59,752 nt of DNA. Source: Okeania sp. KiyG1. GTDB lineage: Bacteria; Cyanobacteriota; Cyanobacteriia; Cyanobacteriales; Microcoleaceae. Below the pieces are notes generated by a model that saw only the letters and a program-made list of their open reading frames with translations, did not search any database and had not been told where the DNA came from. Both the position numbers and the translations under genes were made by a program. Location of the stretch: contig NZ_BLZO01000106.1 in NCBI RefSeq assembly GCF_014132355.1, positions 1-59,752 on the forward strand. Direction: 5' to 3'. This document shows positions 1-59,752 of this stretch, piece by piece (position 1 is the stretch's first letter; each line of letters opens with the position of its first letter).

Positions 1-2361
1 CGGAATAATCTCGGACTTACTCTACCGAAGGAGGAAGATTTAGATTTAGAGGGAAGGTTGCGCTACTGTTGGCAAAATTGGTCTGAGGGGGAGGCGTTAC
101 TTATTTATAATGATGTGACTGACTACAAATCTCAGGTAAAGCCTTTTTTGCCTCCTGACTTGTCTCGGTTTCGGGTACTGCTGACGACTCGTAAACATTT
201 TGGTTCGGCATTTCGGGAGTTGCGTCTGGATGTGTTGAAACCTTTGGCGGCCATGGAGTTGTTAAAATTTATATTGGGTAGAGAAAGGGTTTTGCAGGAA
301 CCTTGGAAGGCAAGGGAGTTGGTGAAATGGTTGGGTTATTTGCCTCTGGCGATCGAATTGGTGGGGCGGTATTTGGATGAGTATTGGGAGTCTTTGAATA
401 GGGATAATTTGGCTTTGACAAAAATGCTCCAGCGTTTACAGAGAAAGAGTCTGGAACATAAAGCGATGGAGGCTAATGAGTTGATTAATTATCCTCATGG
501 TGTGGCAGAGGCGATCGCTTTGAGTTGGGATAGGTTGGATGAGAATACTCAAGTAATAGGTTTGAGGTTGGGGTTGTATGCTTTGGCTCCTTTTCGTTTG
601 TCGTTGGATGGGATAGAGGATGATGAGGAGTTGGAGGTTTGGGAAATTGCTATTGGGGATTTGGAAAATCTGCATTTGTTGAAGGGTGTTGAGTCTGGGG
701 TTTATAGTTTGCATCCTTTGGTGCGGGAATTTTTGCAGATGAGATTGAGAGAATATTCAGAGGCGGATGAGTTGAAGCGTGGTTTTGTTGTGACGGCTTT
801 GGAGGCGACAAGGAAAATTCCCCAGAATATTACACTGGAGCAAGTTGAGGAAATTGAGGTAAATATTCCCCATATTGAGGAAGTGGCAGAACATTTGACT
901 GAGTATTTGAGTGATGGTAATTTAATTGTTCCTTTTATTAGGTTAGGTAGATTTTATGAAGGTCAAGGATTTTATCCACAAGCACAACCTTGGTTAGAGA
1001 GATGTAGAGAAATAGTAGAAAAACGGCTAGATAAAAATAATCCTGATATTGCGACTGTCTATAACAATTTGGCAGGTTTATATGAATCTCAAGGAAGATA
1101 TTCAGAAGCTGAACCTTTGTACCAACAAGCTATAGAAATAGACAAAATTTCCCTACCCGAAAATCATCCATCTCTTGCCAGAGACCTCAACAACTTGGCA
1201 AATTTATATTATTTTCAAGGAAGATATTCCGAAGCTGAACCTTTGTTCCAACAAGCTATAGAAATAGTCAAAATAGCTCTACCATCAAATCATCCATCCC
1301 TTGCCACCCACCTCCACAACTTGGCAAGTTTATATGAAGATCAAGGGAGATATTCAGAAGCTGAACCTTTATACTTAGAAGCTATAGAAATAGACAAAAT
1401 TTCCCTACCATCAAATCATCCATCCCTTGCCACCCACCTCAACAACTTGGCAAATTTATATTATTTTCAAGGAAGATATTCCGAAGCTGAACCTTTATAC
1501 TTAGAAGCTATAAAAATAGACAAAAAAGCCCTACCATCAAATCATCCATCCCTTGCCACCCACCTCAACAACTTGGCAAGTTTATATGAAGATCAAGGGA
1601 GATATTCAGAAGCTGAACCTTTGTACTTAGAAGCTATAAAAATAGACAAAATTTCCCTACCCGAAAATCATCCATCCTTTGCCACAGACCTCAACAACTT
1701 GGCAGGTTTATATAAATCTCAAGGAAGATATTCAGAAGCTGAACCTTTGTTCCTACAAGCTATAGAAATAGTCAAAGTAGCCCTACCATCAAATCATCCA
1801 TCTCTTGCCGCAGACCTCAACAACTTGGCAGAATTATATTATTTTCAAGGAAGATATTCCGAAGCTGAACCTTTCTACCAACAAGCTATAGAAATAGTCA
1901 AAGTAGCCCTACCATCAAATCATCCTTATTTTGCCTCTAGTCTCAACAACTTGGCAGGTTTATATAAATCTCAAGGGAGATATTCAGAAGCTGAACCTTT
2001 GTACCAACAAGCAATAGAAATAGACAAAATTGCTCTACCAGAAAATCATCCATCCCTTGCCACCCACCTCAACAACTTGGCAGGTTTATATAAATCTCAA
2101 GGGAGATATTCAGAAGCTGAACCTTTGTACCAACAAGCAATAGAAATAGACAAAATTTCCCTACCAGAAAATCATCCATCTCTTGCCACCAACCTCAACA
2201 ATTTGGCACTTTTATATAAATCTCAAGGCAGATATTCAGAAGCTGAACCTTTGTACCAACAAGCATTAGATATGTCTGTACAAACATTAGGTCAGGAACA
2301 TCCTCATACTAAAATTACGCAAAAAAATCTCGAACGTTGTCGGCAACAACAACAGAGCTAG
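1..2361 (+). CDS. STAND (NB-ARC-like) ATPase with TPR repeats, 5' truncated by window edge
   Basis: The reading frame is open from base 1, so the true start and the Walker A loop lie upstream. A Walker B-like LLIYNDV, a sensor motif RVLLTTR and a GYLPLAIELVGRYL motif (the GLPLA box) occur in order in the first ~120 visible residues. This is the signature of NB-ARC/AP-ATPase signalling ATPases. A winged-helix-like stretch follows (AIALSWDRLDE, then YSLHPLVREFLQMRL). The C-terminal half is one degenerate TPR and ten 42-residue units of kinesin-light-chain type (core QGRYSEAEPLYQQAIEIDK ... NHPSLATHLNNLA). The family is thought to oligomerise after ligand sensing by the repeats, in stress, defence or regulated effector roles. 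The effector domain would be N-terminal and is not visible. The fold call is firm; the role is unknown. Confidence 0.85.
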   Translation, partial: RNNLGLTLPKEEDLDLEGRLRYCWQNWSEGEALLIYNDVTDYKSQVKPFLPPDLSRFRVLLTTRKHFGSAFRELRLDVLKPLAAMELLKFILGRERVLQEPWKARELVKWLGYLPLAIELVGRYLDEYWESLNRDNLALTKMLQRLQRKSLEHKAMEANELINYPHGVAEAIALSWDRLDENTQVIGLRLGLYALAPFRLSLDGIEDDEELEVWEIAIGDLENLHLLKGVESGVYSLHPLVREFLQMRLREYSEADELKRGFVVTALEATRKIPQNITLEQVEEIEVNIPHIEEVAEHLTEYLSDGNLIVPFIRLGRFYEGQGFYPQAQPWLERCREIVEKRLDKNNPDIATVYNNLAGLYESQGRYSEAEPLYQQAIEIDKISLPENHPSLARDLNNLANLYYFQGRYSEAEPLFQQAIEIVKIALPSNHPSLATHLHNLASLYEDQGRYSEAEPLYLEAIEIDKISLPSNHPSLATHLNNLANLYYFQGRYSEAEPLYLEAIKIDKKALPSNHPSLATHLNNLASLYEDQGRYSEAEPLYLEAIKIDKISLPENHPSFATDLNNLAGLYKSQGRYSEAEPLFLQAIEIVKVALPSNHPSLAADLNNLAELYYFQGRYSEAEPFYQQAIEIVKVALPSNHPYFASSLNNLAGLYKSQGRYSEAEPLYQQAIEIDKIALPENHPSLATHLNNLAGLYKSQGRYSEAEPLYQQAIEIDKISLPENHPSLATNLNNLALLYKSQGRYSEAEPLYQQALDMSVQTLGQEHPHTKITQKNLERCRQQQQS
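1090..2349 (+). repeat. Ten 126-bp tandem units encoding TPRs
   Basis: The string CAAGG(A/G)AGATATTC recurs every 126 bases from 1090 to 2224, so the TPRs are also DNA-level repeats with few differences between units. Such arrays change copy number by slippage or unequal recombination. Confidence 0.9.
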
Positions 2362-2403
2362 ACAGGGGCTAGACACAGATTTTGCCACAGATGCACAGAC
2401 TAT

Positions 2404-2557
2404 CTCAAATCCGGTAGCATCGGTGTAATTAGATAAAGAGTGTGGGGAGATGGAAAGCTAGGGAGACGGAGAGATGGGGAGATGAAGAGATGGGGAAATA
2501 TTTGGTAGTGGTTGAAGATAGAACATTTTTTTATACCGAATTAAACAGATTTGATAT
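2404..2557. repeat. Family B palindromic element, degenerate copy
   Basis: The left end reads TCAAATCCGGTAGCATCGGTGT and the right end AACAGATTTGATA. These match the termini of the better copy at 10982-11281. The left end carries a small indel, and no clean target duplication is visible. Confidence 0.55.
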
Positions 2558-2560
2558 GAC

Positions 2561-2659
2561 GCCAAATAATTAATCCGTTTATCCGTGCCCGAATCTGTGT
2601 CTAGCACCGATGATGCCAAATAATTAATCAGTTTATCCGTACCCGAATCTGTGTCTAGC
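2561..2659. repeat. Direct repeat, two 45-bp copies
   Basis: Two copies (2561-2605 and 2615-2659) of a sequence beginning GCCAAATAATTAATC and ending CGAATCTGTGTCTAGC differ at two positions and are separated by 9 bases. No gene is evident here. Confidence 0.85.
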
Positions 2660-2718
2660 TGCTGATAACTCAAAAAGATCGCCTCCTCACATTACAAATC
2701 CTTCTACAACAGTTTTTA

Positions 2719-3093
2719 TTAATCTGAAAAGCTCTCCAAAGTAAGAATACCAGCTTTTCTATCCACTACCAAGCGCAGATTTTCCAGCCAAGACAAACCG
2801 ATTAAAATCTCTGGTATTCCATCACCAACAACAACAGGAATCTTCATTTCTTGACCATCAAAACAAACTGCACCTTGGTACAAACTAAAAGTTGCCACTC
2901 CCAATGCTGTCTGCTTTTCTTCTTGTTCTTGAAAAGACCATCCTAAACTTTCTACATCTTGAGTATCTACTGCCAACCAGTCAGTAAAACCAGTATCTAG
3001 CAAAGCATCAACTATGATTCTCGAACCGTCAGCAGCTATTAACTCTATTTCAAAAAATAGCTCACCTTTACTACCAAAGTATCCTTGAATCAT
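2719..3093 (-). CDS. Clan AA (retropepsin-like) aspartic protease
   Basis: A 124-residue protein with the catalytic motif DTG at residues 33-35 (ALLDTGFTDWLAV) and a C-terminal ILIGLSWLENLRL, which matches the hydrophobic-hydrophobic-G motif of retropepsin-like folds. The size fits a single lobe, so an active enzyme would be a homodimer. It overlaps the upstream gene by four bases (ATGA), indicating translational coupling. Such small soluble proteases are common in cyanobacteria in two-gene cassettes; their substrates are unknown. No signal peptide is visible. Confidence 0.75.
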   Translation of the reverse strand: MIQGYFGSKGELFFEIELIAADGSRIIVDALLDTGFTDWLAVDTQDVESLGWSFQEQEEKQTALGVATFSLYQGAVCFDGQEMKIPVVVGDGIPEILIGLSWLENLRLVVDRKAGILTLESFSD

Positions 3094-3410
3094 ATTTTCC
3101 CAACTGCTCCTGTTTCATTGACGCACATTGCCATCAATACAGCACCAGGGTATTTTTGTTTAGCTTTTTGACGGGCAACATCTCGATCGCTATCCAGAAA
3201 ATAATCTCCACTATCGGGTTCGATATAAATAAACCAGTCGTAATGTTCTTTCACCAAATCTGGATAAACTCGCCAAAAAATTTCCCGACACCGATCGGCA
3301 AAAGCTTCCTTTTCTGCTTTGCGTCTGGCTATTTCTTCTGGGGAAAGAGGGGGGCGATCGCCCTTTTGTTGTATACCCCTGGGTACTTTTCTGGGTGTTG
3401 TTTGGGTCAT
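3090..3410 (-). CDS. Conserved small cyanobacterial protein paired with aspartic protease
   Basis: A 106-residue charged protein. The N-terminal third is basic and probably disordered (PRKVPRGIQQKGDRPPLSPEE). A compact domain follows, with WFIYIEPDSGDYFLD near residues 59-73, then SDRDVARQKAKQKYPG. The ATG is preceded by AAGGAAT at a suitable distance, and the stop overlaps the next start by four bases. I do not know a function. The tight coupling to a retropepsin-like gene suggests a partner, substrate or antitoxin-like inhibitor, which is inference only. Confidence 0.7.
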   Translation of the reverse strand: MTQTTPRKVPRGIQQKGDRPPLSPEEIARRKAEKEAFADRCREIFWRVYPDLVKEHYDWFIYIEPDSGDYFLDSDRDVARQKAKQKYPGAVLMAMCVNETGAVGKI

Positions 3411-3490
3411 ATTTAATATTCCTTATAGAATTCAGAATTGGTAAATTTACCTTTAATTCCAAATTGTACTATCTTTTTGAATTTTAGCAT

Positions 3491-4389
3491 TTGCCCCCCG
3501 AGCAAGCCAAGTTTGGGGGAAACAAGAGTCAATTTGCTATCTTTAAGTCCCCCAATTTTGGGGGATGCGCGGGGGCGAGCGATATAGCAAATGGAACTTC
3601 TCAGATAACCTCTTCGGGAACAGACAACAGTTCATTAATTGATAATGGATAATGGATAATTACCTGTGGTTAAAACCGAGAGTTTGGAGATGTTTAAATA
3701 GCAATTTACAGTACGATATTCTAGGTCGCGAACTGATAGAAAACTTGCTAGTTAATTTGCCAAATTTTGCCCCCCTAGCCCCCCAAGTTTGGGGGGAACA
3801 AGAGTTTATTTGCTGCTAAAAGTCCCCCAATTTTGGGGGATGCGCGGGGGCGAGCGATATAGCAAATGGAACTTCTCAGACAACCTCTTCGGGAACAGGC
3901 AACAGTTCATTAATGGATAATTGATAATTACCTCTGGTTAAAACCGAGAGTTTGGAGATGTTTAAATAGCAATTTACAGTACGATATTCTAGGTCGTGAA
4001 CTGATAGAAAACTTGCTAGTTAATTTGCCAAATTTTGCCCCCCGAGCAAGCCAAGTTTGGGGGGAACAAGATTCAATTTGCTATCTTTAAGTCCCCCAAT
4101 TTTGGGGGATGCGCGGGGGCGAGCGATATAGCAAATGGAACTTATCAGATAACCTCTTCGGGAACAGGCAACAGTTCATTAATGGATAATTGATAATTAC
4201 CTCTGGTTAAAACCGAGAGGTTGGAGATGTTTAAATAGCAATTTACAGTACGATATTCTAGGTCGCGAACTGATAGAAAACTTGCTAGTTAATTTGCCAA
4301 ATTTTGCCCCCCGAGCAAGCCAAGTTTGGGGGGAACAAGATTCAATTTGCTATCTTTAAGTCCCCCAATTTTGGGGGATGCGCGGGGGC
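3491..4389. repeat. Tandem array of ~270-bp units (three and a third copies)
   Basis: Units begin at 3491, 3767, 4035 and 4304 (276, 268 and 269 bases apart); the fourth stops at 4389. Each unit has a GCCCCCC/GGGGGG-flanked stretch, a perfect palindrome TCCCCCAATTTTGGGGGA, a variable GGATAATTGATAA heptamer-like patch, and a conserved AT-rich segment ending AACTTGCTAGTTAATTTGCC. The array fills the gap before the helicase-like gene and contains no credible gene. Confidence 0.9.
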
Positions 4390-4453
4390 TTGGGAACAGG
4401 CAAGATGCCTATTCCACAAAACTACAAAACTCAACACTAAAGGACACCCAACA

Positions 4454-6724
4454 ATGCCCGATCGCTCTCTTTGGATTACAGGGCCAACTCTTAGCGGTAA
4501 GACAAGTCGCTTAATAGAACAATTCTGTATCAGAGGCCAAAATCTCAAGTCTCCCCTCAATGAAATTGTTAGGCCAGTAAGGCCAGAAAATGCCGACAAT
4601 ACTTTAGACGATCGCCCACAAATACCAGAATTCCTCCACACTTCGCCCAAGATACTCATATTGGCAGCTAATGCAAATAATCGAATTGACTTGATGGACA
4701 GAATTTCAGAGGCGACATCAGAACAATACCCCTATCATTCAACTACTCCATTAGGTTTTTTTGAAGATGAAGTCAACTTATTCTGGCCATTGCTAATCGA
4801 ATCCTTGGACTTAAAGGCACAATTTCCATTACGACTACGGCCCGAAACAGAACAGGAACTTGCTGGCAGAGTTTGGCGTCCTCACATAGAGAAAGGATTA
4901 TTGCAACAGCCAGGAGTAACTAGAGAGCGGATGATACGCCGCATTCTCGACTTATTTCAATTGGCTGCTTTCAGTTGCACGCCTATAGAAGAGACCGCAA
5001 TGATTTTACAACAGGGATTTGAGCAGGTAGATTCAGGGGAATTCTATGAGAATATAGTAGAATTACTGCAACAGTGGCGACTTTGGTGTTTAGAAAGATG
5101 CTTGCTAACTTATGGTATCATTACAGAATTGTACTGGCGGTATCTATTACCAAACCCTAATTATCAGCAATATCTAATTGACCGTTATCCATTTTTGTTG
5201 GCAGATGATGTGGATGAATATCCAGCGATCGCTAGTCATTTATGCAATTTTCTGTTAGATAATGGAACTTTAGGCGTTTTTACTTATAATCCTGATGGTG
5301 GTATTAGATTAGGTCTGGGAGCTGACCCCGAATATTTAGCAGAACTGCAGAAACGCTGTCAAATTGAAGTATTAGACACAGAGGAAAATTTAGCTACAGA
5401 AATAGGAGAACCTATTGTTGAGTTAGTCCTGGATACTTATAGTCTTAATTCTTCTATTTTCCAACTTCCGGCTTTTTTACAATTAATTCAGACTAGATCG
5501 CGAGCAGCTTTGTTACGAAAGACAGCAGAGGCGATCGCTAAAGATATAAAATTGGGTATAGTTGAACCTCAAGAAGTGGCAATAATAGCTCCTGGTTTAG
5601 ATGCTATTGCTCGTTATAGTTTGATTTCAATTCTCAACCATCATGGAATTGCTGTAGAGTCACTCAAAGACCAACGTCCTCTCATTAGCTATCCCACCAT
5701 CCGAGCATTGTTGAGTCTTTTAACTTTGGTTTATCCAGGGTTAGGACGTTTGGTAGACCGTGATGCAGTGGCAGAAATGTTGGTTGTATTGAGTCAAAGG
5801 TCTATTGGCAAACCTGAAAAACAAACCGATGGTCAAGAAAGTTTACAGAAAACTAATGATATAGATCCAGTGCGCGCAGGTTTGTTAGCAGACCATTGCT
5901 TTTATCCAGATATTACACATCCACACCTGCTGCCAATACAAGCTTTTTCTCGATGGGACAGAGTCGGGTATCAAGCAACTCGTGTTTATAATGAGATTTT
6001 GGCATGGATAGAAGAACAGCGATCGCAACAAGAACAACGTCAACTGCCTAACCCGATATTCTTGTTAGACAGAGCAATTCAGAAATTCTTTATGTCTAGC
6101 TATCTTTCTTTTGCTGAGTTAGCAGCACTACGAGAGTTGATGGAAACTGCTACTCATTATTGGGATGTAGAGCGCAGACTGCAAAAAAGTTCCCAATTTT
6201 CGGTAACAACCTCTACTGTTAATGACTCGGTGGAGGAAGACTTGTCCTCTAGTACAGTAGAAAAATTTATCCAATTTTTACGCAAAGGAGTGGTTAGTGC
6301 AAATCCTGTTCCCGTGAGGCCCATGGGTTACTCTCCCCCAGCAATTACTTTGGCCACAGTTTTTCAATACCGAGCTAGTCGTAGATGTCATAGATGGCAG
6401 TTTTGGTTAGATATAGGTTCTCCTCTATGGTTAAGCGGAGGTTCTGCAACTCTCTATGGAGCGCCATTATTTTTGCAGAGTCAGTTAGGGAATTGTTGGA
6501 CCATTGAAGATACGCAAAAATCCGATCGGGAAAGACTGCGAAAAATTTTGTTAGATTTGTTAAGTCGTGTAGGTTCTCCTGTAGGTTATGGCAACAATAA
6601 TTCAGTTAATGAGTCAAATGAATATCGGATTTATCTTTGTCATAGCGATTTAGCTGTTAATGGACAGGAACAAACCGGGCCACTTTTACCCTTGGTCTAT
6701 AGTTCTATATCTAATACTGCTTAG
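4454..6724 (+). CDS. UvrD/AddB-like P-loop (superfamily 1 helicase-related) protein
   Basis: I start at the ATG of MPDRSLWITGPTLSGKTSRL because the 50 codons upstream read through the tandem repeat array. Walker A (GPTLSGKT) lies at residues 9-16, and a Walker B/DExx-like LLADDVDEYPAIA near residue 250. RAALLRKTAEAIAKDIK followed by a VAIIAPGLDAIARYS segment resembles motif IV-V of RecB/AddB/UvrD proteins. RPLISYPTIRALLSLL resembles the SF1 motif in which the helicase engages the second RecA lobe. The total is 756 residues. No iron-sulphur or nuclease motif is obvious at the C terminus. A role in recombination or repair is likely but not shown. Cyanobacterial relatives are often annotated only as recombinase family protein. 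Confidence 0.6.
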   Translation: MPDRSLWITGPTLSGKTSRLIEQFCIRGQNLKSPLNEIVRPVRPENADNTLDDRPQIPEFLHTSPKILILAANANNRIDLMDRISEATSEQYPYHSTTPLGFFEDEVNLFWPLLIESLDLKAQFPLRLRPETEQELAGRVWRPHIEKGLLQQPGVTRERMIRRILDLFQLAAFSCTPIEETAMILQQGFEQVDSGEFYENIVELLQQWRLWCLERCLLTYGIITELYWRYLLPNPNYQQYLIDRYPFLLADDVDEYPAIASHLCNFLLDNGTLGVFTYNPDGGIRLGLGADPEYLAELQKRCQIEVLDTEENLATEIGEPIVELVLDTYSLNSSIFQLPAFLQLIQTRSRAALLRKTAEAIAKDIKLGIVEPQEVAIIAPGLDAIARYSLISILNHHGIAVESLKDQRPLISYPTIRALLSLLTLVYPGLGRLVDRDAVAEMLVVLSQRSIGKPEKQTDGQESLQKTNDIDPVRAGLLADHCFYPDITHPHLLPIQAFSRWDRVGYQATRVYNEILAWIEEQRSQQEQRQLPNPIFLLDRAIQKFFMSSYLSFAELAALRELMETATHYWDVERRLQKSSQFSVTTSTVNDSVEEDLSSSTVEKFIQFLRKGVVSANPVPVRPMGYSPPAITLATVFQYRASRRCHRWQFWLDIGSPLWLSGGSATLYGAPLFLQSQLGNCWTIEDTQKSDRERLRKILLDLLSRVGSPVGYGNNNSVNESNEYRIYLCHSDLAVNGQEQTGPLLPLVYSSISNTA

Positions 6725-6870
6725 GTGGGCAATTTACAATGAATGGCTATTATAATTTTTGGCCAAATTGAGGACTAATGAAAAATAAATGACTTATATA
6801 CTATAAAGACCAGTATTTGTCAAGCAAGACCGCAAACTAATTAAATATAGTTTTTAGAAGGAGAACAATA

Positions 6871-9800
6871 ATGCCATCGTCAAATTTCGGTGCTCAAATA
6901 ACTACAAGGATAATAAATGGCTTTCCTATACGAGGTTTTATTGATGATTTTGGTGAGTTTGTGCCATTACAACCAGTACCAACACCCACACCAACAGAAA
7001 CACCCACACCACCCCCAACAGAAACACCACCCCCAACAGAAACACCACCCCCAACAGAAACACCCACACCAACTCCAACAGAAACACCCACACCAACTCC
7101 AACAGAAACACCCACACCAACTCCAACAGAAACACCCACACCAACCCCGACAGAAACACCCACACCAACACCCACAGAAACACCCACACCAACCCCGACA
7201 GAAACACCAGCACCAACCCCGACAGAAACACCAGATCCCACACCCACATTAACCCCACCACCAACACTAGCACCAACCCCACCACCAACAGAAGTTATCG
7301 AAGTTAGAGATGATAGGGGTAATTTAATTGGTTTAATTGTTGGTGGCGAGCTTCAGCTATTACCCACACCAACCCCATCAGAGACACCACCACCAACTGC
7401 TTCGCCAGTACCACCACCACAACCAATAGCTGTCGATGACGAAGTAACAACTAACCAGGGTCAAGTCGTTAGTTTTAATGTCCTCGAAAATGACATCGAC
7501 CCTTCAGGAAATTCAATATTTGTTAGTAATTTTAGCTTACCCACCAATGGTTCATTACTTGAAAATGGTACAGGAACTTTCACTTATACCCCCAGACAAT
7601 TTTTTATTGGAACAGATAGTTTTAGTTATTCTGTAAGCAATGGTACTAGCACTTCTCTGGCAACAGTTAACATCAGTGTTCTTGGTGAAGGAGCGCCCAT
7701 CAGAGTAGAGGGAGTATTCCGAGGCACTCCCAATAATGAATTTTTAATTGGAAGCGACCAAGTAGATGTCATATTTGGAGAGGTGGGTGACGATACTATT
7801 ATTGGTCAAGGTGGTAATGATGAAATCAGAGGGGGTGACAATAACGATACTCTCAATGGTAGTCGAGGTAATGATACAGTTGTAGGAAACCAAGGAAATG
7901 ATAACGCCCGTGGTGGTAAAGATGACGATCTTATTTTAGGAGAGGAGGGTAATGATATATTATTTGGCGATCGCGAAAATGATACAGTTAGTGGAGGGGA
8001 TGGTCGAGATACTATTTATGGCGGTAGAAATAATGATAGTGTTTCTGGTGATGCAGGAGATGATGAGGTATTTGGTGACAGAGGAGATGATGCTGTCTTA
8101 GGTGGAGATGGTAACGATAATGTTCTTGGTGGCGAGGGGAACGACTTTGTTAGCGGTGGTGCCGGGGAGGACTTTGTTAATGGCGGTCTAGGTAACGATC
8201 GCTTATTTGGAGACCCTGGCAACGATACTATTTTTGGTGAAGAAGGCAATGATGAAGCATTTGGCGGTTTCGGTAACGATTCAATTTTTGGAGGTTCAGG
8301 AACAGACCTACTCAGTGGTGAAGGAGATAATGATACGATAGATGGTCAAGATGGTAACGACCAGGTTCAAGGAGATATTGGTAACGACTGTCTAATAGGA
8401 GGTTTAGGCACAGATACTCTGATTGGTGGTGAGGGTGGTGATACCTTTTTCATTAGTCCTGAAAATGGTGGTCTGGAAATTTTCCAGGCAGATGTTATTG
8501 CTGACTTCAATGGTAATGCTGACCTAATTCGTTTAGGAGGAGGTCTTGGGTTTGACGACTTAGTTATTTTCCAAAGTCCCACTGGTGCAGGCAGTGATAC
8601 CATTATTCAGAATGGTTCTGATGGTCCGTTCTTGGCAATATTAGTAGGAGTTGACAGTAATACTATTAATGCTGGTAATTTCATTGGTTCTGGTGGATTT
8701 CCTTTTCCTACCCCTTCTCCTACAGACCCTACAGACCCTACAGACCCTACAGACCCCACAGACCCCACAGACCCCACAGACCCCACAGACCCCACAGACC
8801 CTACAGACCCTACAGACCCTACAGACCCCACAGATCCTACAGACCCCACAGATCCTACACCTCCCACAGACCCTACACCTCCTACAGACCCTACACCTCC
8901 TACAGACCCTACACCTCCTACAGACCCTACACCTCCTATAGACCCTACACCTCCACCCGTTCCTAACCGGAGGCCAAATGCAGCAGATGACGAGGTAGCA
9001 ACTAGCCAAAGTAAATTGGTAGAATTTAATGTATTAGAAAATGATTCCGATCCTGACGGCGATCCTCTGACAGTCACTGATTTTACATCGGTCTCTAATG
9101 GAGAGTTAGTGGAGAAAAGCAATGGGTTATTTGAATATACCCCAGATGATGGTTTTGTAGGTACAGAAAGTTTCAGTTACACTATCAGCGATGGTAATGG
9201 GGGTACTGATAGTGCTAATGTGACTATCACAGTTAACCGATCGCCAGAGTTAGTTAACAATACTGGTATAGTAGTTGAAGCTGGTTCGGGTATACGGTTT
9301 ATAAATTCCAAGAATTTGCAAGCATCAGATGCTGACAATTCAGATGATGAGTTAACATACACAATTACTGATGCTCCAGACTTAGGCGACCTGAGAATAG
9401 GAGGTAGTGCTCGTTTACGGGAGGGAGATACCTTCACTCAAGAAGATATCAACAATAACTTACTACAATTTACTCCAGATAATACGGCAGGTAGTGACTC
9501 TTTTAGCTACACAGTCTCTGATGTTGCTGGCGGACAGATTCCTCAAAATTCATTTAGTATTGGTATTGTAGATGATACTAAAATATTAACAAATGAAGCG
9601 AATAACTTTACAAGTACTGCCCTAAGTAACAATATTTTGGGGTTAGCAGGAAATGATACCATTGATGGTCTCGGTAGTAGTGACTATATAGATGGTGGTG
9701 AAGGAAACGACTCTCTGTTTGGCAACTCTGGTGATGACTGTCTATTTGGTAGCAGTCAACAAGATACTCTCAGAGGTGGTGATGGTTCCGATAGCTTATT

Positions 9801-10773
9801 TGGTGGTGATGGCAACGATAGTCTTTTTGGAGAGACAGGCAACGATATCCTTTCTGGAGATGCAGGTAACGACAACCTATCAGGAGGAGAAGGCAGCGAT
9901 AGTATGACTGGAGGAGAAGGTAACGACTCTATTCGGGGAGCAGATGGTGGAGATACCATAGCTGGTAATGCAGGTAATGATACCATTCGCAGTGGAGCTG
10001 ACAACGACTCGGTAACAGGTGGAGATGGTAGCGATTTTATAGACGGTGGTTCTGACAACGATACTATTAATAGTGGTCCAGGAGCAGATACCGTTTTAGG
10101 TGGTTCAGAGAACGATTCAATATTTGGAGAAGGAGGTGATGACTCTCTGGTTGGTGATGATGGTGATGATACTATCGATGCTGGTTCTGGTCAGGATATC
10201 ATTCTTGGTGATATAGGAGATGATTCTATCCAAGGTGGTGATGACAATGATGGAATTAATGGTGGTATTGGTAGTGATACTATAGCTGGTGGTTCTGGGT
10301 CTGACCGACTGACAGGTGGTGCCGGGAATGATTTCTTCTTCTATGAAGTGGCAGACCAAGGTATTGATACAGTCATAGATTTCGATCGCCCTGGTGATGA
10401 TGATACATTCTTATTTACATCTGCTAACTTTGGCGGTTTAACTAATAGCGGTTTTTCTAGTGTAATTCTCCAGGATGAGAATACCGGATCGGAAGGTCAG
10501 AGTATTGGTGATGCAGAGTTGATTATTTTTGAAGGTAAGTTTGATAATGCACAAGCAGTTAATGCTGCCTTGAATGTACAAAATGGCTCAAGCGATCGCC
10601 CTGCTTTCTTTGTTTACCTAAATGGTCAACGTGGCAAATATGTCCTTGGTTATGACACAAGTTTAGCTGATGATAGTGTTCCTGCTTTTGAGCTTGGTAT
10701 ACTTAAGTCTATTACACCTGAAGAAGACCAAATTTCAACCATTATTGATGCTGGTGATTTTGAGTTTATTTAA
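6871..10773 (+). CDS. Large secreted RTX calcium-binding protein with cadherin-like domains
   Basis: 1300 residues; AAGGAG lies eight bases before the ATG. In order: a leader ([20 protein letters not shown], residues 1-35) shared with the gene starting at 15536; a PTPTETP linker (36-140); a Big_9/cadherin-like domain (about 186-275, [10 protein letters not shown] to FSYSVSNG); RTX nonapeptides of the GGxGxD type (about 286-525); a PTDPTDP then PTPPTDP linker (615-695); a second Big_9 domain (700-790); an NG2/CSPG-like repeat (790-900); a second RTX block (923-1153); and a C-terminal domain ending [12 protein letters not shown]. The RTX blocks should fold into beta-rolls on binding calcium outside the cell. 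The lack of an N-terminal Sec signal and the C-terminal ending point to type I secretion. Likely role: cell-surface or sheath adhesin (inference). No transporter genes are in the window. Confidence 0.9.
8716..8955 (+). repeat. Short tandem repeats encoding the DPT/PPTDPT linker
   Basis: A 9-base unit (CCTACAGAC/CCCACAGAC) is repeated more than 15 times, then an 18-base unit (CCTACACCTCCTACAGAC) about five times. Both are in frame inside the RTX gene, so slippage would change only linker length. Confidence 0.85.
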
Positions 10774-10816
10774 AGGAAGAAGGAGTAGGGGCGAATGGCA
10801 TTCGCCCTTACAGGAG

Positions 10817-10880
10817 TGGGGGAGTGGGGGAGTGGGGGAGTGGGGGAGTGGGGAGTGGGGAGTGGGGAGTAGGGGAGTAA
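10817..10880. repeat. GGGGAGT heptamer repeats after a GCGAATGGCATTCGCCC palindrome
   Basis: AGTGGGGG/AGTGGGG units are repeated about nine times directly after a GGGGCGAATGGCATTCGCCC palindrome. This is a typical cyanobacterial short tandem repeat; no U-tract terminator is seen here. Confidence 0.75.
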
Positions 10881-10981
10881 ATTTCAACCTTTTTACCCTA
10901 TTGTCTAACTGAATATCCTTACTTCTGTTCCTTTGTCTATAAAAAAATAGACATCTCCATTGAAGAAGGAGTCAGGAGTCA

Positions 10982-11281
10982 TATCAAATCCGGTAGCATC
11001 GGTGTAATTAGATGGGGAGATGGGGGGATGGGGGGATGGGGGGATGGGGATGGGAACCCACCCCTAACCCCTCCGAGGAGGGGGAGATGGAGAAATATTT
11101 GGTAATCGTTGAAGATGGAACATTTTTTACCGAATAATTAAGGTAAAAATCCTCTCCTTTTAAGGAGAAACAAGAAAAAATTTTCCTTTGATTCAATCCT
11201 CTTCCTTTTAGGGAGAGGTAATTATCAATTATCCATTATCAATTATCAATTATTGAAGTGCCGAATTAAACGGATTTGATA
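10982..11281. mobile_element. Family B MITE-like element, 300 bp, TSD TCA
   Basis: Ends TATCAAATCCGG and CGGATTTGATA are inverted repeats, flanked on both sides by TCA (10979-10981 and 11282-11284). Inside is a family D hairpin repeat (about 11127-11265), so it is a nested insertion. No ORF inside is long enough to be a transposase; it is presumably mobilised in trans. Confidence 0.75.
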
Positions 11282-11389
11282 TCAGGAGTCAGGAGTCAGG
11301 AGTCAGGAGAATGGAGTCGATGGGGTATCTCACCCCACCAACCGCATTTGCACCACCGCTGACGGTGGGGTATTAAACCCATAAGGTAT

Positions 11390-11900
11390 AAAGATAATAA
11401 AAAATCAAATTAATTATCCCACAGAAATTATCAATTATTCCCCTCCACGGTCGGGGAGGGGCGAGGGGTGGGTTCCCTACTCCCTACTCTGTACGGACGT
11501 TGCATGGAACGTCCCTACTCCCTTTTTTCGATAAATATCTAATAGCAATTATCAGGAAAAATTAAAATGACACAAACAGAAAGAATTAAACAACAAGTCG
11601 AACTACCTCACAAATAGGGAGCAGGGAAAAGGAAATAGGGAATAGGTGAATTTTCTGTTCCTTTGTCTATAAAAAAATAGACATCTGGTAATAATAAAAA
11701 ATCAAATTAATTATCCCACAGAAATTATCAATTATTTCCCCTCCACCGGAGGGGTTAGGGGTGGGTTCCCTACTCCGTACGGACGTTGCATGGAACGTCC
11801 CTACCCCCTTTTTTCGATAAATATCTAATAGCAATTATCAGGAAAAATTAAAATGGCACAAACAGAAAGAGTTAAACAACAAGTCGAACTACAACCACCA
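11390..11900 (+). repeat. Imperfect tandem duplication of the promoter and 5' end of the next gene
   Basis: The block from AATAAAAAATCAAATTAATT through the first codons occurs twice with a 286-bp offset at the start codons (ATG at 11567 and 11853). Both copies include a GACGTTGCATGGAACGTC palindrome and ATCAGGAAAAATTAAAATG before the start. Two TTTGTCTATAAAAAAATAGACA hairpins (near 10930 and 11658) suggest the duplicated tract extends further upstream. Confidence 0.8.
11567..11617 (+). pseudogene. Orphan 16-codon leader copy of the downstream RTX gene
   Basis: MTQTERIKQQVELPHK then stop. It matches the first 13 codons of the gene at 11853 (MAQTERVKQQVEL) with three substitutions, then ends at TAG. 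It is a relic of the tandem duplication, or possibly a short translated leader peptide. Confidence 0.65.
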
Positions 11901-14753
11901 ATTTTTATTCAAGGTTTAGCAGAAGGAACTAATTTCAGCGACTCCATTATTGGGAGTACAGTCGCAGATACAATTTTAGCATTGTTCGGAGATGATACAG
12001 TTTTTGCTCTAGATGACAATGACGTTCTCCTGGGAGACGAAGGTCAAGACCAAATGAACGGAAATGCCGGAAATGATTTTCTCAACGGAGGTCTGGGAGA
12101 TGATAGTTTACGAGGTGGTAAAGATTTAGATACTCTGTTCGGAGGTAGTGGTAGTGACGTATTATTTGGCGATCGCGACAGTGATACTATCTTGGGGGAA
12201 GAAGGCAATGATACTATCTATGGAGGTAAAGAGAATGATAGTATTGTTGGTGGTGGAGAGGACGATCTATTATTCGGCGACCGGGGGGATGATTTTGCTG
12301 ATGGGGACATAGGTAATGATACAGTAGTTGGTGGAGCGGGTGACGACCGCTTATTAGGAAATGATGGTGGAGATACATTATTTGGTGAAACAGGTAGAGA
12401 TATTCTAGAAGGTAATACAGGAGACGATCTACTGTTTGGCGGAAAAGATGCAGACTCACTAGCAGGAGGTGTTGGCGCAGACTTTCTCTCTGGAGACCTT
12501 GGTGCAGATACACTTGCAGGAGGAGCAGGACAAGATACTTTTAATATTACTCGTGACTCAGGAGGTCCAGGAGTTAGCAGTGCAGATTTTATTAATGACT
12601 TCAGTAACGAAGATTTAATTGGTCTGAGCAATGGTTTGACTTTTGAAGAACTAAGTATTTTTGCATCAGAAGACAACCCCGATAATACTATTATTAGTGT
12701 CGGTGGTACGAACGGCGATTTTTTGGCAGTGTTAGAAGGAGTTGAAAGTAGCACAATAGACTCTAGTGATTTTGTCACATTATCACTCACCACACCCACA
12801 CCCCCTGGACCAACAACTTCACCAAGTCCAACACCTACAGAAACTCCAGAACCAACATCTACAGAAACTCCAGAACCAACACCTACAGAAACTCCAGAAC
12901 CAACACCCACAGAAACTCCAGAACCAACACCCACAGAAACTCCAGAACCAACACCTACAGAAACTCCAGAACCTTCCAACAACCCCCCGGAAGCAGAGGA
13001 CGATAACTTATCTACAAATCAAAATGAACCATTAACTTTTACTACTCAAGAACTACTCGAAAATGACTCTGACCCAGATGGAGACCCTCTTAGTATTTCT
13101 GCCATCGGTACACCACAAAATGGTTCATTAGTACAAGAAAACAGTACAACCTACATATATACTCCCAATACTGGGTTCCTCGGACAAGACAGTTTTAGTT
13201 ACAGTATTAGTGACGGCAATGGTGGTTCCGATACTGCCCAAGTTAATATTAAAGTCAATGACTCACCCCGGTTAGTTAACAACCGAGGTATCATTGCCGA
13301 GAGAGGTGGACCAAGACAAACGATATTCGATACTAATCTTTTAGTTACAGATCCCGACAACACACTAGAAGAAATTACCTACAATATTATCAGGGCGCCC
13401 ATACAAGGTAATCTGACATTAGTTGATGAAAGTATCAATGATGACGATACTTTTTCTCAAGCTGATATTAATAACAACTTGATTCTATATACCCCTGGTA
13501 ACACAGCAGGTAGCTTTCCATTTAGTTTTTCTGTTTCTGATGGCGATAATGGCACAATTCCAACTACATCTTTTAGTATTACTGTTGTTGATAATGTATT
13601 TGAACGTGGAGCTGGTGATAATACTATTAACGGTACTCCCGCAAGTGACTACATTCTCGGAAATGCTGGAGAGGATACTATTAGTGGTCGTGCTGGAGAT
13701 GATGTTTTGGATGGAGGAGCGGACGAAGATTCTATATTAGGTGAAGCTGGTAATGATTCTTTGTTTGGTGCAGAACAAGCTGATACATTATTCGGAGGAG
13801 TAGGCAACGATACTCTAGATGGTGGTGCTGATAGTGACTCTTTGTTAGGAGAAGATGGCAGCGATCTATTATTAGGAGCAGAACAACAAGATACTCTCGC
13901 AGGTGGACAGGGTAACGATACCCTAGACGGAGGTACGGGTAATGACTCTTTATCTGGCGAAGATGATAATGACTCTCTATTTGGTAATACTGGAAATGAT
14001 ACTCTAAGAGGTAATTCTGGTAATGATACTCTAGACGGTGGTGCTGATGATGACCTGCTTCTTGGTCAAACTGGTAGCGATAGTTTATTCGGTGGGTTAG
14101 GTAACGATAGTGCTGCTGGTGGGGTCGGTGATGACTCTTTGAGTGGTGGTGCAGGGGTTGATACTCTTGATGGTAATGAAGGAAATGATTTTATCCGTGG
14201 TGATGAAGGTAACGACAGTATCAATGGAAATATAGGTGATGACTCTTTGAGTGGTGGGTTTGGTGCAGATAGGTTAACTGGTAATGAGGGAGATGATGCT
14301 TTCTTTTTTGAAGTTCCTAATGAAGGAGTAGATGTAATTACTGATTTTAATGGTAGTAATGCAGATGTATTCTTGTTTAGATCCAATAATTTTGGCAATT
14401 TAACTAATCCTCCTGGCACTGCTACAGAGTTTTCTAGTGTGATAGTTTCTCTGGATAATTTGGGTTCCCAAGGTCAGGATATAAGTGGTCAAGAACTTAT
14501 TATTTTTGAGAATAGATTTGAAAATGTACAGCAAGTTAATTCTATTCTGAATAATCAAAATGGTTCGGGAACAAGTCCTGCTTTCTTTATCTATGTAAAT
14601 AATAGTTTGAATAGTAAAGTTATTTTAGGATATGACCCGAATCTTGAGGATGATGGTAATCCTGCTTTTGATTTAGCAGTTCTTAATAATATACCTCTTG
14701 TTGCTGATGCTATTAGTACTATTATTGATTCTTCAGACTTTAAATTCATTTAA
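11853..14753 (+). CDS. Secreted RTX calcium-binding protein with cadherin-like domains
   Basis: 966 residues. A short basic start (MAQTERVKQQVEL) differs from the leader of the flanking RTX genes. In order: RTX nonapeptides (about 27-230), a beta-rich domain (230-310), a PTPTETPEP linker (310-375), a Big_9/tandem-95-like domain (378-467), an NG2/CSPG-like repeat (470-580), a second RTX block (583-816), and a C-terminal domain ending TIIDSSDFKFI. This C terminus closely resembles that of the gene ending at 10773 (FSSVI, ELIIFE, PAFF and STIID motifs occur in the same order), so the two are paralogues. Only a weak AGGAAAA precedes the ATG. Export by type I secretion and a surface role are inferred from the family. 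Confidence 0.88.
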   Translation: MAQTERVKQQVELQPPIFIQGLAEGTNFSDSIIGSTVADTILALFGDDTVFALDDNDVLLGDEGQDQMNGNAGNDFLNGGLGDDSLRGGKDLDTLFGGSGSDVLFGDRDSDTILGEEGNDTIYGGKENDSIVGGGEDDLLFGDRGDDFADGDIGNDTVVGGAGDDRLLGNDGGDTLFGETGRDILEGNTGDDLLFGGKDADSLAGGVGADFLSGDLGADTLAGGAGQDTFNITRDSGGPGVSSADFINDFSNEDLIGLSNGLTFEELSIFASEDNPDNTIISVGGTNGDFLAVLEGVESSTIDSSDFVTLSLTTPTPPGPTTSPSPTPTETPEPTSTETPEPTPTETPEPTPTETPEPTPTETPEPTPTETPEPSNNPPEAEDDNLSTNQNEPLTFTTQELLENDSDPDGDPLSISAIGTPQNGSLVQENSTTYIYTPNTGFLGQDSFSYSISDGNGGSDTAQVNIKVNDSPRLVNNRGIIAERGGPRQTIFDTNLLVTDPDNTLEEITYNIIRAPIQGNLTLVDESINDDDTFSQADINNNLILYTPGNTAGSFPFSFSVSDGDNGTIPTTSFSITVVDNVFERGAGDNTINGTPASDYILGNAGEDTISGRAGDDVLDGGADEDSILGEAGNDSLFGAEQADTLFGGVGNDTLDGGADSDSLLGEDGSDLLLGAEQQDTLAGGQGNDTLDGGTGNDSLSGEDDNDSLFGNTGNDTLRGNSGNDTLDGGADDDLLLGQTGSDSLFGGLGNDSAAGGVGDDSLSGGAGVDTLDGNEGNDFIRGDEGNDSINGNIGDDSLSGGFGADRLTGNEGDDAFFFEVPNEGVDVITDFNGSNADVFLFRSNNFGNLTNPPGTATEFSSVIVSLDNLGSQGQDISGQELIIFENRFENVQQVNSILNNQNGSGTSPAFFIYVNNSLNSKVILGYDPNLEDDGNPAFDLAVLNNIPLVADAISTIIDSSDFKFI

Positions 14754-15535
<782 letters not shown>

Positions 15536-18500
15536 ATGCCATCGTCAAATTTCGGTGCTCAAATAATTACAAGGATAATCAATGGCTTTCCTATCAGAGG
15601 TTTCATTGATGATTTTGGTGAGTTTGTACCATTACAACCAGTACCGACAGCATCCCCAACCCCACCACCAACAGCAGCACCAACAGCAGCACCAACAACA
15701 GCGCCAACCCCACCACCAACAGCAGCACCAACCCCACCACCAACAGCAGCACCAACACCAGCACCAACAACAGCGCCAACCCCACCACCAACAACAGCGC
15801 CAACACCACCACCAACACCAGCGCCAACACCAGCACCAACACCAGCACCAACACCAGCACCAACAACAGCACCAACACCAGCACCAACACCAGCACCAAC
15901 ACCAGCACCAACACCAGCGCCAACACCAGCGCCAACACCACCACCAACACCAATACCAACAACTCCCGAAGGTAGGGAGATAGTTGTAATAGATGGTAGA
16001 GCAGGTTTCTTCGATGCAAATAACGACTTTATAATAATAGACATAGTAGAACCAACAGATCCACCAGTAATAACACCAGCACCAACCATAGCACCAACCC
16101 TAGCACCAACCATAGCACCAACCCTAGCACCAACCCTAGCACCAACCCTAGCACCAACCCTAGCACCAACCATAGCACCAACGCCACCTCCGGTACCTAC
16201 AGCACCAGGAGGAGGAATTTTACTTCCAGGTGGTGAAGCAGTGGGCACCGAGGGAGACGATCTAGTATTTGGTAGTCCCTTCAGCGACACATATTCTGCA
16301 CTAGGTGGCAATGATATAGTATTTGGCCAAGAAGAAAGTGATTCTTTACTCGGACAAGAAGGCAACGACCAAATCAACGGCAACCGAGGCAATGATACAG
16401 TTAGCGGTGGTTTGGGAGATGATAGTGTACGAGGTGGAAGAGACTCTGACTCTGTTCTCGGTGATGCTGGGAATGATACATTATTCGGCGATCGCGGCTC
16501 AGATACAGTCAGAGGTGGAGAAGGTAGAGATATTATTTACGGTGGTAAGGAAAACGATGATGTAGCAGGAGGAGATGAAAACGACTTTGTTTCTGGAGAT
16601 ATTGGTGATGATACGGTAGCAGGAGATGGAGGTAACGACAGTCTTTTTGGCCAGGTTGGTAACGATATTATCTCTGGTGGCGCAGGATTAGATGTTATTA
16701 GCGGTGGTGAAGGTAATGATAGTATTTCAGGAAATGAAGATAATGATTCTTTATCAGGAGACCAAGGTAACGATACTCTAGATGGTGGTACGGGAGATGA
16801 CGTATTATCTGGAGGTCAAGATGATGACGTATTATCTGGAGGTGCAGGTGTTGATACTCTCAATGGCGATGAAGGAAACGATACTCTAGATGGTGGGGAG
16901 GCAAATGATGTCCTTTCGGGCGATCGAGGAAATGATTCTATTGATGGAGGTCAGGGTGAGGATCTATTGATAGGTGGTCGAGGTGATGATACTTTAACTG
17001 GGGGTGAGGGTGAAGATAGTTTTGTTATTCTAGATTTTGGGGAACCTGATAATTTATATACTGTTACTGACTTTAATACTACAGATGATCTTCTTAGTTT
17101 GGAGGGAGGTCTGAGGTTTGAAGATTTAGAAATATCTGATGAGGGTGGTAATACTGTTATTCGGAATGCCAACGGTAATACTTTAGCTATTTTAATTGGA
17201 GTTGATAGTAGTACTCTCAACCCTAATAACTTCTTCCCACAACCAGTTAACACAGCACCACCAGTAACAGACCCACCAGCAACAGACCCACCAGCAACAG
17301 ACCCACCAGCAACAGACCCACCAGCAACAGACCCACCAGCAACAGACCCACCAGCAACAGACCCACCAGAACCAACAGACCCACCAGCAACAGACCCACC
17401 AGAACCAACAGACCCACCAGCAACAGACCCACCAGAACCAACAGACCCACCAGCAACAGACCCACCAGAACCAACAGACCCACCAGCAACAGACCCACCA
17501 GCAACAGACCCACCAGTAACTGACCCACCTGTTCCCCCCGATCCGGGTGAAGTGACACCACCTTCTCTCAACGATCCTCCCACTGACATTCTGTTAGATA
17601 ACGACAGTGTGGAAGAAAATAGTGAAGCAGGTACAGTTATTGGTACATTTACCACAGAAGACCCAGATGAAAATGATGTCCATGAATATAGATTAGTTGA
17701 TGATGCTGATGGACGGTTTGCTCTCAACGAAGACCAGTTAGTTGTTGCAGAAGGAGCAATTCTTGATTTTGAGGAACAAGAAACCTATGATATCCAAGTC
17801 AGAACATTTGACAATGCTGGAGAAAACTTAACCAGACCATTTACTATCAGCTTGCTCAATGTCAACGACCCACCAGAAATTACAATTCCTGACGACCAGC
17901 AATTGGTTAATGAAGGGGAACAATTAGATATTGTTGGTATTGAGGTGACAGACCCCGATGCTGGAGACGGAGAATTAGAAGTTACTCTAGAAACTACTAA
18001 TAACAGTAAGCTGACTCTTAATTCTACTTCTGGTCTGACTTTTACTACAGGTGATGGTAAAGCAGATACCGAAATAGTATTTACGGGAAATTTAGAAGAT
18101 ATTAACCAATCTCTCAACACCCTGACATATACAGGTAATGACTCAGGTACTGATTCTATCAGCATCTCGGTAAATGACCAAGGGAACACAGGTTTAGGGG
18201 AAGCTCAAACTGATACTGCTGTAATTAATGTCAGTATTAATGATTTACCAGTGGTGGACACGAATATCGAATTAGTGGTCAATAAACAAGAGACTGGAAT
18301 AATAGATAATACCCTTCTAGAAACCACCGATGACAGTAAAACTTCCTTAATTTATACAGTTACAGAGTTGCCTACTCGTGGTAATTTGCTAATTGATGGA
18401 GGAACCTTTACCAGTTTTACTCAGGAGGATATTGACCAAGGGTTACTCACTTATGAACATGATAGTAACAATACTAAAAATGATTCTTTTAGTTTCAGTG

Positions 18501-21500
18501 TTTCAGACCAGGTAGGAGGTGAAACTACAGACACTTTTGAAATCAGAGTTAATGTTCCGCCAAATATTACGAGCAAAAATTTAAGTCTCGATGAAGATAC
18601 CCAGGAAGAAATTACTAACCAAAATTTATTGGCAGAAGATCCTGATACTGAGGCGGTTGCAAAAACTCTAATTTATGAAATTACGGAATTACCAAGCAGT
18701 GGGAAACTACGACTAGGAAAGGCGACTCTGGGAGTAGCAGATACTTTCACTCAACAGAATATTAACCAAGGTAGTCTTACTTACGAACATACAGGAGATG
18801 GACCTGGTACAGATACGTTTAGTTATTTTGTGACTGACCAAGATGGGGGTACGACCAGTGGGTTACTCAATATTAATATTAACCCTGGTAATGATAACCC
18901 ACAAGCGGTTGATGATGTATTTGAGACCAATGAAGATAAGGCAATAACTATTAATAAGTCTAAGTTGTTGGCAAATGACTCAGACCCTAATGGTGATGAA
19001 ATTACAATTACTGAATTTGCTGCCGATAATATCAAAAATGGCACTTTAGAAGAAACAAAAAACAGTTTCATTTATACCCCTGATGAAAATTTCAGTGGAG
19101 AAGAGACTTTTACCTATACTATTGCAGATCCTGAAGGGTTAACAGATACAGCAACAGTTGGTATTAATGTTATTCCGGTTGCCGATACTCCTAACCTGGA
19201 AATATCTACATCTTCGGTATCAGGTAGTCAAGATGAAGAAATATCTCTAGATATTACTGCTAGTTTAGTAGATACTAGCGGTTCAGAAACTCTATCTATT
19301 ACCATTGCTGGAGTTCCAGAAGGAGCAACACTTTCAGCAGGAACAGACCAAGGTAACGGTACTTGGCAACTGACTGTTGAGGAACTAGAAAACTTAACTC
19401 TTATACCTTCTGACGCAGAACAAACAGAAGTCTTAAACTTTGAGTTAACAGTTACCGCAACAGCAACCGAAACAGCTAACGACGATACTGCTTCGGAGTC
19501 TGGGGTTATTGCTGTAGAAGTGACTCCCCTCAATGGACCTCCTATTGCTGTTGATGATGTATTTGAGACTAACGAAGATACAGTTATTACCATTGATAAG
19601 TCTAAGTTATTAGCAAATGACTCAGACCCTAATAATGACGAAATTACAATTACCGAATTTACTGTCGATAATATCAAAAATGGTACTTTAGAAGAAACAG
19701 CAGATAGTTTCATCTATACACCCAATGAAAATTTCAGTGGAGAGGAGAGTTTTACCTATACTATTGCAGATAGTGAAGGGTTAACAGATACAGCAACAGT
19801 TGGTATTAATGTTATTCCCGTTGCGGATACTCCTAACCTGGAAATATCTACATCTTCGGTATCGGGTAGTCAAGATGAATCAATATCTCTAGATATTACT
19901 GCTAGTTTAGTAGATACTAGCGGTTCGGAAACTCTATCTATTACCATTGCTGGAGTTCCAGAAGGAGCAACACTCTCAGCAGGAACAGACCAAGGTAACG
20001 GTACTTGGCAACTGACTGTTGAGGAACTGGAAAACTTAACTTTGATACCTTCTTCAGCAGAACAAACAGAAGTCTTAAACTTTGAGTTAACAGTTACTGC
20101 AACATCAACAGAAACAGCAAACGAGGATACTGCTTCAGAGTCTGCGGTTATTGCGGTAGAAGTGACTCCCCTCAATAGCGATCCCATTGCTGGTGATGAT
20201 GTATTTGAGACCAACGAAGATACGGCAATAACTATTAATAAGTCAGAATTATTGGCAAATGACTCTGAACTTGATGGTGAGGAAATTACAATTACTGAGT
20301 TTGTTGCCGATAATATCAAAAATGGCACTTTAGAAGAAACAAAAAACAGTTTCATTTATACCCCTGATGAAAATTTCAGTGGAGAGGAGAGTTTTACCTA
20401 TACTATTGCAGATCCTGAAGGGTTAACAGATACAGCAACAGTTAGTATTAATGTTACTCCCGTTGCTGATACTCCTAACCTGGAAATATCTACACCTACT
20501 GTATCAGGAACAGATATAGAAGAACTACCTCTGGGTATAACTGCAAGTTTAGTCGATAATAGCGGTTCAGAAAATCTATCTATTACCATCGCTGGAGTGC
20601 CAACAGGAGCAACACTTTCAGCAGGAACAGACCAAGGTGATGGTAGTTGGGTTTTGACACCAGAGGAATTAACCAATTTAACTATCTCCCCTCCTGGAGA
20701 CCAAGAGACCGGAACAACCTTTAACTTTGACTTAACAGTTACAGCAACAGCAACAGAAACAGCTAACGATGATACTGCTACTCAAACAGGTACTATATCT
20801 GTGGAAGTAACAGCATTAAACGATGCACCAGTACTAACAGACCCAGGAAATTTAGCTCTGACAACTATCAATGAAAATCAAGTAAATAATGCTGGTACTC
20901 CCATCGCAGATATTATCGCTGGTGCAGTTACAGATGCTGATGGAGGAGCGAGTACCGGAGTAGCTATTACTCAAATAGATAATAGTAACGGTCTATGGCA
21001 ATATTCCGTCGATGATGGGACAAACTGGGTAGACGTGAGCAGTAGTAATACCACATTACTTACAGCTACAACAAGCGATCGCCTCCGTTTTGTACCTAAT
21101 ACCGACTTTTTTGGCAATGCCACCATTGAATTCCGTGGTTGGGATACCACAGACGGCAGCAGTAATACTACTCAGTTGACAGATATCTCAACCATCGGTG
21201 GTACAAATGCTTTTAGTGAAGGTGTCGGTACTGCTAATATCTTGGTCAACGACATCCCAGAAGTTACGAGAAACAGAGAACTGGTTATCAACCTTGGAAA
21301 TACAGGAAGCATAGGTAAAAATTTATTGCGGACAACAGATGGAGATAATGGTACAAATACCTTTACTTACACAGTCACCACCGAAGCAACAGCAGGAATA
21401 TTACAACTTGAGGATAACTCCACTAAAACTTTCACTCAAGAAGATATCAATAGTGGTTTAGTTATCTACCAACACACAGCTACTAATACAAATGATGACT

Positions 21501-23158
21501 CCTTTACTTTCCGAGTTACTGATGCTGATGGCGGTAGAGTGACAGATACCTTTAATATTCGGGTCAACGATCCACCTGTGGGTACCACTACTGACTTAAG
21601 TGCATTTATTGGTCAAACCAAGGTCATTCCTACAGAAAATCTCCAATTTATTGACCCCGATGTAGAAACTGCCACTCCTGCTTCCTTAGAATATACCCTG
21701 ACTGAAGTGCCGACTTTAGGAGAACTACAACAGGGAGGAGAAACTTTAGCAGTAGGAAGCACCTTCACTCAGGAAAATCTCGATAATGGAGAAATTAGTT
21801 ATGCAACAACTACTGCTGGTATTGGGACTGACAGTTTCAACTTCCTGGTTACAGACCAAGACGGAGGTACTACCAGTGGGTTGTTAAATATTAATATCGT
21901 CGAAGCTAACCGACCTCCAGAAGTAGAAGATGATAAAACTGTCACCTTGGATGAAGATACTACTGCGACCTTAGACATTCCAGCGCCCACAGACCCCGAC
22001 GGCGATGCGTTAACTATTACTGTTGACAGTATTCCTGACCCAGAAATTGGGGAAGTATTATTGCCAAATAATAATTCAGTAACTGCTCTCCAACAATTAA
22101 CCACAAACCAACTAACATCATTAACATTTGTTCCTGTTGCTAATGCTAACGGAGCTGCTGGTACTTTCAGTTACACCGTTGATGATGGCAACGACGAAAA
22201 TAGTTCGGCAACTCAAGTTATTAATATTGATGTCACCCCAGTAAATGACCCACCCATTGCCATTGATGACGGGCCAGTATTTACCAATTTGGGGAACGTG
22301 CTGACAATTGATTTGTTGGCAAATGACAGTGATATTGATGGCCCCGAACCCCTCTCAATTACAACCCTTAGCAATGATGATGGAACTATTTTGGGTATCT
22401 TAAACAACTTGGGTACTCAAGTTCAATACACAGCAATATTTGGCACTGGTATCGACCTCTTTCAATACACCATTACCGATGGTATAGACGAAGCTACTGC
22501 TACTGCTACGGTAAATATTCTAGATGCTAGTGATGCTGCTGACTCCCTAGTTGGTGGTGAATTTGATGATAATTTTGATGGTAGTGGAGGCGACGATATT
22601 CTGGAAGGTTTAGGAGGAAATGATACTCTGGCAGGAAATGATGAAAACGACAGTTTAGTTGGTGGTGACGGAAACGACTCCATAGATGGGGGTGATGATG
22701 ATGATACTTTGAGTGGTGGTCTGGGAGCGGATACACTCTCTGATGATAATGGCAATAACACTTTTGTTTATACAAGTGCTGATGATGGTGGTCCGGAGTT
22801 TAATGCTGCGGATGCTGCTTCTATAGGTACTGCCATTAGTGCTGGTTTGTACGACCGCATCACTGGTTTTGAGGGCTTAGGTGTAGGTGACGTCGGTGGG
22901 GATACTATTGCATTTTCTAGCACTGTTATTCCTGCTGTAGACAATATTGCCACCAATGTACAAACTACAGATATTTCTGGAAATGTGTTAATAGCTGGAG
23001 ACCCTGGTTTATTTGCTTATGAAGTTGAAGGCAAAACTTATCTCATTTATGATGCTAATGGTGATAATACCGTTGGTGATGATTCACAAATTCTGGCAGA
23101 ATTAGATGTTAGTGGGGTTGTTGCTCTGGATATAAATGATGATTTTACTATTATCTAA
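15536..23158 (+). CDS. Giant RTX/cadherin-like multidomain surface protein (2540 aa)
   Basis: AAGAGGT precedes the ATG. In order: the shared [10 protein letters not shown] leader (1-36); a PTPAPT linker (37-141); a short unique segment; a second APTLAPTI linker (179-222); RTX nonapeptides (230-492); a beta-rich domain (492-570); a [11 protein letters not shown] linker (575-667); a cadherin-like domain (about 675-778, [26 protein letters not shown]); and NG2-like repeats. Then come three ~215-residue modules, each a tandem-95 unit ([10 protein letters not shown]) plus an [10 protein letters not shown] domain, followed by more NG2/Big_9 domains, a short RTX block (2332-2403) and a C-terminal domain ending DINDDFTII. 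The family works outside the cell with calcium, often in adhesion, sheath or gliding. A terminator follows directly. Function is inferred from architecture. Confidence 0.9.
18900..20830 (+). repeat. Three 645-bp in-gene tandem modules
   Basis: GTTGATGATGTATTTGAGAC-type starts occur near 18907, 19552 and 20197, 645 bases apart. The first two modules are nearly identical. The third matches in its first half and diverges in its second. The repeat maps onto tandem-95 plus [10 protein letters not shown] domain pairs. Confidence 0.85.
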
Positions 23159-23210
23159 TATCCAATTGCTGTTAAGTATCAGTCACTAATAATTTTGTAT
23201 CCCTTACTAG

Positions 23211-23245
23211 ATAGGTTGTTGAGAACTCAGCAACCTATTTTTTAT
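23211..23245 (+). terminator. Rho-independent terminator of the giant RTX gene
   Basis: ATAGGTTGTTGA and TCAGCAACCTAT form a 12-bp stem (one G-T pair) with a GAAC loop, followed by a run of T. It lies 52 bases after the stop codon. Confidence 0.85.
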
Positions 23246-24248
23246 AGTTTTTCTTCAAAAAAATAATCCTTTACCCTTGACACTTTGATGAAAGATTGAG
23301 TAAGATGGAGAAGCATCAAAGATCGGGATTAAGTGCATAAATAAAATCAGGTTAGTTGCACCCTTGTTTAGATTGAATTCCTACCTACTTGTGATCAAGT
23401 GGCAGGAAAAAAAATTAGAATTTTGAATTAAATTTGAGTATAGCAGTCGAAGGAAAGGACGCAGACAGATCGAGCAGCTTAAAACTCAGACAAAGCAATA
23501 TTTTTGCTTCTTCCTTCTTATATCATGTCCGGTTGAACAGTGATAAATAAATAACTACGGAGTCCTCAGGAGTCAACCCACCCCTCGCCCCTCCCCTCCC
23601 AACCCACCCTAACCCCTCCCAGGAGGGAGGGAAGAAAGAAGAAGAACTGGAGTTGAAGGAGAAAGTTTTTTTATAACTAATTATCCGGACATGATATTAC
23701 TTATTCCTTCTGCTATATCATTTAACAGCATCTAAGTGAAAACTAGCAGAGTTTTCTAGTTGAAGTTGCTGAAAGATTTATTGGCGACGGTCTCAGGGGC
23801 AATTATAGCCGTCCAACTAAGCAAAATTACAGCATAAATAATAATATTTTTTCCTGTTTTCAGGCTGAGATATAGAAGAAGTTAAATGATAGTTCAAAGT
23901 CATTTTTACAAATGGCTGTAATATCAATTGAATAAGCATTTAGTAATTTGTAATAACATGAAAAATTTGTTACAAATTACCATAAATTGCTGCAAAATTC
24001 TAGAAAATAACGATTAAATAAAATGGCAATAGACATATTTTCTCAGTAGATTAAATGATGATTTACTGAGCAAATATTCAATTGAGATTATGAAGATATT
24101 TATCGATATTATTGCCATAATCCACTTGAATTTCATGCCAAATTAATTAATCTCAATTAATCTGACTTTTTCCGGAAGAGAAGCAACTAGCAATGCTTAA
24201 ACAAATAGCGAACACAACTAATACTAAATAATCAACGCTTAATGAACT
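23246..24248. other. 1-kb intergenic region upstream of the beta-helix RTX gene
   Basis: It contains a family A element (23521-23696) and AT-rich DNA. An inverted repeat AACTAGCAGAGTTTTCTAGTT lies near 23740. No ORF of note is seen. The 3' part is a plausible long leader or promoter region. Confidence 0.5.
23521..23696. mobile_element. Family A MITE-like element, TSD TTA
   Basis: Perfect 12-bp ends TATCATGTCCGG and CCGGACATGATA, flanked by TTA at 23518-23520 and 23697-23699. The interior carries CCCTCCCAACCCACCCC-type and GAAGAAAGAAG short repeats and no coding capacity. Confidence 0.85.
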
Positions 24249-26288
24249 ATGGCAACAATTACTGTTAACACCCTCCTTGATGAAAACGATGGTGGTCTTA
24301 ATCAAGGTGCGGGTAACTCTCTGCGAGAAGCTATTACCTTTGCTAATGCAGGCGATACTATTACCTTTGCTGATACTATTGCCGGAGATACCATCAATCT
24401 CACTAATGGCGCACTGATAATCGATAAAAACCTGACTATTGATGGGGATGAAACCAACCGAGTCACTATAAACGCAGGAGGTAACTCCCGTGTATTTACT
24501 GTTAACGATAACAACGTTAATAATCAAGCTACAGTTACCATTGATGGAGTAAACATCACAGGTGGATTGGCATCTAACAGCAATGTTCGTAACGGTGTTG
24601 ATGGTGGTGGTATATTCAACAATGAAAATCTCACTATCAGTAACGCTGTAATCACAGGCAACACGGCATCTGGTGATGGTGGAGGTTTCTATAACAACGA
24701 TCTAGGTACCGCCAATATTATCGATACCACTATTAGCAATAATGAAGCTAACTACAACGGTGGTGGTATCATGGCATTTGGTGATACAACCATTACTGAT
24801 TCTACCATCAACAACAACGCAGCACTTGCTACTGGTACTGGCGATGGTGGTGGTATTGCTATCTTTGGTACTACAAGCATTAATCAAAGTACCATTAGCG
24901 GTAATACAGCAAATGGTCAAGGAGGTGGTGCTTACGTCACTGCCTATAACCCCAATTTAAGGCATTTTTCCAGCGCTACAATTTCTAACAGTACCATTAC
25001 TAACAACACAGCACTAACTCCGACTCAAAATAATGGTGGCACTGGCGGTGGTTTGGCAAGTTTCGCTATATCTAGCACTCCCAATAAAACTACTACAACT
25101 GTTACTTCTACGATTATTTCTGGTAACTTTAGTAATACAGGTGCTAATGATGTTGACGAATTAAGAGCTACCAGCAACTCCATCCAAAGTGGAGGCAACA
25201 ACTTAATTAGTACAGGAAATGCAACTGGTAGTTTCAACGCTACAGAGATTAGTGCTAATGCTGGTATAGACCCCCTTGCTGATAACGGCGGTCTAACTCA
25301 AACCCATGCTTTACAAACTGGCAGTGCTGCTATTGATGCTGGCAGCAACCCTTCTAATTTGACTACTGACCAACGTGGCAGTGGTTTTGATCGTGTTGTT
25401 GGTGGTGGGATTGATATTGGTGCTTTCGAGTCTGGTCCCATTCCGACTCCTCCCCCTACACCCACACCTACTCCTACACCTACACCCACACCTACACCTA
25501 CACCTACTGCTGATTTTACCGGTAATGCAGACGATAACACTCTTGATGGTAGTGTTGACAATAACATTATCGACGGTTTAGGAGGAGATGATCTAATAAA
25601 TGGTGAAGGAGGCGACGACCAACTGTTCGGTAGTGGTGGTCGAGATACTCTTAATGGTGGTAACGGTCAAGACATCCTCAATGGTGGTAGGGGTCGAGAT
25701 AGTCTTAATGGTAATGGTGGTCAAGACACTCTCAATGGTGGTGACGGTCAAGACATCCTCAATGGTGGTGGGGGTCGAGATCTCCTCAATGGTGGTAACG
25801 GTCCAGATACCCTCAATGGTGGTAACGATCTAGATATCCTCAATGGTGGTGGCGGCCAAGACAGTCTCCTGGGTGGTGGCGGCCTAGACACCCTCAATGG
25901 TGGTGGCGGTCAAGACACCCTCAATGGTGGTGGCGGCCAAGACAGTCTCCTGGGTGGTGCTGGTGCTGACAGTCTCCTGGGTGGTGCTGGTGCTGACACT
26001 CTTGATGGTGGCTTAGGTGCTGATACCCTAACTGGTGGCGACGACGCTGACAGTTTCCTATTGCGTTCGGGAGATGGCAACGATCAGATTCTAGATTATG
26101 TAGATGGTACAGATAACTTTTTATTAGATGGTCTGGTTTTCGATAACTTGCTAATAGGACTTGACCCCAGCAACAGTGGTAATACTATCATAGAGACTAA
26201 TATATCTGGCTCGACAGAGACTTTGGCAACTTTGGTTGGCTTTACCGATGTTGCTAGTCTAACTAATACTGATTTTGTTATTGTTTAA
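24249..26288 (+). CDS. CSLREA/right-handed beta-helix protein with C-terminal RTX repeats
   Basis: 679 residues. The N terminus ITVNTLLDENDG...GNSLREAI matches the CSLREA motif. Glycine/asparagine-rich beta-helix coils follow (NGGGIMAFGDTTITDSTINNN and similar, to about residue 330). A choice-of-anchor Q-like segment with AIDAGSNP and DQRGSGFDRVVGGGIDIGAFE comes next. After a PTPTPT linker (about 398-420) come ~18 RTX nonapeptides (426-600, many with the variant GGxGQDxLN) and a C-terminal domain ending LTNTDFVIV. The ending resembles those of the other RTX proteins here. No clear ribosome-binding site is seen before the ATG. Probable extracellular calcium-binding surface protein. Confidence 0.88.
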   Translation: MATITVNTLLDENDGGLNQGAGNSLREAITFANAGDTITFADTIAGDTINLTNGALIIDKNLTIDGDETNRVTINAGGNSRVFTVNDNNVNNQATVTIDGVNITGGLASNSNVRNGVDGGGIFNNENLTISNAVITGNTASGDGGGFYNNDLGTANIIDTTISNNEANYNGGGIMAFGDTTITDSTINNNAALATGTGDGGGIAIFGTTSINQSTISGNTANGQGGGAYVTAYNPNLRHFSSATISNSTITNNTALTPTQNNGGTGGGLASFAISSTPNKTTTTVTSTIISGNFSNTGANDVDELRATSNSIQSGGNNLISTGNATGSFNATEISANAGIDPLADNGGLTQTHALQTGSAAIDAGSNPSNLTTDQRGSGFDRVVGGGIDIGAFESGPIPTPPPTPTPTPTPTPTPTPTPTADFTGNADDNTLDGSVDNNIIDGLGGDDLINGEGGDDQLFGSGGRDTLNGGNGQDILNGGRGRDSLNGNGGQDTLNGGDGQDILNGGGGRDLLNGGNGPDTLNGGNDLDILNGGGGQDSLLGGGGLDTLNGGGGQDTLNGGGGQDSLLGGAGADSLLGGAGADTLDGGLGADTLTGGDDADSFLLRSGDGNDQILDYVDGTDNFLLDGLVFDNLLIGLDPSNSGNTIIETNISGSTETLATLVGFTDVASLTNTDFVIV

Positions 26289-26323
26289 TTAGTATTAGCA
26301 CTCTTTTTCCACATCTAATTGAT

Positions 26324-26364
26324 TAAGCGATCGCTCCTGTGATTTTAGGGGGCGATCGCTTTTT
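26324..26364 (+). terminator. HIP1-containing rho-independent terminator
   Basis: AAGCGATCGC and GCGATCGCTT form a 10-bp stem with a 17-base loop and a trailing T run, 36 bases past the beta-helix gene. The HIP1 octamer forms the stem. Confidence 0.8.
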
Positions 26365-26715
26365 GGGTTCTGCCAAAATAATTGCATCTAATTCTCAAAT
26401 TAATTAAATATTATCTGATATTTGTTAATCCAACGCCAATGTCCAAAATCAATCAAAATATCTATGAAGTAAAATTACCTATTTCGTCTATTACCCTCTT
26501 ATTTTAAGGATTTAGGAGTTTATATTTCTATCTGTAAATCTCTTAATTCATTAACTATTTGATACTTCTGTATCAATCAATACTTAAAAATAGGGGATTA
26601 TTTGTGAAATTATTAATAATTATTATCAATAATTTATTGGTAAAATTAGCTCTGTAGGTTGGGTAGAGCGGTAGCGTTAGGGCAGCTTATCCGTAGGATA
26701 AACCCAATATCTACA

Positions 26716-26804
26716 GGACTTACGCATAACCACCATATTTAGTAGGGGTTAACGGCCCGTTAACCCCTACAAATGGTATATAATTCCACTTTTTGCGTAA
26801 GTCC
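26716..26804. mobile_element. Family C palindromic element (GGACTTACGCA ends)
   Basis: GGACTTACGCA at the left and TGCGTAAGTCC at the right, with an internal palindrome GGGGTTAACGGCCCGTTAACCCC. No coding capacity. It ends 40 bases before the next gene's start, so it probably supplies or displaces leader sequence. Confidence 0.8.
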
Positions 26805-26844
26805 CGATCTAAAGAGAGCCACAATTACTTTAAGGAGTTTAATC

Positions 26845-27669
26845 ATGGTTGAGTTATCAACAACTACCTCTAATAAAAATAGTTCCAACCAACAAGTTTG
26901 GTATAGACCGACGTTTTCTCCAGAGCAAGGAGTTTTGCTAGTATTAGGTGGCTCTTTTATCACAGGAGCAGCTTTAGCTCAAGAATGGACAAATTCAACA
27001 ACTTTAGCTTTGATCTGTGCTTTTTTCGCCTTGCAAGCAGAACATCCGTTAGTGGTGCAAATAAAACAGCGAAGTAGCTGGAAACCCCGCTTTCTTATCT
27101 GGGGTGGGTTATATGGAGGTATTGCAATGGCGATCGCTACATGGCTATATTTTCAATCTCCATGTTTGCTATGGATCTATGGGATGGCAATAGCAGCTTT
27201 AGTTGCGGATAGTATTGCAGTGCTAAAGCAAAAACAAAAGTCTATACTAAATGAATTAATTGGATTTACAGCTATCTGTCTATCAGCACCTTTAGCATAT
27301 ATAGCTACTACAGGCCACATTTCTTTAGCTGCTATGGCAATGTGGATCTTGAATACTTTATTTTTCAGCAGTGCTATATTTACACTCAAGTTGCGAAAAA
27401 AGAAAACCAGTTCTCCTGTACCTGGAATAATATATCATGGGACTGCAGTCCTAATTATACTGAGTCTTTATTGCTTCAACTGCTTAAATATAGCCACAGC
27501 TTTATCCTATACTGTGGCCTTAGTCAAGTTAGTAGCGATCGCCTTTCAATTAGATTGGTATCGCACAACAAAATTTCACTTTGTGGCAATATTTGAAACT
27601 CGTTTTGCCCTGCTTTACATTGCTATTGCTGCCATAAGTGTTCTTCCTGCTCATTTGCCCAGTGTTTAA
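26845..27669 (+). CDS. YwiC-like integral membrane protein
   Basis: 274 residues starting MVELSTTTSNKNSS; AAGGAG lies seven bases before this ATG, while the earlier in-frame ATG lies inside a repeat element. After the soluble start YRPTFSPEQGVLLVLGGSFI comes the family pattern FALQAEHPLVVQIKQR, then WKPRFLIWGGLYGGIA. About seven hydrophobic helices follow. This pattern matches the YwiC-like family of cytoplasmic-membrane proteins, whose activity is not established. The gene stands alone and is flanked on both sides by family C elements. Confidence 0.75.
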   Translation: MVELSTTTSNKNSSNQQVWYRPTFSPEQGVLLVLGGSFITGAALAQEWTNSTTLALICAFFALQAEHPLVVQIKQRSSWKPRFLIWGGLYGGIAMAIATWLYFQSPCLLWIYGMAIAALVADSIAVLKQKQKSILNELIGFTAICLSAPLAYIATTGHISLAAMAMWILNTLFFSSAIFTLKLRKKKTSSPVPGIIYHGTAVLIILSLYCFNCLNIATALSYTVALVKLVAIAFQLDWYRTTKFHFVAIFETRFALLYIAIAAISVLPAHLPSV

Positions 27670-27714
27670 AATCAAAGTAAATTTTCTACGGAATTTTGTT
27701 TGAGAAAGTTTATC

Positions 27715-27830
27715 AGGACTTACGCACGAGGCAAGAAAAACTAGGATTTGAGATTGCTTTCCGTTCCGGACTGCTCCGCAAACCCTGTGGGTTGCTTTGG
27801 ACGGAAATACGTTGCAGATGCGTAAGTCCT
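27715..27830. mobile_element. Family C palindromic element
   Basis: Perfect 12-bp inverted ends AGGACTTACGCA and TGCGTAAGTCCT, with a different interior from the 26716 copy (it holds TTTCCGTTCC ... GGACGGAAA). No coding capacity. Confidence 0.8.
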
Positions 27831-27924
27831 ATTAATTATACAAATTACCATGCATTAATGATGCTACTTAGGTAGCACTTCAATTATTAAGTAATTAACA
27901 CAAACAGAATAACCTTTTTAACTG

Positions 27925-29405
27925 ATGGGGAGTTTGAGGGGCTATAAGTCCCGCGCTCTATCTGAAAGATGAGCGTCGGGATACATGGACCCCTCAAGCA
28001 GATTTTTTCCGGTCAATCCCGGAAAAATCACCCAACAGTATAGATATAGAGCTATAGAGTAATCATTCTGTGTTAGAATTTTTGTATGACTCTAACCATC
28101 AACTATCGCTATCGACTTCACCCCGACCCCATCCAAGAGCAAACTATGCTCCATTGGTTGGAAATATCTCGCAAAGTGTACAACTATGCCTTGCGGGAAA
28201 TCAAGGATTGGGTGAATGCCCGTAAGTGTAGTTTGAACTATTGTTCCCTATCAAAAGAATACATCATCCCAGCTAACAAGTCTTTTCCAACCTACTACAA
28301 CCAGCAAAACGCACTGCCCCTGGCCAAAAAAGCATTCCCAGAACTCAGAGAAGTTCCCTCTCAAGTTCTGCAAACTACAATTCGTAGATTGCACGATGGT
28401 TGGAATTATTTCCAGCAAAGAGGTTATGGCTTTCCTCGCTTCAAGAAGTTTGGCCAAATGAAGTCGATGCTGTTTCCTCAATTTAAAACTAACCCCATTA
28501 CAGGTTGGCAGATTTCTCTCCCCAAGATTGGAATTATACCCATTAACTTGCACCGACCAATTCCAGAAGGTTTTGTAGTCAAGCAAGCAAGGGTATTAAG
28601 GAAGGCAGATAGGTGGTTCGTAGTACTCACGCTCCAGTCTGAGGTATCGAGACCAGAAGCTCAACCTCACGGAGAAGCGATAGGTATAGATTTGGGTTTG
28701 GAGAAGTTTTTGACAACCTCAGATAGAGAGTTTATTGCCAGACCCCGATTTTTGACATCCTTGTATCGCGAGTTGGAATTACTGCAACGCAAGTATGGCA
28801 GAACGAAAAAGGGTTCTAAAAATCAGGAGAAAGTAAGGTTGCAGGTAGCCAGATTTCACAATCACATTGCAAATGTGCGGAAAGATTGGCAGTTCAAACT
28901 AGCTAACCATCTTTGTAGCAAAGAGGGTATTGGGATGGTGTTTGTTGAGGATTTGAACTTGAAAGCCATGTCCAGAGGTATTTTGAGAAAGCACACTCTG
29001 GATGCAGCTTTCGGACAGTTCCTGAACGTGCTGGAATGGGTAGCCAAGAAACATCAAATTTATTTTTCTCGTGTCAATCCTGATGGAACATCTCAAACTT
29101 GTCCTAAATGTGGAACACATACGGGAAAGAAAGAACTCTCGGAACGGAGACATAGATGTAGTGAATGTGGATACGAGACAGACAGAGATCATGCAGCATC
29201 AGAAGTAATCAGATTGCGTGGTCTAGAAAAATTGAGTACCCAGGGACTCTGGGGAATAGAAAACGCCTATGCAGTCGGTCTGCCGGGGACGGAGGCAACT
29301 CAGTCTAGGTCAGAGGCGAAACCTCGTAGGGAGAAAAACTAGGAATGCCAAACTGTGAGGTTTGGAAGCCCGCGCCGTACCGTCAGGTCGGCGTCGGGAG
29401 GATGT
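27925..29405 (+). mobile_element. IS200/IS605-type element carrying only tnpB (IS1341-like)
   Basis: Before tnpB an imperfect hairpin CCCGCGCTC...GAGCGTCGGG (27950-27980) marks the left end. Just after tnpB a closely related hairpin CCCGCGCCG...CGGCGTCGGG (29369-29398) marks the right end. Subterminal hairpins without terminal inverted repeats are characteristic of IS200/IS605. No tnpA (Y1 transposase) is present, so movement would need TnpA in trans. Exact boundaries cannot be fixed from one copy. Confidence 0.75.
28086..29342 (+). CDS. tnpB: RNA-guided endonuclease TnpB (IS200/IS605 family)
   Basis: 418 residues. The N-terminal helix-turn-helix region (YRLHPDPIQEQTM) is followed by a complete split RuvC domain: D202 in GIDLGL, E288 in FVEDLNL, and D368 in DRDHAAS. 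A four-cysteine zinc ribbon lies between the last two (C339, C342, C358, C361; CPKCG and CSECGY). All catalytic residues are kept, so the protein should be an active nuclease. In this family TnpB uses an RNA from the element's right end to cut DNA next to a short motif matching the insertion site. The basic tail (KPRREKN) overlaps the probable guide-RNA region. No tnpA accompanies it. Confidence 0.93.
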   Translation: MTLTINYRYRLHPDPIQEQTMLHWLEISRKVYNYALREIKDWVNARKCSLNYCSLSKEYIIPANKSFPTYYNQQNALPLAKKAFPELREVPSQVLQTTIRRLHDGWNYFQQRGYGFPRFKKFGQMKSMLFPQFKTNPITGWQISLPKIGIIPINLHRPIPEGFVVKQARVLRKADRWFVVLTLQSEVSRPEAQPHGEAIGIDLGLEKFLTTSDREFIARPRFLTSLYRELELLQRKYGRTKKGSKNQEKVRLQVARFHNHIANVRKDWQFKLANHLCSKEGIGMVFVEDLNLKAMSRGILRKHTLDAAFGQFLNVLEWVAKKHQIYFSRVNPDGTSQTCPKCGTHTGKKELSERRHRCSECGYETDRDHAASEVIRLRGLEKLSTQGLWGIENAYAVGLPGTEATQSRSEAKPRREKN

Positions 29406-29410
29406 CACTA
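29230..29410 (+). ncRNA. Candidate omega RNA (reRNA) at the tnpB 3' end
   Basis: In IS200/IS605 elements the guide RNA covers the tnpB 3' end and the right-end hairpin, with the guide just outside the element. Here the right-end stem (29369-29398) sits 26 bases past the stop and is followed by GAGGATGTCAC, so the guide would start near 29405. Extent is inferred from the family; no promoter is seen. Confidence 0.4.
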
Positions 29411-29445
29411 ATTAGCACTCTGGGAGCGCGTTAATTATTCTGATG

Positions 29446-29563
29446 TTTACCGAAATATTGTGGTTTAAAACCTCCCCTTTTAAGGGGATAAAAAATAAAA
29501 ATTTTCCTGTTCGTCAATGCTCTTCTTTTCAAGGAGAGGTAATTCTAAATTCTAAATTATTGA
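29446..29563. repeat. Family D hairpin repeat
   Basis: Begins TTTACCGAAATATTGTGG, carries CCTCCCCTTTTAAGGGG and CTTCTTTTCAAGGAGAGG half-palindromes, and ends in AATTCTAAATTCTAAATTATTGAA. Related copies lie at 11127, 42774, 46756 and 57752. Confidence 0.75.
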
Positions 29564-29611
29564 ATTCTCCCCCACTCCCCTACTCCCCTGCTCAATAAAC
29601 TGAGTAACAGC

Positions 29612-30028
29612 TTAAAGTGAACGGACAATAGCAACTCTACCATATCTGGGGTCGATATCCATTCCTATCACTTCTAAATTTCTAAAGGATCTGCCATCTG
29701 CGGTAAAAATTGAATAATTTGCTGTTGTACCTGCTGGCAAAGATAAACATTTATTAAAAATTTCTTGTCTGTGGTCTAGAGGTAAAAAATTGTGTTCTCC
29801 AACTCTTAATGCTGCTTGATTATAAAAAGAAAGTTGACCTTGGTAGTTAAGGATGCCAGCAGGAGTTGCAAATTGTTCGCACCACCTTAAGGCCAAAAAC
29901 CATTTAGCTTCCGAAAGTCTTTGATATTCTCGGTTTGGGTTAGGGTGTTGTAAAACTTTGTATCCCCCCTCACTGGCGAAAATTGTTCCACCTAAAAACC
30001 CAAACATTATGCCAATGGTATTACCCAT
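29612..30028 (-). CDS. Small PAS-like protein
   Basis: 138 residues. A hydrophobic, glycine-rich start (MGNTIGIMFGFLGGTIFAS) could be a membrane anchor. A central stretch GILNYQGQLSFYNQAALRVG, followed by GRSFRNLEVIGMDID and GRVAIVRSL at the end, has the spacing of a PAS fold. The protein carries no kinase, cyclase or DNA-binding domain, so any signalling would need partners. A GGAG lies ten bases before the ATG. The PAS call is tentative. Confidence 0.5.
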   Translation of the reverse strand: MGNTIGIMFGFLGGTIFASEGGYKVLQHPNPNREYQRLSEAKWFLALRWCEQFATPAGILNYQGQLSFYNQAALRVGEHNFLPLDHRQEIFNKCLSLPAGTTANYSIFTADGRSFRNLEVIGMDIDPRYGRVAIVRSL

Positions 30029-30744
30029 GTTGAACTAGCTCCATCCATAATGTGAGAGATATTGGCTGTTTTGACTTCTCCCGCAACTTAAGTACACGGG
30101 ATTCTAATTACTGATTTTGCAAAGGAATAGGATAATTCATGCTGCTTCACCTTTATTAGTTGTCACTGGACTATCTTGCCAGTAGGAGCAGTCAAATTAC
30201 CCCTTATGCTCAAGCATATTGGTATTGATACCAAATTTATTGCGCTTACTTGTTACATCCTGTACTTCCATTACAGATTTTTTTGTGTTTTACCATTCTG
30301 AGTTGTTAAACTTGCTGCTCCATATTTTTTCCATTATCTGGCCAACTAATACTATATGGAAGAAAAAAGGTTATTAAATTAATTATTCCCTTTAAAGTCT
30401 CATAAGGTATCAATTTGCCTCGGCGAAAATACTTTGCCCTTTTTCATCACCCTGATCGAAATGCCTTTGCTCTCAAAATGGCTTTTTGGTAAGGCTAATT
30501 TCCATTACCTATCTATATAGCTGCTCCCTGGAAATCTTAATAATTCGTCAAAAGCTATACTCCATGTTGAAATCTTCCAGATTCATCAAGGAGTCATTTT
30601 TCTTTCTTGACTTGATTTAACTCAGGGACTTATGACTTCGCACTAAATACGGTGATAACTTATGTATGATAAGTTTTATACCTTGATAAGTATCTTATCG
30701 GTTGTTACGCAGATATTCTATTATTTTCAGCATATATTTATGAT
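30029..30744. other. Gene-free spacer between two minus-strand genes
   Basis: About 700 bases with stops in all frames, no tRNA-like fold and no clear repeat that I recognise. It may hold the promoter of the PAS-like gene. Confidence 0.45.
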
Positions 30745-31794
30745 TCAGTGGAGCGCTTGTTTTTTAATTAACCTTTGTGTACTTACCAAAGCTTTATTTA
30801 ACTCATAGCTACGTTGTTGGGGATTTTTTAGATAAGCTTGTTGTTCTTCTTCAATCATCTCTACATCTTGTTGTACTAATCCATCGAGTAGTTTTTGAGC
30901 TGAACCAAATAAACTATTTTTGACAAATCGTCTAAACCATTCTGGGAGTTTATGTAAACGCCAAAAGGCATGAAGTGATGTAAAGTGAATTAGATAAGCT
31001 TGGGTTTGTTGTTCGTTAATAGGTAATAAAAGACAATAAATTTTAAAATCTTTGCCTAGGTTAGAAACCCAATTTGGATAGATATAACTAACATTTAATG
31101 GTTCGGGATGAAGTTGTCGTAAACTAGGAAATAATAATTGAGATATCGACCAAATTTTGTCGATTTTGTAATAACTTTGAGCATCATAAAAAGCATCTAC
31201 TCGGTGGTCATTTTCAGATAAATCTATTAATTCTGCTGCTGCCCATGCTTGCCAGTTTTGATGTAAATGTCCGTGGTGCATATCCATCAAATTTTCCACT
31301 AAATAAGAATAGTGCGCTCGACATTTTATGACTGAGATTGTGGCGATATAATTTAGATGTTCCCACTCAGGTATTTCTAATGGAAAAACTGAATTTTCTA
31401 AGGATTTATCTCCTGGAAATAGCCAGATAAAACCATGTAATTCTTTGACTGGAAAAGTGCGGATTTTGCAACTAGGCAATTTTTGATTACTGCCTAAATA
31501 AGGTACATAAGAACATTGACCACTTGACTTAAAACGCCATCCATGATATGCACATTCTAATTCATCGGCGATCGCGCGACCAGAACTAAGTTTGACAAAA
31601 CGATGAGGACAAAGGTCTTCCAAAGCATGGACTTTTCCTCCTTGGTCCCGATAAAGGACAATTGATTGATGCCAAAGGGTAATGCTGAAAGGTTGAGATT
31701 TTACCTCTGCACTGCGGGCAACAGCATACCAGTGATTATGATTAATTCCTAAGTTACGGATATCATGGAAAAAAGTTATTTGAGAGGAAGACAT
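30745..31794 (-). CDS. Rieske non-heme iron oxygenase (PaO/VanA-like)
   Basis: 349 residues. The Rieske [2Fe-2S] ligands are C62-x-H64 (LCPHRF) and C81-x2-H84 (CAYHGWRF). The mononuclear iron site is present as NLMDMHHGHLH, fitting the D-x2-H-x4-H pattern. LEDLCPHR with ECAYHGW is typical of cyanobacterial members related to pheophorbide a oxygenase and vanillate demethylase. Substrate unknown; chlorophyll or aromatic ring oxidation are the usual possibilities. It would need an external ferredoxin or reductase, and none is adjacent. A family A element ends eight bases upstream of the ATG, and no Shine-Dalgarno is seen, so expression may be altered. Confidence 0.85.
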   Translation of the reverse strand: MSSSQITFFHDIRNLGINHNHWYAVARSAEVKSQPFSITLWHQSIVLYRDQGGKVHALEDLCPHRFVKLSSGRAIADELECAYHGWRFKSSGQCSYVPYLGSNQKLPSCKIRTFPVKELHGFIWLFPGDKSLENSVFPLEIPEWEHLNYIATISVIKCRAHYSYLVENLMDMHHGHLHQNWQAWAAAELIDLSENDHRVDAFYDAQSYYKIDKIWSISQLLFPSLRQLHPEPLNVSYIYPNWVSNLGKDFKIYCLLLPINEQQTQAYLIHFTSLHAFWRLHKLPEWFRRFVKNSLFGSAQKLLDGLVQQDVEMIEEEQQAYLKNPQQRSYELNKALVSTQRLIKKQALH

Positions 31795-31802
31795 AGGGCT
31801 TA

Positions 31803-31971
31803 TATCATGTCCGGTTGAATAGTTATTATATAGTTGGGAGTAGGGCAGTAGGGGAGTGGGGGAGTGGGGGAGTGGGGGAGCAGGGGAGTGGGGGAGTGGG
31901 GGAGTGGGGAGATTAAAGGCTTGAAGTAATTATAGAAATTATCAACATATACTATATAACCGGATTCTATA
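31803..31971. mobile_element. Family A MITE-like element abutting the oxygenase start, TSD TTA
   Basis: Left end TATCATGTCCGG is perfect; the right end CCGGATTCTATA is degenerate (8 of 12). TTA flanks both sides (31800-31802 and 31972-31974). The interior is mostly GGGGAGT repeats. Confidence 0.65.
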
Positions 31972-32088
31972 TTAAAGATAATATTAATTCTTAATAATTG
32001 AAGAAGGCAGCTATGCAGAAGGGAAAATTAGACATCTCCAAAAATTCAAAATAAAATCAATTATCATGCATAAATTATCAATTCTTTC

Positions 32089-32130
32089 TCCCTGTTGCCT
32101 GTTGCCTGTTGCCTGTTGCCTGTTGCCTCT
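32089..32130. repeat. CCTGTTG heptamer repeat
   Basis: Five tandem CCTGTTG units followed by CCTC. A typical cyanobacterial short tandem repeat in the gap before the kinase gene. Confidence 0.8.
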
Positions 32131-32283
32131 TTTCTGGAGATGTCTATTGCTTATGGATAGTCAACGACCGACCACATTTGTGTCTATAAACCCCAAACAA
32201 TTTTAAGCATCCCCGTTGACGATGAGGTATTAAACCCGCTACAGAAAAGATAAATCAGAGTAGTTTTGTAGGAGAATTTCACA

Positions 32284-35200
32284 ATGATTAATATTCCAGG
32301 TTACCAAATTCTTGCCAAAATTTATGAAGGTAATAATTCAGTAGTTTATCGAGGTAGGCATGAGGAGAATAATCAATCTGTTGTACTTAAATTTAGCAAA
32401 GGAGATTTTCCTTCTGAAGCTGAGAATAATCGTTATCGAAAAGAGTATGAAATTCTGAGTTCTTTGAATTTTTCTGGAGTGATTAAAGTTTATGGATTAG
32501 AAAAATATAATAATACTCTAGTGATGATTTTAGAAGATTTTGGCGGTGAATCTCTCAAAACATTAATTACATCACAAAAATTTACTATATTGGGCTTTTT
32601 GAATTTAGCGATTAAAATTGCTGAAAGTTTAGGTGAAATTCATAGTGCTAAGATTATTCACAAAGATATTAATCCATCTAATATAATTTTTAACCTCACG
32701 ACAAGCGAATTAAAAATTATAGATTTTAATATATCTTCTGTATTAACTCGTGACAGTTATAAACTCAAACATTCAAATATTTTAGAAGGTACTCTTCCTT
32801 ATATATCTCCAGAGCAAACGGGTAGAATGAATTGTTCTTTAGATTATCGTACAGATTTTTATTCTCTTGGTGTTACTTTTTATGAACTATTAACTCAACA
32901 GCTTCCTTTTACTAACAATGATGTGATGGAATTAATTCATGCCCATATTGCTAAACAGCCAAAACCACCACATGAAATCAATCCAGAAGTACCACATATA
33001 ATATCAAATATTGTCCTCAAATTACTAGCAAAAACTGCTGATGAAAGATATCAAAGTGCTTGGGGTTTAATTGCCGATTTAGATGAATGTTTAAATCAAT
33101 TACAAATGATAGAAACAATTGTAGAATTTCCCCTTGGTAGTCAAGATATTTCTGATAAATTTAAAATTCCATCAAAACTATATGGCAGACAATTAGAAAT
33201 TGAAACGCTAATAGCAGCTTTTGAGCGTGTTTGTAAAGGTAGCAAAGAAATGATGTTAGTAGCTGGTTATTCTGGCATAGGTAAATCAGCTTTAGTACAA
33301 ACAATTTCTCAACCTATTATCCATCAAGGCGGGTATTTTATTTGGGGGAAATTTGACCAGTTTCAACGAAGTATTCCATACTCAGCAATTGTGAGTGCTT
33401 TTTCTGAGTTAGTCAGAATTATTTTAAGTGAAAGTGAGGCTAAATTACATGAATGGCGAAATAAACTTTTAGCAGCTTTTGGTACAAATGGGCAAATTCT
33501 GATTGATGTAATTCCGGAATTAGAATTGATTGTTGGAACCCAACCAAAAATTCAAGAATTAGGACCAAATGAAGCTCAAAATCGTTTTAATATCGTCTTT
33601 CAAAATTTTATCGGTTTATTTTGTCAACCAGAACATCCCTTAGTTATATTTCTTGATGATTTACAGTGGGCAGACTCCGCTACACTGAAGTTAATTAAAT
33701 TAATGATGACAGATGTAGAAACAAAGTATCTATTTTTAATTGGAGCTTATAGAGATAATGAAGTTAGTCCAACTCATCCTTTAGTGATGACTTTAAATGC
33801 TATTCGCACTCCATCTGAGAGTATGAATTATGCACAAATAAATCAGATAAATTTAACTCCTTTAACATTTGAAAATATTAATCAATTAATTGCAGAAACA
33901 TTGTGCAACGATCGAGTTTCAGTACAACCATTAGCAAAATTGGTAGAAAGTAAGACCGGAGGAAACCCATTTTTTGTTAATGAATTTATGAAAACTCTCT
34001 ATCAAGAAAATTTGCTGAAATTTGATTCCGAACAGATTCGATGGCAGTGGAATATAGAACAAATCACAGCACTTGATATTACTGATAATGTAGTGGAGTT
34101 AATGATTGGAAAACTGGAAAAATTACCGCAATTAACTCAGAAAGTTTTAAGCTTAGTTGCTTGTGTAGGAAACCAATTTGATTTGAATACACTTTCGTTA
34201 ATTTATGAAAAAGAATCTTATGCAACTTTTCAAGATTTATTACCTGCTATTCAGGAAGGATTAATTCTACCTGCGTCAGAAACAGAAGCTAAAAATGTAG
34301 AGTTGAACTTATATCCATTTTTAATTCTGAATTATAAGTTTTTGCATGATAGAGTACAACAAGCAGCTTATACTTTCATAGATGAATCTCAAAAACAAAA
34401 TTTACATCTAAAAATTGGCCGTTTATTCTTGAAAAATACTCCTCCAGAATATCGTAGTGAAAGAGTTTTTGATTTAGTAGATCATTTGAATATAGGTAGA
34501 ACTTTAATTACAGATGAATCAGAAAAAATTGAACTAGCAAAATTAAATGTAGAAGCAGGTAAAAAAGCTAAAGATGCCACAGCTTATGTAGCTGCTCAAG
34601 AATATATTACAGCAGGTATATCTCTATTAGACCGGGATTGTTGGACTCAATACTATGATTTAACTTTTGCGTTATATAAAGAAGGGGCCATAGTAGAATA
34701 TTTAAATAGTAATTTTTCAGAAAGTGAAGCCTTAATCAAATTAATATTAGACCGTTCAAAATCAGTTATTGAAAAAACAGAAGTTTATAATTTATTGGTT
34801 GTTCAATATACTTTACGCGCTCAGTACAAAGAGGCAATTGCAGCAGCAAAGAAAGCTCTAGGGTTACTAGAAATAGAACTTCCAGAAACAGATTTACAGA
34901 CAGTAATAAATCAGGAATTTACTCAAGTCAAAGAAAATTTAGGCACTAAAGAAATAGCTAGTCTGATTAATGAAACAAACATTGAGAAATCAAAATATAA
35001 AGTAGCTTTAGCCTTAATAACAAATTTGATTGCATCTGCTTATTTAATTTCACCAGAATTATGGACAGTAATTGTGCTTAAAGGTGTCAATATTTCTTTG
35101 AAATATGGTTCAGTTGCTGAGTCATGCCTTTGTTATTGTAACTATGGAATAATCCTCAATAGTTATTTAGGAGATTATCACTCGGCATATCAGTTTGGTC

Positions 35201-35502
35201 TGTTGGCATTAAAACTAACTGATAAATGGGAAATTTCAGGATTAAAATGTAAGGCTTGTGCTGGATTTGCTAATACATTAAGCTTTTGGTTTAAGCACAT
35301 TAAAGAATCTAATGTAATTAACAACGAAGGGTATGGAGCGGCTTTAGAATCAGGGGATTTAGAATATGCAGGTTATCTTCTACATAACACTGCTATTAAC
35401 TTATTATTTCAAGGTATACAAATCTCAGAAATATTGAAAGAAGTTTCTCGTTATTTACAATTTACTCAAAAACCAAAAATCAACTTTCGACAGATACTTT
35501 AA
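32284..35502 (+). CDS. Ser/Thr kinase-AAA ATPase half of a trifunctional sensor kinase (frameshifted)
   Basis: 1072 residues; TAGGAG precedes the ATG. The protein kinase domain (about 1-270) has the lysine of VVLKF, the catalytic loop IIHKDINPSNII, and IIDFNIS in place of DFG. PEQTGRMN with DYRTDFYSLG follows. An ATPase module comes next: Walker A GYSGIGKS near residue 333 and Walker B LVIFLDDLQWAD near 460. A helical repeat region then runs to the end. This is the front of the cyanobacterial trifunctional proteins of about 1800 residues (kinase, ATPase, GAF, histidine kinase). The frame stops early after a five-A run at 35475-35479. One extra A would join it to the downstream frame. Confidence 0.85.
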   Translation: MINIPGYQILAKIYEGNNSVVYRGRHEENNQSVVLKFSKGDFPSEAENNRYRKEYEILSSLNFSGVIKVYGLEKYNNTLVMILEDFGGESLKTLITSQKFTILGFLNLAIKIAESLGEIHSAKIIHKDINPSNIIFNLTTSELKIIDFNISSVLTRDSYKLKHSNILEGTLPYISPEQTGRMNCSLDYRTDFYSLGVTFYELLTQQLPFTNNDVMELIHAHIAKQPKPPHEINPEVPHIISNIVLKLLAKTADERYQSAWGLIADLDECLNQLQMIETIVEFPLGSQDISDKFKIPSKLYGRQLEIETLIAAFERVCKGSKEMMLVAGYSGIGKSALVQTISQPIIHQGGYFIWGKFDQFQRSIPYSAIVSAFSELVRIILSESEAKLHEWRNKLLAAFGTNGQILIDVIPELELIVGTQPKIQELGPNEAQNRFNIVFQNFIGLFCQPEHPLVIFLDDLQWADSATLKLIKLMMTDVETKYLFLIGAYRDNEVSPTHPLVMTLNAIRTPSESMNYAQINQINLTPLTFENINQLIAETLCNDRVSVQPLAKLVESKTGGNPFFVNEFMKTLYQENLLKFDSEQIRWQWNIEQITALDITDNVVELMIGKLEKLPQLTQKVLSLVACVGNQFDLNTLSLIYEKESYATFQDLLPAIQEGLILPASETEAKNVELNLYPFLILNYKFLHDRVQQAAYTFIDESQKQNLHLKIGRLFLKNTPPEYRSERVFDLVDHLNIGRTLITDESEKIELAKLNVEAGKKAKDATAYVAAQEYITAGISLLDRDCWTQYYDLTFALYKEGAIVEYLNSNFSESEALIKLILDRSKSVIEKTEVYNLLVVQYTLRAQYKEAIAAAKKALGLLEIELPETDLQTVINQEFTQVKENLGTKEIASLINETNIEKSKYKVALALITNLIASAYLISPELWTVIVLKGVNISLKYGSVAESCLCYCNYGIILNSYLGDYHSAYQFGLLALKLTDKWEISGLKCKACAGFANTLSFWFKHIKESNVINNEGYGAALESGDLEYAGYLLHNTAINLLFQGIQISEILKEVSRYLQFTQKPKINFRQIL

Positions 35503-35528
35503 CAGGAATTAAAAATATTATAGAAAAC

Positions 35529-37712
35529 TTGCATCCACAAACAGAAAAAATGGATATCAACCCTTCAAAAGACGAAAAAATTCACTTTGATATTGACAAA
35601 ATTAACGAAACAGAATACTTGGAAAATTGTCAACAACATCAAAATTTTCACTCTCTATGTATCTATCTAATTAATAAGTCTTATATTCTCTATTTATATA
35701 GAGACTTAGATGCCGCACTGCATAGCATCTTAGAAGCTCAAAAATATCTGACATATATTATAGGTACTGTACCTACAACAGAATTTAATTTTTATTATTC
35801 ACTAATCTTAGCTGCCCTCTATCCTCATGTTTCAGAAACTAAGCAAACAGAATATTGGCAACAACTAGAAAAAAATCAACAACAGATGAAAATTTGGGCA
35901 GATAACTGTCAAGAAAACTTTGAACATAAATATTTATTAGTAGAAGCAGAAATGGTAAGTATTGAGAGAAAAAATGCAGAAGCTATAGAATTATATAATC
36001 AGGCAATAGAATCAGCAAATAAAAATGAATTTATCCAATATGAAGCCCTAGGAAATGAATTGGCAGCAAAATATTGGCTAAATCAAAATAAATTTAAGTA
36101 TGCCAAAGTTCATTTACAAGAAGCTTACTATAGTTATCAAAAATGGGGCGCAACTAGAAAGCTGCAAGATTTAGAGAATCAATATCCAGAATTGCAAAAT
36201 ATATTAACAGTTAAAAATCGCATAATTGATACTCAAACCACAGCAATTTCTGGTGACACGACCAACCATGGCCAATCCCTAGATTTAGACACAGTTATTA
36301 AAGCATCCCAAGCAATTTCTAGTGAGATTGTATTAGATAGATTACTATCTAAGTTAATGAAAATTCTCATCGAAAATGCTGGAGCAGAAAAAGGTGTTTT
36401 GTTGTTGCTCACAGAAGGTAAACTAATCACTAAAGCTGAAGCAACATTAGATTCTGAAGAAGTCGTAGTTCAAGAAAGTAAAATTAATGAATATGAAAAT
36501 TTACCACTAACAATAATTAACTATGTAGAAAGAACCCGTCAAGATATTGTTTTAAGCAATGCTGTTGCTGAAGATCGGTTCACAACAGACTCTTATGTTG
36601 CTCAAACTAAACTTAAATCAGTCTTATGTACTCCAATTATTAATACTGGTAAGCTCATCGGAGTTTTGTATTTGGAAAATAACTTAATTACAGGTGCATT
36701 TACTCCAGAACGTTTGGAAATATTAAGGCTTTTATCATCTCAAGTAGCAGTATCTTTAGAAAATTCAATCTTATATACTTTTGTAGAGCAAAAAGTACAA
36801 GAAAGAACTCAAGAATTAAATGAAAAAAATCTACGACTAGAGCAAACATTACAACAGTTACAACGTACTCAATCTCAACTAATTCAAAGTGAAAAAATGT
36901 CCAGTTTAGGACAATTAGTAGCAGGAGTAGCCCACGAAATTAACAACCCTATAGGCTTTATTTATGGAAACCTTTCTCCCGCTACTGAATATGTTTCTGA
37001 TTTACTAAATTTGATTGATTTATACCAAGAACACTATCCTGAACCTGTAGAAGAAATTCAAGATGAAATTGAAGAAATCGAATTGGAATTTATCGTAGAA
37101 GATTTACAGAAACTTTTGAATTCAATGAAAGTAGGTACCGAACGTATTCGAGATATTGTCATTTCTCTCCGCAACTTTTCGCGTCTAGATGAAGCAGAAA
37201 TGAAACCTGTAAATATCCATGAAGGTATCGATAGTACATTTCTAATTTTACATACTCGTATTAAGGAAAAGTCAGATAAACGTGAAGTTGAAATAGTCAG
37301 AAACTATAGTCAGTTACCACAAGTTATCTGTTATGTTTCCCAAATGAATCAGGTATTTATGAATTTACTCAGTAATGCCATTGACGCTTTAGCATTTTTG
37401 CGAGATAAACAACAGGAATTTGACCATAAACCCACCATTACAGTTTCTACTGAAGTGACAGAGTTAAACACAGTAAAAATCAAAGTTGGGGACAATGGCA
37501 ATGGTATTAATTCTGAGACATTATCCAAGATTTTTGACCCATTTTTTACTACTAAACCAGTGGGTGCTGGTACAGGTTTAGGACTATCAATTAGCTATTC
37601 AATTGTTGTAGAAAAACATCAGGGTAATTTGAGTTGTGTTTCTGAAGTTGGAAAAGGTACAGAGTTCATAATTGAAATTCCTATTAAACCAGCTAGTGGT
37701 AATTATAGTTAG
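35529..37712 (+). CDS. GAF-histidine kinase half of the same trifunctional sensor kinase
   Basis: The frame is open upstream of the TTG to about 35478, in register with the end of the previous gene after a one-base change. The whole gene would encode about 1809 residues, the usual family size. It has a helical repeat region (1-230) and a GAF domain (about 250-400, LCTPIINTGKLIGVLYLE). A coiled coil leads to the HisKA H-box VAGVAHEINNPIGF. The ATPase follows: N-box MNLLSNAIDA, G1 VGDNGNGI, F-box FDPFFTTKPVG and G2 GTGLGLSIS. The phospho-accepting histidine is intact. There is no response regulator nearby. If the frameshift is real, this half could only be made by internal initiation. Confidence 0.85.
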   Translation: MHPQTEKMDINPSKDEKIHFDIDKINETEYLENCQQHQNFHSLCIYLINKSYILYLYRDLDAALHSILEAQKYLTYIIGTVPTTEFNFYYSLILAALYPHVSETKQTEYWQQLEKNQQQMKIWADNCQENFEHKYLLVEAEMVSIERKNAEAIELYNQAIESANKNEFIQYEALGNELAAKYWLNQNKFKYAKVHLQEAYYSYQKWGATRKLQDLENQYPELQNILTVKNRIIDTQTTAISGDTTNHGQSLDLDTVIKASQAISSEIVLDRLLSKLMKILIENAGAEKGVLLLLTEGKLITKAEATLDSEEVVVQESKINEYENLPLTIINYVERTRQDIVLSNAVAEDRFTTDSYVAQTKLKSVLCTPIINTGKLIGVLYLENNLITGAFTPERLEILRLLSSQVAVSLENSILYTFVEQKVQERTQELNEKNLRLEQTLQQLQRTQSQLIQSEKMSSLGQLVAGVAHEINNPIGFIYGNLSPATEYVSDLLNLIDLYQEHYPEPVEEIQDEIEEIELEFIVEDLQKLLNSMKVGTERIRDIVISLRNFSRLDEAEMKPVNIHEGIDSTFLILHTRIKEKSDKREVEIVRNYSQLPQVICYVSQMNQVFMNLLSNAIDALAFLRDKQQEFDHKPTITVSTEVTELNTVKIKVGDNGNGINSETLSKIFDPFFTTKPVGAGTGLGLSISYSIVVEKHQGNLSCVSEVGKGTEFIIEIPIKPASGNYS

Positions 37713-37780
37713 AAGGAAGAAGGAAGAAGGAAGAGGGAAGAAGGAAGAGGGAAGAAGGAAGAAGGAAGAAGGAAGAAAGA
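37712..37780. repeat. GAAGAAG short tandem repeats
   Basis: GAAGGAAGAAGGAAGAGG-type units run from the stop codon of the sensor kinase to the next family A element. Confidence 0.8.
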
Positions 37781-37784
37781 GTCA

Positions 37785-38012
37785 TATCATGTTCGGACGG
37801 GTCAGTTATAATAAAATTTAAGGACTGACAGTACCGACAGTACTAAAGAAATACTGAAATTATCGGCGTTGGTAAAGCCCGTGTATGATATTAATCTTAA
37901 TTCTTTAGGAGTCAGGAGGGAAGAAAGAAGAAGAAACCCCGAGTATAAGGAGAAAGTTTTTTGGTCGCGTAAAGGTAACATAGTTCTATCGCGCTCTTAT
38001 CCAGACATGGTA
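37785..38012. mobile_element. Family A MITE-like element, diverged, TSD TCA
   Basis: Ends TATCATGTTCGG and CCAGACATGGTA (one and two mismatches to the family end), flanked by TCA at 37782-37784 and 38013-38015. The flanking triplet differs from other copies but still matches TNA. Confidence 0.65.
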
Positions 38013-38203
38013 TCATACCTCAAATTACCAATGCAAAATTATCAATACCCCATCTCCAATATTTCATAAGCATTCCTCCTTTCTTCCCTATTTTGGCAAT
38101 CAAGGCGGGGTTTTAGACCCTTATGATTTTGATAAATACGCCTAGTTAAACAGATTTGATATCATATATTGTAAATAATTCTATAAATATTACCAAAAAT
38201 ACT

Positions 38204-38296
38204 ATGATGACTACTGTTTCTGTCGAACTACCCACAGGATAATTCTCAGCGCTGCGTAAAAATCCGCACGAGTTTGTTAGAGAAATGCGGATAGCT
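38204..38296 (+). pseudogene. UPF0175 antitoxin-like gene relic
   Basis: Nearly identical to the first ~90 bases of the intact gene at 47973, including about 55 bases upstream. GGAGTATTC has become GGATAATTC, giving a stop at codon 13. Similarity ends at ATAGCT, where a hairpin repeat (GCTCCTAAAATGCGGTTGGTTTTAGAGGAGC) takes over. No DUF3368 partner remains. Confidence 0.85.
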
Positions 38297-38429
38297 AAAA
38301 AAAAGCGATGTTGCATCCGCAACCCTGTGGGATAGCTCCTAAAATGCGGTTGGTTTTAGAGGAGCAATCTATCCCTTGAATTGATGTTAATATTTTATCA
38401 CTTGTAGTTGTCGTAGTAGAGGTCTAAAA

Positions 38430-38660
38430 ATGAGTAACTGGCAAGACCAGATCGGCTTTAATCCCAGAGTTTGTCATGGGAAACCTTGTATTAAAGGAAC
38501 CCGGATTATGGTTTCGGTCATCCTAGATAATCTGGCAGAGGGGTTGACAATAGAAGAAATTGTTGAAGAATATCCACCCTTGACTTTAGAAAATGTACGA
38601 GTGGCGATCGCTTATGCTGCGGCACTGGTGAGAGAAGAAGAGCTATTACCATTACGATAG
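38430..38660 (+). CDS. DUF433 antitoxin
   Basis: 76 residues: NPRVCHGKPCIKGTRIMVS followed by ILDNLAEGLTIEEIVEEYPPLTLE fits the DUF433 (VapB-like) family, a small helix-turn-helix antitoxin. The stop is five bases before the next start, so the two genes form one operon. It should bind and neutralise the neighbour and probably repress the operon. The fit to the family consensus is near complete. Confidence 0.9.
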   Translation: MSNWQDQIGFNPRVCHGKPCIKGTRIMVSVILDNLAEGLTIEEIVEEYPPLTLENVRVAIAYAAALVREEELLPLR

Positions 38661-38665
38661 GAATT

Positions 38666-39028
38666 ATGTTGATAAAATTAGATGAAAATCTCAGTATTAC
38701 CCATGCTAATTTTCTCAGGGATGAGGGTTACGATTGCGATCGGGTTACTGATGAAGGATTATCTGGTGAGGATGATGAGGTTGTATGGCAGCAAGTTTGT
38801 ACTGAAGGACGCTTTTTTATTACTCTCGATCTTGATTTTTCTGATGTCCGCCGTTTTCCACCGGGAACTCACCCTGGTATTTTACTTTTGCGTCCGGGTA
38901 GTGGAGGTCGCCAAGCTGTGCTTGATATTTTGATGCGAGTTGTGCAGGAATATCCACTTGCAAATTTGCAGGGTTGCTTAGTGGTTGCGGATAAAACTCA
39001 AACCCGTATTCGCCGTCCCTCTGTTTGA
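38666..39028 (+). CDS. DUF5615 PIN-like toxin
   Basis: 120 residues. The acidic residues of the PIN-like/Mut7-C fold are present: LIKLDENLS at the start, EDDEVVWQQV in the middle, and FFITLDLDFSD before FPPGTHPGILLLRPG. These fit a metal-dependent ribonuclease. The usual partner, DUF433, lies immediately upstream. The length is normal for the family. Confidence 0.88.
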   Translation: MLIKLDENLSITHANFLRDEGYDCDRVTDEGLSGEDDEVVWQQVCTEGRFFITLDLDFSDVRRFPPGTHPGILLLRPGSGGRQAVLDILMRVVQEYPLANLQGCLVVADKTQTRIRRPSV

Positions 39029-39074
39029 AGTTAATAGATGTTTAATAGGGCGATCGCTTTTCTAACTTCTTCAT

Positions 39075-39122
39075 AAAAAAAGCATCGCTCCTCTAACGCG
39101 GTTGGTTTTGGGAGGAGCGATC
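39075..39122 (-). terminator. Terminator of the leader-metalloprotease gene (repeated hairpin)
   Basis: On the minus strand ATCGCTCCTC and GAGGAGCGAT form a 10-bp stem around a loop containing CCAACCGCG, followed by a run of seven T. The same hairpin type serves the protease gene ending at 48868. Confidence 0.75.
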
Positions 39123-39146
39123 GCTAATACTTCCCACTACAAGTGC

Positions 39147-42089
39147 TTACGTCAGTTGTACGCTCAACCTGTAATTAATGTCGTCCTCAATAAAAGACTT
39201 TTGCTCTGTGGGACTCCAAGTTGAAACACCTACATAATAAGTACCTGCATTCAAGGGAACGTTTATTGATTCTGGTAGAGTTCCTTCATTAAAAAACCTT
39301 GTAATGAGCTCACCTTCACTGTCTTGCAGTATCATATAAGGATCGCCAGTCAATTTATCAAGATTAAGCTTTACAGTTTTTTCACTTCCTTTTACTTCAA
39401 AGCGGTAGTAGTCTATAAAATCAAAACCTCTCCCTACAAAATCATTAACAGTCTGTTTCTTTTTGGTGAGAGTACCCAAGTTGCGGGCGCCTTCACGATA
39501 ATCATCTTCTATTGATTTCCTCAAGTCAGAAAGTGGTCTTGGCTTACCTTTGGCATTAATTCCATATACCTTGTAACCGCTGTCAGCCAATAATCTTTTA
39601 TCTAACTCGGAAACTGAGCCAAAAGAAGGAGTTGAGACCCCAGATTCAACCTCATAACTAGGATGAAAGATATCGCTCAGTGGAACATTCTTACCACCGT
39701 TAAACTTTCGTGAATATTTCCCTGTGAAGAATCCTTCAGAGACTAACTGCTCGCTCGCATAAGTCCCACCAATAAGTCCCAAGGTATGACCTAATTCGTG
39801 AATGAGTAGAGGGTAATAGTCTTCAGGGACAGAATCTTCGAGTCCTGTATTAACAGACATTGTAGTTACTCTAGGCAAAGGTTTTGATTCACTGACGCTG
39901 TCAAAAGACGCAATTCCTGCAGCACTGTTATCAGTAAGAGGATCTGCACTTAGGAATACTACCAGATCGTCAACAAATCTATTTGTCTCGAAAGTAAACT
40001 TAGGACCACGATTAATATTTACCTGTGACTTTTGTACGTTTTCCAAGTTCACTCCTTTATGTTCATCAGCAATCCATCTCGCCCAGTCATTAGCGGCTTG
40101 CTGTGCTACTTCCCGGCGCTCAGGTGTCCAGAAACCAAGATAGTCATTACGAAAATCTAAGTCAATGTTAAAGTTTTTATTATCTGGCGCGTAGGTGTTC
40201 TTAATTAGTCCTAAGTCATAAGTGCCGCCGCCTTGGAGACCTCCATTGAGAGAGTAATCAATAGTATTGCCAGACTTGCGATTGCGTTTTGAACCATCTT
40301 TCTCAGCAATAAAGCTAACTGTGCGCGGTTTCTTCCAATTAGCTTGGGTAAAGGTAATAGTATCTTGAGTGCCATTGCTCTTATTATTATCGGCATCCAC
40401 CGTCAAGAACTTACCAGGATCGAACTTCAGCGTTACATTCGATTTAGGTGCTTTGTTCAATCGAACTTGGAAAGTTCCCTCATCCCCTTCTTTCCCACTG
40501 AAAGAGAGATTGTTAATGGTAGCTAAATTTGTTGGTGCCTCTTGGGCTGACAGTTTCAGTTTGTAATCAGTTTCTCCCCAACCAATGTTAACTCTAGCGT
40601 AATAAGTGCCTGGTTTGAGAGCGCTATTAATTGATTCGTCTTTAGTACCTGCTTCACTGGAACTAGCAACGACATTGCCCTTTTTATCAACTAATTCCAA
40701 ATTAGCATCGTCCTTCAATCCCTTGAGGTCGAGAGCTAAATTAGTCCAACTCTTGACTTTGAAGCGGTAATAGTCATCGCTATCGTTAGCAAAGGAGCTA
40801 ACCAAATCGCTCAAGGTTTTATTCCCATTGATCGTACCGAGATTACGAGCTTTACTCCTGCTGTTCCCTGCACCATCTGCTTTAGTTTTTAAGACTAAGT
40901 TGTATTTGGTATCTCCCCCATCAGATGGTGAGAAGACGCTGGCGTAGTAAGTGCCTTTCTTTAAAGGTTCAGTAATAAGCTCCTTTTTTTTGCCATCGTT
41001 ATATGAACCTGCTATTGGATATTCCCGACCGCTCTGGTACAATGAGACATCAGCATTGTCGTCCAATCCCTGGAGACTCAGGTTGAGAATCGTGCCATCT
41101 TTTTTGACATTGAATTTGTAATAGTCACTGCCGTCAATGCTACCCACAAAGTCGCGGAAATTTTGATTCTTCTTTAAAGTGCCTAGATCGCGAGCGCTTT
41201 GTAAAGTACTACCTGCACCGTCTGACGAAATTGGTGTCGCTTTCAATATCAGATTATAATCAGTATTAGCTCCAAAGTTGTAGAAAACATTGGTATAATA
41301 AGTTCCTGGTAAGAGGGCGCGATTAATCGATTCGTTTTTAGTCCCTTCATTGAAGGAACCCGTTATCCAGTCACCATTACTGTCATAAAGTATTAAAGTG
41401 GCGTCTTCTTTTAGTCCTTTAAGAGTAAGGTTCACTATAGCACCATCACCGTCCACTTTGAACTGGTAGTAGTCGTTAGGATCTGACGTGCCAATAAAGT
41501 CGCTAATCTTTTGTTGCTTTTGTTTGGGAGTACCAAGATTGTAAGCAGTGTCTAGAGTATTGCCCCCCTTATCAGTTTTGCTGGCTCTTCGTTGCGACTT
41601 AAACTCAGTCTGGAGTAATTCCTCGTCAGTATTGTTGCGATCGCTCCTACTCACCGAGTCAGTATAAAAATCAGTACTATCAAGCTTCCCAATATCAAAA
41701 GCTTTACCTCGACTATTACCTGCTCGATCGCGCCTTTGAGCAGTCCTAGTTTTTGTTTCTATCTCATTAGATTCGCCACCAATTAGAGGATCGACTTTTT
41801 CCCCTACATTGTCCCCTTTTCCTATCAGTGGGTCTTCTTCCTCGATTGAGGTCTTTTCTTGTGACTCCTGAGATTCACTTAGACCCAATGTTCCTAAACT
41901 ATTCTGAGACAGTAATAATTCATCATTACCTGTATTAAAATTTTCAACTTTTACTTCCGAGCTTTCTGCACTCGACCCAATACCACTAGCCGATCGCAGC
42001 TCATTACTGACTCCATCTATTCCAGCTAACATTGGGTCGGTAAACTCTGGCCCAAACTTGCTAGATGGTTCACCAAAAATACTATCCAT
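39147..42089 (-). CDS. Secreted leishmanolysin/matrixin-like metalloprotease with PPC domains
   Basis: 980 residues; GAGGT lies six bases before the ATG. Residues 1-115 are an acidic leader (TDPMLAGIDGV, LGTLGLSESQESQ) shared with the proteases starting at 46377 and 51777. A first PPC start is cut off at SVSRSDR. Three PPC (pre-peptidase C-terminal) domains follow (about 175-515), then a beta-sandwich domain (525-600), the peptidase (about 640-880) and a last PPC domain. The zinc motif is HELGHTLGLIGG near residue 763. Position 11 is Gly rather than His; a later IFHPSYEVESGVSTP probably supplies the third ligand, as in leishmanolysin-like bacterial enzymes. No Sec signal peptide is visible. 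PPC domains are usually found on exported proteases. Confidence 0.8.
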   Translation of the reverse strand: MDSIFGEPSSKFGPEFTDPMLAGIDGVSNELRSASGIGSSAESSEVKVENFNTGNDELLLSQNSLGTLGLSESQESQEKTSIEEEDPLIGKGDNVGEKVDPLIGGESNEIETKTRTAQRRDRAGNSRGKAFDIGKLDSTDFYTDSVSRSDRNNTDEELLQTEFKSQRRASKTDKGGNTLDTAYNLGTPKQKQQKISDFIGTSDPNDYYQFKVDGDGAIVNLTLKGLKEDATLILYDSNGDWITGSFNEGTKNESINRALLPGTYYTNVFYNFGANTDYNLILKATPISSDGAGSTLQSARDLGTLKKNQNFRDFVGSIDGSDYYKFNVKKDGTILNLSLQGLDDNADVSLYQSGREYPIAGSYNDGKKKELITEPLKKGTYYASVFSPSDGGDTKYNLVLKTKADGAGNSRSKARNLGTINGNKTLSDLVSSFANDSDDYYRFKVKSWTNLALDLKGLKDDANLELVDKKGNVVASSSEAGTKDESINSALKPGTYYARVNIGWGETDYKLKLSAQEAPTNLATINNLSFSGKEGDEGTFQVRLNKAPKSNVTLKFDPGKFLTVDADNNKSNGTQDTITFTQANWKKPRTVSFIAEKDGSKRNRKSGNTIDYSLNGGLQGGGTYDLGLIKNTYAPDNKNFNIDLDFRNDYLGFWTPERREVAQQAANDWARWIADEHKGVNLENVQKSQVNINRGPKFTFETNRFVDDLVVFLSADPLTDNSAAGIASFDSVSESKPLPRVTTMSVNTGLEDSVPEDYYPLLIHELGHTLGLIGGTYASEQLVSEGFFTGKYSRKFNGGKNVPLSDIFHPSYEVESGVSTPSFGSVSELDKRLLADSGYKVYGINAKGKPRPLSDLRKSIEDDYREGARNLGTLTKKKQTVNDFVGRGFDFIDYYRFEVKGSEKTVKLNLDKLTGDPYMILQDSEGELITRFFNEGTLPESINVPLNAGTYYVGVSTWSPTEQKSFIEDDINYRLSVQLT

Positions 42090-42360
42090 AATTACCTCTG
42101 TGCAAAGATTTTTTAGCTCAATATTTGTTTTGTTTTGAGTTAGTTACGTCAGATATTAATATCTCAGTAAATATTCGTATAAGTAAGTTTTTTCTAACTA
42201 ATAACTAATTCAACTGAAGTACTTTAACATAGACCTAGAGCTTTTTGTCGATAATCAACAAATTTTTTTGATTTTTTTGAAAAAATATTCAAATTTAGTC
42301 AAAACAAGCAATTAACTATAAAAACAAAACTAATATTGACAAAAAAATTCATGTTTTATC
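42090..42360 (-). promoter_or_regulatory. Conserved upstream region 1 of leader-protease genes
   Basis: From the start codon outward this matches the DNA upstream of the proteases at 46377 and 51777. It includes the ribosome-binding site and a perfect palindrome AGATATTAATATCT at 42151-42164, 62 bases before the start codon. The palindrome is a candidate operator. The match with the 51777 region extends for several hundred bases. Confidence 0.6.
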
Positions 42361-42540
42361 ATCGAAGATCGACAATATTTAGTAAGGAGTGCGATAATAG
42401 TTTCTCCATCAATTAATATTGAAAATTACAGATAAATTATTTAGAAATGTTTAATGGCCAAAATTAATCGAAGAGTTACTTATTTCTCAGGGCAAGGAAA
42501 AATTAAATTGATAAGTAATTATCTCTATCAATATCTACCA

Positions 42541-42697
42541 GGACTTACGCAGAGACTCTACAGATAGGGAGGGCGTTTTGCTACCGCATAACTCCGTTAA
42601 CGCTCCGCGACATGTAAAGCGGAGCTTGGCGTTAGCCAATACCATTTGCTCACGCAAAGCTCCGTTTTATATGTTGCGCAGCAAAACGCCCCTACAA
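42541..42697. repeat. Half family C element fused to an Rpn gene fragment
   Basis: It starts CAGGACTTACGCAGAGACTCTAC and ends GCCCCTACAAGATGGTG, running straight into nuclease codons. The usual right end (TGCGTAAGTCC) is missing. The interior holds an extra inverted repeat (GGGCGTTTTGCTACCGC ... GCGCAGCAAAACGCCC). Confidence 0.7.
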
Positions 42698-42773
42698 GAT
42701 GGTGTATTAGTGCCTAATACTAAGTCGCCAACTACTCCGATCCACTTTCGCGAAGTGCAAATGCAAAAGGATA
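42698..42773 (+). pseudogene. Rpn/DUF2887 nuclease fragment (25 codons)
   Basis: DGVLVPNTKSPTTPIHF then REVQMQKDT matches residues near the start of the genes at 46991 and 52545. Upstream it is replaced by a half family C element and downstream by a family D repeat. Confidence 0.85.
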
Positions 42774-42864
42774 CCGAAATATTGTGGTTTAAAGCCTCCC
42801 CTTTTAAGGGGATAATAAATAAAAATTTTCATGATTAGTCAATCCTCTTCTTTTCAAGGATAGG
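42774..42864. repeat. Family D hairpin repeat
   Basis: CCGAAATATTGTGGTTTAAAG, then CCTCCCCTTTTAAGGGG and CTTCTTTTCAAGGATAGGTAAT. It joins the Rpn fragment on the left and a family B element on the right. Confidence 0.7.
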
Positions 42865-42867
42865 TAA

Positions 42868-42994
42868 TATCAAATCCGGTAGCATTGGTATAATTCAGTA
42901 TTGAGGAATAATTTATTGATATTCTAGAGTAGGACAGCCTTTTGTCCCTACTGACGATAGAAATTATATTACTCCCAAGCCAACGGATTTGATA
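42868..42994. mobile_element. Family B MITE-like element, TSD TAA
   Basis: Ends TATCAAATCCGG and CGGATTTGATA, flanked by TAA at 42865-42867 and 42995-42997. 127 bases long; no coding capacity. Confidence 0.75.
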
Positions 42995-43039
42995 TAATTC
43001 TAAATTCTAAATTCTAAATTCTAAATTCTTAAACGTAAT

Positions 43040-43897
43040 TTATTCATTCCCCAATCCACTTGCGAACAGCGAATATTTCTGACGAAAAGACTTATCTGAA
43101 TCAACATGGATGGTGTATGTACCAGCAACAGGATTATCTATCAGCACTTGCTCCACATTATCTACTGAGTTCTTCTGATTCCGCACCGCATCGTCTGACG
43201 GTTTGCCAGGGTTTAAACTCCAGGGATAATAGGTCTGGCCATCCGGTCCAACAATCCATAAGTCGAGGTCATTCACTAACGCTGGTGTGTCATCATCCAA
43301 TCCATTGCCATGAGCTTTTCCAGCAGGGTCAGTCCAAACAATAGTGGTTTTCAGAGGCTCACTACCGTCTGATTTAACTTCTATCTTCTGCTTGCTGCCA
43401 GTATAACTCTCGTCTTGGCGTAAAAGAGAACCGTCTTCTGCTTTCGAGTCACTCAAGAAGTTAGCACCAGCAGCGCCATCTACAACACCCCAACCATAAC
43501 TATAATCAGGACCTGGGTTGCCTGCATCAGCAGCAGTATGAATTAGTAAACCTTTCATGGTTGCGCTGCTAGGTTTGACCTCGGAACCGTGTAAATTTGT
43601 GTAATGTTGGTGCAGGAGTGCAGCAGTACCAGTGACATGAGGTGTTGCCATTGAAGTACCTGATTTTGTGGTGTAGGCTTTATCAAAAGCAGAGCTAGTC
43701 GAGTACACCTCAAAACCATTGGCTACCACATCCGGCTTAATACGACCATCATCTGTCGGTCCCCAGCTAGAAAATTTGGTCATTTGTTTCCGGTCGTTAA
43801 TGGCTCCTACAACCAAAGTATTTTTGGCGTTTTTCTGGATAGGCAAAGTGTCATAGCCAGTTTTTTCGTTACCATCTATTGAGGGGGTTGAGTACAC
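43040..43897 (-). CDS. C-terminal part of S8 subtilisin-like protease (frameshifted)
   Basis: Contains the catalytic serine in GTSMATPHVTGTAALL, preceded by TLVVGAINDRKQMTKFSSWG and IKPDVVANG, all standard for subtilases, then a C-terminal beta-sandwich (P/proprotein-like) domain. It begins 11 bases after the stop of the upstream frame. Adding one base at the T5/A5 run (43931-43935) would restore NANKKDEYWYAITNESVYST as one continuous chain. The GTG start assigned here is therefore probably not a real start. It cannot form a complete active site without the upstream part. Confidence 0.85.
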   Translation of the reverse strand: MYSTPSIDGNEKTGYDTLPIQKNAKNTLVVGAINDRKQMTKFSSWGPTDDGRIKPDVVANGFEVYSTSSAFDKAYTTKSGTSMATPHVTGTAALLHQHYTNLHGSEVKPSSATMKGLLIHTAADAGNPGPDYSYGWGVVDGAAGANFLSDSKAEDGSLLRQDESYTGSKQKIEVKSDGSEPLKTTIVWTDPAGKAHGNGLDDDTPALVNDLDLWIVGPDGQTYYPWSLNPGKPSDDAVRNQKNSVDNVEQVLIDNPVAGTYTIHVDSDKSFRQKYSLFASGLGNE

Positions 43898-43908
43898 AGA
43901 TTCATTTG

Positions 43909-46377
43909 TTATTGCATACCAATATTCATCTTTTTATTAGCATTATCTGGTATTTTTGAATCGTCAACAAAAGTAGCTAAGTAGTAGGATTGATTTCCAT
44001 TATATTTGTCGTCGCGGTCATTACCTGCAGCCCAAACACTGAGAAGATGGGGATTATCATACAATACCTTGTCTAGTTCTTTAGTATAGTTGCTATATTT
44101 GCCAAAGTCTGGATCTTCATCTGAGTCTTCGTCAAGTGGCACCGTCCAAAGCCAGCTTTTTCCTTTCCTGTTCCAGCCAGTCATACCCCCGTAGGAGTGA
44201 TTTGATATATCTATCTCCTTAGCGACTTCGTCTATTTCTGCTATATCGTTCTGAAAGTCGAAACTAATAATTTCGACCTGGTTAGCCATACCACGAGCTT
44301 TTTTATCTACACCAGTAGCTCCAATAATCCCTGCAACGTGAGTAGCATGATCGTTATAGTCGCTGACATCGTCGCCAACATTGACGCGACTGCCACCATC
44401 AGCAGCAAATTCTTGGTGAGTGTCGCGAACTTTTCCTTGATCCCAGACACCAACCGTTACCCCAGAACCATCTAAGTTTAATCCTAGCTCACGACCAGAC
44501 CATAACTGGTCAGTATTAGTCGTATTGGCAGAGCTTTCGTTCAAAGGAATCGGATCGAACTGATCTACAGTAGGACCAGTACCAATAAAATAGACCCCCT
44601 TCTCCACTTCCACTGGCTCATCAATAAGCTCGAAACCTATATCCTCTAACTCAGACAGATTCAGATTCTCTTTCAGAACAGTTAATGTTTCTTGATTATT
44701 TTCAGCTTCAAGAGTCAAACTATAATTAGCATTGATATTGTTATTTCTTGCCTGCACCCGCACATAATAAGTTCCAGCAGCCAAATTCTCCTCTATTTTC
44801 TCTATATTAGTACCTCCTCGTTTAGACTTCTCAATTACTTTTCCTTGCCTATTCAATAAAAACAAATCCGCATTACCAGTCAACTCATCCAGAGAAATAT
44901 TTACATTCCTTTCCCAATCTAAAGTAAAAGTGTAAAAATCTAGGCGATCGCCACTTCCCACAAAATCGCTGTAAGACAAGACCTGGGAAAGACTTCCAAT
45001 ATCCAGTGCTTTCCCCCTGCTATTTCCTGCATCATCTGGAGGCGCCTTTTCTAGCTCGAACCCTAAGTAATAATCTGTCGAATCCGATTTACTCCTTGTT
45101 TTCACCTGTATGTAGTAATCCCCTGAACTGAGAACATGACTAATACTTTCTGCAGTAGTGCCATTGTTTTTTGACTTTTTAATCACTTTACCCTTACTGT
45201 TATGCAGATACAAGTCTGCATTATCCTTCAAACCCGCCAGAGAAATATCTATCTCAGCACTTTCCTCTAGTGTAAACTTATAAAAATCTTTCTGGTCAGA
45301 CCTGCTGACAGACTGCCTAAGTTTAGTCTCTTGATCCTGACCCATAGTCCCAAAATTATAGGCTTTGCTGCGGTTGTTACCAGGTAAGTCCCATAACTTG
45401 GAACCCAAGTCGAGAGTGTAGTCAGAGCTGACTCTACTATTTCTGCGTTTCACTTCAACATAGTAATCACCAGGAACTAGAGTCTCCTGTATTTGCTCAG
45501 TTCTCTTACCATTTAGTTTGGACTTGTCAATAACTTTCTGGTTACTGTCTAACAGGTACAAATCGACATTGCCACTCAAACCACCTAGAGTAATATATAC
45601 GTCTTCCTTCTTGTTGACAGTCAAAGAGTAAAAGTCTTGGGGGTTATTTTTTCCTAAAGAAGCACTAAATGACTCGGTATCAATAAATCTCATCCCTAAA
45701 TGATAGTCCGTTGAAACCTGCTTATTTCTGGATTGAACCTGTATGTAATACTCCCCTGGGTTCAGAATGTGACTAATACTTTCCGAGGCAGCACCATTAC
45801 GCTTCGACTTTTTAATTTCCTTACCTTTACTATTACGGAGATATAGATCGGCATTGCCATTCAAATCAGACAAGTCAATCTCAACTTGACCCCTTGCATC
45901 AACACTAAACTTATAAAAATCCTTGCGATCGCTCCTACTCACCGAGTCAGTATAAAAATCAGTACCATCAAGATTCCCAATATCAAAAGCTTTACCTCGA
46001 CTATTACCTGCTAGATCCTGCTTTTGAGCAGTCCTGGTTTTTGTTTCTATCTCATTAGATTTGCTATCAGTTAGAGGATCGACTTTTTCCCCTACATTAT
46101 CCTCTTTTCCTATCAGTGGGTCTTCTTCCTCAATTGAAGTATTCTCTTGTGACTCCTGAGATTCACTTAAACCCAATGTTCCTAAACTATTCTGAGATAG
46201 TAATAATTCATCATTACCTGTATTCAAATTTTCAATTTTTAGTTCCGAGCTTTCTGCACTCCACTCAATACCAATAGGCGATCGCAGCTCATCACTTACT
46301 CCATCTATCCCAGCTAACATTGGGTCGATCGACTTTTGCCCTAAACTGCCAGATGCTTCATCAAAAATATTATCCAT
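43909..46377 (-). CDS. N-terminal part of leader-PPC-subtilisin protease (frameshifted)
   Basis: 822 residues. The leader (residues 1-115) matches the other two proteases here. Four PPC-type repeats follow (YKFSVDARGQVEIDLSDLNG and similar), then the first part of an S8 domain: Asp in VTVGVWDQG near residue 642, His in DHATHVAGIIGA near 677, and the oxyanion Asn in SVWAAGND. The frame ends NIGMQ at a single-base shift in an A5 run; the Ser half is the next gene. The spacing of the catalytic residues fits a subtilase. GAGGT precedes the ATG. The rejoined protein would have about 1112 residues. Confidence 0.85.
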   Translation of the reverse strand: MDNIFDEASGSLGQKSIDPMLAGIDGVSDELRSPIGIEWSAESSELKIENLNTGNDELLLSQNSLGTLGLSESQESQENTSIEEEDPLIGKEDNVGEKVDPLTDSKSNEIETKTRTAQKQDLAGNSRGKAFDIGNLDGTDFYTDSVSRSDRKDFYKFSVDARGQVEIDLSDLNGNADLYLRNSKGKEIKKSKRNGAASESISHILNPGEYYIQVQSRNKQVSTDYHLGMRFIDTESFSASLGKNNPQDFYSLTVNKKEDVYITLGGLSGNVDLYLLDSNQKVIDKSKLNGKRTEQIQETLVPGDYYVEVKRRNSRVSSDYTLDLGSKLWDLPGNNRSKAYNFGTMGQDQETKLRQSVSRSDQKDFYKFTLEESAEIDISLAGLKDNADLYLHNSKGKVIKKSKNNGTTAESISHVLSSGDYYIQVKTRSKSDSTDYYLGFELEKAPPDDAGNSRGKALDIGSLSQVLSYSDFVGSGDRLDFYTFTLDWERNVNISLDELTGNADLFLLNRQGKVIEKSKRGGTNIEKIEENLAAGTYYVRVQARNNNINANYSLTLEAENNQETLTVLKENLNLSELEDIGFELIDEPVEVEKGVYFIGTGPTVDQFDPIPLNESSANTTNTDQLWSGRELGLNLDGSGVTVGVWDQGKVRDTHQEFAADGGSRVNVGDDVSDYNDHATHVAGIIGATGVDKKARGMANQVEIISFDFQNDIAEIDEVAKEIDISNHSYGGMTGWNRKGKSWLWTVPLDEDSDEDPDFGKYSNYTKELDKVLYDNPHLLSVWAAGNDRDDKYNGNQSYYLATFVDDSKIPDNANKKMNIGMQ

Positions 46378-46680
46378 AATTACCTCTGTGCAAAGATTTT
46401 TAGATCAATATTTGTTTTTTTGAGTTAGTTACGTCAGATATTAATATATCAGTAAATATTCGGATAAGTAAGTTTTTATATAGCGCTGTGCGCAGGGAAC
46501 AGGGAACAGGGAACAGGGAACAGGGAACAGGGGGAATAAAAAACCGATAATATAAGACTTTTAGCTATTGGACATTTCCTGTGATTTGTACATAAGCCAG
46601 CGCACATTGCTATAACGAATAACTAACTCAACTGACCTACTTTAACATAGACCAAAAGCTTTTCCTAAAACTTTTATAGA
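46378..46680 (-). promoter_or_regulatory. Conserved upstream region 2 of leader-protease genes
   Basis: Same as the regions at 42090 and 51778 near the gene. The palindrome is degenerate here (AGATATTAATATAT). A six-fold CAGGGAA heptamer array (46493-46533) is inserted at the point where the others read TTTTTTCTAACT, after which the match resumes (ACTTTAACATAGACC). Confidence 0.55.
46493..46533. repeat. CAGGGAA heptamer array
   Basis: About six tandem CAGGGAA units interrupting the conserved protease upstream region. Confidence 0.85.
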
Positions 46681-46728
46681 CAGCTATTCACCATGATATA
46701 ATTATCGCCATGACAACAAAATTTTCGA

Positions 46729-46755
46729 ATGAAAACAGACAGTATATTTTACCGA
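46729..46755 (+). pseudogene. Detached 5' end of the Rpn/DUF2887 gene
   Basis: ATGAAAACAGACAGTATATT... encodes MKTDSIFYR, the start expected for this nuclease family. A family D repeat then breaks the frame (stop at 46768). The rest of the gene resumes near 46883 as LFLEIPGVYFQLIGKSPT. Confidence 0.7.
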
Positions 46756-46882
46756 ATAATTAAGGTTTAAAGCCTCTCCTTTTAAGGAGAAACAAGAAAA
46801 AATTTTCCTTTGATTCAATCCTCTTCCTTTTAGGGAGAGGTAATTATCAATTATCCATTATCAATTATCAATTATTGAAAGA
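46756..46882. mobile_element. Family D hairpin repeat inserted in the Rpn gene
   Basis: 127 bases lie between TTTTACCGA and CTATTTTTAGAG. Removing them joins FYR to LFLE. Half-palindromes CCTCTCCTTTTAAGGAGA and CTTCCTTTTAGGGAGAGG and a tail of ATTATCA units are shared with the other copies. Confidence 0.65.
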
Positions 46883-46990
46883 CTATTTTTAGAGATACCT
46901 GGTGTTTACTTTCAACTCATTGGTAAATCTCCCACTCTGGCAAATTCTTACAAGTTTCGCTCAGTCGAAATCAAACAAACAGCTTTTCGT

Positions 46991-47644
46991 TTGGATGGTG
47001 TATTAGTTCCTAATATTCAGTCTCCTGATACTCCCATTCATTTCGGTGAAGTGCAGATGCAAAAGGATGAAGCATTTTACCGTCGATTTTTTGGCGAGAT
47101 ATTTCTGTATCTGAGTCAATATGAGGATGCCAAGTATTGGCAAGGGTTAGTCATATTTCGCAACCGTAATGTTGAACCTGAAGATACTCAACCCTATCAA
47201 GCTTTGTTAAATAGCAGCAATGTTACTGTAATTTACCTGGAAGACTTGGGAGAGGAAGCTTACGATAACTTGGGTTTAGGCATAGTTAAGTTGATAGTAG
47301 AAGGCCAAGCAAGGGCAGTGCAACAAGCAAAAATGTTAGCGGCCAAAGCAACGGCAGAACTAGCAGACGATGCTGAACGGCAGAAAGTGCTAGAATTAGT
47401 AAAAACAATTATCTTATACAAGTTTCAAGATTTAGAACCAGAGGAGGTAATAGAAATGTTAGGCATGGAGGACTTTAAAAAATCTCGACTTTATCAAGGA
47501 ATCTGGGAAGAGGGGGCATTATCAACCAAGTTGCGAATAGTTCCTTTGTTGTTAGAACTGGGGTTGACTGTAGAAGAGATAGCGCGACGATTGGAATTAA
47601 CTGTGGAGCAAGTCCAACAAGCTGCTCAAAATCAGTCTAATTAA
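46991..47644 (+). CDS. Rpn/DUF2887 PD-(D/E)XK nuclease, 5' end disrupted
   Basis: 217 residues from a TTG; the true start (46729) is cut off by a 127-bp repeat. The catalytic stretch HFGEVQMQKDEAFYRRFFGEI matches the E-x-Q nuclease motif of the Rpn family (recombination-promoting, transposase-like nucleases). A C-terminal LTVEEIARRLELTVEQVQQ helix-turn-helix-like motif is shared with the copy at 52545. It lacks the EGREEGRKE repeat found there. Codons upstream of the TTG (IPGVYFQLIGKSPTLANSY) are still readable, so a shortened protein may be made. Confidence 0.75.
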   Translation: MDGVLVPNIQSPDTPIHFGEVQMQKDEAFYRRFFGEIFLYLSQYEDAKYWQGLVIFRNRNVEPEDTQPYQALLNSSNVTVIYLEDLGEEAYDNLGLGIVKLIVEGQARAVQQAKMLAAKATAELADDAERQKVLELVKTIILYKFQDLEPEEVIEMLGMEDFKKSRLYQGIWEEGALSTKLRIVPLLLELGLTVEEIARRLELTVEQVQQAAQNQSN

Positions 47645-47653
47645 TGTTAAATA

Positions 47654-47690
47654 GCGATCGCTCTTATTGATTGGTAGAGCGATCGCCTTT
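47654..47690 (+). terminator. HIP1-containing terminator
   Basis: GCGATCGCTCT and AGAGCGATCGC form a perfect 11-bp stem with an 11-base loop, nine bases past the Rpn stop, followed by CTTTCT. A second hairpin of the CGGTTGTTTT type follows at 47713-47755. Confidence 0.65.
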
Positions 47691-47972
47691 CTAATATCTC
47701 CAAAAGAAAAAAGCGATCGCTCTTCAAACGCGGTTGTTTTTGGCTGGAGCGATATAGCTGCCGCTAGGCTCCGCCAACGCCTGTTTGTAGTAACGACTTT
47801 AGTCATAAAAAGTGACTGGTGAGTTCCGAAACTCAGGTTGAAAAAGGATGTATTCAACAATTAATAATTTCTTTGTTGCAGGAAAAATTAAGCAGGGAAA
47901 ATAAATATACCTAGTTAAACAGATTTGATATAATACACTGTAAATAATTCTATTAATATTACCAAAAATACT

Positions 47973-48230
47973 ATGATGACCACCGTTTCTGTCGAACTAC
48001 CCACAGGAGTATTCTCAGCGCTGCGTAAAAATCCGCACGAGTTTGTTAGAGAAATGCGAATAGCTGCTGCGGTAAAATGGTACGAATTAGGGGAAATTTC
48101 CCAGGGAAAAGCTGCGGAAATAGCAGGCTTAACAAGGGCGGAATTTATTAACGCCCTATCTCGTTACCGAGTAGATTTTATGCAGTACACTGCTGAAGAG
48201 TTAGCCCTGGAGATAACGGATGTTGATTAA
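47973..48230 (+). CDS. UPF0175 family antitoxin
   Basis: 85 residues: VSVELPTGVFSALRKNPHEF, then VKWYELGEISQGKAAEIAGL and TRAEFINALSRYRV, the UPF0175 pattern with a helix-turn-helix. The C-terminal coding end overlaps the next start by 11 bases, as is usual for UPF0175/DUF3368 pairs. It likely neutralises the downstream PIN-like protein and represses the operon. A relic copy lies at 38204. Confidence 0.88.
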   Translation: MMTTVSVELPTGVFSALRKNPHEFVREMRIAAAVKWYELGEISQGKAAEIAGLTRAEFINALSRYRVDFMQYTAEELALEITDVD

Positions 48231-48576
48231 AAGAGTCATAATTAATTCTTCCCCATTAATCGTTTTATTTAAAAGCAAACAAACCGATTTACTACCACAA
48301 CTTTTTGATGAAATTTTGGTTCCAGGGGCGGTGTGGGATGAAGTGACAGCAGGAAGGAAAAATGATGTTGCTGCAACGGGGTTAATGAAGGTTTCTTGGG
48401 CGCAACGTATAGAAATGACCGAGATTTCCCCAGAAGTATTAGCTTGGGATTTGGGTAAAGGCGAGTCAGCGGTGCTTGGTTTGGCATTAAAAAAACCTGG
48501 TTTTGCAGTTATTATTGACGATAGAGCAGCTCGTCGTTGCGCTCAGTCTTTCGGAGTGGTAACTATGCTTTTTTAA
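48220..48576 (+). CDS. DUF3368 PIN-like toxin, probably 3' truncated
   Basis: 118 residues. IINSSPLIVLFK gives the first PIN-like acidic/polar site, VWDEVTAG and GKGESAVLGLAL the middle, and VIIDDRAARRCAQSFG the third. Family members run on for about 40 more residues (a helix after VVT); here VVTMLF is followed at once by stop and GGATAATTGATAATGG repeats. So the repeat probably replaced the end. Active-site residues are retained, but the fold may be incomplete. Confidence 0.8.
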   Translation: MLIKRVIINSSPLIVLFKSKQTDLLPQLFDEILVPGAVWDEVTAGRKNDVAATGLMKVSWAQRIEMTEISPEVLAWDLGKGESAVLGLALKKPGFAVIIDDRAARRCAQSFGVVTMLF

Positions 48577-48635
48577 TGGATAATTGATAATGGATAATTG
48601 ATAATTACAGCGGTTTTCATTTCAGTATACCACAG

Positions 48636-48661
48636 TAGGGACGTTGCATGCAACGTCCCTA
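48636..48661. repeat. Palindrome GGGACGTTGCATGCAACGTCCC
   Basis: A perfect 22-base palindrome with TA and TA either side. Diverged copies (GACGTTGCATGGAACGTC) occur twice in the 11.5-11.8 kb spacer. Confidence 0.75.
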
Positions 48662-48758
48662 CAGGGTTTTGGTTATGGCGATGTGGTTCATCAATGAGCA
48701 AAAGCGCTGTAAAGATAGTTTTGATTGGTTGGAATTAACTATCGCTCCTTTCCTCCCC

Positions 48759-48806
48759 AAAAAAGACCGCTCCTCAAACTCGGTTGTTTTGGGAGGAGCG
48801 ATCGCT
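48759..48806 (-). terminator. Terminator of the reprolysin-like gene (repeated hairpin)
   Basis: On the minus strand CGCTCCTC/GAGGAGCG arms enclose CCAAAACAACCGAGTTT, followed by a run of T (A6 at 48759-48764). Same design as 39075-39122. Confidence 0.7.
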
Positions 48807-48867
48807 ACAAGAGAAAAATTATTTGAACTTTGCTATCATGGAAAGAAAAAATGCCCTAGATGTGAAA

Positions 48868-51777
48868 TCAGAATATCCAAAAGAGGTGATCACTGTAGTC
48901 GTAAATCTTACCATCAACTACACTCTGAATAGCAATTTCATAATCGACACCAATAGCCAAGTTAGTCGGTACTGTCCAGAGGTAAATACCATCGCTAGCA
49001 GTTGAGCTGCTTATTGTGCGATTAAACTGGTTATTCTTGTACAAATAGATGCCAACATTCTCGCTGATGTTGTCATTCCAGGTGAGGTTGTAGCTATTTC
49101 CTGTAATCAGAAAATCGCCACCATTTGGTGAAGTGACGGTGATGAACTTATCTGGTTCATTAGCTTTAATGGTGAAGTTGCTGTTACTAAAGTCGTAAAT
49201 GTCGTTGTCACCGATACTCTGAATAGCGACTTTGTAATCACTACCAGCAGCTATACTTTCTGGTACTGTCCAGGTGTAAATGCCATCGCTAGCAGTTGAG
49301 CTGGCTATTGTGCTATCAAACTCGTCATTCTTGTACAAATAGATACGAACATTCTCGCTGATGTTGTCATTCCAGGTGATGTTGTAACTTTTTCCTGGTT
49401 CTAGAGTATTGCCACCATTTGGCGATTTTACCGTGATGGAATCATTTGCTTTAATAGTGAAGTTACTGTTACTGTAGTCAAAAATGTTATTATCAACCAC
49501 ACTCTGAATAGCTACTTGATAATCACTACCAGCAGCTATACTTTCTGGTACTGTCCAGGTGTAACTGCCATCACTAGCAGTTGAGCTGGCTATTGTGCGA
49601 TCAAACTCGTCATTCTTGTACAAATAGATACGAACATTCTCGCTGATGTTGTCATTCCAGGTGATGTTGTAACTTTTTCCTGGTTCTAGAGTATTGCCAC
49701 CATTTGGCGATTTTACCGTGATGGAATCATTTGCTTTAATAGTGAAGTTACTGTTACTGTAGTCAAAAATGTTATTATCAACCACACTCTGAATGGCTAC
49801 TTGATAATCACTACCAGCAGCTATACTTTCTGGTATTGTCCAGGTGTAACTGCCATCACTAGCAGTTGAGTTAGTTATCATCCGATCAAACTCATCATTC
49901 TTGTACAAATAGATACGAACATTCTCACTGAGATTATCATTCCAGGTGATGTTGTAGCTTTTTCCTGGTTCTAGAGTATTGCCTCCGTTGGGCGATTTGA
50001 CCGTGATGAAGTCGTCTGGATCATCAGCTTCAATAGTAAAGTTGCTGTTACTGAAATCAGAGACGCTGCTATCGCTGATGCTGGTGATTTTCACCTTATA
50101 GTTACTGCCATCAGTTATGGATGTGGGTACTGTCCAACTGTAACTGCCATCGCTGCTGGTGGAACTGGTAATAGTGCGGTTGAAGGAACCTCCTTTGTAT
50201 AATTCGAGCTTGACATTTTCACTGATGTTATCATTCCAGGTGATGTTGTAGCTATTTCCTGGTTCTAGGGTATTGCCACCGTTGGGTGATTTGACAGTGA
50301 TAGAGTCTTTAGGTTTGGCTGCATCTACTGATGGTCGCCAGTTAGCAGCATATTCAGCTACCTTGTTAATCGCTAAAGCTGAGTTCTCAAAGTTGCTTCG
50401 ACCAAGTGCTTCACCATTATAGCTAACAGCAGGGTTAGAGAAGTATGGAAGTCTGTTCCGAGCATAAGACATTATAGTTCCCGCGCCACTAGGGGTAGTG
50501 TAACCATAGCCGTAACTAAAAGCACCTTGACCATCAGCATTATCGCGATCATGGGCTAATCCTAGATTATGTCCTATTTCATGGGCAAGGGTATGACGAT
50601 TCCTAGCATTATAATTGGTAACAACATTAAAAGCATACCTTTCAAATCCGTAAGCAGGTGTTCCCATCAGAAAACCTCTGCCACCAGCATCATCAAAATC
50701 GCTGGCAAATAAGCTCACAATATCTGCACCATAATCTTGACGCAGTTTGTGAACTTCATCCATGTAGCCATCTGAAGGTTTTTGCAGTCGTTCAAGTTCA
50801 GTATCACTCTTACCAGACTCAGTATAGTTAACCTCTGCTGTATGAACTAACCGTAACTGGGATTTAACTCCGCTTTTAGCAAAGGCTTCATTGGTATCAT
50901 CAACAGCAAACTCAATTAAATCCTTCATAGCATCCGTACCCCCCTCCGCTCGGCGAGCTTCTGGAGTGTAAACAACCATCAAATCTATTGTTGAAGAGTC
51001 ATCTAAACTAGTGGGTGCGTCTGCAGCAGTATCAACGATATTTATAACTATTGGTTCGTCAGTATGAGAGTGCGGGCTATGTGCATCCAAACTCAAAGTA
51101 TAATTAGCATTTGCATTCCCCTTTGGCTGTACCCTGACATAATAAGTCCCTGGATTCAAAGTCCGCTCAATATCCTCTGCTTTCTTACCACCCTTGGTAG
51201 ACTTCTCAAGAACTTTCCCCTTGTTATTCAACAAATACAAATCCGCATTTCCACTGAGACCACGCAACTCAATATCTACTTCTGTCTTTTCTTTGACTCT
51301 GAACTTATAAAAGTCCCTCCGGTCAGACCTACCGACAAATTCCCGCAACTTCTCATCATCCTTCAACACTCCGAAATTATAGGCTTTCCCCCGGCTATTA
51401 CCTGCTCGATCCCGCCTTTGAGCAGTCCTGGTTTTTGCTTCTATCTCATTAGATTGGTCACCAGTTAGGGAATCGACTTCTTCAACTACATTATTCTCTT
51501 TTCCTATCAGTGGGTCTTCTTTTTCAATTGAGGTCTTTTCTTGTGACTCCTGAGATTCACTTAAACCCAATGTTCCTAAACCATTCTGGGGCAGCAATAA
51601 TTCATCATTACCTGTACTCAAATTTTCAACTTTTACTTCCGAGCTTTCTGCACTCGACTCAATACCAGTAGCCGATCGCAGCTCATCACTAACTTTTGCT
51701 CCATCTATTCCAGCTAACATTGGGTCAGTAAACTCTGGCCCCAACTTGCGAGATGCTTCACCAAAAATATTATCCAT
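48868..51777 (-). CDS. Secreted reprolysin-like metalloprotease with PPC domain and five C-terminal repeats
   Basis: 969 residues; GAGGT precedes the ATG. The leader (1-115) is that of the neighbouring proteases. One PPC domain follows (about 125-235). The M12-like peptidase starts at STIDLMVVYTPEARR, has the full zinc motif HEIGHNLGLAHD (near residue 399) and the Met-turn GTIMSYAR. After YAANWRPS come five ~95-residue beta-sandwich repeats with SPNGGNTLEPG, YNITWNDNISENV and WTVPESI, resembling the Ser-Thr-rich (Kre9/Knh1-like) repeats seen on bacterial secreted enzymes. All catalytic residues are present, so it should be an active extracellular protease. No classical signal peptide is seen. 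Confidence 0.88.
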   Translation of the reverse strand: MDNIFGEASRKLGPEFTDPMLAGIDGAKVSDELRSATGIESSAESSEVKVENLSTGNDELLLPQNGLGTLGLSESQESQEKTSIEKEDPLIGKENNVVEEVDSLTGDQSNEIEAKTRTAQRRDRAGNSRGKAYNFGVLKDDEKLREFVGRSDRRDFYKFRVKEKTEVDIELRGLSGNADLYLLNNKGKVLEKSTKGGKKAEDIERTLNPGTYYVRVQPKGNANANYTLSLDAHSPHSHTDEPIVINIVDTAADAPTSLDDSSTIDLMVVYTPEARRAEGGTDAMKDLIEFAVDDTNEAFAKSGVKSQLRLVHTAEVNYTESGKSDTELERLQKPSDGYMDEVHKLRQDYGADIVSLFASDFDDAGGRGFLMGTPAYGFERYAFNVVTNYNARNRHTLAHEIGHNLGLAHDRDNADGQGAFSYGYGYTTPSGAGTIMSYARNRLPYFSNPAVSYNGEALGRSNFENSALAINKVAEYAANWRPSVDAAKPKDSITVKSPNGGNTLEPGNSYNITWNDNISENVKLELYKGGSFNRTITSSTSSDGSYSWTVPTSITDGSNYKVKITSISDSSVSDFSNSNFTIEADDPDDFITVKSPNGGNTLEPGKSYNITWNDNLSENVRIYLYKNDEFDRMITNSTASDGSYTWTIPESIAAGSDYQVAIQSVVDNNIFDYSNSNFTIKANDSITVKSPNGGNTLEPGKSYNITWNDNISENVRIYLYKNDEFDRTIASSTASDGSYTWTVPESIAAGSDYQVAIQSVVDNNIFDYSNSNFTIKANDSITVKSPNGGNTLEPGKSYNITWNDNISENVRIYLYKNDEFDSTIASSTASDGIYTWTVPESIAAGSDYKVAIQSIGDNDIYDFSNSNFTIKANEPDKFITVTSPNGGDFLITGNSYNLTWNDNISENVGIYLYKNNQFNRTISSSTASDGIYLWTVPTNLAIGVDYEIAIQSVVDGKIYDYSDHLFWIF
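48880..50320 (-). repeat. Five ~285-bp in-gene repeats
   Basis: The two central units (about 49436-50005) are nearly identical at DNA level with a 285-base period. Outer units are diverged. They encode the C-terminal repeats of the reprolysin-like protein. Confidence 0.85.
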
Positions 51778-52160
51778 AATTACCTCTGTACAAAGATTTT
51801 TTAGATCAATATTTGTGTTTTTTGAGCTAGTTACCTCAGATATTAATATCTCAGTAAATATTCGGATAAGTAAGTTTTTTCTAACTCTAGCAGAGGGAAG
51901 AAGGGAAAGTATTAAGTTGTCTGAGTTTTAAGCTTTTGATCTGTCAAACACCTTTGCTTCGACTGCTATAATAACTAACTCAACTTATATATTTTAACAT
52001 AGACCGAGAGCTTTTTTGTCGATAATCGACAATTTTTTTGATTTTTTCAAAAAATCTTCAAATTTAGTCAAAAAAGCAATTAACTATAAAAACAAGACTA
52101 ATATTGACAAAAAAGATTCATATATTGTCGAAAATTGACAATATTTAGTAAAGAGTGCGA
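51778..52160 (-). promoter_or_regulatory. Conserved upstream region 3 of leader-protease genes
   Basis: Nearly the same as region 1. The palindrome AGATATTAATATCT (51838-51851) is intact inside CTCAGATATTAATATCTCAG. A 100-base AT-rich block (TTGTCGATAATCGACAA...) is shared with region 1. A different spacer (CTAGCAGAGGGAAGAAGGG) sits where region 2 has its heptamer array. Confidence 0.6.
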
Positions 52161-52221
52161 TAATAGTTTCTCCATAAATTAATATTGAAGATTACAGATA
52201 AATTATTTAGAAATGTCTAAT

Positions 52222-52386
52222 ATCATGTCCGGTTGAACAGTTATAAATAAATAACGACGGAGGAGTCAGGAGTCAACCCACCCTAACCCCTCCCAGGAGG
52301 GGAAGTCAGGAGTCAGGAGGGAAGAAAGAAGAAGGAAGAAGAAGAAGGAGAAAGTTTTTTTTATCACTAATCATCCGGACATGATA
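52222..52386. mobile_element. Family A MITE-like element with identifiable empty site, TSD TAA
   Basis: Perfect ends TATCATGTCCGG and CCGGACATGATA, flanked by TAA (52219-52221 and 52387-52389). The homologous DNA at 42448-42460 reads GAAATGTTTAATGGCC with no insert, which is the empty site. Interior: GGAGTCA and GAAGAAGG short repeats. Confidence 0.92.
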
Positions 52387-52475
52387 TAATGGCCAAAATT
52401 AATCGAAGAGTTACTTATTTCTCAGGGCAAGGAAGAAATTAAATTGATAAGTAATTATCTCTATCAATATCTACC

Positions 52476-52532
52476 AGGACTTACGCACCAGAGTCTACAG
52501 ATAGGGAGGGCGAATACCATTCGCCCCTACAA
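52476..52532. repeat. Half family C element fused to the Rpn gene
   Basis: AGGACTTACGCACCAGAGTC... GGGCGAATACCATTCGCCCCTACAA runs straight into GATGGTGTATTAGTGCC of the nuclease gene. The other end of the element is absent. Confidence 0.75.
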
Positions 52533-52544
52533 GATGGTGTATTA

Positions 52545-53279
52545 GTGCCTAATACCGAGTCGCCAACTACTCCAGTCCACTTTGGCGAAGTGCAAATGCA
52601 AAAGGATACAGCATTTTACCGTCGATTTTTTGCCGAGATTTTCCTCTATCTTTATCAATATGAAGAAACCAAGCATTGGCAAGCATTAGTAGTATTTCGC
52701 AACCGCAAGATTGAACCCGAAGATTCTCAACCCTATCAAGCTTTGTTAAATAGTAGCAACGTTACCAGAATTTATCTGGAAGATTTGGGCGATGAAGCTT
52801 ATGAAAACTTGGGTTTAGGCATAGTTAAATTGATAGTAGAAGACCAAGCAAGGGCAGTGGAACAGGCAAAAATGTTAGCGGCCAAAGCAACGGCAGAACT
52901 AGCAGACGATGCTGAACGACAAAAAGTGCTAGAATTAGTAAAAACAATTATTTTATACAAATTTAAAGATTTAGAACCAGAGGAGGTAATAGAAATGTTA
53001 GGCATGGAGGACTTTAAAAAATCTCGACTTTATCAAGGAATGCAGCGGCTAGCTAGGCAGGAGTGTATAGAAGAGGGCAGAGAAGAAGGTAGAAAAGAAG
53101 GCAGAGAAGAAGGCAGAGAAGAAGGTAGAAAAGAAGGCAGAGAAGAAGGCAGAGAAGAGGGAAAACTATTGACAGTTCCTCTGTTGTTAGAACTGGGGTT
53201 GACTGTAGAAGAGATAGCACGACGATTGGAGTTAACTGTGGAGCAAGTTCAACAAGCCGCTCAAAATCAGTCTAATTAA
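52545..53279 (+). CDS. Rpn/DUF2887 PD-(D/E)XK nuclease, 5' truncated by a repeat
   Basis: 244 residues from a GTG. About 50 N-terminal residues seen in the 46729-47644 copy (MKTDSIFYR...SVEIKQTAFRL) are missing, replaced by a half family C element. The nuclease core HFGEVQMQKDTAFYRRFFAEI and most of the following helices are intact. A run of EGREEGRKEGREE units (nine-base repeats) precedes the C-terminal VEEIARRLELTVEQVQQ motif. Loss of the first strand and helix of the nuclease fold may abolish activity. Confidence 0.8.
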   Translation: MPNTESPTTPVHFGEVQMQKDTAFYRRFFAEIFLYLYQYEETKHWQALVVFRNRKIEPEDSQPYQALLNSSNVTRIYLEDLGDEAYENLGLGIVKLIVEDQARAVEQAKMLAAKATAELADDAERQKVLELVKTIILYKFKDLEPEEVIEMLGMEDFKKSRLYQGMQRLARQECIEEGREEGRKEGREEGREEGRKEGREEGREEGKLLTVPLLLELGLTVEEIARRLELTVEQVQQAAQNQSN

Positions 53280-53280
53280 T

Positions 53281-53480
53281 CAGGACTCACGCAGAGACTC
53301 TACTTATGGAGAGGGCGAATACCATTCGCCCCTACAAATGGTGCTTTAACAGGACTTACGCACGATCGCTATATATAGGCCGTTCGCCCCATCACCCCAT
53401 CACCCCATCTCCCCATCTCCCCATCTCCCCATCTCCTCATCACCCCATCTCCCCATCTCCCCATCTCCCCATCTCCCCAC
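53281..53480. repeat. Family C halves and CCCCATCT repeats downstream of ppc
   Basis: Two left ends, AGGACTCACGCA (about 53281) and AGGACTTACGCA (about 53352), the first with a GGCGAATACCATTCGCCC palindrome, then ~12 units of CCCATCTC/CCCATCAC. No gene seen. Confidence 0.75.
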
Positions 53481-53488
53481 ACTCTTCC

Positions 53489-56400
53489 TCAACCTGTATT
53501 CCGCATTCCTGCAGCAATACCATTAAGAGTCAACAAAGCACCTTGTAACAACTCACCCTTACTATAGCGAGAGTGAATAACTCCTGGCGTACCTGTATCA
53601 TGTTGACGCAAGCGTTTCAACAAAGCTACCTGCAACATACCTAGAGGAACAATATTAGCATTCCGCAACTGCACAGAACGCTGCAAATCTTGCTCTCCAT
53701 CTAAAGGTCGTTGATGACCAGAAATTTGTAAAACTAAATTCCGCGTCAGGTTATATTCAGTAGCAATTTGCTCAAACAATGCCTCAAATCTTTCCCGGTC
53801 TTCTGGATTAGATAATTCTCGGACATAATAATGAGCCATTTGCAAATCTACTTTTGCTAGAGTCATCTCTACTTTTGAGATTGCAGTAGTAAAAAACGGC
53901 CATTTTAGATAAAAATACTGCAAAAGTTTCAGGTGTTCTTCTGGCTGTTGTTGCACAAACTCTTGTAAAGCCGTTCCTACTCCATACCAAGCAGGTAATA
54001 GGAAGCGACTCTGAGTCCAGCTAAACACCCAAGGAATTGCCCTTAAACCAGAAATTGTCTTCTTTTTATCATTCTTCCTCCGAGCTGGACGAGAACTAAT
54101 TTGTAGTTGACTAATTTCTTGGATCGGGGTAACTTGATAGAAAAATTCTACTAAGTCGGGTTGTTCATAAATCAGATGTCGGTAATGAGTGCGCGATCGC
54201 ACCGCTAACTCTTCCATAATGTCATTCCAGGCATCAATTTCATCAAACCCTGTATGTAGCAAACTAGCTTGAATAACTGCAGTAGTGACATTTTCTAAGT
54301 TATACATAGCCAACTGAGGCAGAGAATATTTAGAAGCTAGCACCTCACCCTGTTCAGTAATCTTAATCCGTCCACTAATACTCTTACCAGGTTGAGCCAA
54401 AATCGCTTTATAAGCAGGACCGCCACCACGTCCTACCGAACCACCGCGCCCATGAAATATCCGCAATGCGATTCCATATTCCTGACCGATTTTATGTAAA
54501 GCTTTTTGAGCTTTATGAATTTCCCAGTTACTACTGAGGAACCCAGAATCTTTATTACTATCTGAATAACCAAGCATCACTTCTTGCAAATAAAGAGTCT
54601 CTAACTCAGATTTCATTTTAGAGTCTGCTTGTGCTTGCAATTTATCATACCCACCAGCAAGTGCTGCCCGATACAAAGGCAATTCAAATAAATTGCGCAT
54701 AACCCTGGGAGCGTTTCTCAAGTCTTCCACTGTCTCAAACAGAGGCACTACCTGAATCTCACTTGCACCAGTTGCCGGGTCATAAAGTCCTGCTTCTTGA
54801 GCTAGCAACAACACTTCCAACATATCGCTGACATCACGACTCATACTGATAATGTAAGTTTGGCAAATTTCGGGGCCAAACTCTACCTGTAGCTGTCGTA
54901 GCATTCGGAAAGTGTTAATGATTTCGCAAGTTCTCTCAGAAAAAGGTAGTTCTGCAGGAATTAGTGGGCGACGAGTAGGCAATTCTGTTGATAGCCATTC
55001 AGTGCGCTCTGCTTCTGACATTTCGATATAGGGTTTAGGCAGAATTTGTAAGTATTCAGTAACTTCATTAATTACAGCTTCATGGACAGAAGACTCCTGG
55101 CGAATATCTAGTCGTGCCAAATTGAAGCCAAAAATTTCTACCTGGCAAATGAGGTTTTCCAAGTCACTACAGCTTAAACCCGTTTCGATCAAGTTACGTT
55201 GAATTAGTTGTAATTCTTCTAGAAATTCCGCACCAGAAGCATAAACTGCTGCTGTTTCTCGACGTTGGGAGAGAACTTCCATTTGTCTTTGGAGAGAATC
55301 ACCATTATACAAGCGCCAGTTGCGATCGCGAGTATTTTCCAAACGTTTTCTCACATAAGATAACTTCAACCTGTAGGGTTCTCGTCGATAGCGAATTGCC
55401 CATTGGTCATATACTTCGGGCATTTGCAATTGGTCGCGGTCTAAGGAGTCCAGCAGTTCTGGTAAAACATCACTCCAATGCAAGGACAAACTTAACAGTT
55501 CGATCAGGGAATCAGTAATATTAATATACTTATCTAACACTATCTTGCGTTGATAGCAAGCTGTTTGCCAAGTCACCTCTGGGGTACAAAAAGGATTACC
55601 ATCCCGGTCAGCTCCTACCCAAGAGCCAAACTTACAGAAATTGAAAGTAGGTGGTTTTAAGTAAGGGAAAGAACTATGCAGAGCTTGTTTAAACCTCTGG
55701 TATAGTTTGGGAGTAGCTTCAAACAATACCTCTTCAAAGTAATGAAGAGTCGTTTCTACTTCATCAAGTACAGTAGGTTTAAATTGGTGTATTTCATCTG
55801 TACGCCACCACAAACGAATTTCTTCTGTTAACTGTTCCTTGAGAGATTCTGTTTCCAAGGATGAAACCACTGATTTTTCATGTCCTCCATTTCCAGACAA
55901 TTCTGAAAAACTTTCTTCTACTAGATCGAGCTGTTGGAAAATTTTAGCAATGCGTCGCTGTTTTGTTCTGATTGTATGACGTACAATTTCTGTAGGATGT
56001 GCTGTAAACACTAGACGGATATCTAAGTTATCAATTAATCGTTGAATTAATTGAGATGGCACATTCAGAGTCCGCAGTAGGGGAAATAGATAATGAAATG
56101 TCCCCTCTCCTTCAGGTTTGTTTTTGTTATCGCTCCAGATAGGAATACTTCCAACCCGCAATGAACCAGCTTCACCATCCTTAGCTTCATCATCTTTAAA
56201 GATTAGTTTTCCCGGACCTTTGTTGTGAGAATACGCTTGTTGTTGCATCCTTTGTTCATAATGCTGTTCAACAATATTGATTAGCTGAAAATATAACGCA
56301 AAAGCTCGAGCTGCCCGAATTGCATCTTTGAGTTCTAGCTGTTCAATAAGTTGTACAATTTCTGAATCTAGAAAGTTAAAAGCTTGTCCTTCTGTAGAAT

Positions 56401-56584
56401 TAACCAAGCGCATCTTCTGGAGTATGCTTACCAATTCTTGGCCACACTCTTGTCCTAGCACTAATTCCCACAAATTTTCAATTATTTTAATTCGATTACT
56501 CAGAAACAGACCTGAAACTTTAGTCGGGGCATTATTAAACCCTTGTTCTAGGGTTGTCTGCTCTGATTTTAGTAGTGAACTCAT
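53489..56584 (-). CDS. ppc: Phosphoenolpyruvate carboxylase
   Basis: 1031 residues, the usual cyanobacterial length. The enzyme adds bicarbonate to PEP to give oxaloacetate, replenishing the incomplete TCA cycle and feeding amino-acid synthesis; it is cytosolic. Visible signatures: the catalytic histidine in [33 protein letters not shown], the active-site loop [40 protein letters not shown], and the conserved C-terminal GMRNTG. An insertion of charged residues near 120-170 ([18 protein letters not shown]) is typical of the cyanobacterial form. AAGGA lies ten bases before the ATG. No frame breaks. The gene stands alone. Confidence 0.97.
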
Positions 56585-56644
56585 ATTACCTATTCCTTAG
56601 TAGATACTGATATCAAAATAAATGTATTTTTGATACTGTTACAC

Positions 56645-56742
56645 TCACATAATTTACGCACAAATACTATGTGTAGTAGGGGCAAACGGCCGTTTGCCCC
56701 TACAGATGGTGTATAACTTAACCTTTTGCCTAAGTCCTAACT
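56645..56742. repeat. Family C element, diverged
   Basis: Left TTTACGCACAAATACTATG, a GGGGCAAACGGCCGTTTGCCCC palindrome, and right TTTTGCCTAAGTCCT. Sits in the ppc upstream region. Confidence 0.65.
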
Positions 56743-56941
56743 CATTAAATGGGATTTAAATGTTTATAATACACCTGGGAGTCAAGTAGCCCTTTGATAG
56801 CTAGCCTTTCAGCAATGTTTTTTGTTAATTAATCACATAGCAGTAGAGGCTTTGAGCTAACCTATTGAACAGGATGGCAGTTGTTCCATCTTTAACCTTG
56901 AGTTGAAGAAATCTTCGGAATCTTTTGAAACTATAGTATAG

Positions 56942-57181
56942 TTAAATAAAATTAGGAATCTGATGATTTTTGGGAAAATTAAGCATTGGTAGGCGATCGC
57001 CCCGGAAGATTTCTTCACTATAGAGGCCAATTTCTGGTAATAATTCATTAATGGCTTTATTACCCAGTAAACCTAATAAAACCGGACCAGTGGCCAAGCT
57101 AAGTAAAATATCTGAGGAAATTTTCCAACTGGGAGTTTTTAGTGTAAGATCTTCAGAGGGATTTTCTCGAAAGGATTGCAT
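56942..57181 (-). CDS. Small conserved cyanobacterial protein
   Basis: 79 residues starting MQSFRENPSEDLTL. This ATG has GAGGTAAT seven bases upstream, so I prefer it over the earlier in-frame ATG (57274). One hydrophobic segment (SDILLSLATGPVLLGLLG) is followed by NELLPEIGLYSEEIFRGD and LPMLNFP. I recall similar small proteins in other cyanobacteria but know no function. The composition allows either a membrane-associated helix or a small helical protein. Confidence 0.65.
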   Translation of the reverse strand: MQSFRENPSEDLTLKTPSWKISSDILLSLATGPVLLGLLGNKAINELLPEIGLYSEEIFRGDRLPMLNFPKNHQIPNFI

Positions 57182-57570
57182 TGATATTACCTCAATAAAT
57201 AAGTTTATACGCAAGAGCTGATATAGGAAGCTTAACAAGACTTCAGCATCTTCAGCCGAAGGACAAATATTCATTGAAGAAGGCAGCTATGCTGAAGGCA
57301 TCCCCCAACCCCCGATGATGCGCTATCCCTTATAAGGAACTCCTGAAACCCTTGTGGGAGGGTGGGAGTGTGGGAAGGGTGGGGGTGTGGGAAGTAAGAA
57401 TTTTGTCTACGGTCCTCACTCATAGTGTATTTTTCAATACAATTTTCTCCAGAAAAAGCCACTCCCAGACTTATCCATAACTTGTCTTTTTGTCAAGTTT
57501 TTATGTTAAGAAAGATGTTTATAAAGCATAGCTTTGAAAGGGGGGAGGCAGAAGGGAAAATTGCTTATGG

Positions 57571-58099
57571 ATTCTCATCCCAAACAATTTTGAACACCGT
57601 GTAGACGGTGGGCTATTAAAGCCATAATGATAATATTAAAGTTGAATATTAATTTCAGTACTTACGCAAATTGACTTTGAAACCACCATCTGTAGGGGCG
57701 AATGGTATTCGCCCTCAATATATATATCGACCAAGAGAGGAAAAAAATCCTTTACCGAAAAATTGTGGGTATGCGCCTCCCCTTTAAGGGGATAATAAAT
57801 AAAAATTTTCATGAATTTGTCAATCCTCTTCTTTTCAAGGAGAGGTAATTATTCATTATTCATTATTCATTATTCATTGTTGAATCCAATCCTCTTAATT
57901 TATTTATAACAAATCGATTCTCACCCCAAACAATTTTGAACACCTTGTAGACGGTGGGCTATTAAAGCCATAATGATAATATTAAAGTTGAATATTAATT
58001 TCAGTACTTACGCAAATTGACTTTGAAACCACAATCTGTAGGGGCGAATGGTATTCGCCCTCAATATATATATCGACCAAGAGAGGAAAAATCCTTTAC
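57571..58099. repeat. Direct duplication (185 and 183 bp) split by a family D repeat
   Basis: ATTCTCA(T/C)CCCAAACAATTTTGAACACC... through AATCCTTTAC occurs at 57571-57755 and 57917-58099 with few differences. Between the copies is a family D repeat (57752-57898) ending in ATTATTC heptamers. Each copy includes a half family C element (AGTACTTACGCA, GGGGCGAATGGTATTCGCCC). No gene present. Confidence 0.85.
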
Positions 58100-58263
58100 T
58101 CCAATCCTCTTAATTTATAAGAAAAGGTAATTCTAAATTCTAAATTCTAAATTCTAAATTCTTGAACAATATCCTTTCCTTTATAATGTTTATACGCTAC
58201 ATTCCAAGCAGTCACTAACCAATAGTTAAGCCGAGCAAGGGAGTCTCCCACAAACAGCAGAAG

Positions 58264-59283
58264 ATGAAAGGGAATAAAACTATATTGACGGAAAATCGAT
58301 CTCCTTTAGGAGATTGGGCACAGAAAGCTCTGGGACTTCCAGAAGTGCAAGTGCAGGTAAGATTGCGTGGCAATCATTTACATATTCTCTGTGAAGCTGA
58401 AAAATGTCCAGAAATGAACTTTGCACTAGCCCAGTTTTCCCAGGCACTGGGTCAGGTCGATCTAGAATCTTTACTACCTCCTAATCAACCTCGGATTTAT
58501 CAGATGTTTCTATGTGGCCGAACTTTAGGTCGCAGGAGACCTGACTGGACAGTAAAACTTGATGGTAATAAGGTAGCAACTCAGAGCCAACTGGTAAATA
58601 CTCCTTCTAGTTCCTCTGATTCAGAAGTTAATACCCTCTCTCGGTCTAATTATGTTGTTCCTACAAAATACCCACAAAATCAAAATGATAGTCAAATTTT
58701 ACCGGAAGAACATCTGACAAAAGTCACTGCTGGACAATCTCCGAAACTAGATATTAATCATAATGCCTCTGAATTACTTTCAACTCCCCACAAGGCATCT
58801 GTGTTGACAAATGACATATTAGACCATTCAGAACTGGTTTTATCACCAAAATTAGACTCAGAAAATTCTTCTATTATTGAATCAACACAACCCAATGAAT
58901 TAGAAGCAGACCCAGAGAAGACAGAAGAATTAGACCAATATTTACTTGATTCTCCCCTTACGGTTTCTTATCAAAGATTGGCCCAATATGGCCATCCAGA
59001 TGCAATTGCTAGCTATCTTAGTGAAGTTTTAGGTGAGTTAGGGGTTTCTGTAAATGTCAGTATTAGAGAAAGACAACTTAAGGAAAAATTAACAGAAACT
59101 ACCCAACAATCAGAAGATTCTGCCAAAAGTCCTGAATTGAAAACCCAGAAAATTTTATGGGTCTCCTGTGAAGCAGCTTATAGTCCAGCTCCATCTTTGT
59201 TGGCAGAACCGATCGCTCAAAAGCTCCGAGAGTTAAAACTCAAAGATTTTCATGAAGCTTTAATTTCTGGTTGTTCAGGGTGA
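58264..59283 (+). CDS. Cyanobacterial repeat protein, N-terminal part (stops early)
   Basis: 339 residues. An N-terminal unit (LGLPEVQVQVRLRGNHLHIL then CEAEKCPEMNFALAQF) and a later one (YQRLAQYGHPDAIASYLSEV, LGELGVSVNVSI, WVSCEAAYSPAPS) are related repeats joined by a Ser/Asn-rich spacer (about 115-220). The frame ends GCSG-stop. The coding pattern shifts to another frame (QGETAPD) for about ten codons and then returns to this frame (MLRVDLTPPDLML), so two compensating one-base indels near 59267 and 59296 are likely. The repeats remind me of cyanobacterial DUF1574-type proteins, but I am not sure. Function unknown. Confidence 0.65.
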   Translation: MKGNKTILTENRSPLGDWAQKALGLPEVQVQVRLRGNHLHILCEAEKCPEMNFALAQFSQALGQVDLESLLPPNQPRIYQMFLCGRTLGRRRPDWTVKLDGNKVATQSQLVNTPSSSSDSEVNTLSRSNYVVPTKYPQNQNDSQILPEEHLTKVTAGQSPKLDINHNASELLSTPHKASVLTNDILDHSELVLSPKLDSENSSIIESTQPNELEADPEKTEELDQYLLDSPLTVSYQRLAQYGHPDAIASYLSEVLGELGVSVNVSIRERQLKEKLTETTQQSEDSAKSPELKTQKILWVSCEAAYSPAPSLLAEPIAQKLRELKLKDFHEALISGCSG

Positions 59284-59298
59284 AACTGCACCGGACTG

Positions 59299-59752
59299 AT
59301 GCTGCGGGTGGACCTAACTCCACCAGACCTGATGCTACAAGAATGGGCAAGTTGGGGAGATGTGGCAGCAATTGAACGTTTGCTACAACAACAATTTACT
59401 ACTCTTGGAATCAAAATTCGAGCTACTCTCAAAGAATCTACGTTACATTTATTCTGTACTAATACTAATAACTCAAACCAACTAGCTCCAGATAAAAAGA
59501 AGACAAAAGAAGCGATCGCCTCTACATTATCTACAATTCTACCTAGAGGTATCCAAGCTGCTACTATCTATGGTTGTATTATTAATGAACCGAAACAAAA
59601 ATCGGAGTCACCTCTTTGGATCGACTGGTTGAATTTACCAGCATCGGAAAATCCAGAGATGGCAGCAAGTGCTAAAGTTTTGGCAAGTCAGGGAAACTAT
59701 GAAGCTATTAGTTTTCTATTAAACAAATTCCTTAATCCAGACCTGGATCAAA
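59299..59752 (+). CDS. Continuation of the same repeat protein, runs off the window
   Basis: Same frame as the previous gene, beginning MLRVDLTPPDLMLQEWASWG. It contains a third repeat unit (VAAIERLLQQQFTTLGIKIR ... TLHLFC, then ILPRGIQAATIYG and PLWIDWLNLP) and the start of a fourth (GNYEAISFLLNKFLNPDLDQ). Open to the last base. Best read as one gene with 58264-59283. Confidence 0.65.
   Translation, partial: MLRVDLTPPDLMLQEWASWGDVAAIERLLQQQFTTLGIKIRATLKESTLHLFCTNTNNSNQLAPDKKKTKEAIASTLSTILPRGIQAATIYGCIINEPKQKSESPLWIDWLNLPASENPEMAASAKVLASQGNYEAISFLLNKFLNPDLDQ

Follow-up and report, generated by a model that had tools for sequence, protein, structure and literature searches.

Why should three neighboring protease genes of a filamentous cyanobacterium, with different catalytic domains, begin with nearly the same residues and be preceded by nearly the same DNA, and what might the shared beginning do? 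Analysis of the window (the whole 59,752-bp stretch of DNA that was studied) confirmed three open reading frames on the minus strand, at positions 39147-42089, 43909-46377 and 48868-51777, with the starts proposed by the first-pass annotation; we refer to each gene by its start position. The 51777 gene (48868-51777) encodes a reprolysin-like protease consisting of the leader, one PPC domain, an M12B domain (residues 261-447) and five Kre9/KNH Ig-like repeats. The Pfam reprolysin match is clear (PF13688 at 2.6e-22), and the M12B domain matches the Mep72 model at 3.3e-36, yet far under the cut-off of that model. The 46377 gene (43909-46377) encodes the first part of a subtilisin-like protease, with the leader, four PPC domains and the N-terminal part of an S8 domain, and gives a clear Pfam match to the subtilase family PF00082; an open reading frame and domain match at 43040-43897, on the same strand and in a different frame, represent the remaining S8 domain. 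As assembled, the subtilisin gene is therefore two open reading frames in different frames (822 and 285 aa), which corrects the earlier description of it, and this frame break may be a sequencing error or a real break, the DNA alone being compatible with both.

The 42089 gene (39147-42089) encodes a metzincin-like protease with the leader, a truncated PPC domain, several further PPC domains, a HELGH domain and a C-terminal PPC domain. The protein contains the sequence HELGHTLGL, i.e., the HELGH motif, and a Pfam search found no peptidase family in it at E<=1e-3; a weak match to Reprolysin_3 (0.011) and a non-significant match to the leishmanolysin profile (0.19) point weakly to the metzincins. 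The three catalytic domains had been described as reprolysin-like, subtilisin and leishmanolysin/matrixin-like, and the first two of these assignments hold, whereas the third has the HELGH motif and lacks a significant profile match. At the position of the Met-turn, the sequence SIMSYS of an orthologue (L174, described below) aligns with GVSTPS in the 42089 protein, so that the Met-turn appears to have been lost and activity is doubtful; the predicted model of this catalytic domain has a mean pLDDT of only 34.8. The C-termini of the three proteins are made up of PPC, S8-associated or Kre9/KNH regions, and no RTX repeats (PF00353) were found in the window proteins at E<=1e-3 in Pfam.

The leaders themselves were delimited by alignment on the minus strand at 51418-51777 (reprolysin gene, residues 1-120, acidic and, by modeling, predicted to be disordered), 46024-46377 (subtilisin gene) and 41736-42089 (metzincin-like gene). 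Over 120 aa, the two other copies are 82% and 79% identical to the 51777 copy, and pairwise identity of the leader coding DNA is 0.89-0.91, with dN of 0.08-0.11 and dS of 0.14-0.18. The motifs said to be shared, TDPMLAGIDG, SAESSE, TGNDELLL and LGTLGLSESQESQE, are all present, except that the 46377 copy reads SIDPMLAGIDG in place of the first. A motif search located a DPLIG core on the minus strand at 51503-51516 in the reprolysin gene, at 46109-46122 in the subtilisin gene and at 41821-41834 in the metzincin-like gene, which has a second copy at 41779-41792; a short linker separates the leader from the PPC domains. Over the first 85 residues, 13 leaders have net charges of -7 to -23, and two others each have -7. 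An AlphaFold2 model built with eight homologues gave pLDDT values below 50 for almost all of residues 1-114, where it placed no helix or other secondary structure, while the PPC domain in the same model is confident, with 10-residue block means of 65-96.

The view that this leader is not a classical signal peptide was borne out, in that, by a crude hydropathy measure, it contains no Sec-type hydrophobic core: in a test for Sec and Tat signals over the first ~54 residues, the best 14-residue mean hydropathy was 0.33-0.49 in the three leaders. Double-glycine leaders, the substrates of C39-domain transporters, carry a GG/GA cleavage site after a helix resembling LSxxELxxI. We found no conserved GG in an eight-row leader alignment, and the model is free of helices over residues 1-114. 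Profile searches of the leader against Pfam, NCBIfam and PDB sequences gave no convincing match.

The similarity extends upstream of the start codons, and here the claim that the three genes share their upstream DNA holds for ~100 bp, which are common to all three at ~94% identity; beyond this, homology is only pairwise and in blocks interrupted by insertions. The conserved upstream blocks, which we take as putative promoter and 5′ untranslated regions, lie on the minus strand at 51778-51879 (reprolysin gene, with parts kept in Trichodesmium), 46378-46477 (subtilisin gene, by alignment) and 42090-42192 (metzincin-like gene, by alignment). Upstream homology between the 42089 and 51777 genes reaches -685 in the coordinates of the former, and between the 46377 and 51777 genes it is found at -1268 to -1162, -1125 to -617 and -286 to -241 in 46377 coordinates. 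Toward the protease parts, homology extends as far as +389/+395 (42089/51777), +455 (42089/46377) and +537/+543 (46377/51777), past which weaker PPC similarity continues. Within the duplicated segment, on the plus strand, are divergent genes of the Rpn family (DUF2887), a family of recombination-promoting nucleases: that at 52545-53279 scores 88.5 bits against TIGR01784, above the cut-off of 52.1, and is thereby a member; that at 46991-47644 scores 50.4 bits, just under the cut-off; and homology identified a remnant of a third at 42687-42774. These blocks of homology define the copied unit as the Rpn gene, the upstream block, the leader and the start of the first PPC domain, with the remainders of the genes differing. 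At the level of the DNA, the three window copies are recent local tandem segmental duplicates with 3′ exchange, i.e., a 5′ unit repeated in tandem, each copy of which leads into a different protease part downstream, and it is this that explains why leader and promoter look interchangeable.

Two cases outside simple duplication bear on how the unit was joined to new genes. The first is the 42089 gene, in which the leader of its neighbors is followed by about 30 residues of an incomplete PPC domain, at which point it is fused to the rest of the gene. Its orthologue in another genome of the same family (L174, genome G025; 51% identity over about 690 residues) has a different, unrelated-looking leader, which is 117 residues long from an internal ATG start, ends in KDVLTGN and has a net charge of -7, or is 170 residues long with a net charge of 0 if read from the first ATG; the C-terminus of this orthologue carries RTX repeats, matching PF00353. 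The different leader of the orthologue, and the truncated PPC domain at the join, indicate that the 42089 gene probably captured its present leader secondarily. The junction lies at 41635-41644 on the minus strand, where similarity to the 46377 gene stops (+455), 2 bases past a HIP1 octamer (41637-41644); there are 30 HIP1 sites in the window, and the coincidence was noticed afterwards. The second case is a gnd-linked locus in Trichodesmium, which is the same in two genomes (L011 and L012): gnd, the upstream DNA, the leader and two PPC domains are 91-92% identical at the DNA level, followed by abrupt divergence into an apparent subtilase prodomain in L011 versus a reprolysin in L012. Only 70 bases remain between the divergence and the end of the L011 contig, from a metagenome-assembled genome (MAG), and an assembly chimera is therefore possible.

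Part of the upstream DNA is conserved between the two genera and is kept together with the leader, in the form of blocks. Immediately upstream of the start codons, stretches of 35-56 bp retain 82-97% identity between the genes of the window and those of the Trichodesmium gnd locus, and the C93, C58 and Trichodesmium M23 leader genes lack these stretches. Recombination of the 5′ cassette is well supported. The segment had been proposed to be mobile, and it does occur at unlinked places with different downstream parts and was apparently captured by the 42089 gene; autonomous mobility is the part of the proposal that found no support. We rejected an autonomous mobile element, for which there are neither ends nor a constantly linked gene: no inverted repeats of at least 40 bp are present at 38500-53400, and, by reading, no neighboring open reading frame of at least 200 aa at the unlinked leader genes resembles an Rpn-family gene.

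Occurrence of the leader on many different catalytic domains across cyanobacterial proteomes had been named as support for the proposal; our searches found it on several unrelated parts, and not as a wide family. The leader is rare. A profile of it identified carriers in 4 of 62 genomes of the family; among the 389 genomes sampled from the order, the carriers were those four again, that of the window included. A single leader sequence used as query hit 2 of the 386 genomes sampled from the phylum, one of them the window's own. By profile, the carriers are 1 of 6 genomes in the genus of the window and 3 of 7 in one other genus; two of these are Trichodesmium MAGs, and the third of the other genus (G032) has only a broken stub of 52 residues. 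No match was found in a plasmid collection; in a contig scan, the window leader had no relatives and the Trichodesmium leader had two (its own record and a second Trichodesmium MAG). Within these two genera, the leader precedes several unrelated parts and is not confined to one orthologous group. For example, the window genome contains five leader copies on three contigs, with five downstream architectures: in addition to the reprolysin, S8 and metzincin-like proteases, the leader stands before PPC, Kre9/KNH, M23 and DUF6973 domains (L009) and before six PPC domains only (L010). In Trichodesmium, it precedes a reprolysin (L012), an M23 domain in an interrupted reading frame (L013), and two PPC domains with the apparent subtilase prodomain noted above (L011; PF22148, E 0.023, below the cut-off). 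The cassette therefore appears narrow in range, and its function is putative.

The reading that we favor, to which we give a probability of roughly 45%, is that a recombining 5′ cassette supplies these genes with a disordered leader that would serve in maturation or in export by a signal-peptide-independent, probably type I-like, route. Paralogues recombining where the PPC-coding region begins would distribute promoter and leader among different hydrolases, and the outcome would be a group of extracellular enzymes that are similarly controlled. With less assurance, we suggest that the leader could replace a Sec signal peptide or an RTX block, that it might keep the chain unfolded and acidic for export through a signal-peptide-independent, probably type I-like ABC/TolC route, and that its D-x-[LI]-[TI]-G core might be a recognition or processing point ahead of the folded PPC domains. 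The role of the leader in export is thus the inferred element of this reading.

Alternatively, the leader may be a pro-segment, i.e., a folding helper, inhibitor or solubility tail that is removed or kept after export, with the export signal located elsewhere, e.g., in the C-terminal part or in PPC. We judge this unlikely, and a contender to be taken seriously: the leader precedes proteases, the orthologue L174 has, besides a similar kind of leader, an RTX block at its C-terminus that alone could direct type I secretion, and another leader-bearing protein of the window genome gives weak M10_C and strong Calx-beta matches. However, the leader also precedes a protein of PPC repeats only, so it is not tied to a protease, and a classical inhibitory propeptide should evolve in step with the catalytic domain that it serves, whereas several peptidase families have this leader in common.

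A further alternative is that the leader has no sequence-specific role, its promoter and start having been copied by tandem duplication and the acidic stretch being a nearly neutral linker. The rate of change fits this explanation: when the reprolysin of the window is compared with its Trichodesmium orthologue, the leaders show 45% identity, dN of 0.42, dS of 0.57 and dN/dS of about 0.75, while the corresponding values are 0.094, 0.61 and 0.15 for the PPC domain and 0.094, 0.41 and 0.23 for the catalytic part. The high ratio at comparable dS indicates that the leader was inherited with the gene and has been changing almost freely, with DPLIG and acidity persisting. The predicted disorder, and the inclusion of the upstream gene in the duplicated unit, also suit a neutral linker. 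Against it, leaders that otherwise align poorly have acidity, length and a D-x-[LIVF]-[TIV]-G core in common, and upstream blocks and leader have been kept together across two genera; we consider a neutral linker quite unlikely.

The recurrence of the core was seen in a set of divergent leaders without a Sec-like core, from the same family (contigs C31, C84 and C162, genomes G015 and G025, and L179 of Trichodesmium) and from a genome of another family (G294). These are 98-118 residues long, have a net charge of -7 or lower and carry D-x-[LI]-T-G 10-27 residues before the first PPC domain. The core motif is present in 9 of 11 chosen leaders, compared with 0.17 expected from shuffles, and the two that lack it are short; this count left out near-duplicates, C58, the C162b, C162c and C93 reprolysin-like leaders (the last three contain the motif, not directly before PPC) and those surveyed proteins that start with RTX repeats, a Sec-like segment or directly with PPC. 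At the DNA level, the pattern D-P-[LIMF]-[TIM]-G was not enriched, occurring at 24 places in the genome versus 29 for a reversed control, and, by reading, matches beyond the known leader genes fall in other kinds of open reading frame or in none. One open reading frame, L129, has the motif at residue 118, a start with a net charge of -11 and a proline-rich stretch. When seven divergent leaders were scored against the window profile, one, the C93 reprolysin-like leader, which does not have a usual start codon, exceeded all 1000 shuffles; for the other six, 12 to 228 of 1000 shuffles scored equal or higher, and we do not claim common descent for them. As C93 alone stands above all shuffles, the wider set of leaders may be convergent.

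What stands in the position of the leader can be examined in relatives of the catalytic domains. A homologue of the reprolysin domain is found in 7 of 291 genomes of the order, including that of the window and one of Trichodesmium. The five others comprise three with Sec-like hydrophobic starts (best 14-residue mean hydropathy of 2.56-3.46), one with RTX repeats and one (L076) with other domains in front, whose start lies outside the stretch examined. In addition, a leishmanolysin-like PPC protease (L175, genome G007) has, by reading, RTX-like repeats at its start. The Sec-like and RTX starts of these relatives suggest that the leader occupies the position that an export element has in the relatives. 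The possibility that the proteins are cytosolic, with PPC domains as intracellular stabilizers, draws on an N-terminus free of a Sec-type hydrophobic segment and is very unlikely, since homologous catalytic domains elsewhere have Sec-like segments or RTX repeats and PPC is generally known as a module of secreted proteases (PMC3327674).

Export by means of a leader would be one solution among several. Among 43 PPC frames surveyed across the order, the N-termini were Sec-like, RTX-first, PPC-first or of other kinds, and only one frame (L115) has a leader and core of the type described here ahead of its first PPC domain. This mixture makes the leader one option among several, and, since several of the surveyed proteins begin almost directly with PPC, it is not obligatory. 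As regards transporters, the genome of the window contains four C39-domain ABC-transporter frames, two of which have C39, membrane and ATPase parts, one of which ends before the ATPase and one of which adds a cyclic-nucleotide-binding domain; no ABC, HlyD or TolC domains were found in the 17 other open reading frames of the window that were searched.

A short, portable, sequence-defined leader on several enzyme classes is a testable candidate for an export determinant, and the leader is accordingly a candidate for an unrecognized export or processing tag; if it does export, it would provide a secretion tag for cyanobacteria. Whatever its function, the locus presents a case of enzyme diversification in which the parts behind a constant promoter and leader are swapped. 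A broader proposal sees the acidic D-x-[LI]-[TI]-G leader as a new N-terminal determinant of signal-peptide-independent secretion in filamentous cyanobacteria, and as an interchangeable one: recombination, possibly at HIP1 sites and possibly with the aid of Rpn nucleases, would place promoter and leader in front of further catalytic domains, and a single regulated export route would thereby gain enzymes; as a whole, we regard this as speculative and improbable. As far as titles and the opening parts of abstracts go, the literature contained nothing on such a leader, and we found no paper combining the terms pre-peptidase C-terminal, cyanobacteri and type I secretion.

Known systems resemble the locus in part. 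The catalytic and PPC domains of the window belong to the known families of PPC-bearing secreted proteases (M12B proteins near Mep72, and subtilases), unlike which, in that most M12B homologues in the order have Sec-like segments or RTX repeats, the window proteins start with the leader. RTX type I exoproteins are likewise exported without an N-terminal signal peptide and are abundant in cyanobacteria, e.g., with 35 putative RTX protein genes reported in T. erythraeum IMS101 (PMC3034196), and a leader of similar type was found once beside a C-terminal RTX block (L174); however, the window proteins have no RTX repeats, and their shared segment is N-terminal, predicted to be disordered and non-repetitive. 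HesF of Anabaena sp. PCC 7120, in which no signal peptide could be identified and whose secretion requires the TolC-like HgdD (PMC4390845), provides a precedent for an exoprotein exported in this way, although it is an attachment factor and not a protease and is likened here by that description, not by sequence. A parallel in organization is with polymorphic toxins, in which a constant N-terminal trafficking part is combined with C-terminal catalytic modules swapped by recombination (PMC3482391); the downstream modules of the window are ordinary peptidases, and we describe the locus as working in a similar manner to these toxins and do not class it as one of them.

Acidic leaders with the core motif D-x-[LI]-T-G are present in three frames of the 16-kb contig C162, where frames reach up to 2642 aa and contain many PPC and Calx-beta matches. 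In the same genome as the window, the stretch with a leader-bearing M23 gene (L009) also carries a reprolysin-like/Calx-beta frame with a weak M10_C match (about 410-3145, plus strand), and this frame has a leader-like start, with no ATG, GTG or TTG ahead of its leader. In G032, a genome of the other leader-bearing genus, a leader stub of ~52 residues plus 23 bp upstream (L067 5983-6249, minus strand) is a broken copy located away from gnd, the gene at the Trichodesmium leader locus.

Within the window, the reading frame of the subtilisin gene breaks inside the S8 domain (43897-43933, minus strand), with S8 profile positions 1-164 matched in one ORF and 152-288 in the other; this break may be either an error or a real loss. 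The metzincin-like protein appears to have lost the Met-turn of its orthologue in G025 (39620-39800, minus strand).

Around the proteases lie two small plus-strand ORFs, 38666-39028 and 48220-48576, one of which is DUF5615 by Pfam search, while the other has no Pfam match and looks PIN-like by eye. The Rpn-family gene contains 12-nt tandem repeats (53045-53173, plus strand) encoding a charged Glu/Gly/Arg/Lys stretch.

Two large plus-strand RTX/cadherin ORFs (6871-10773 and 15536-23158) open with almost the same residues ([37 protein letters not shown]); this pair is a second instance in the window of one N-terminus on different bodies.
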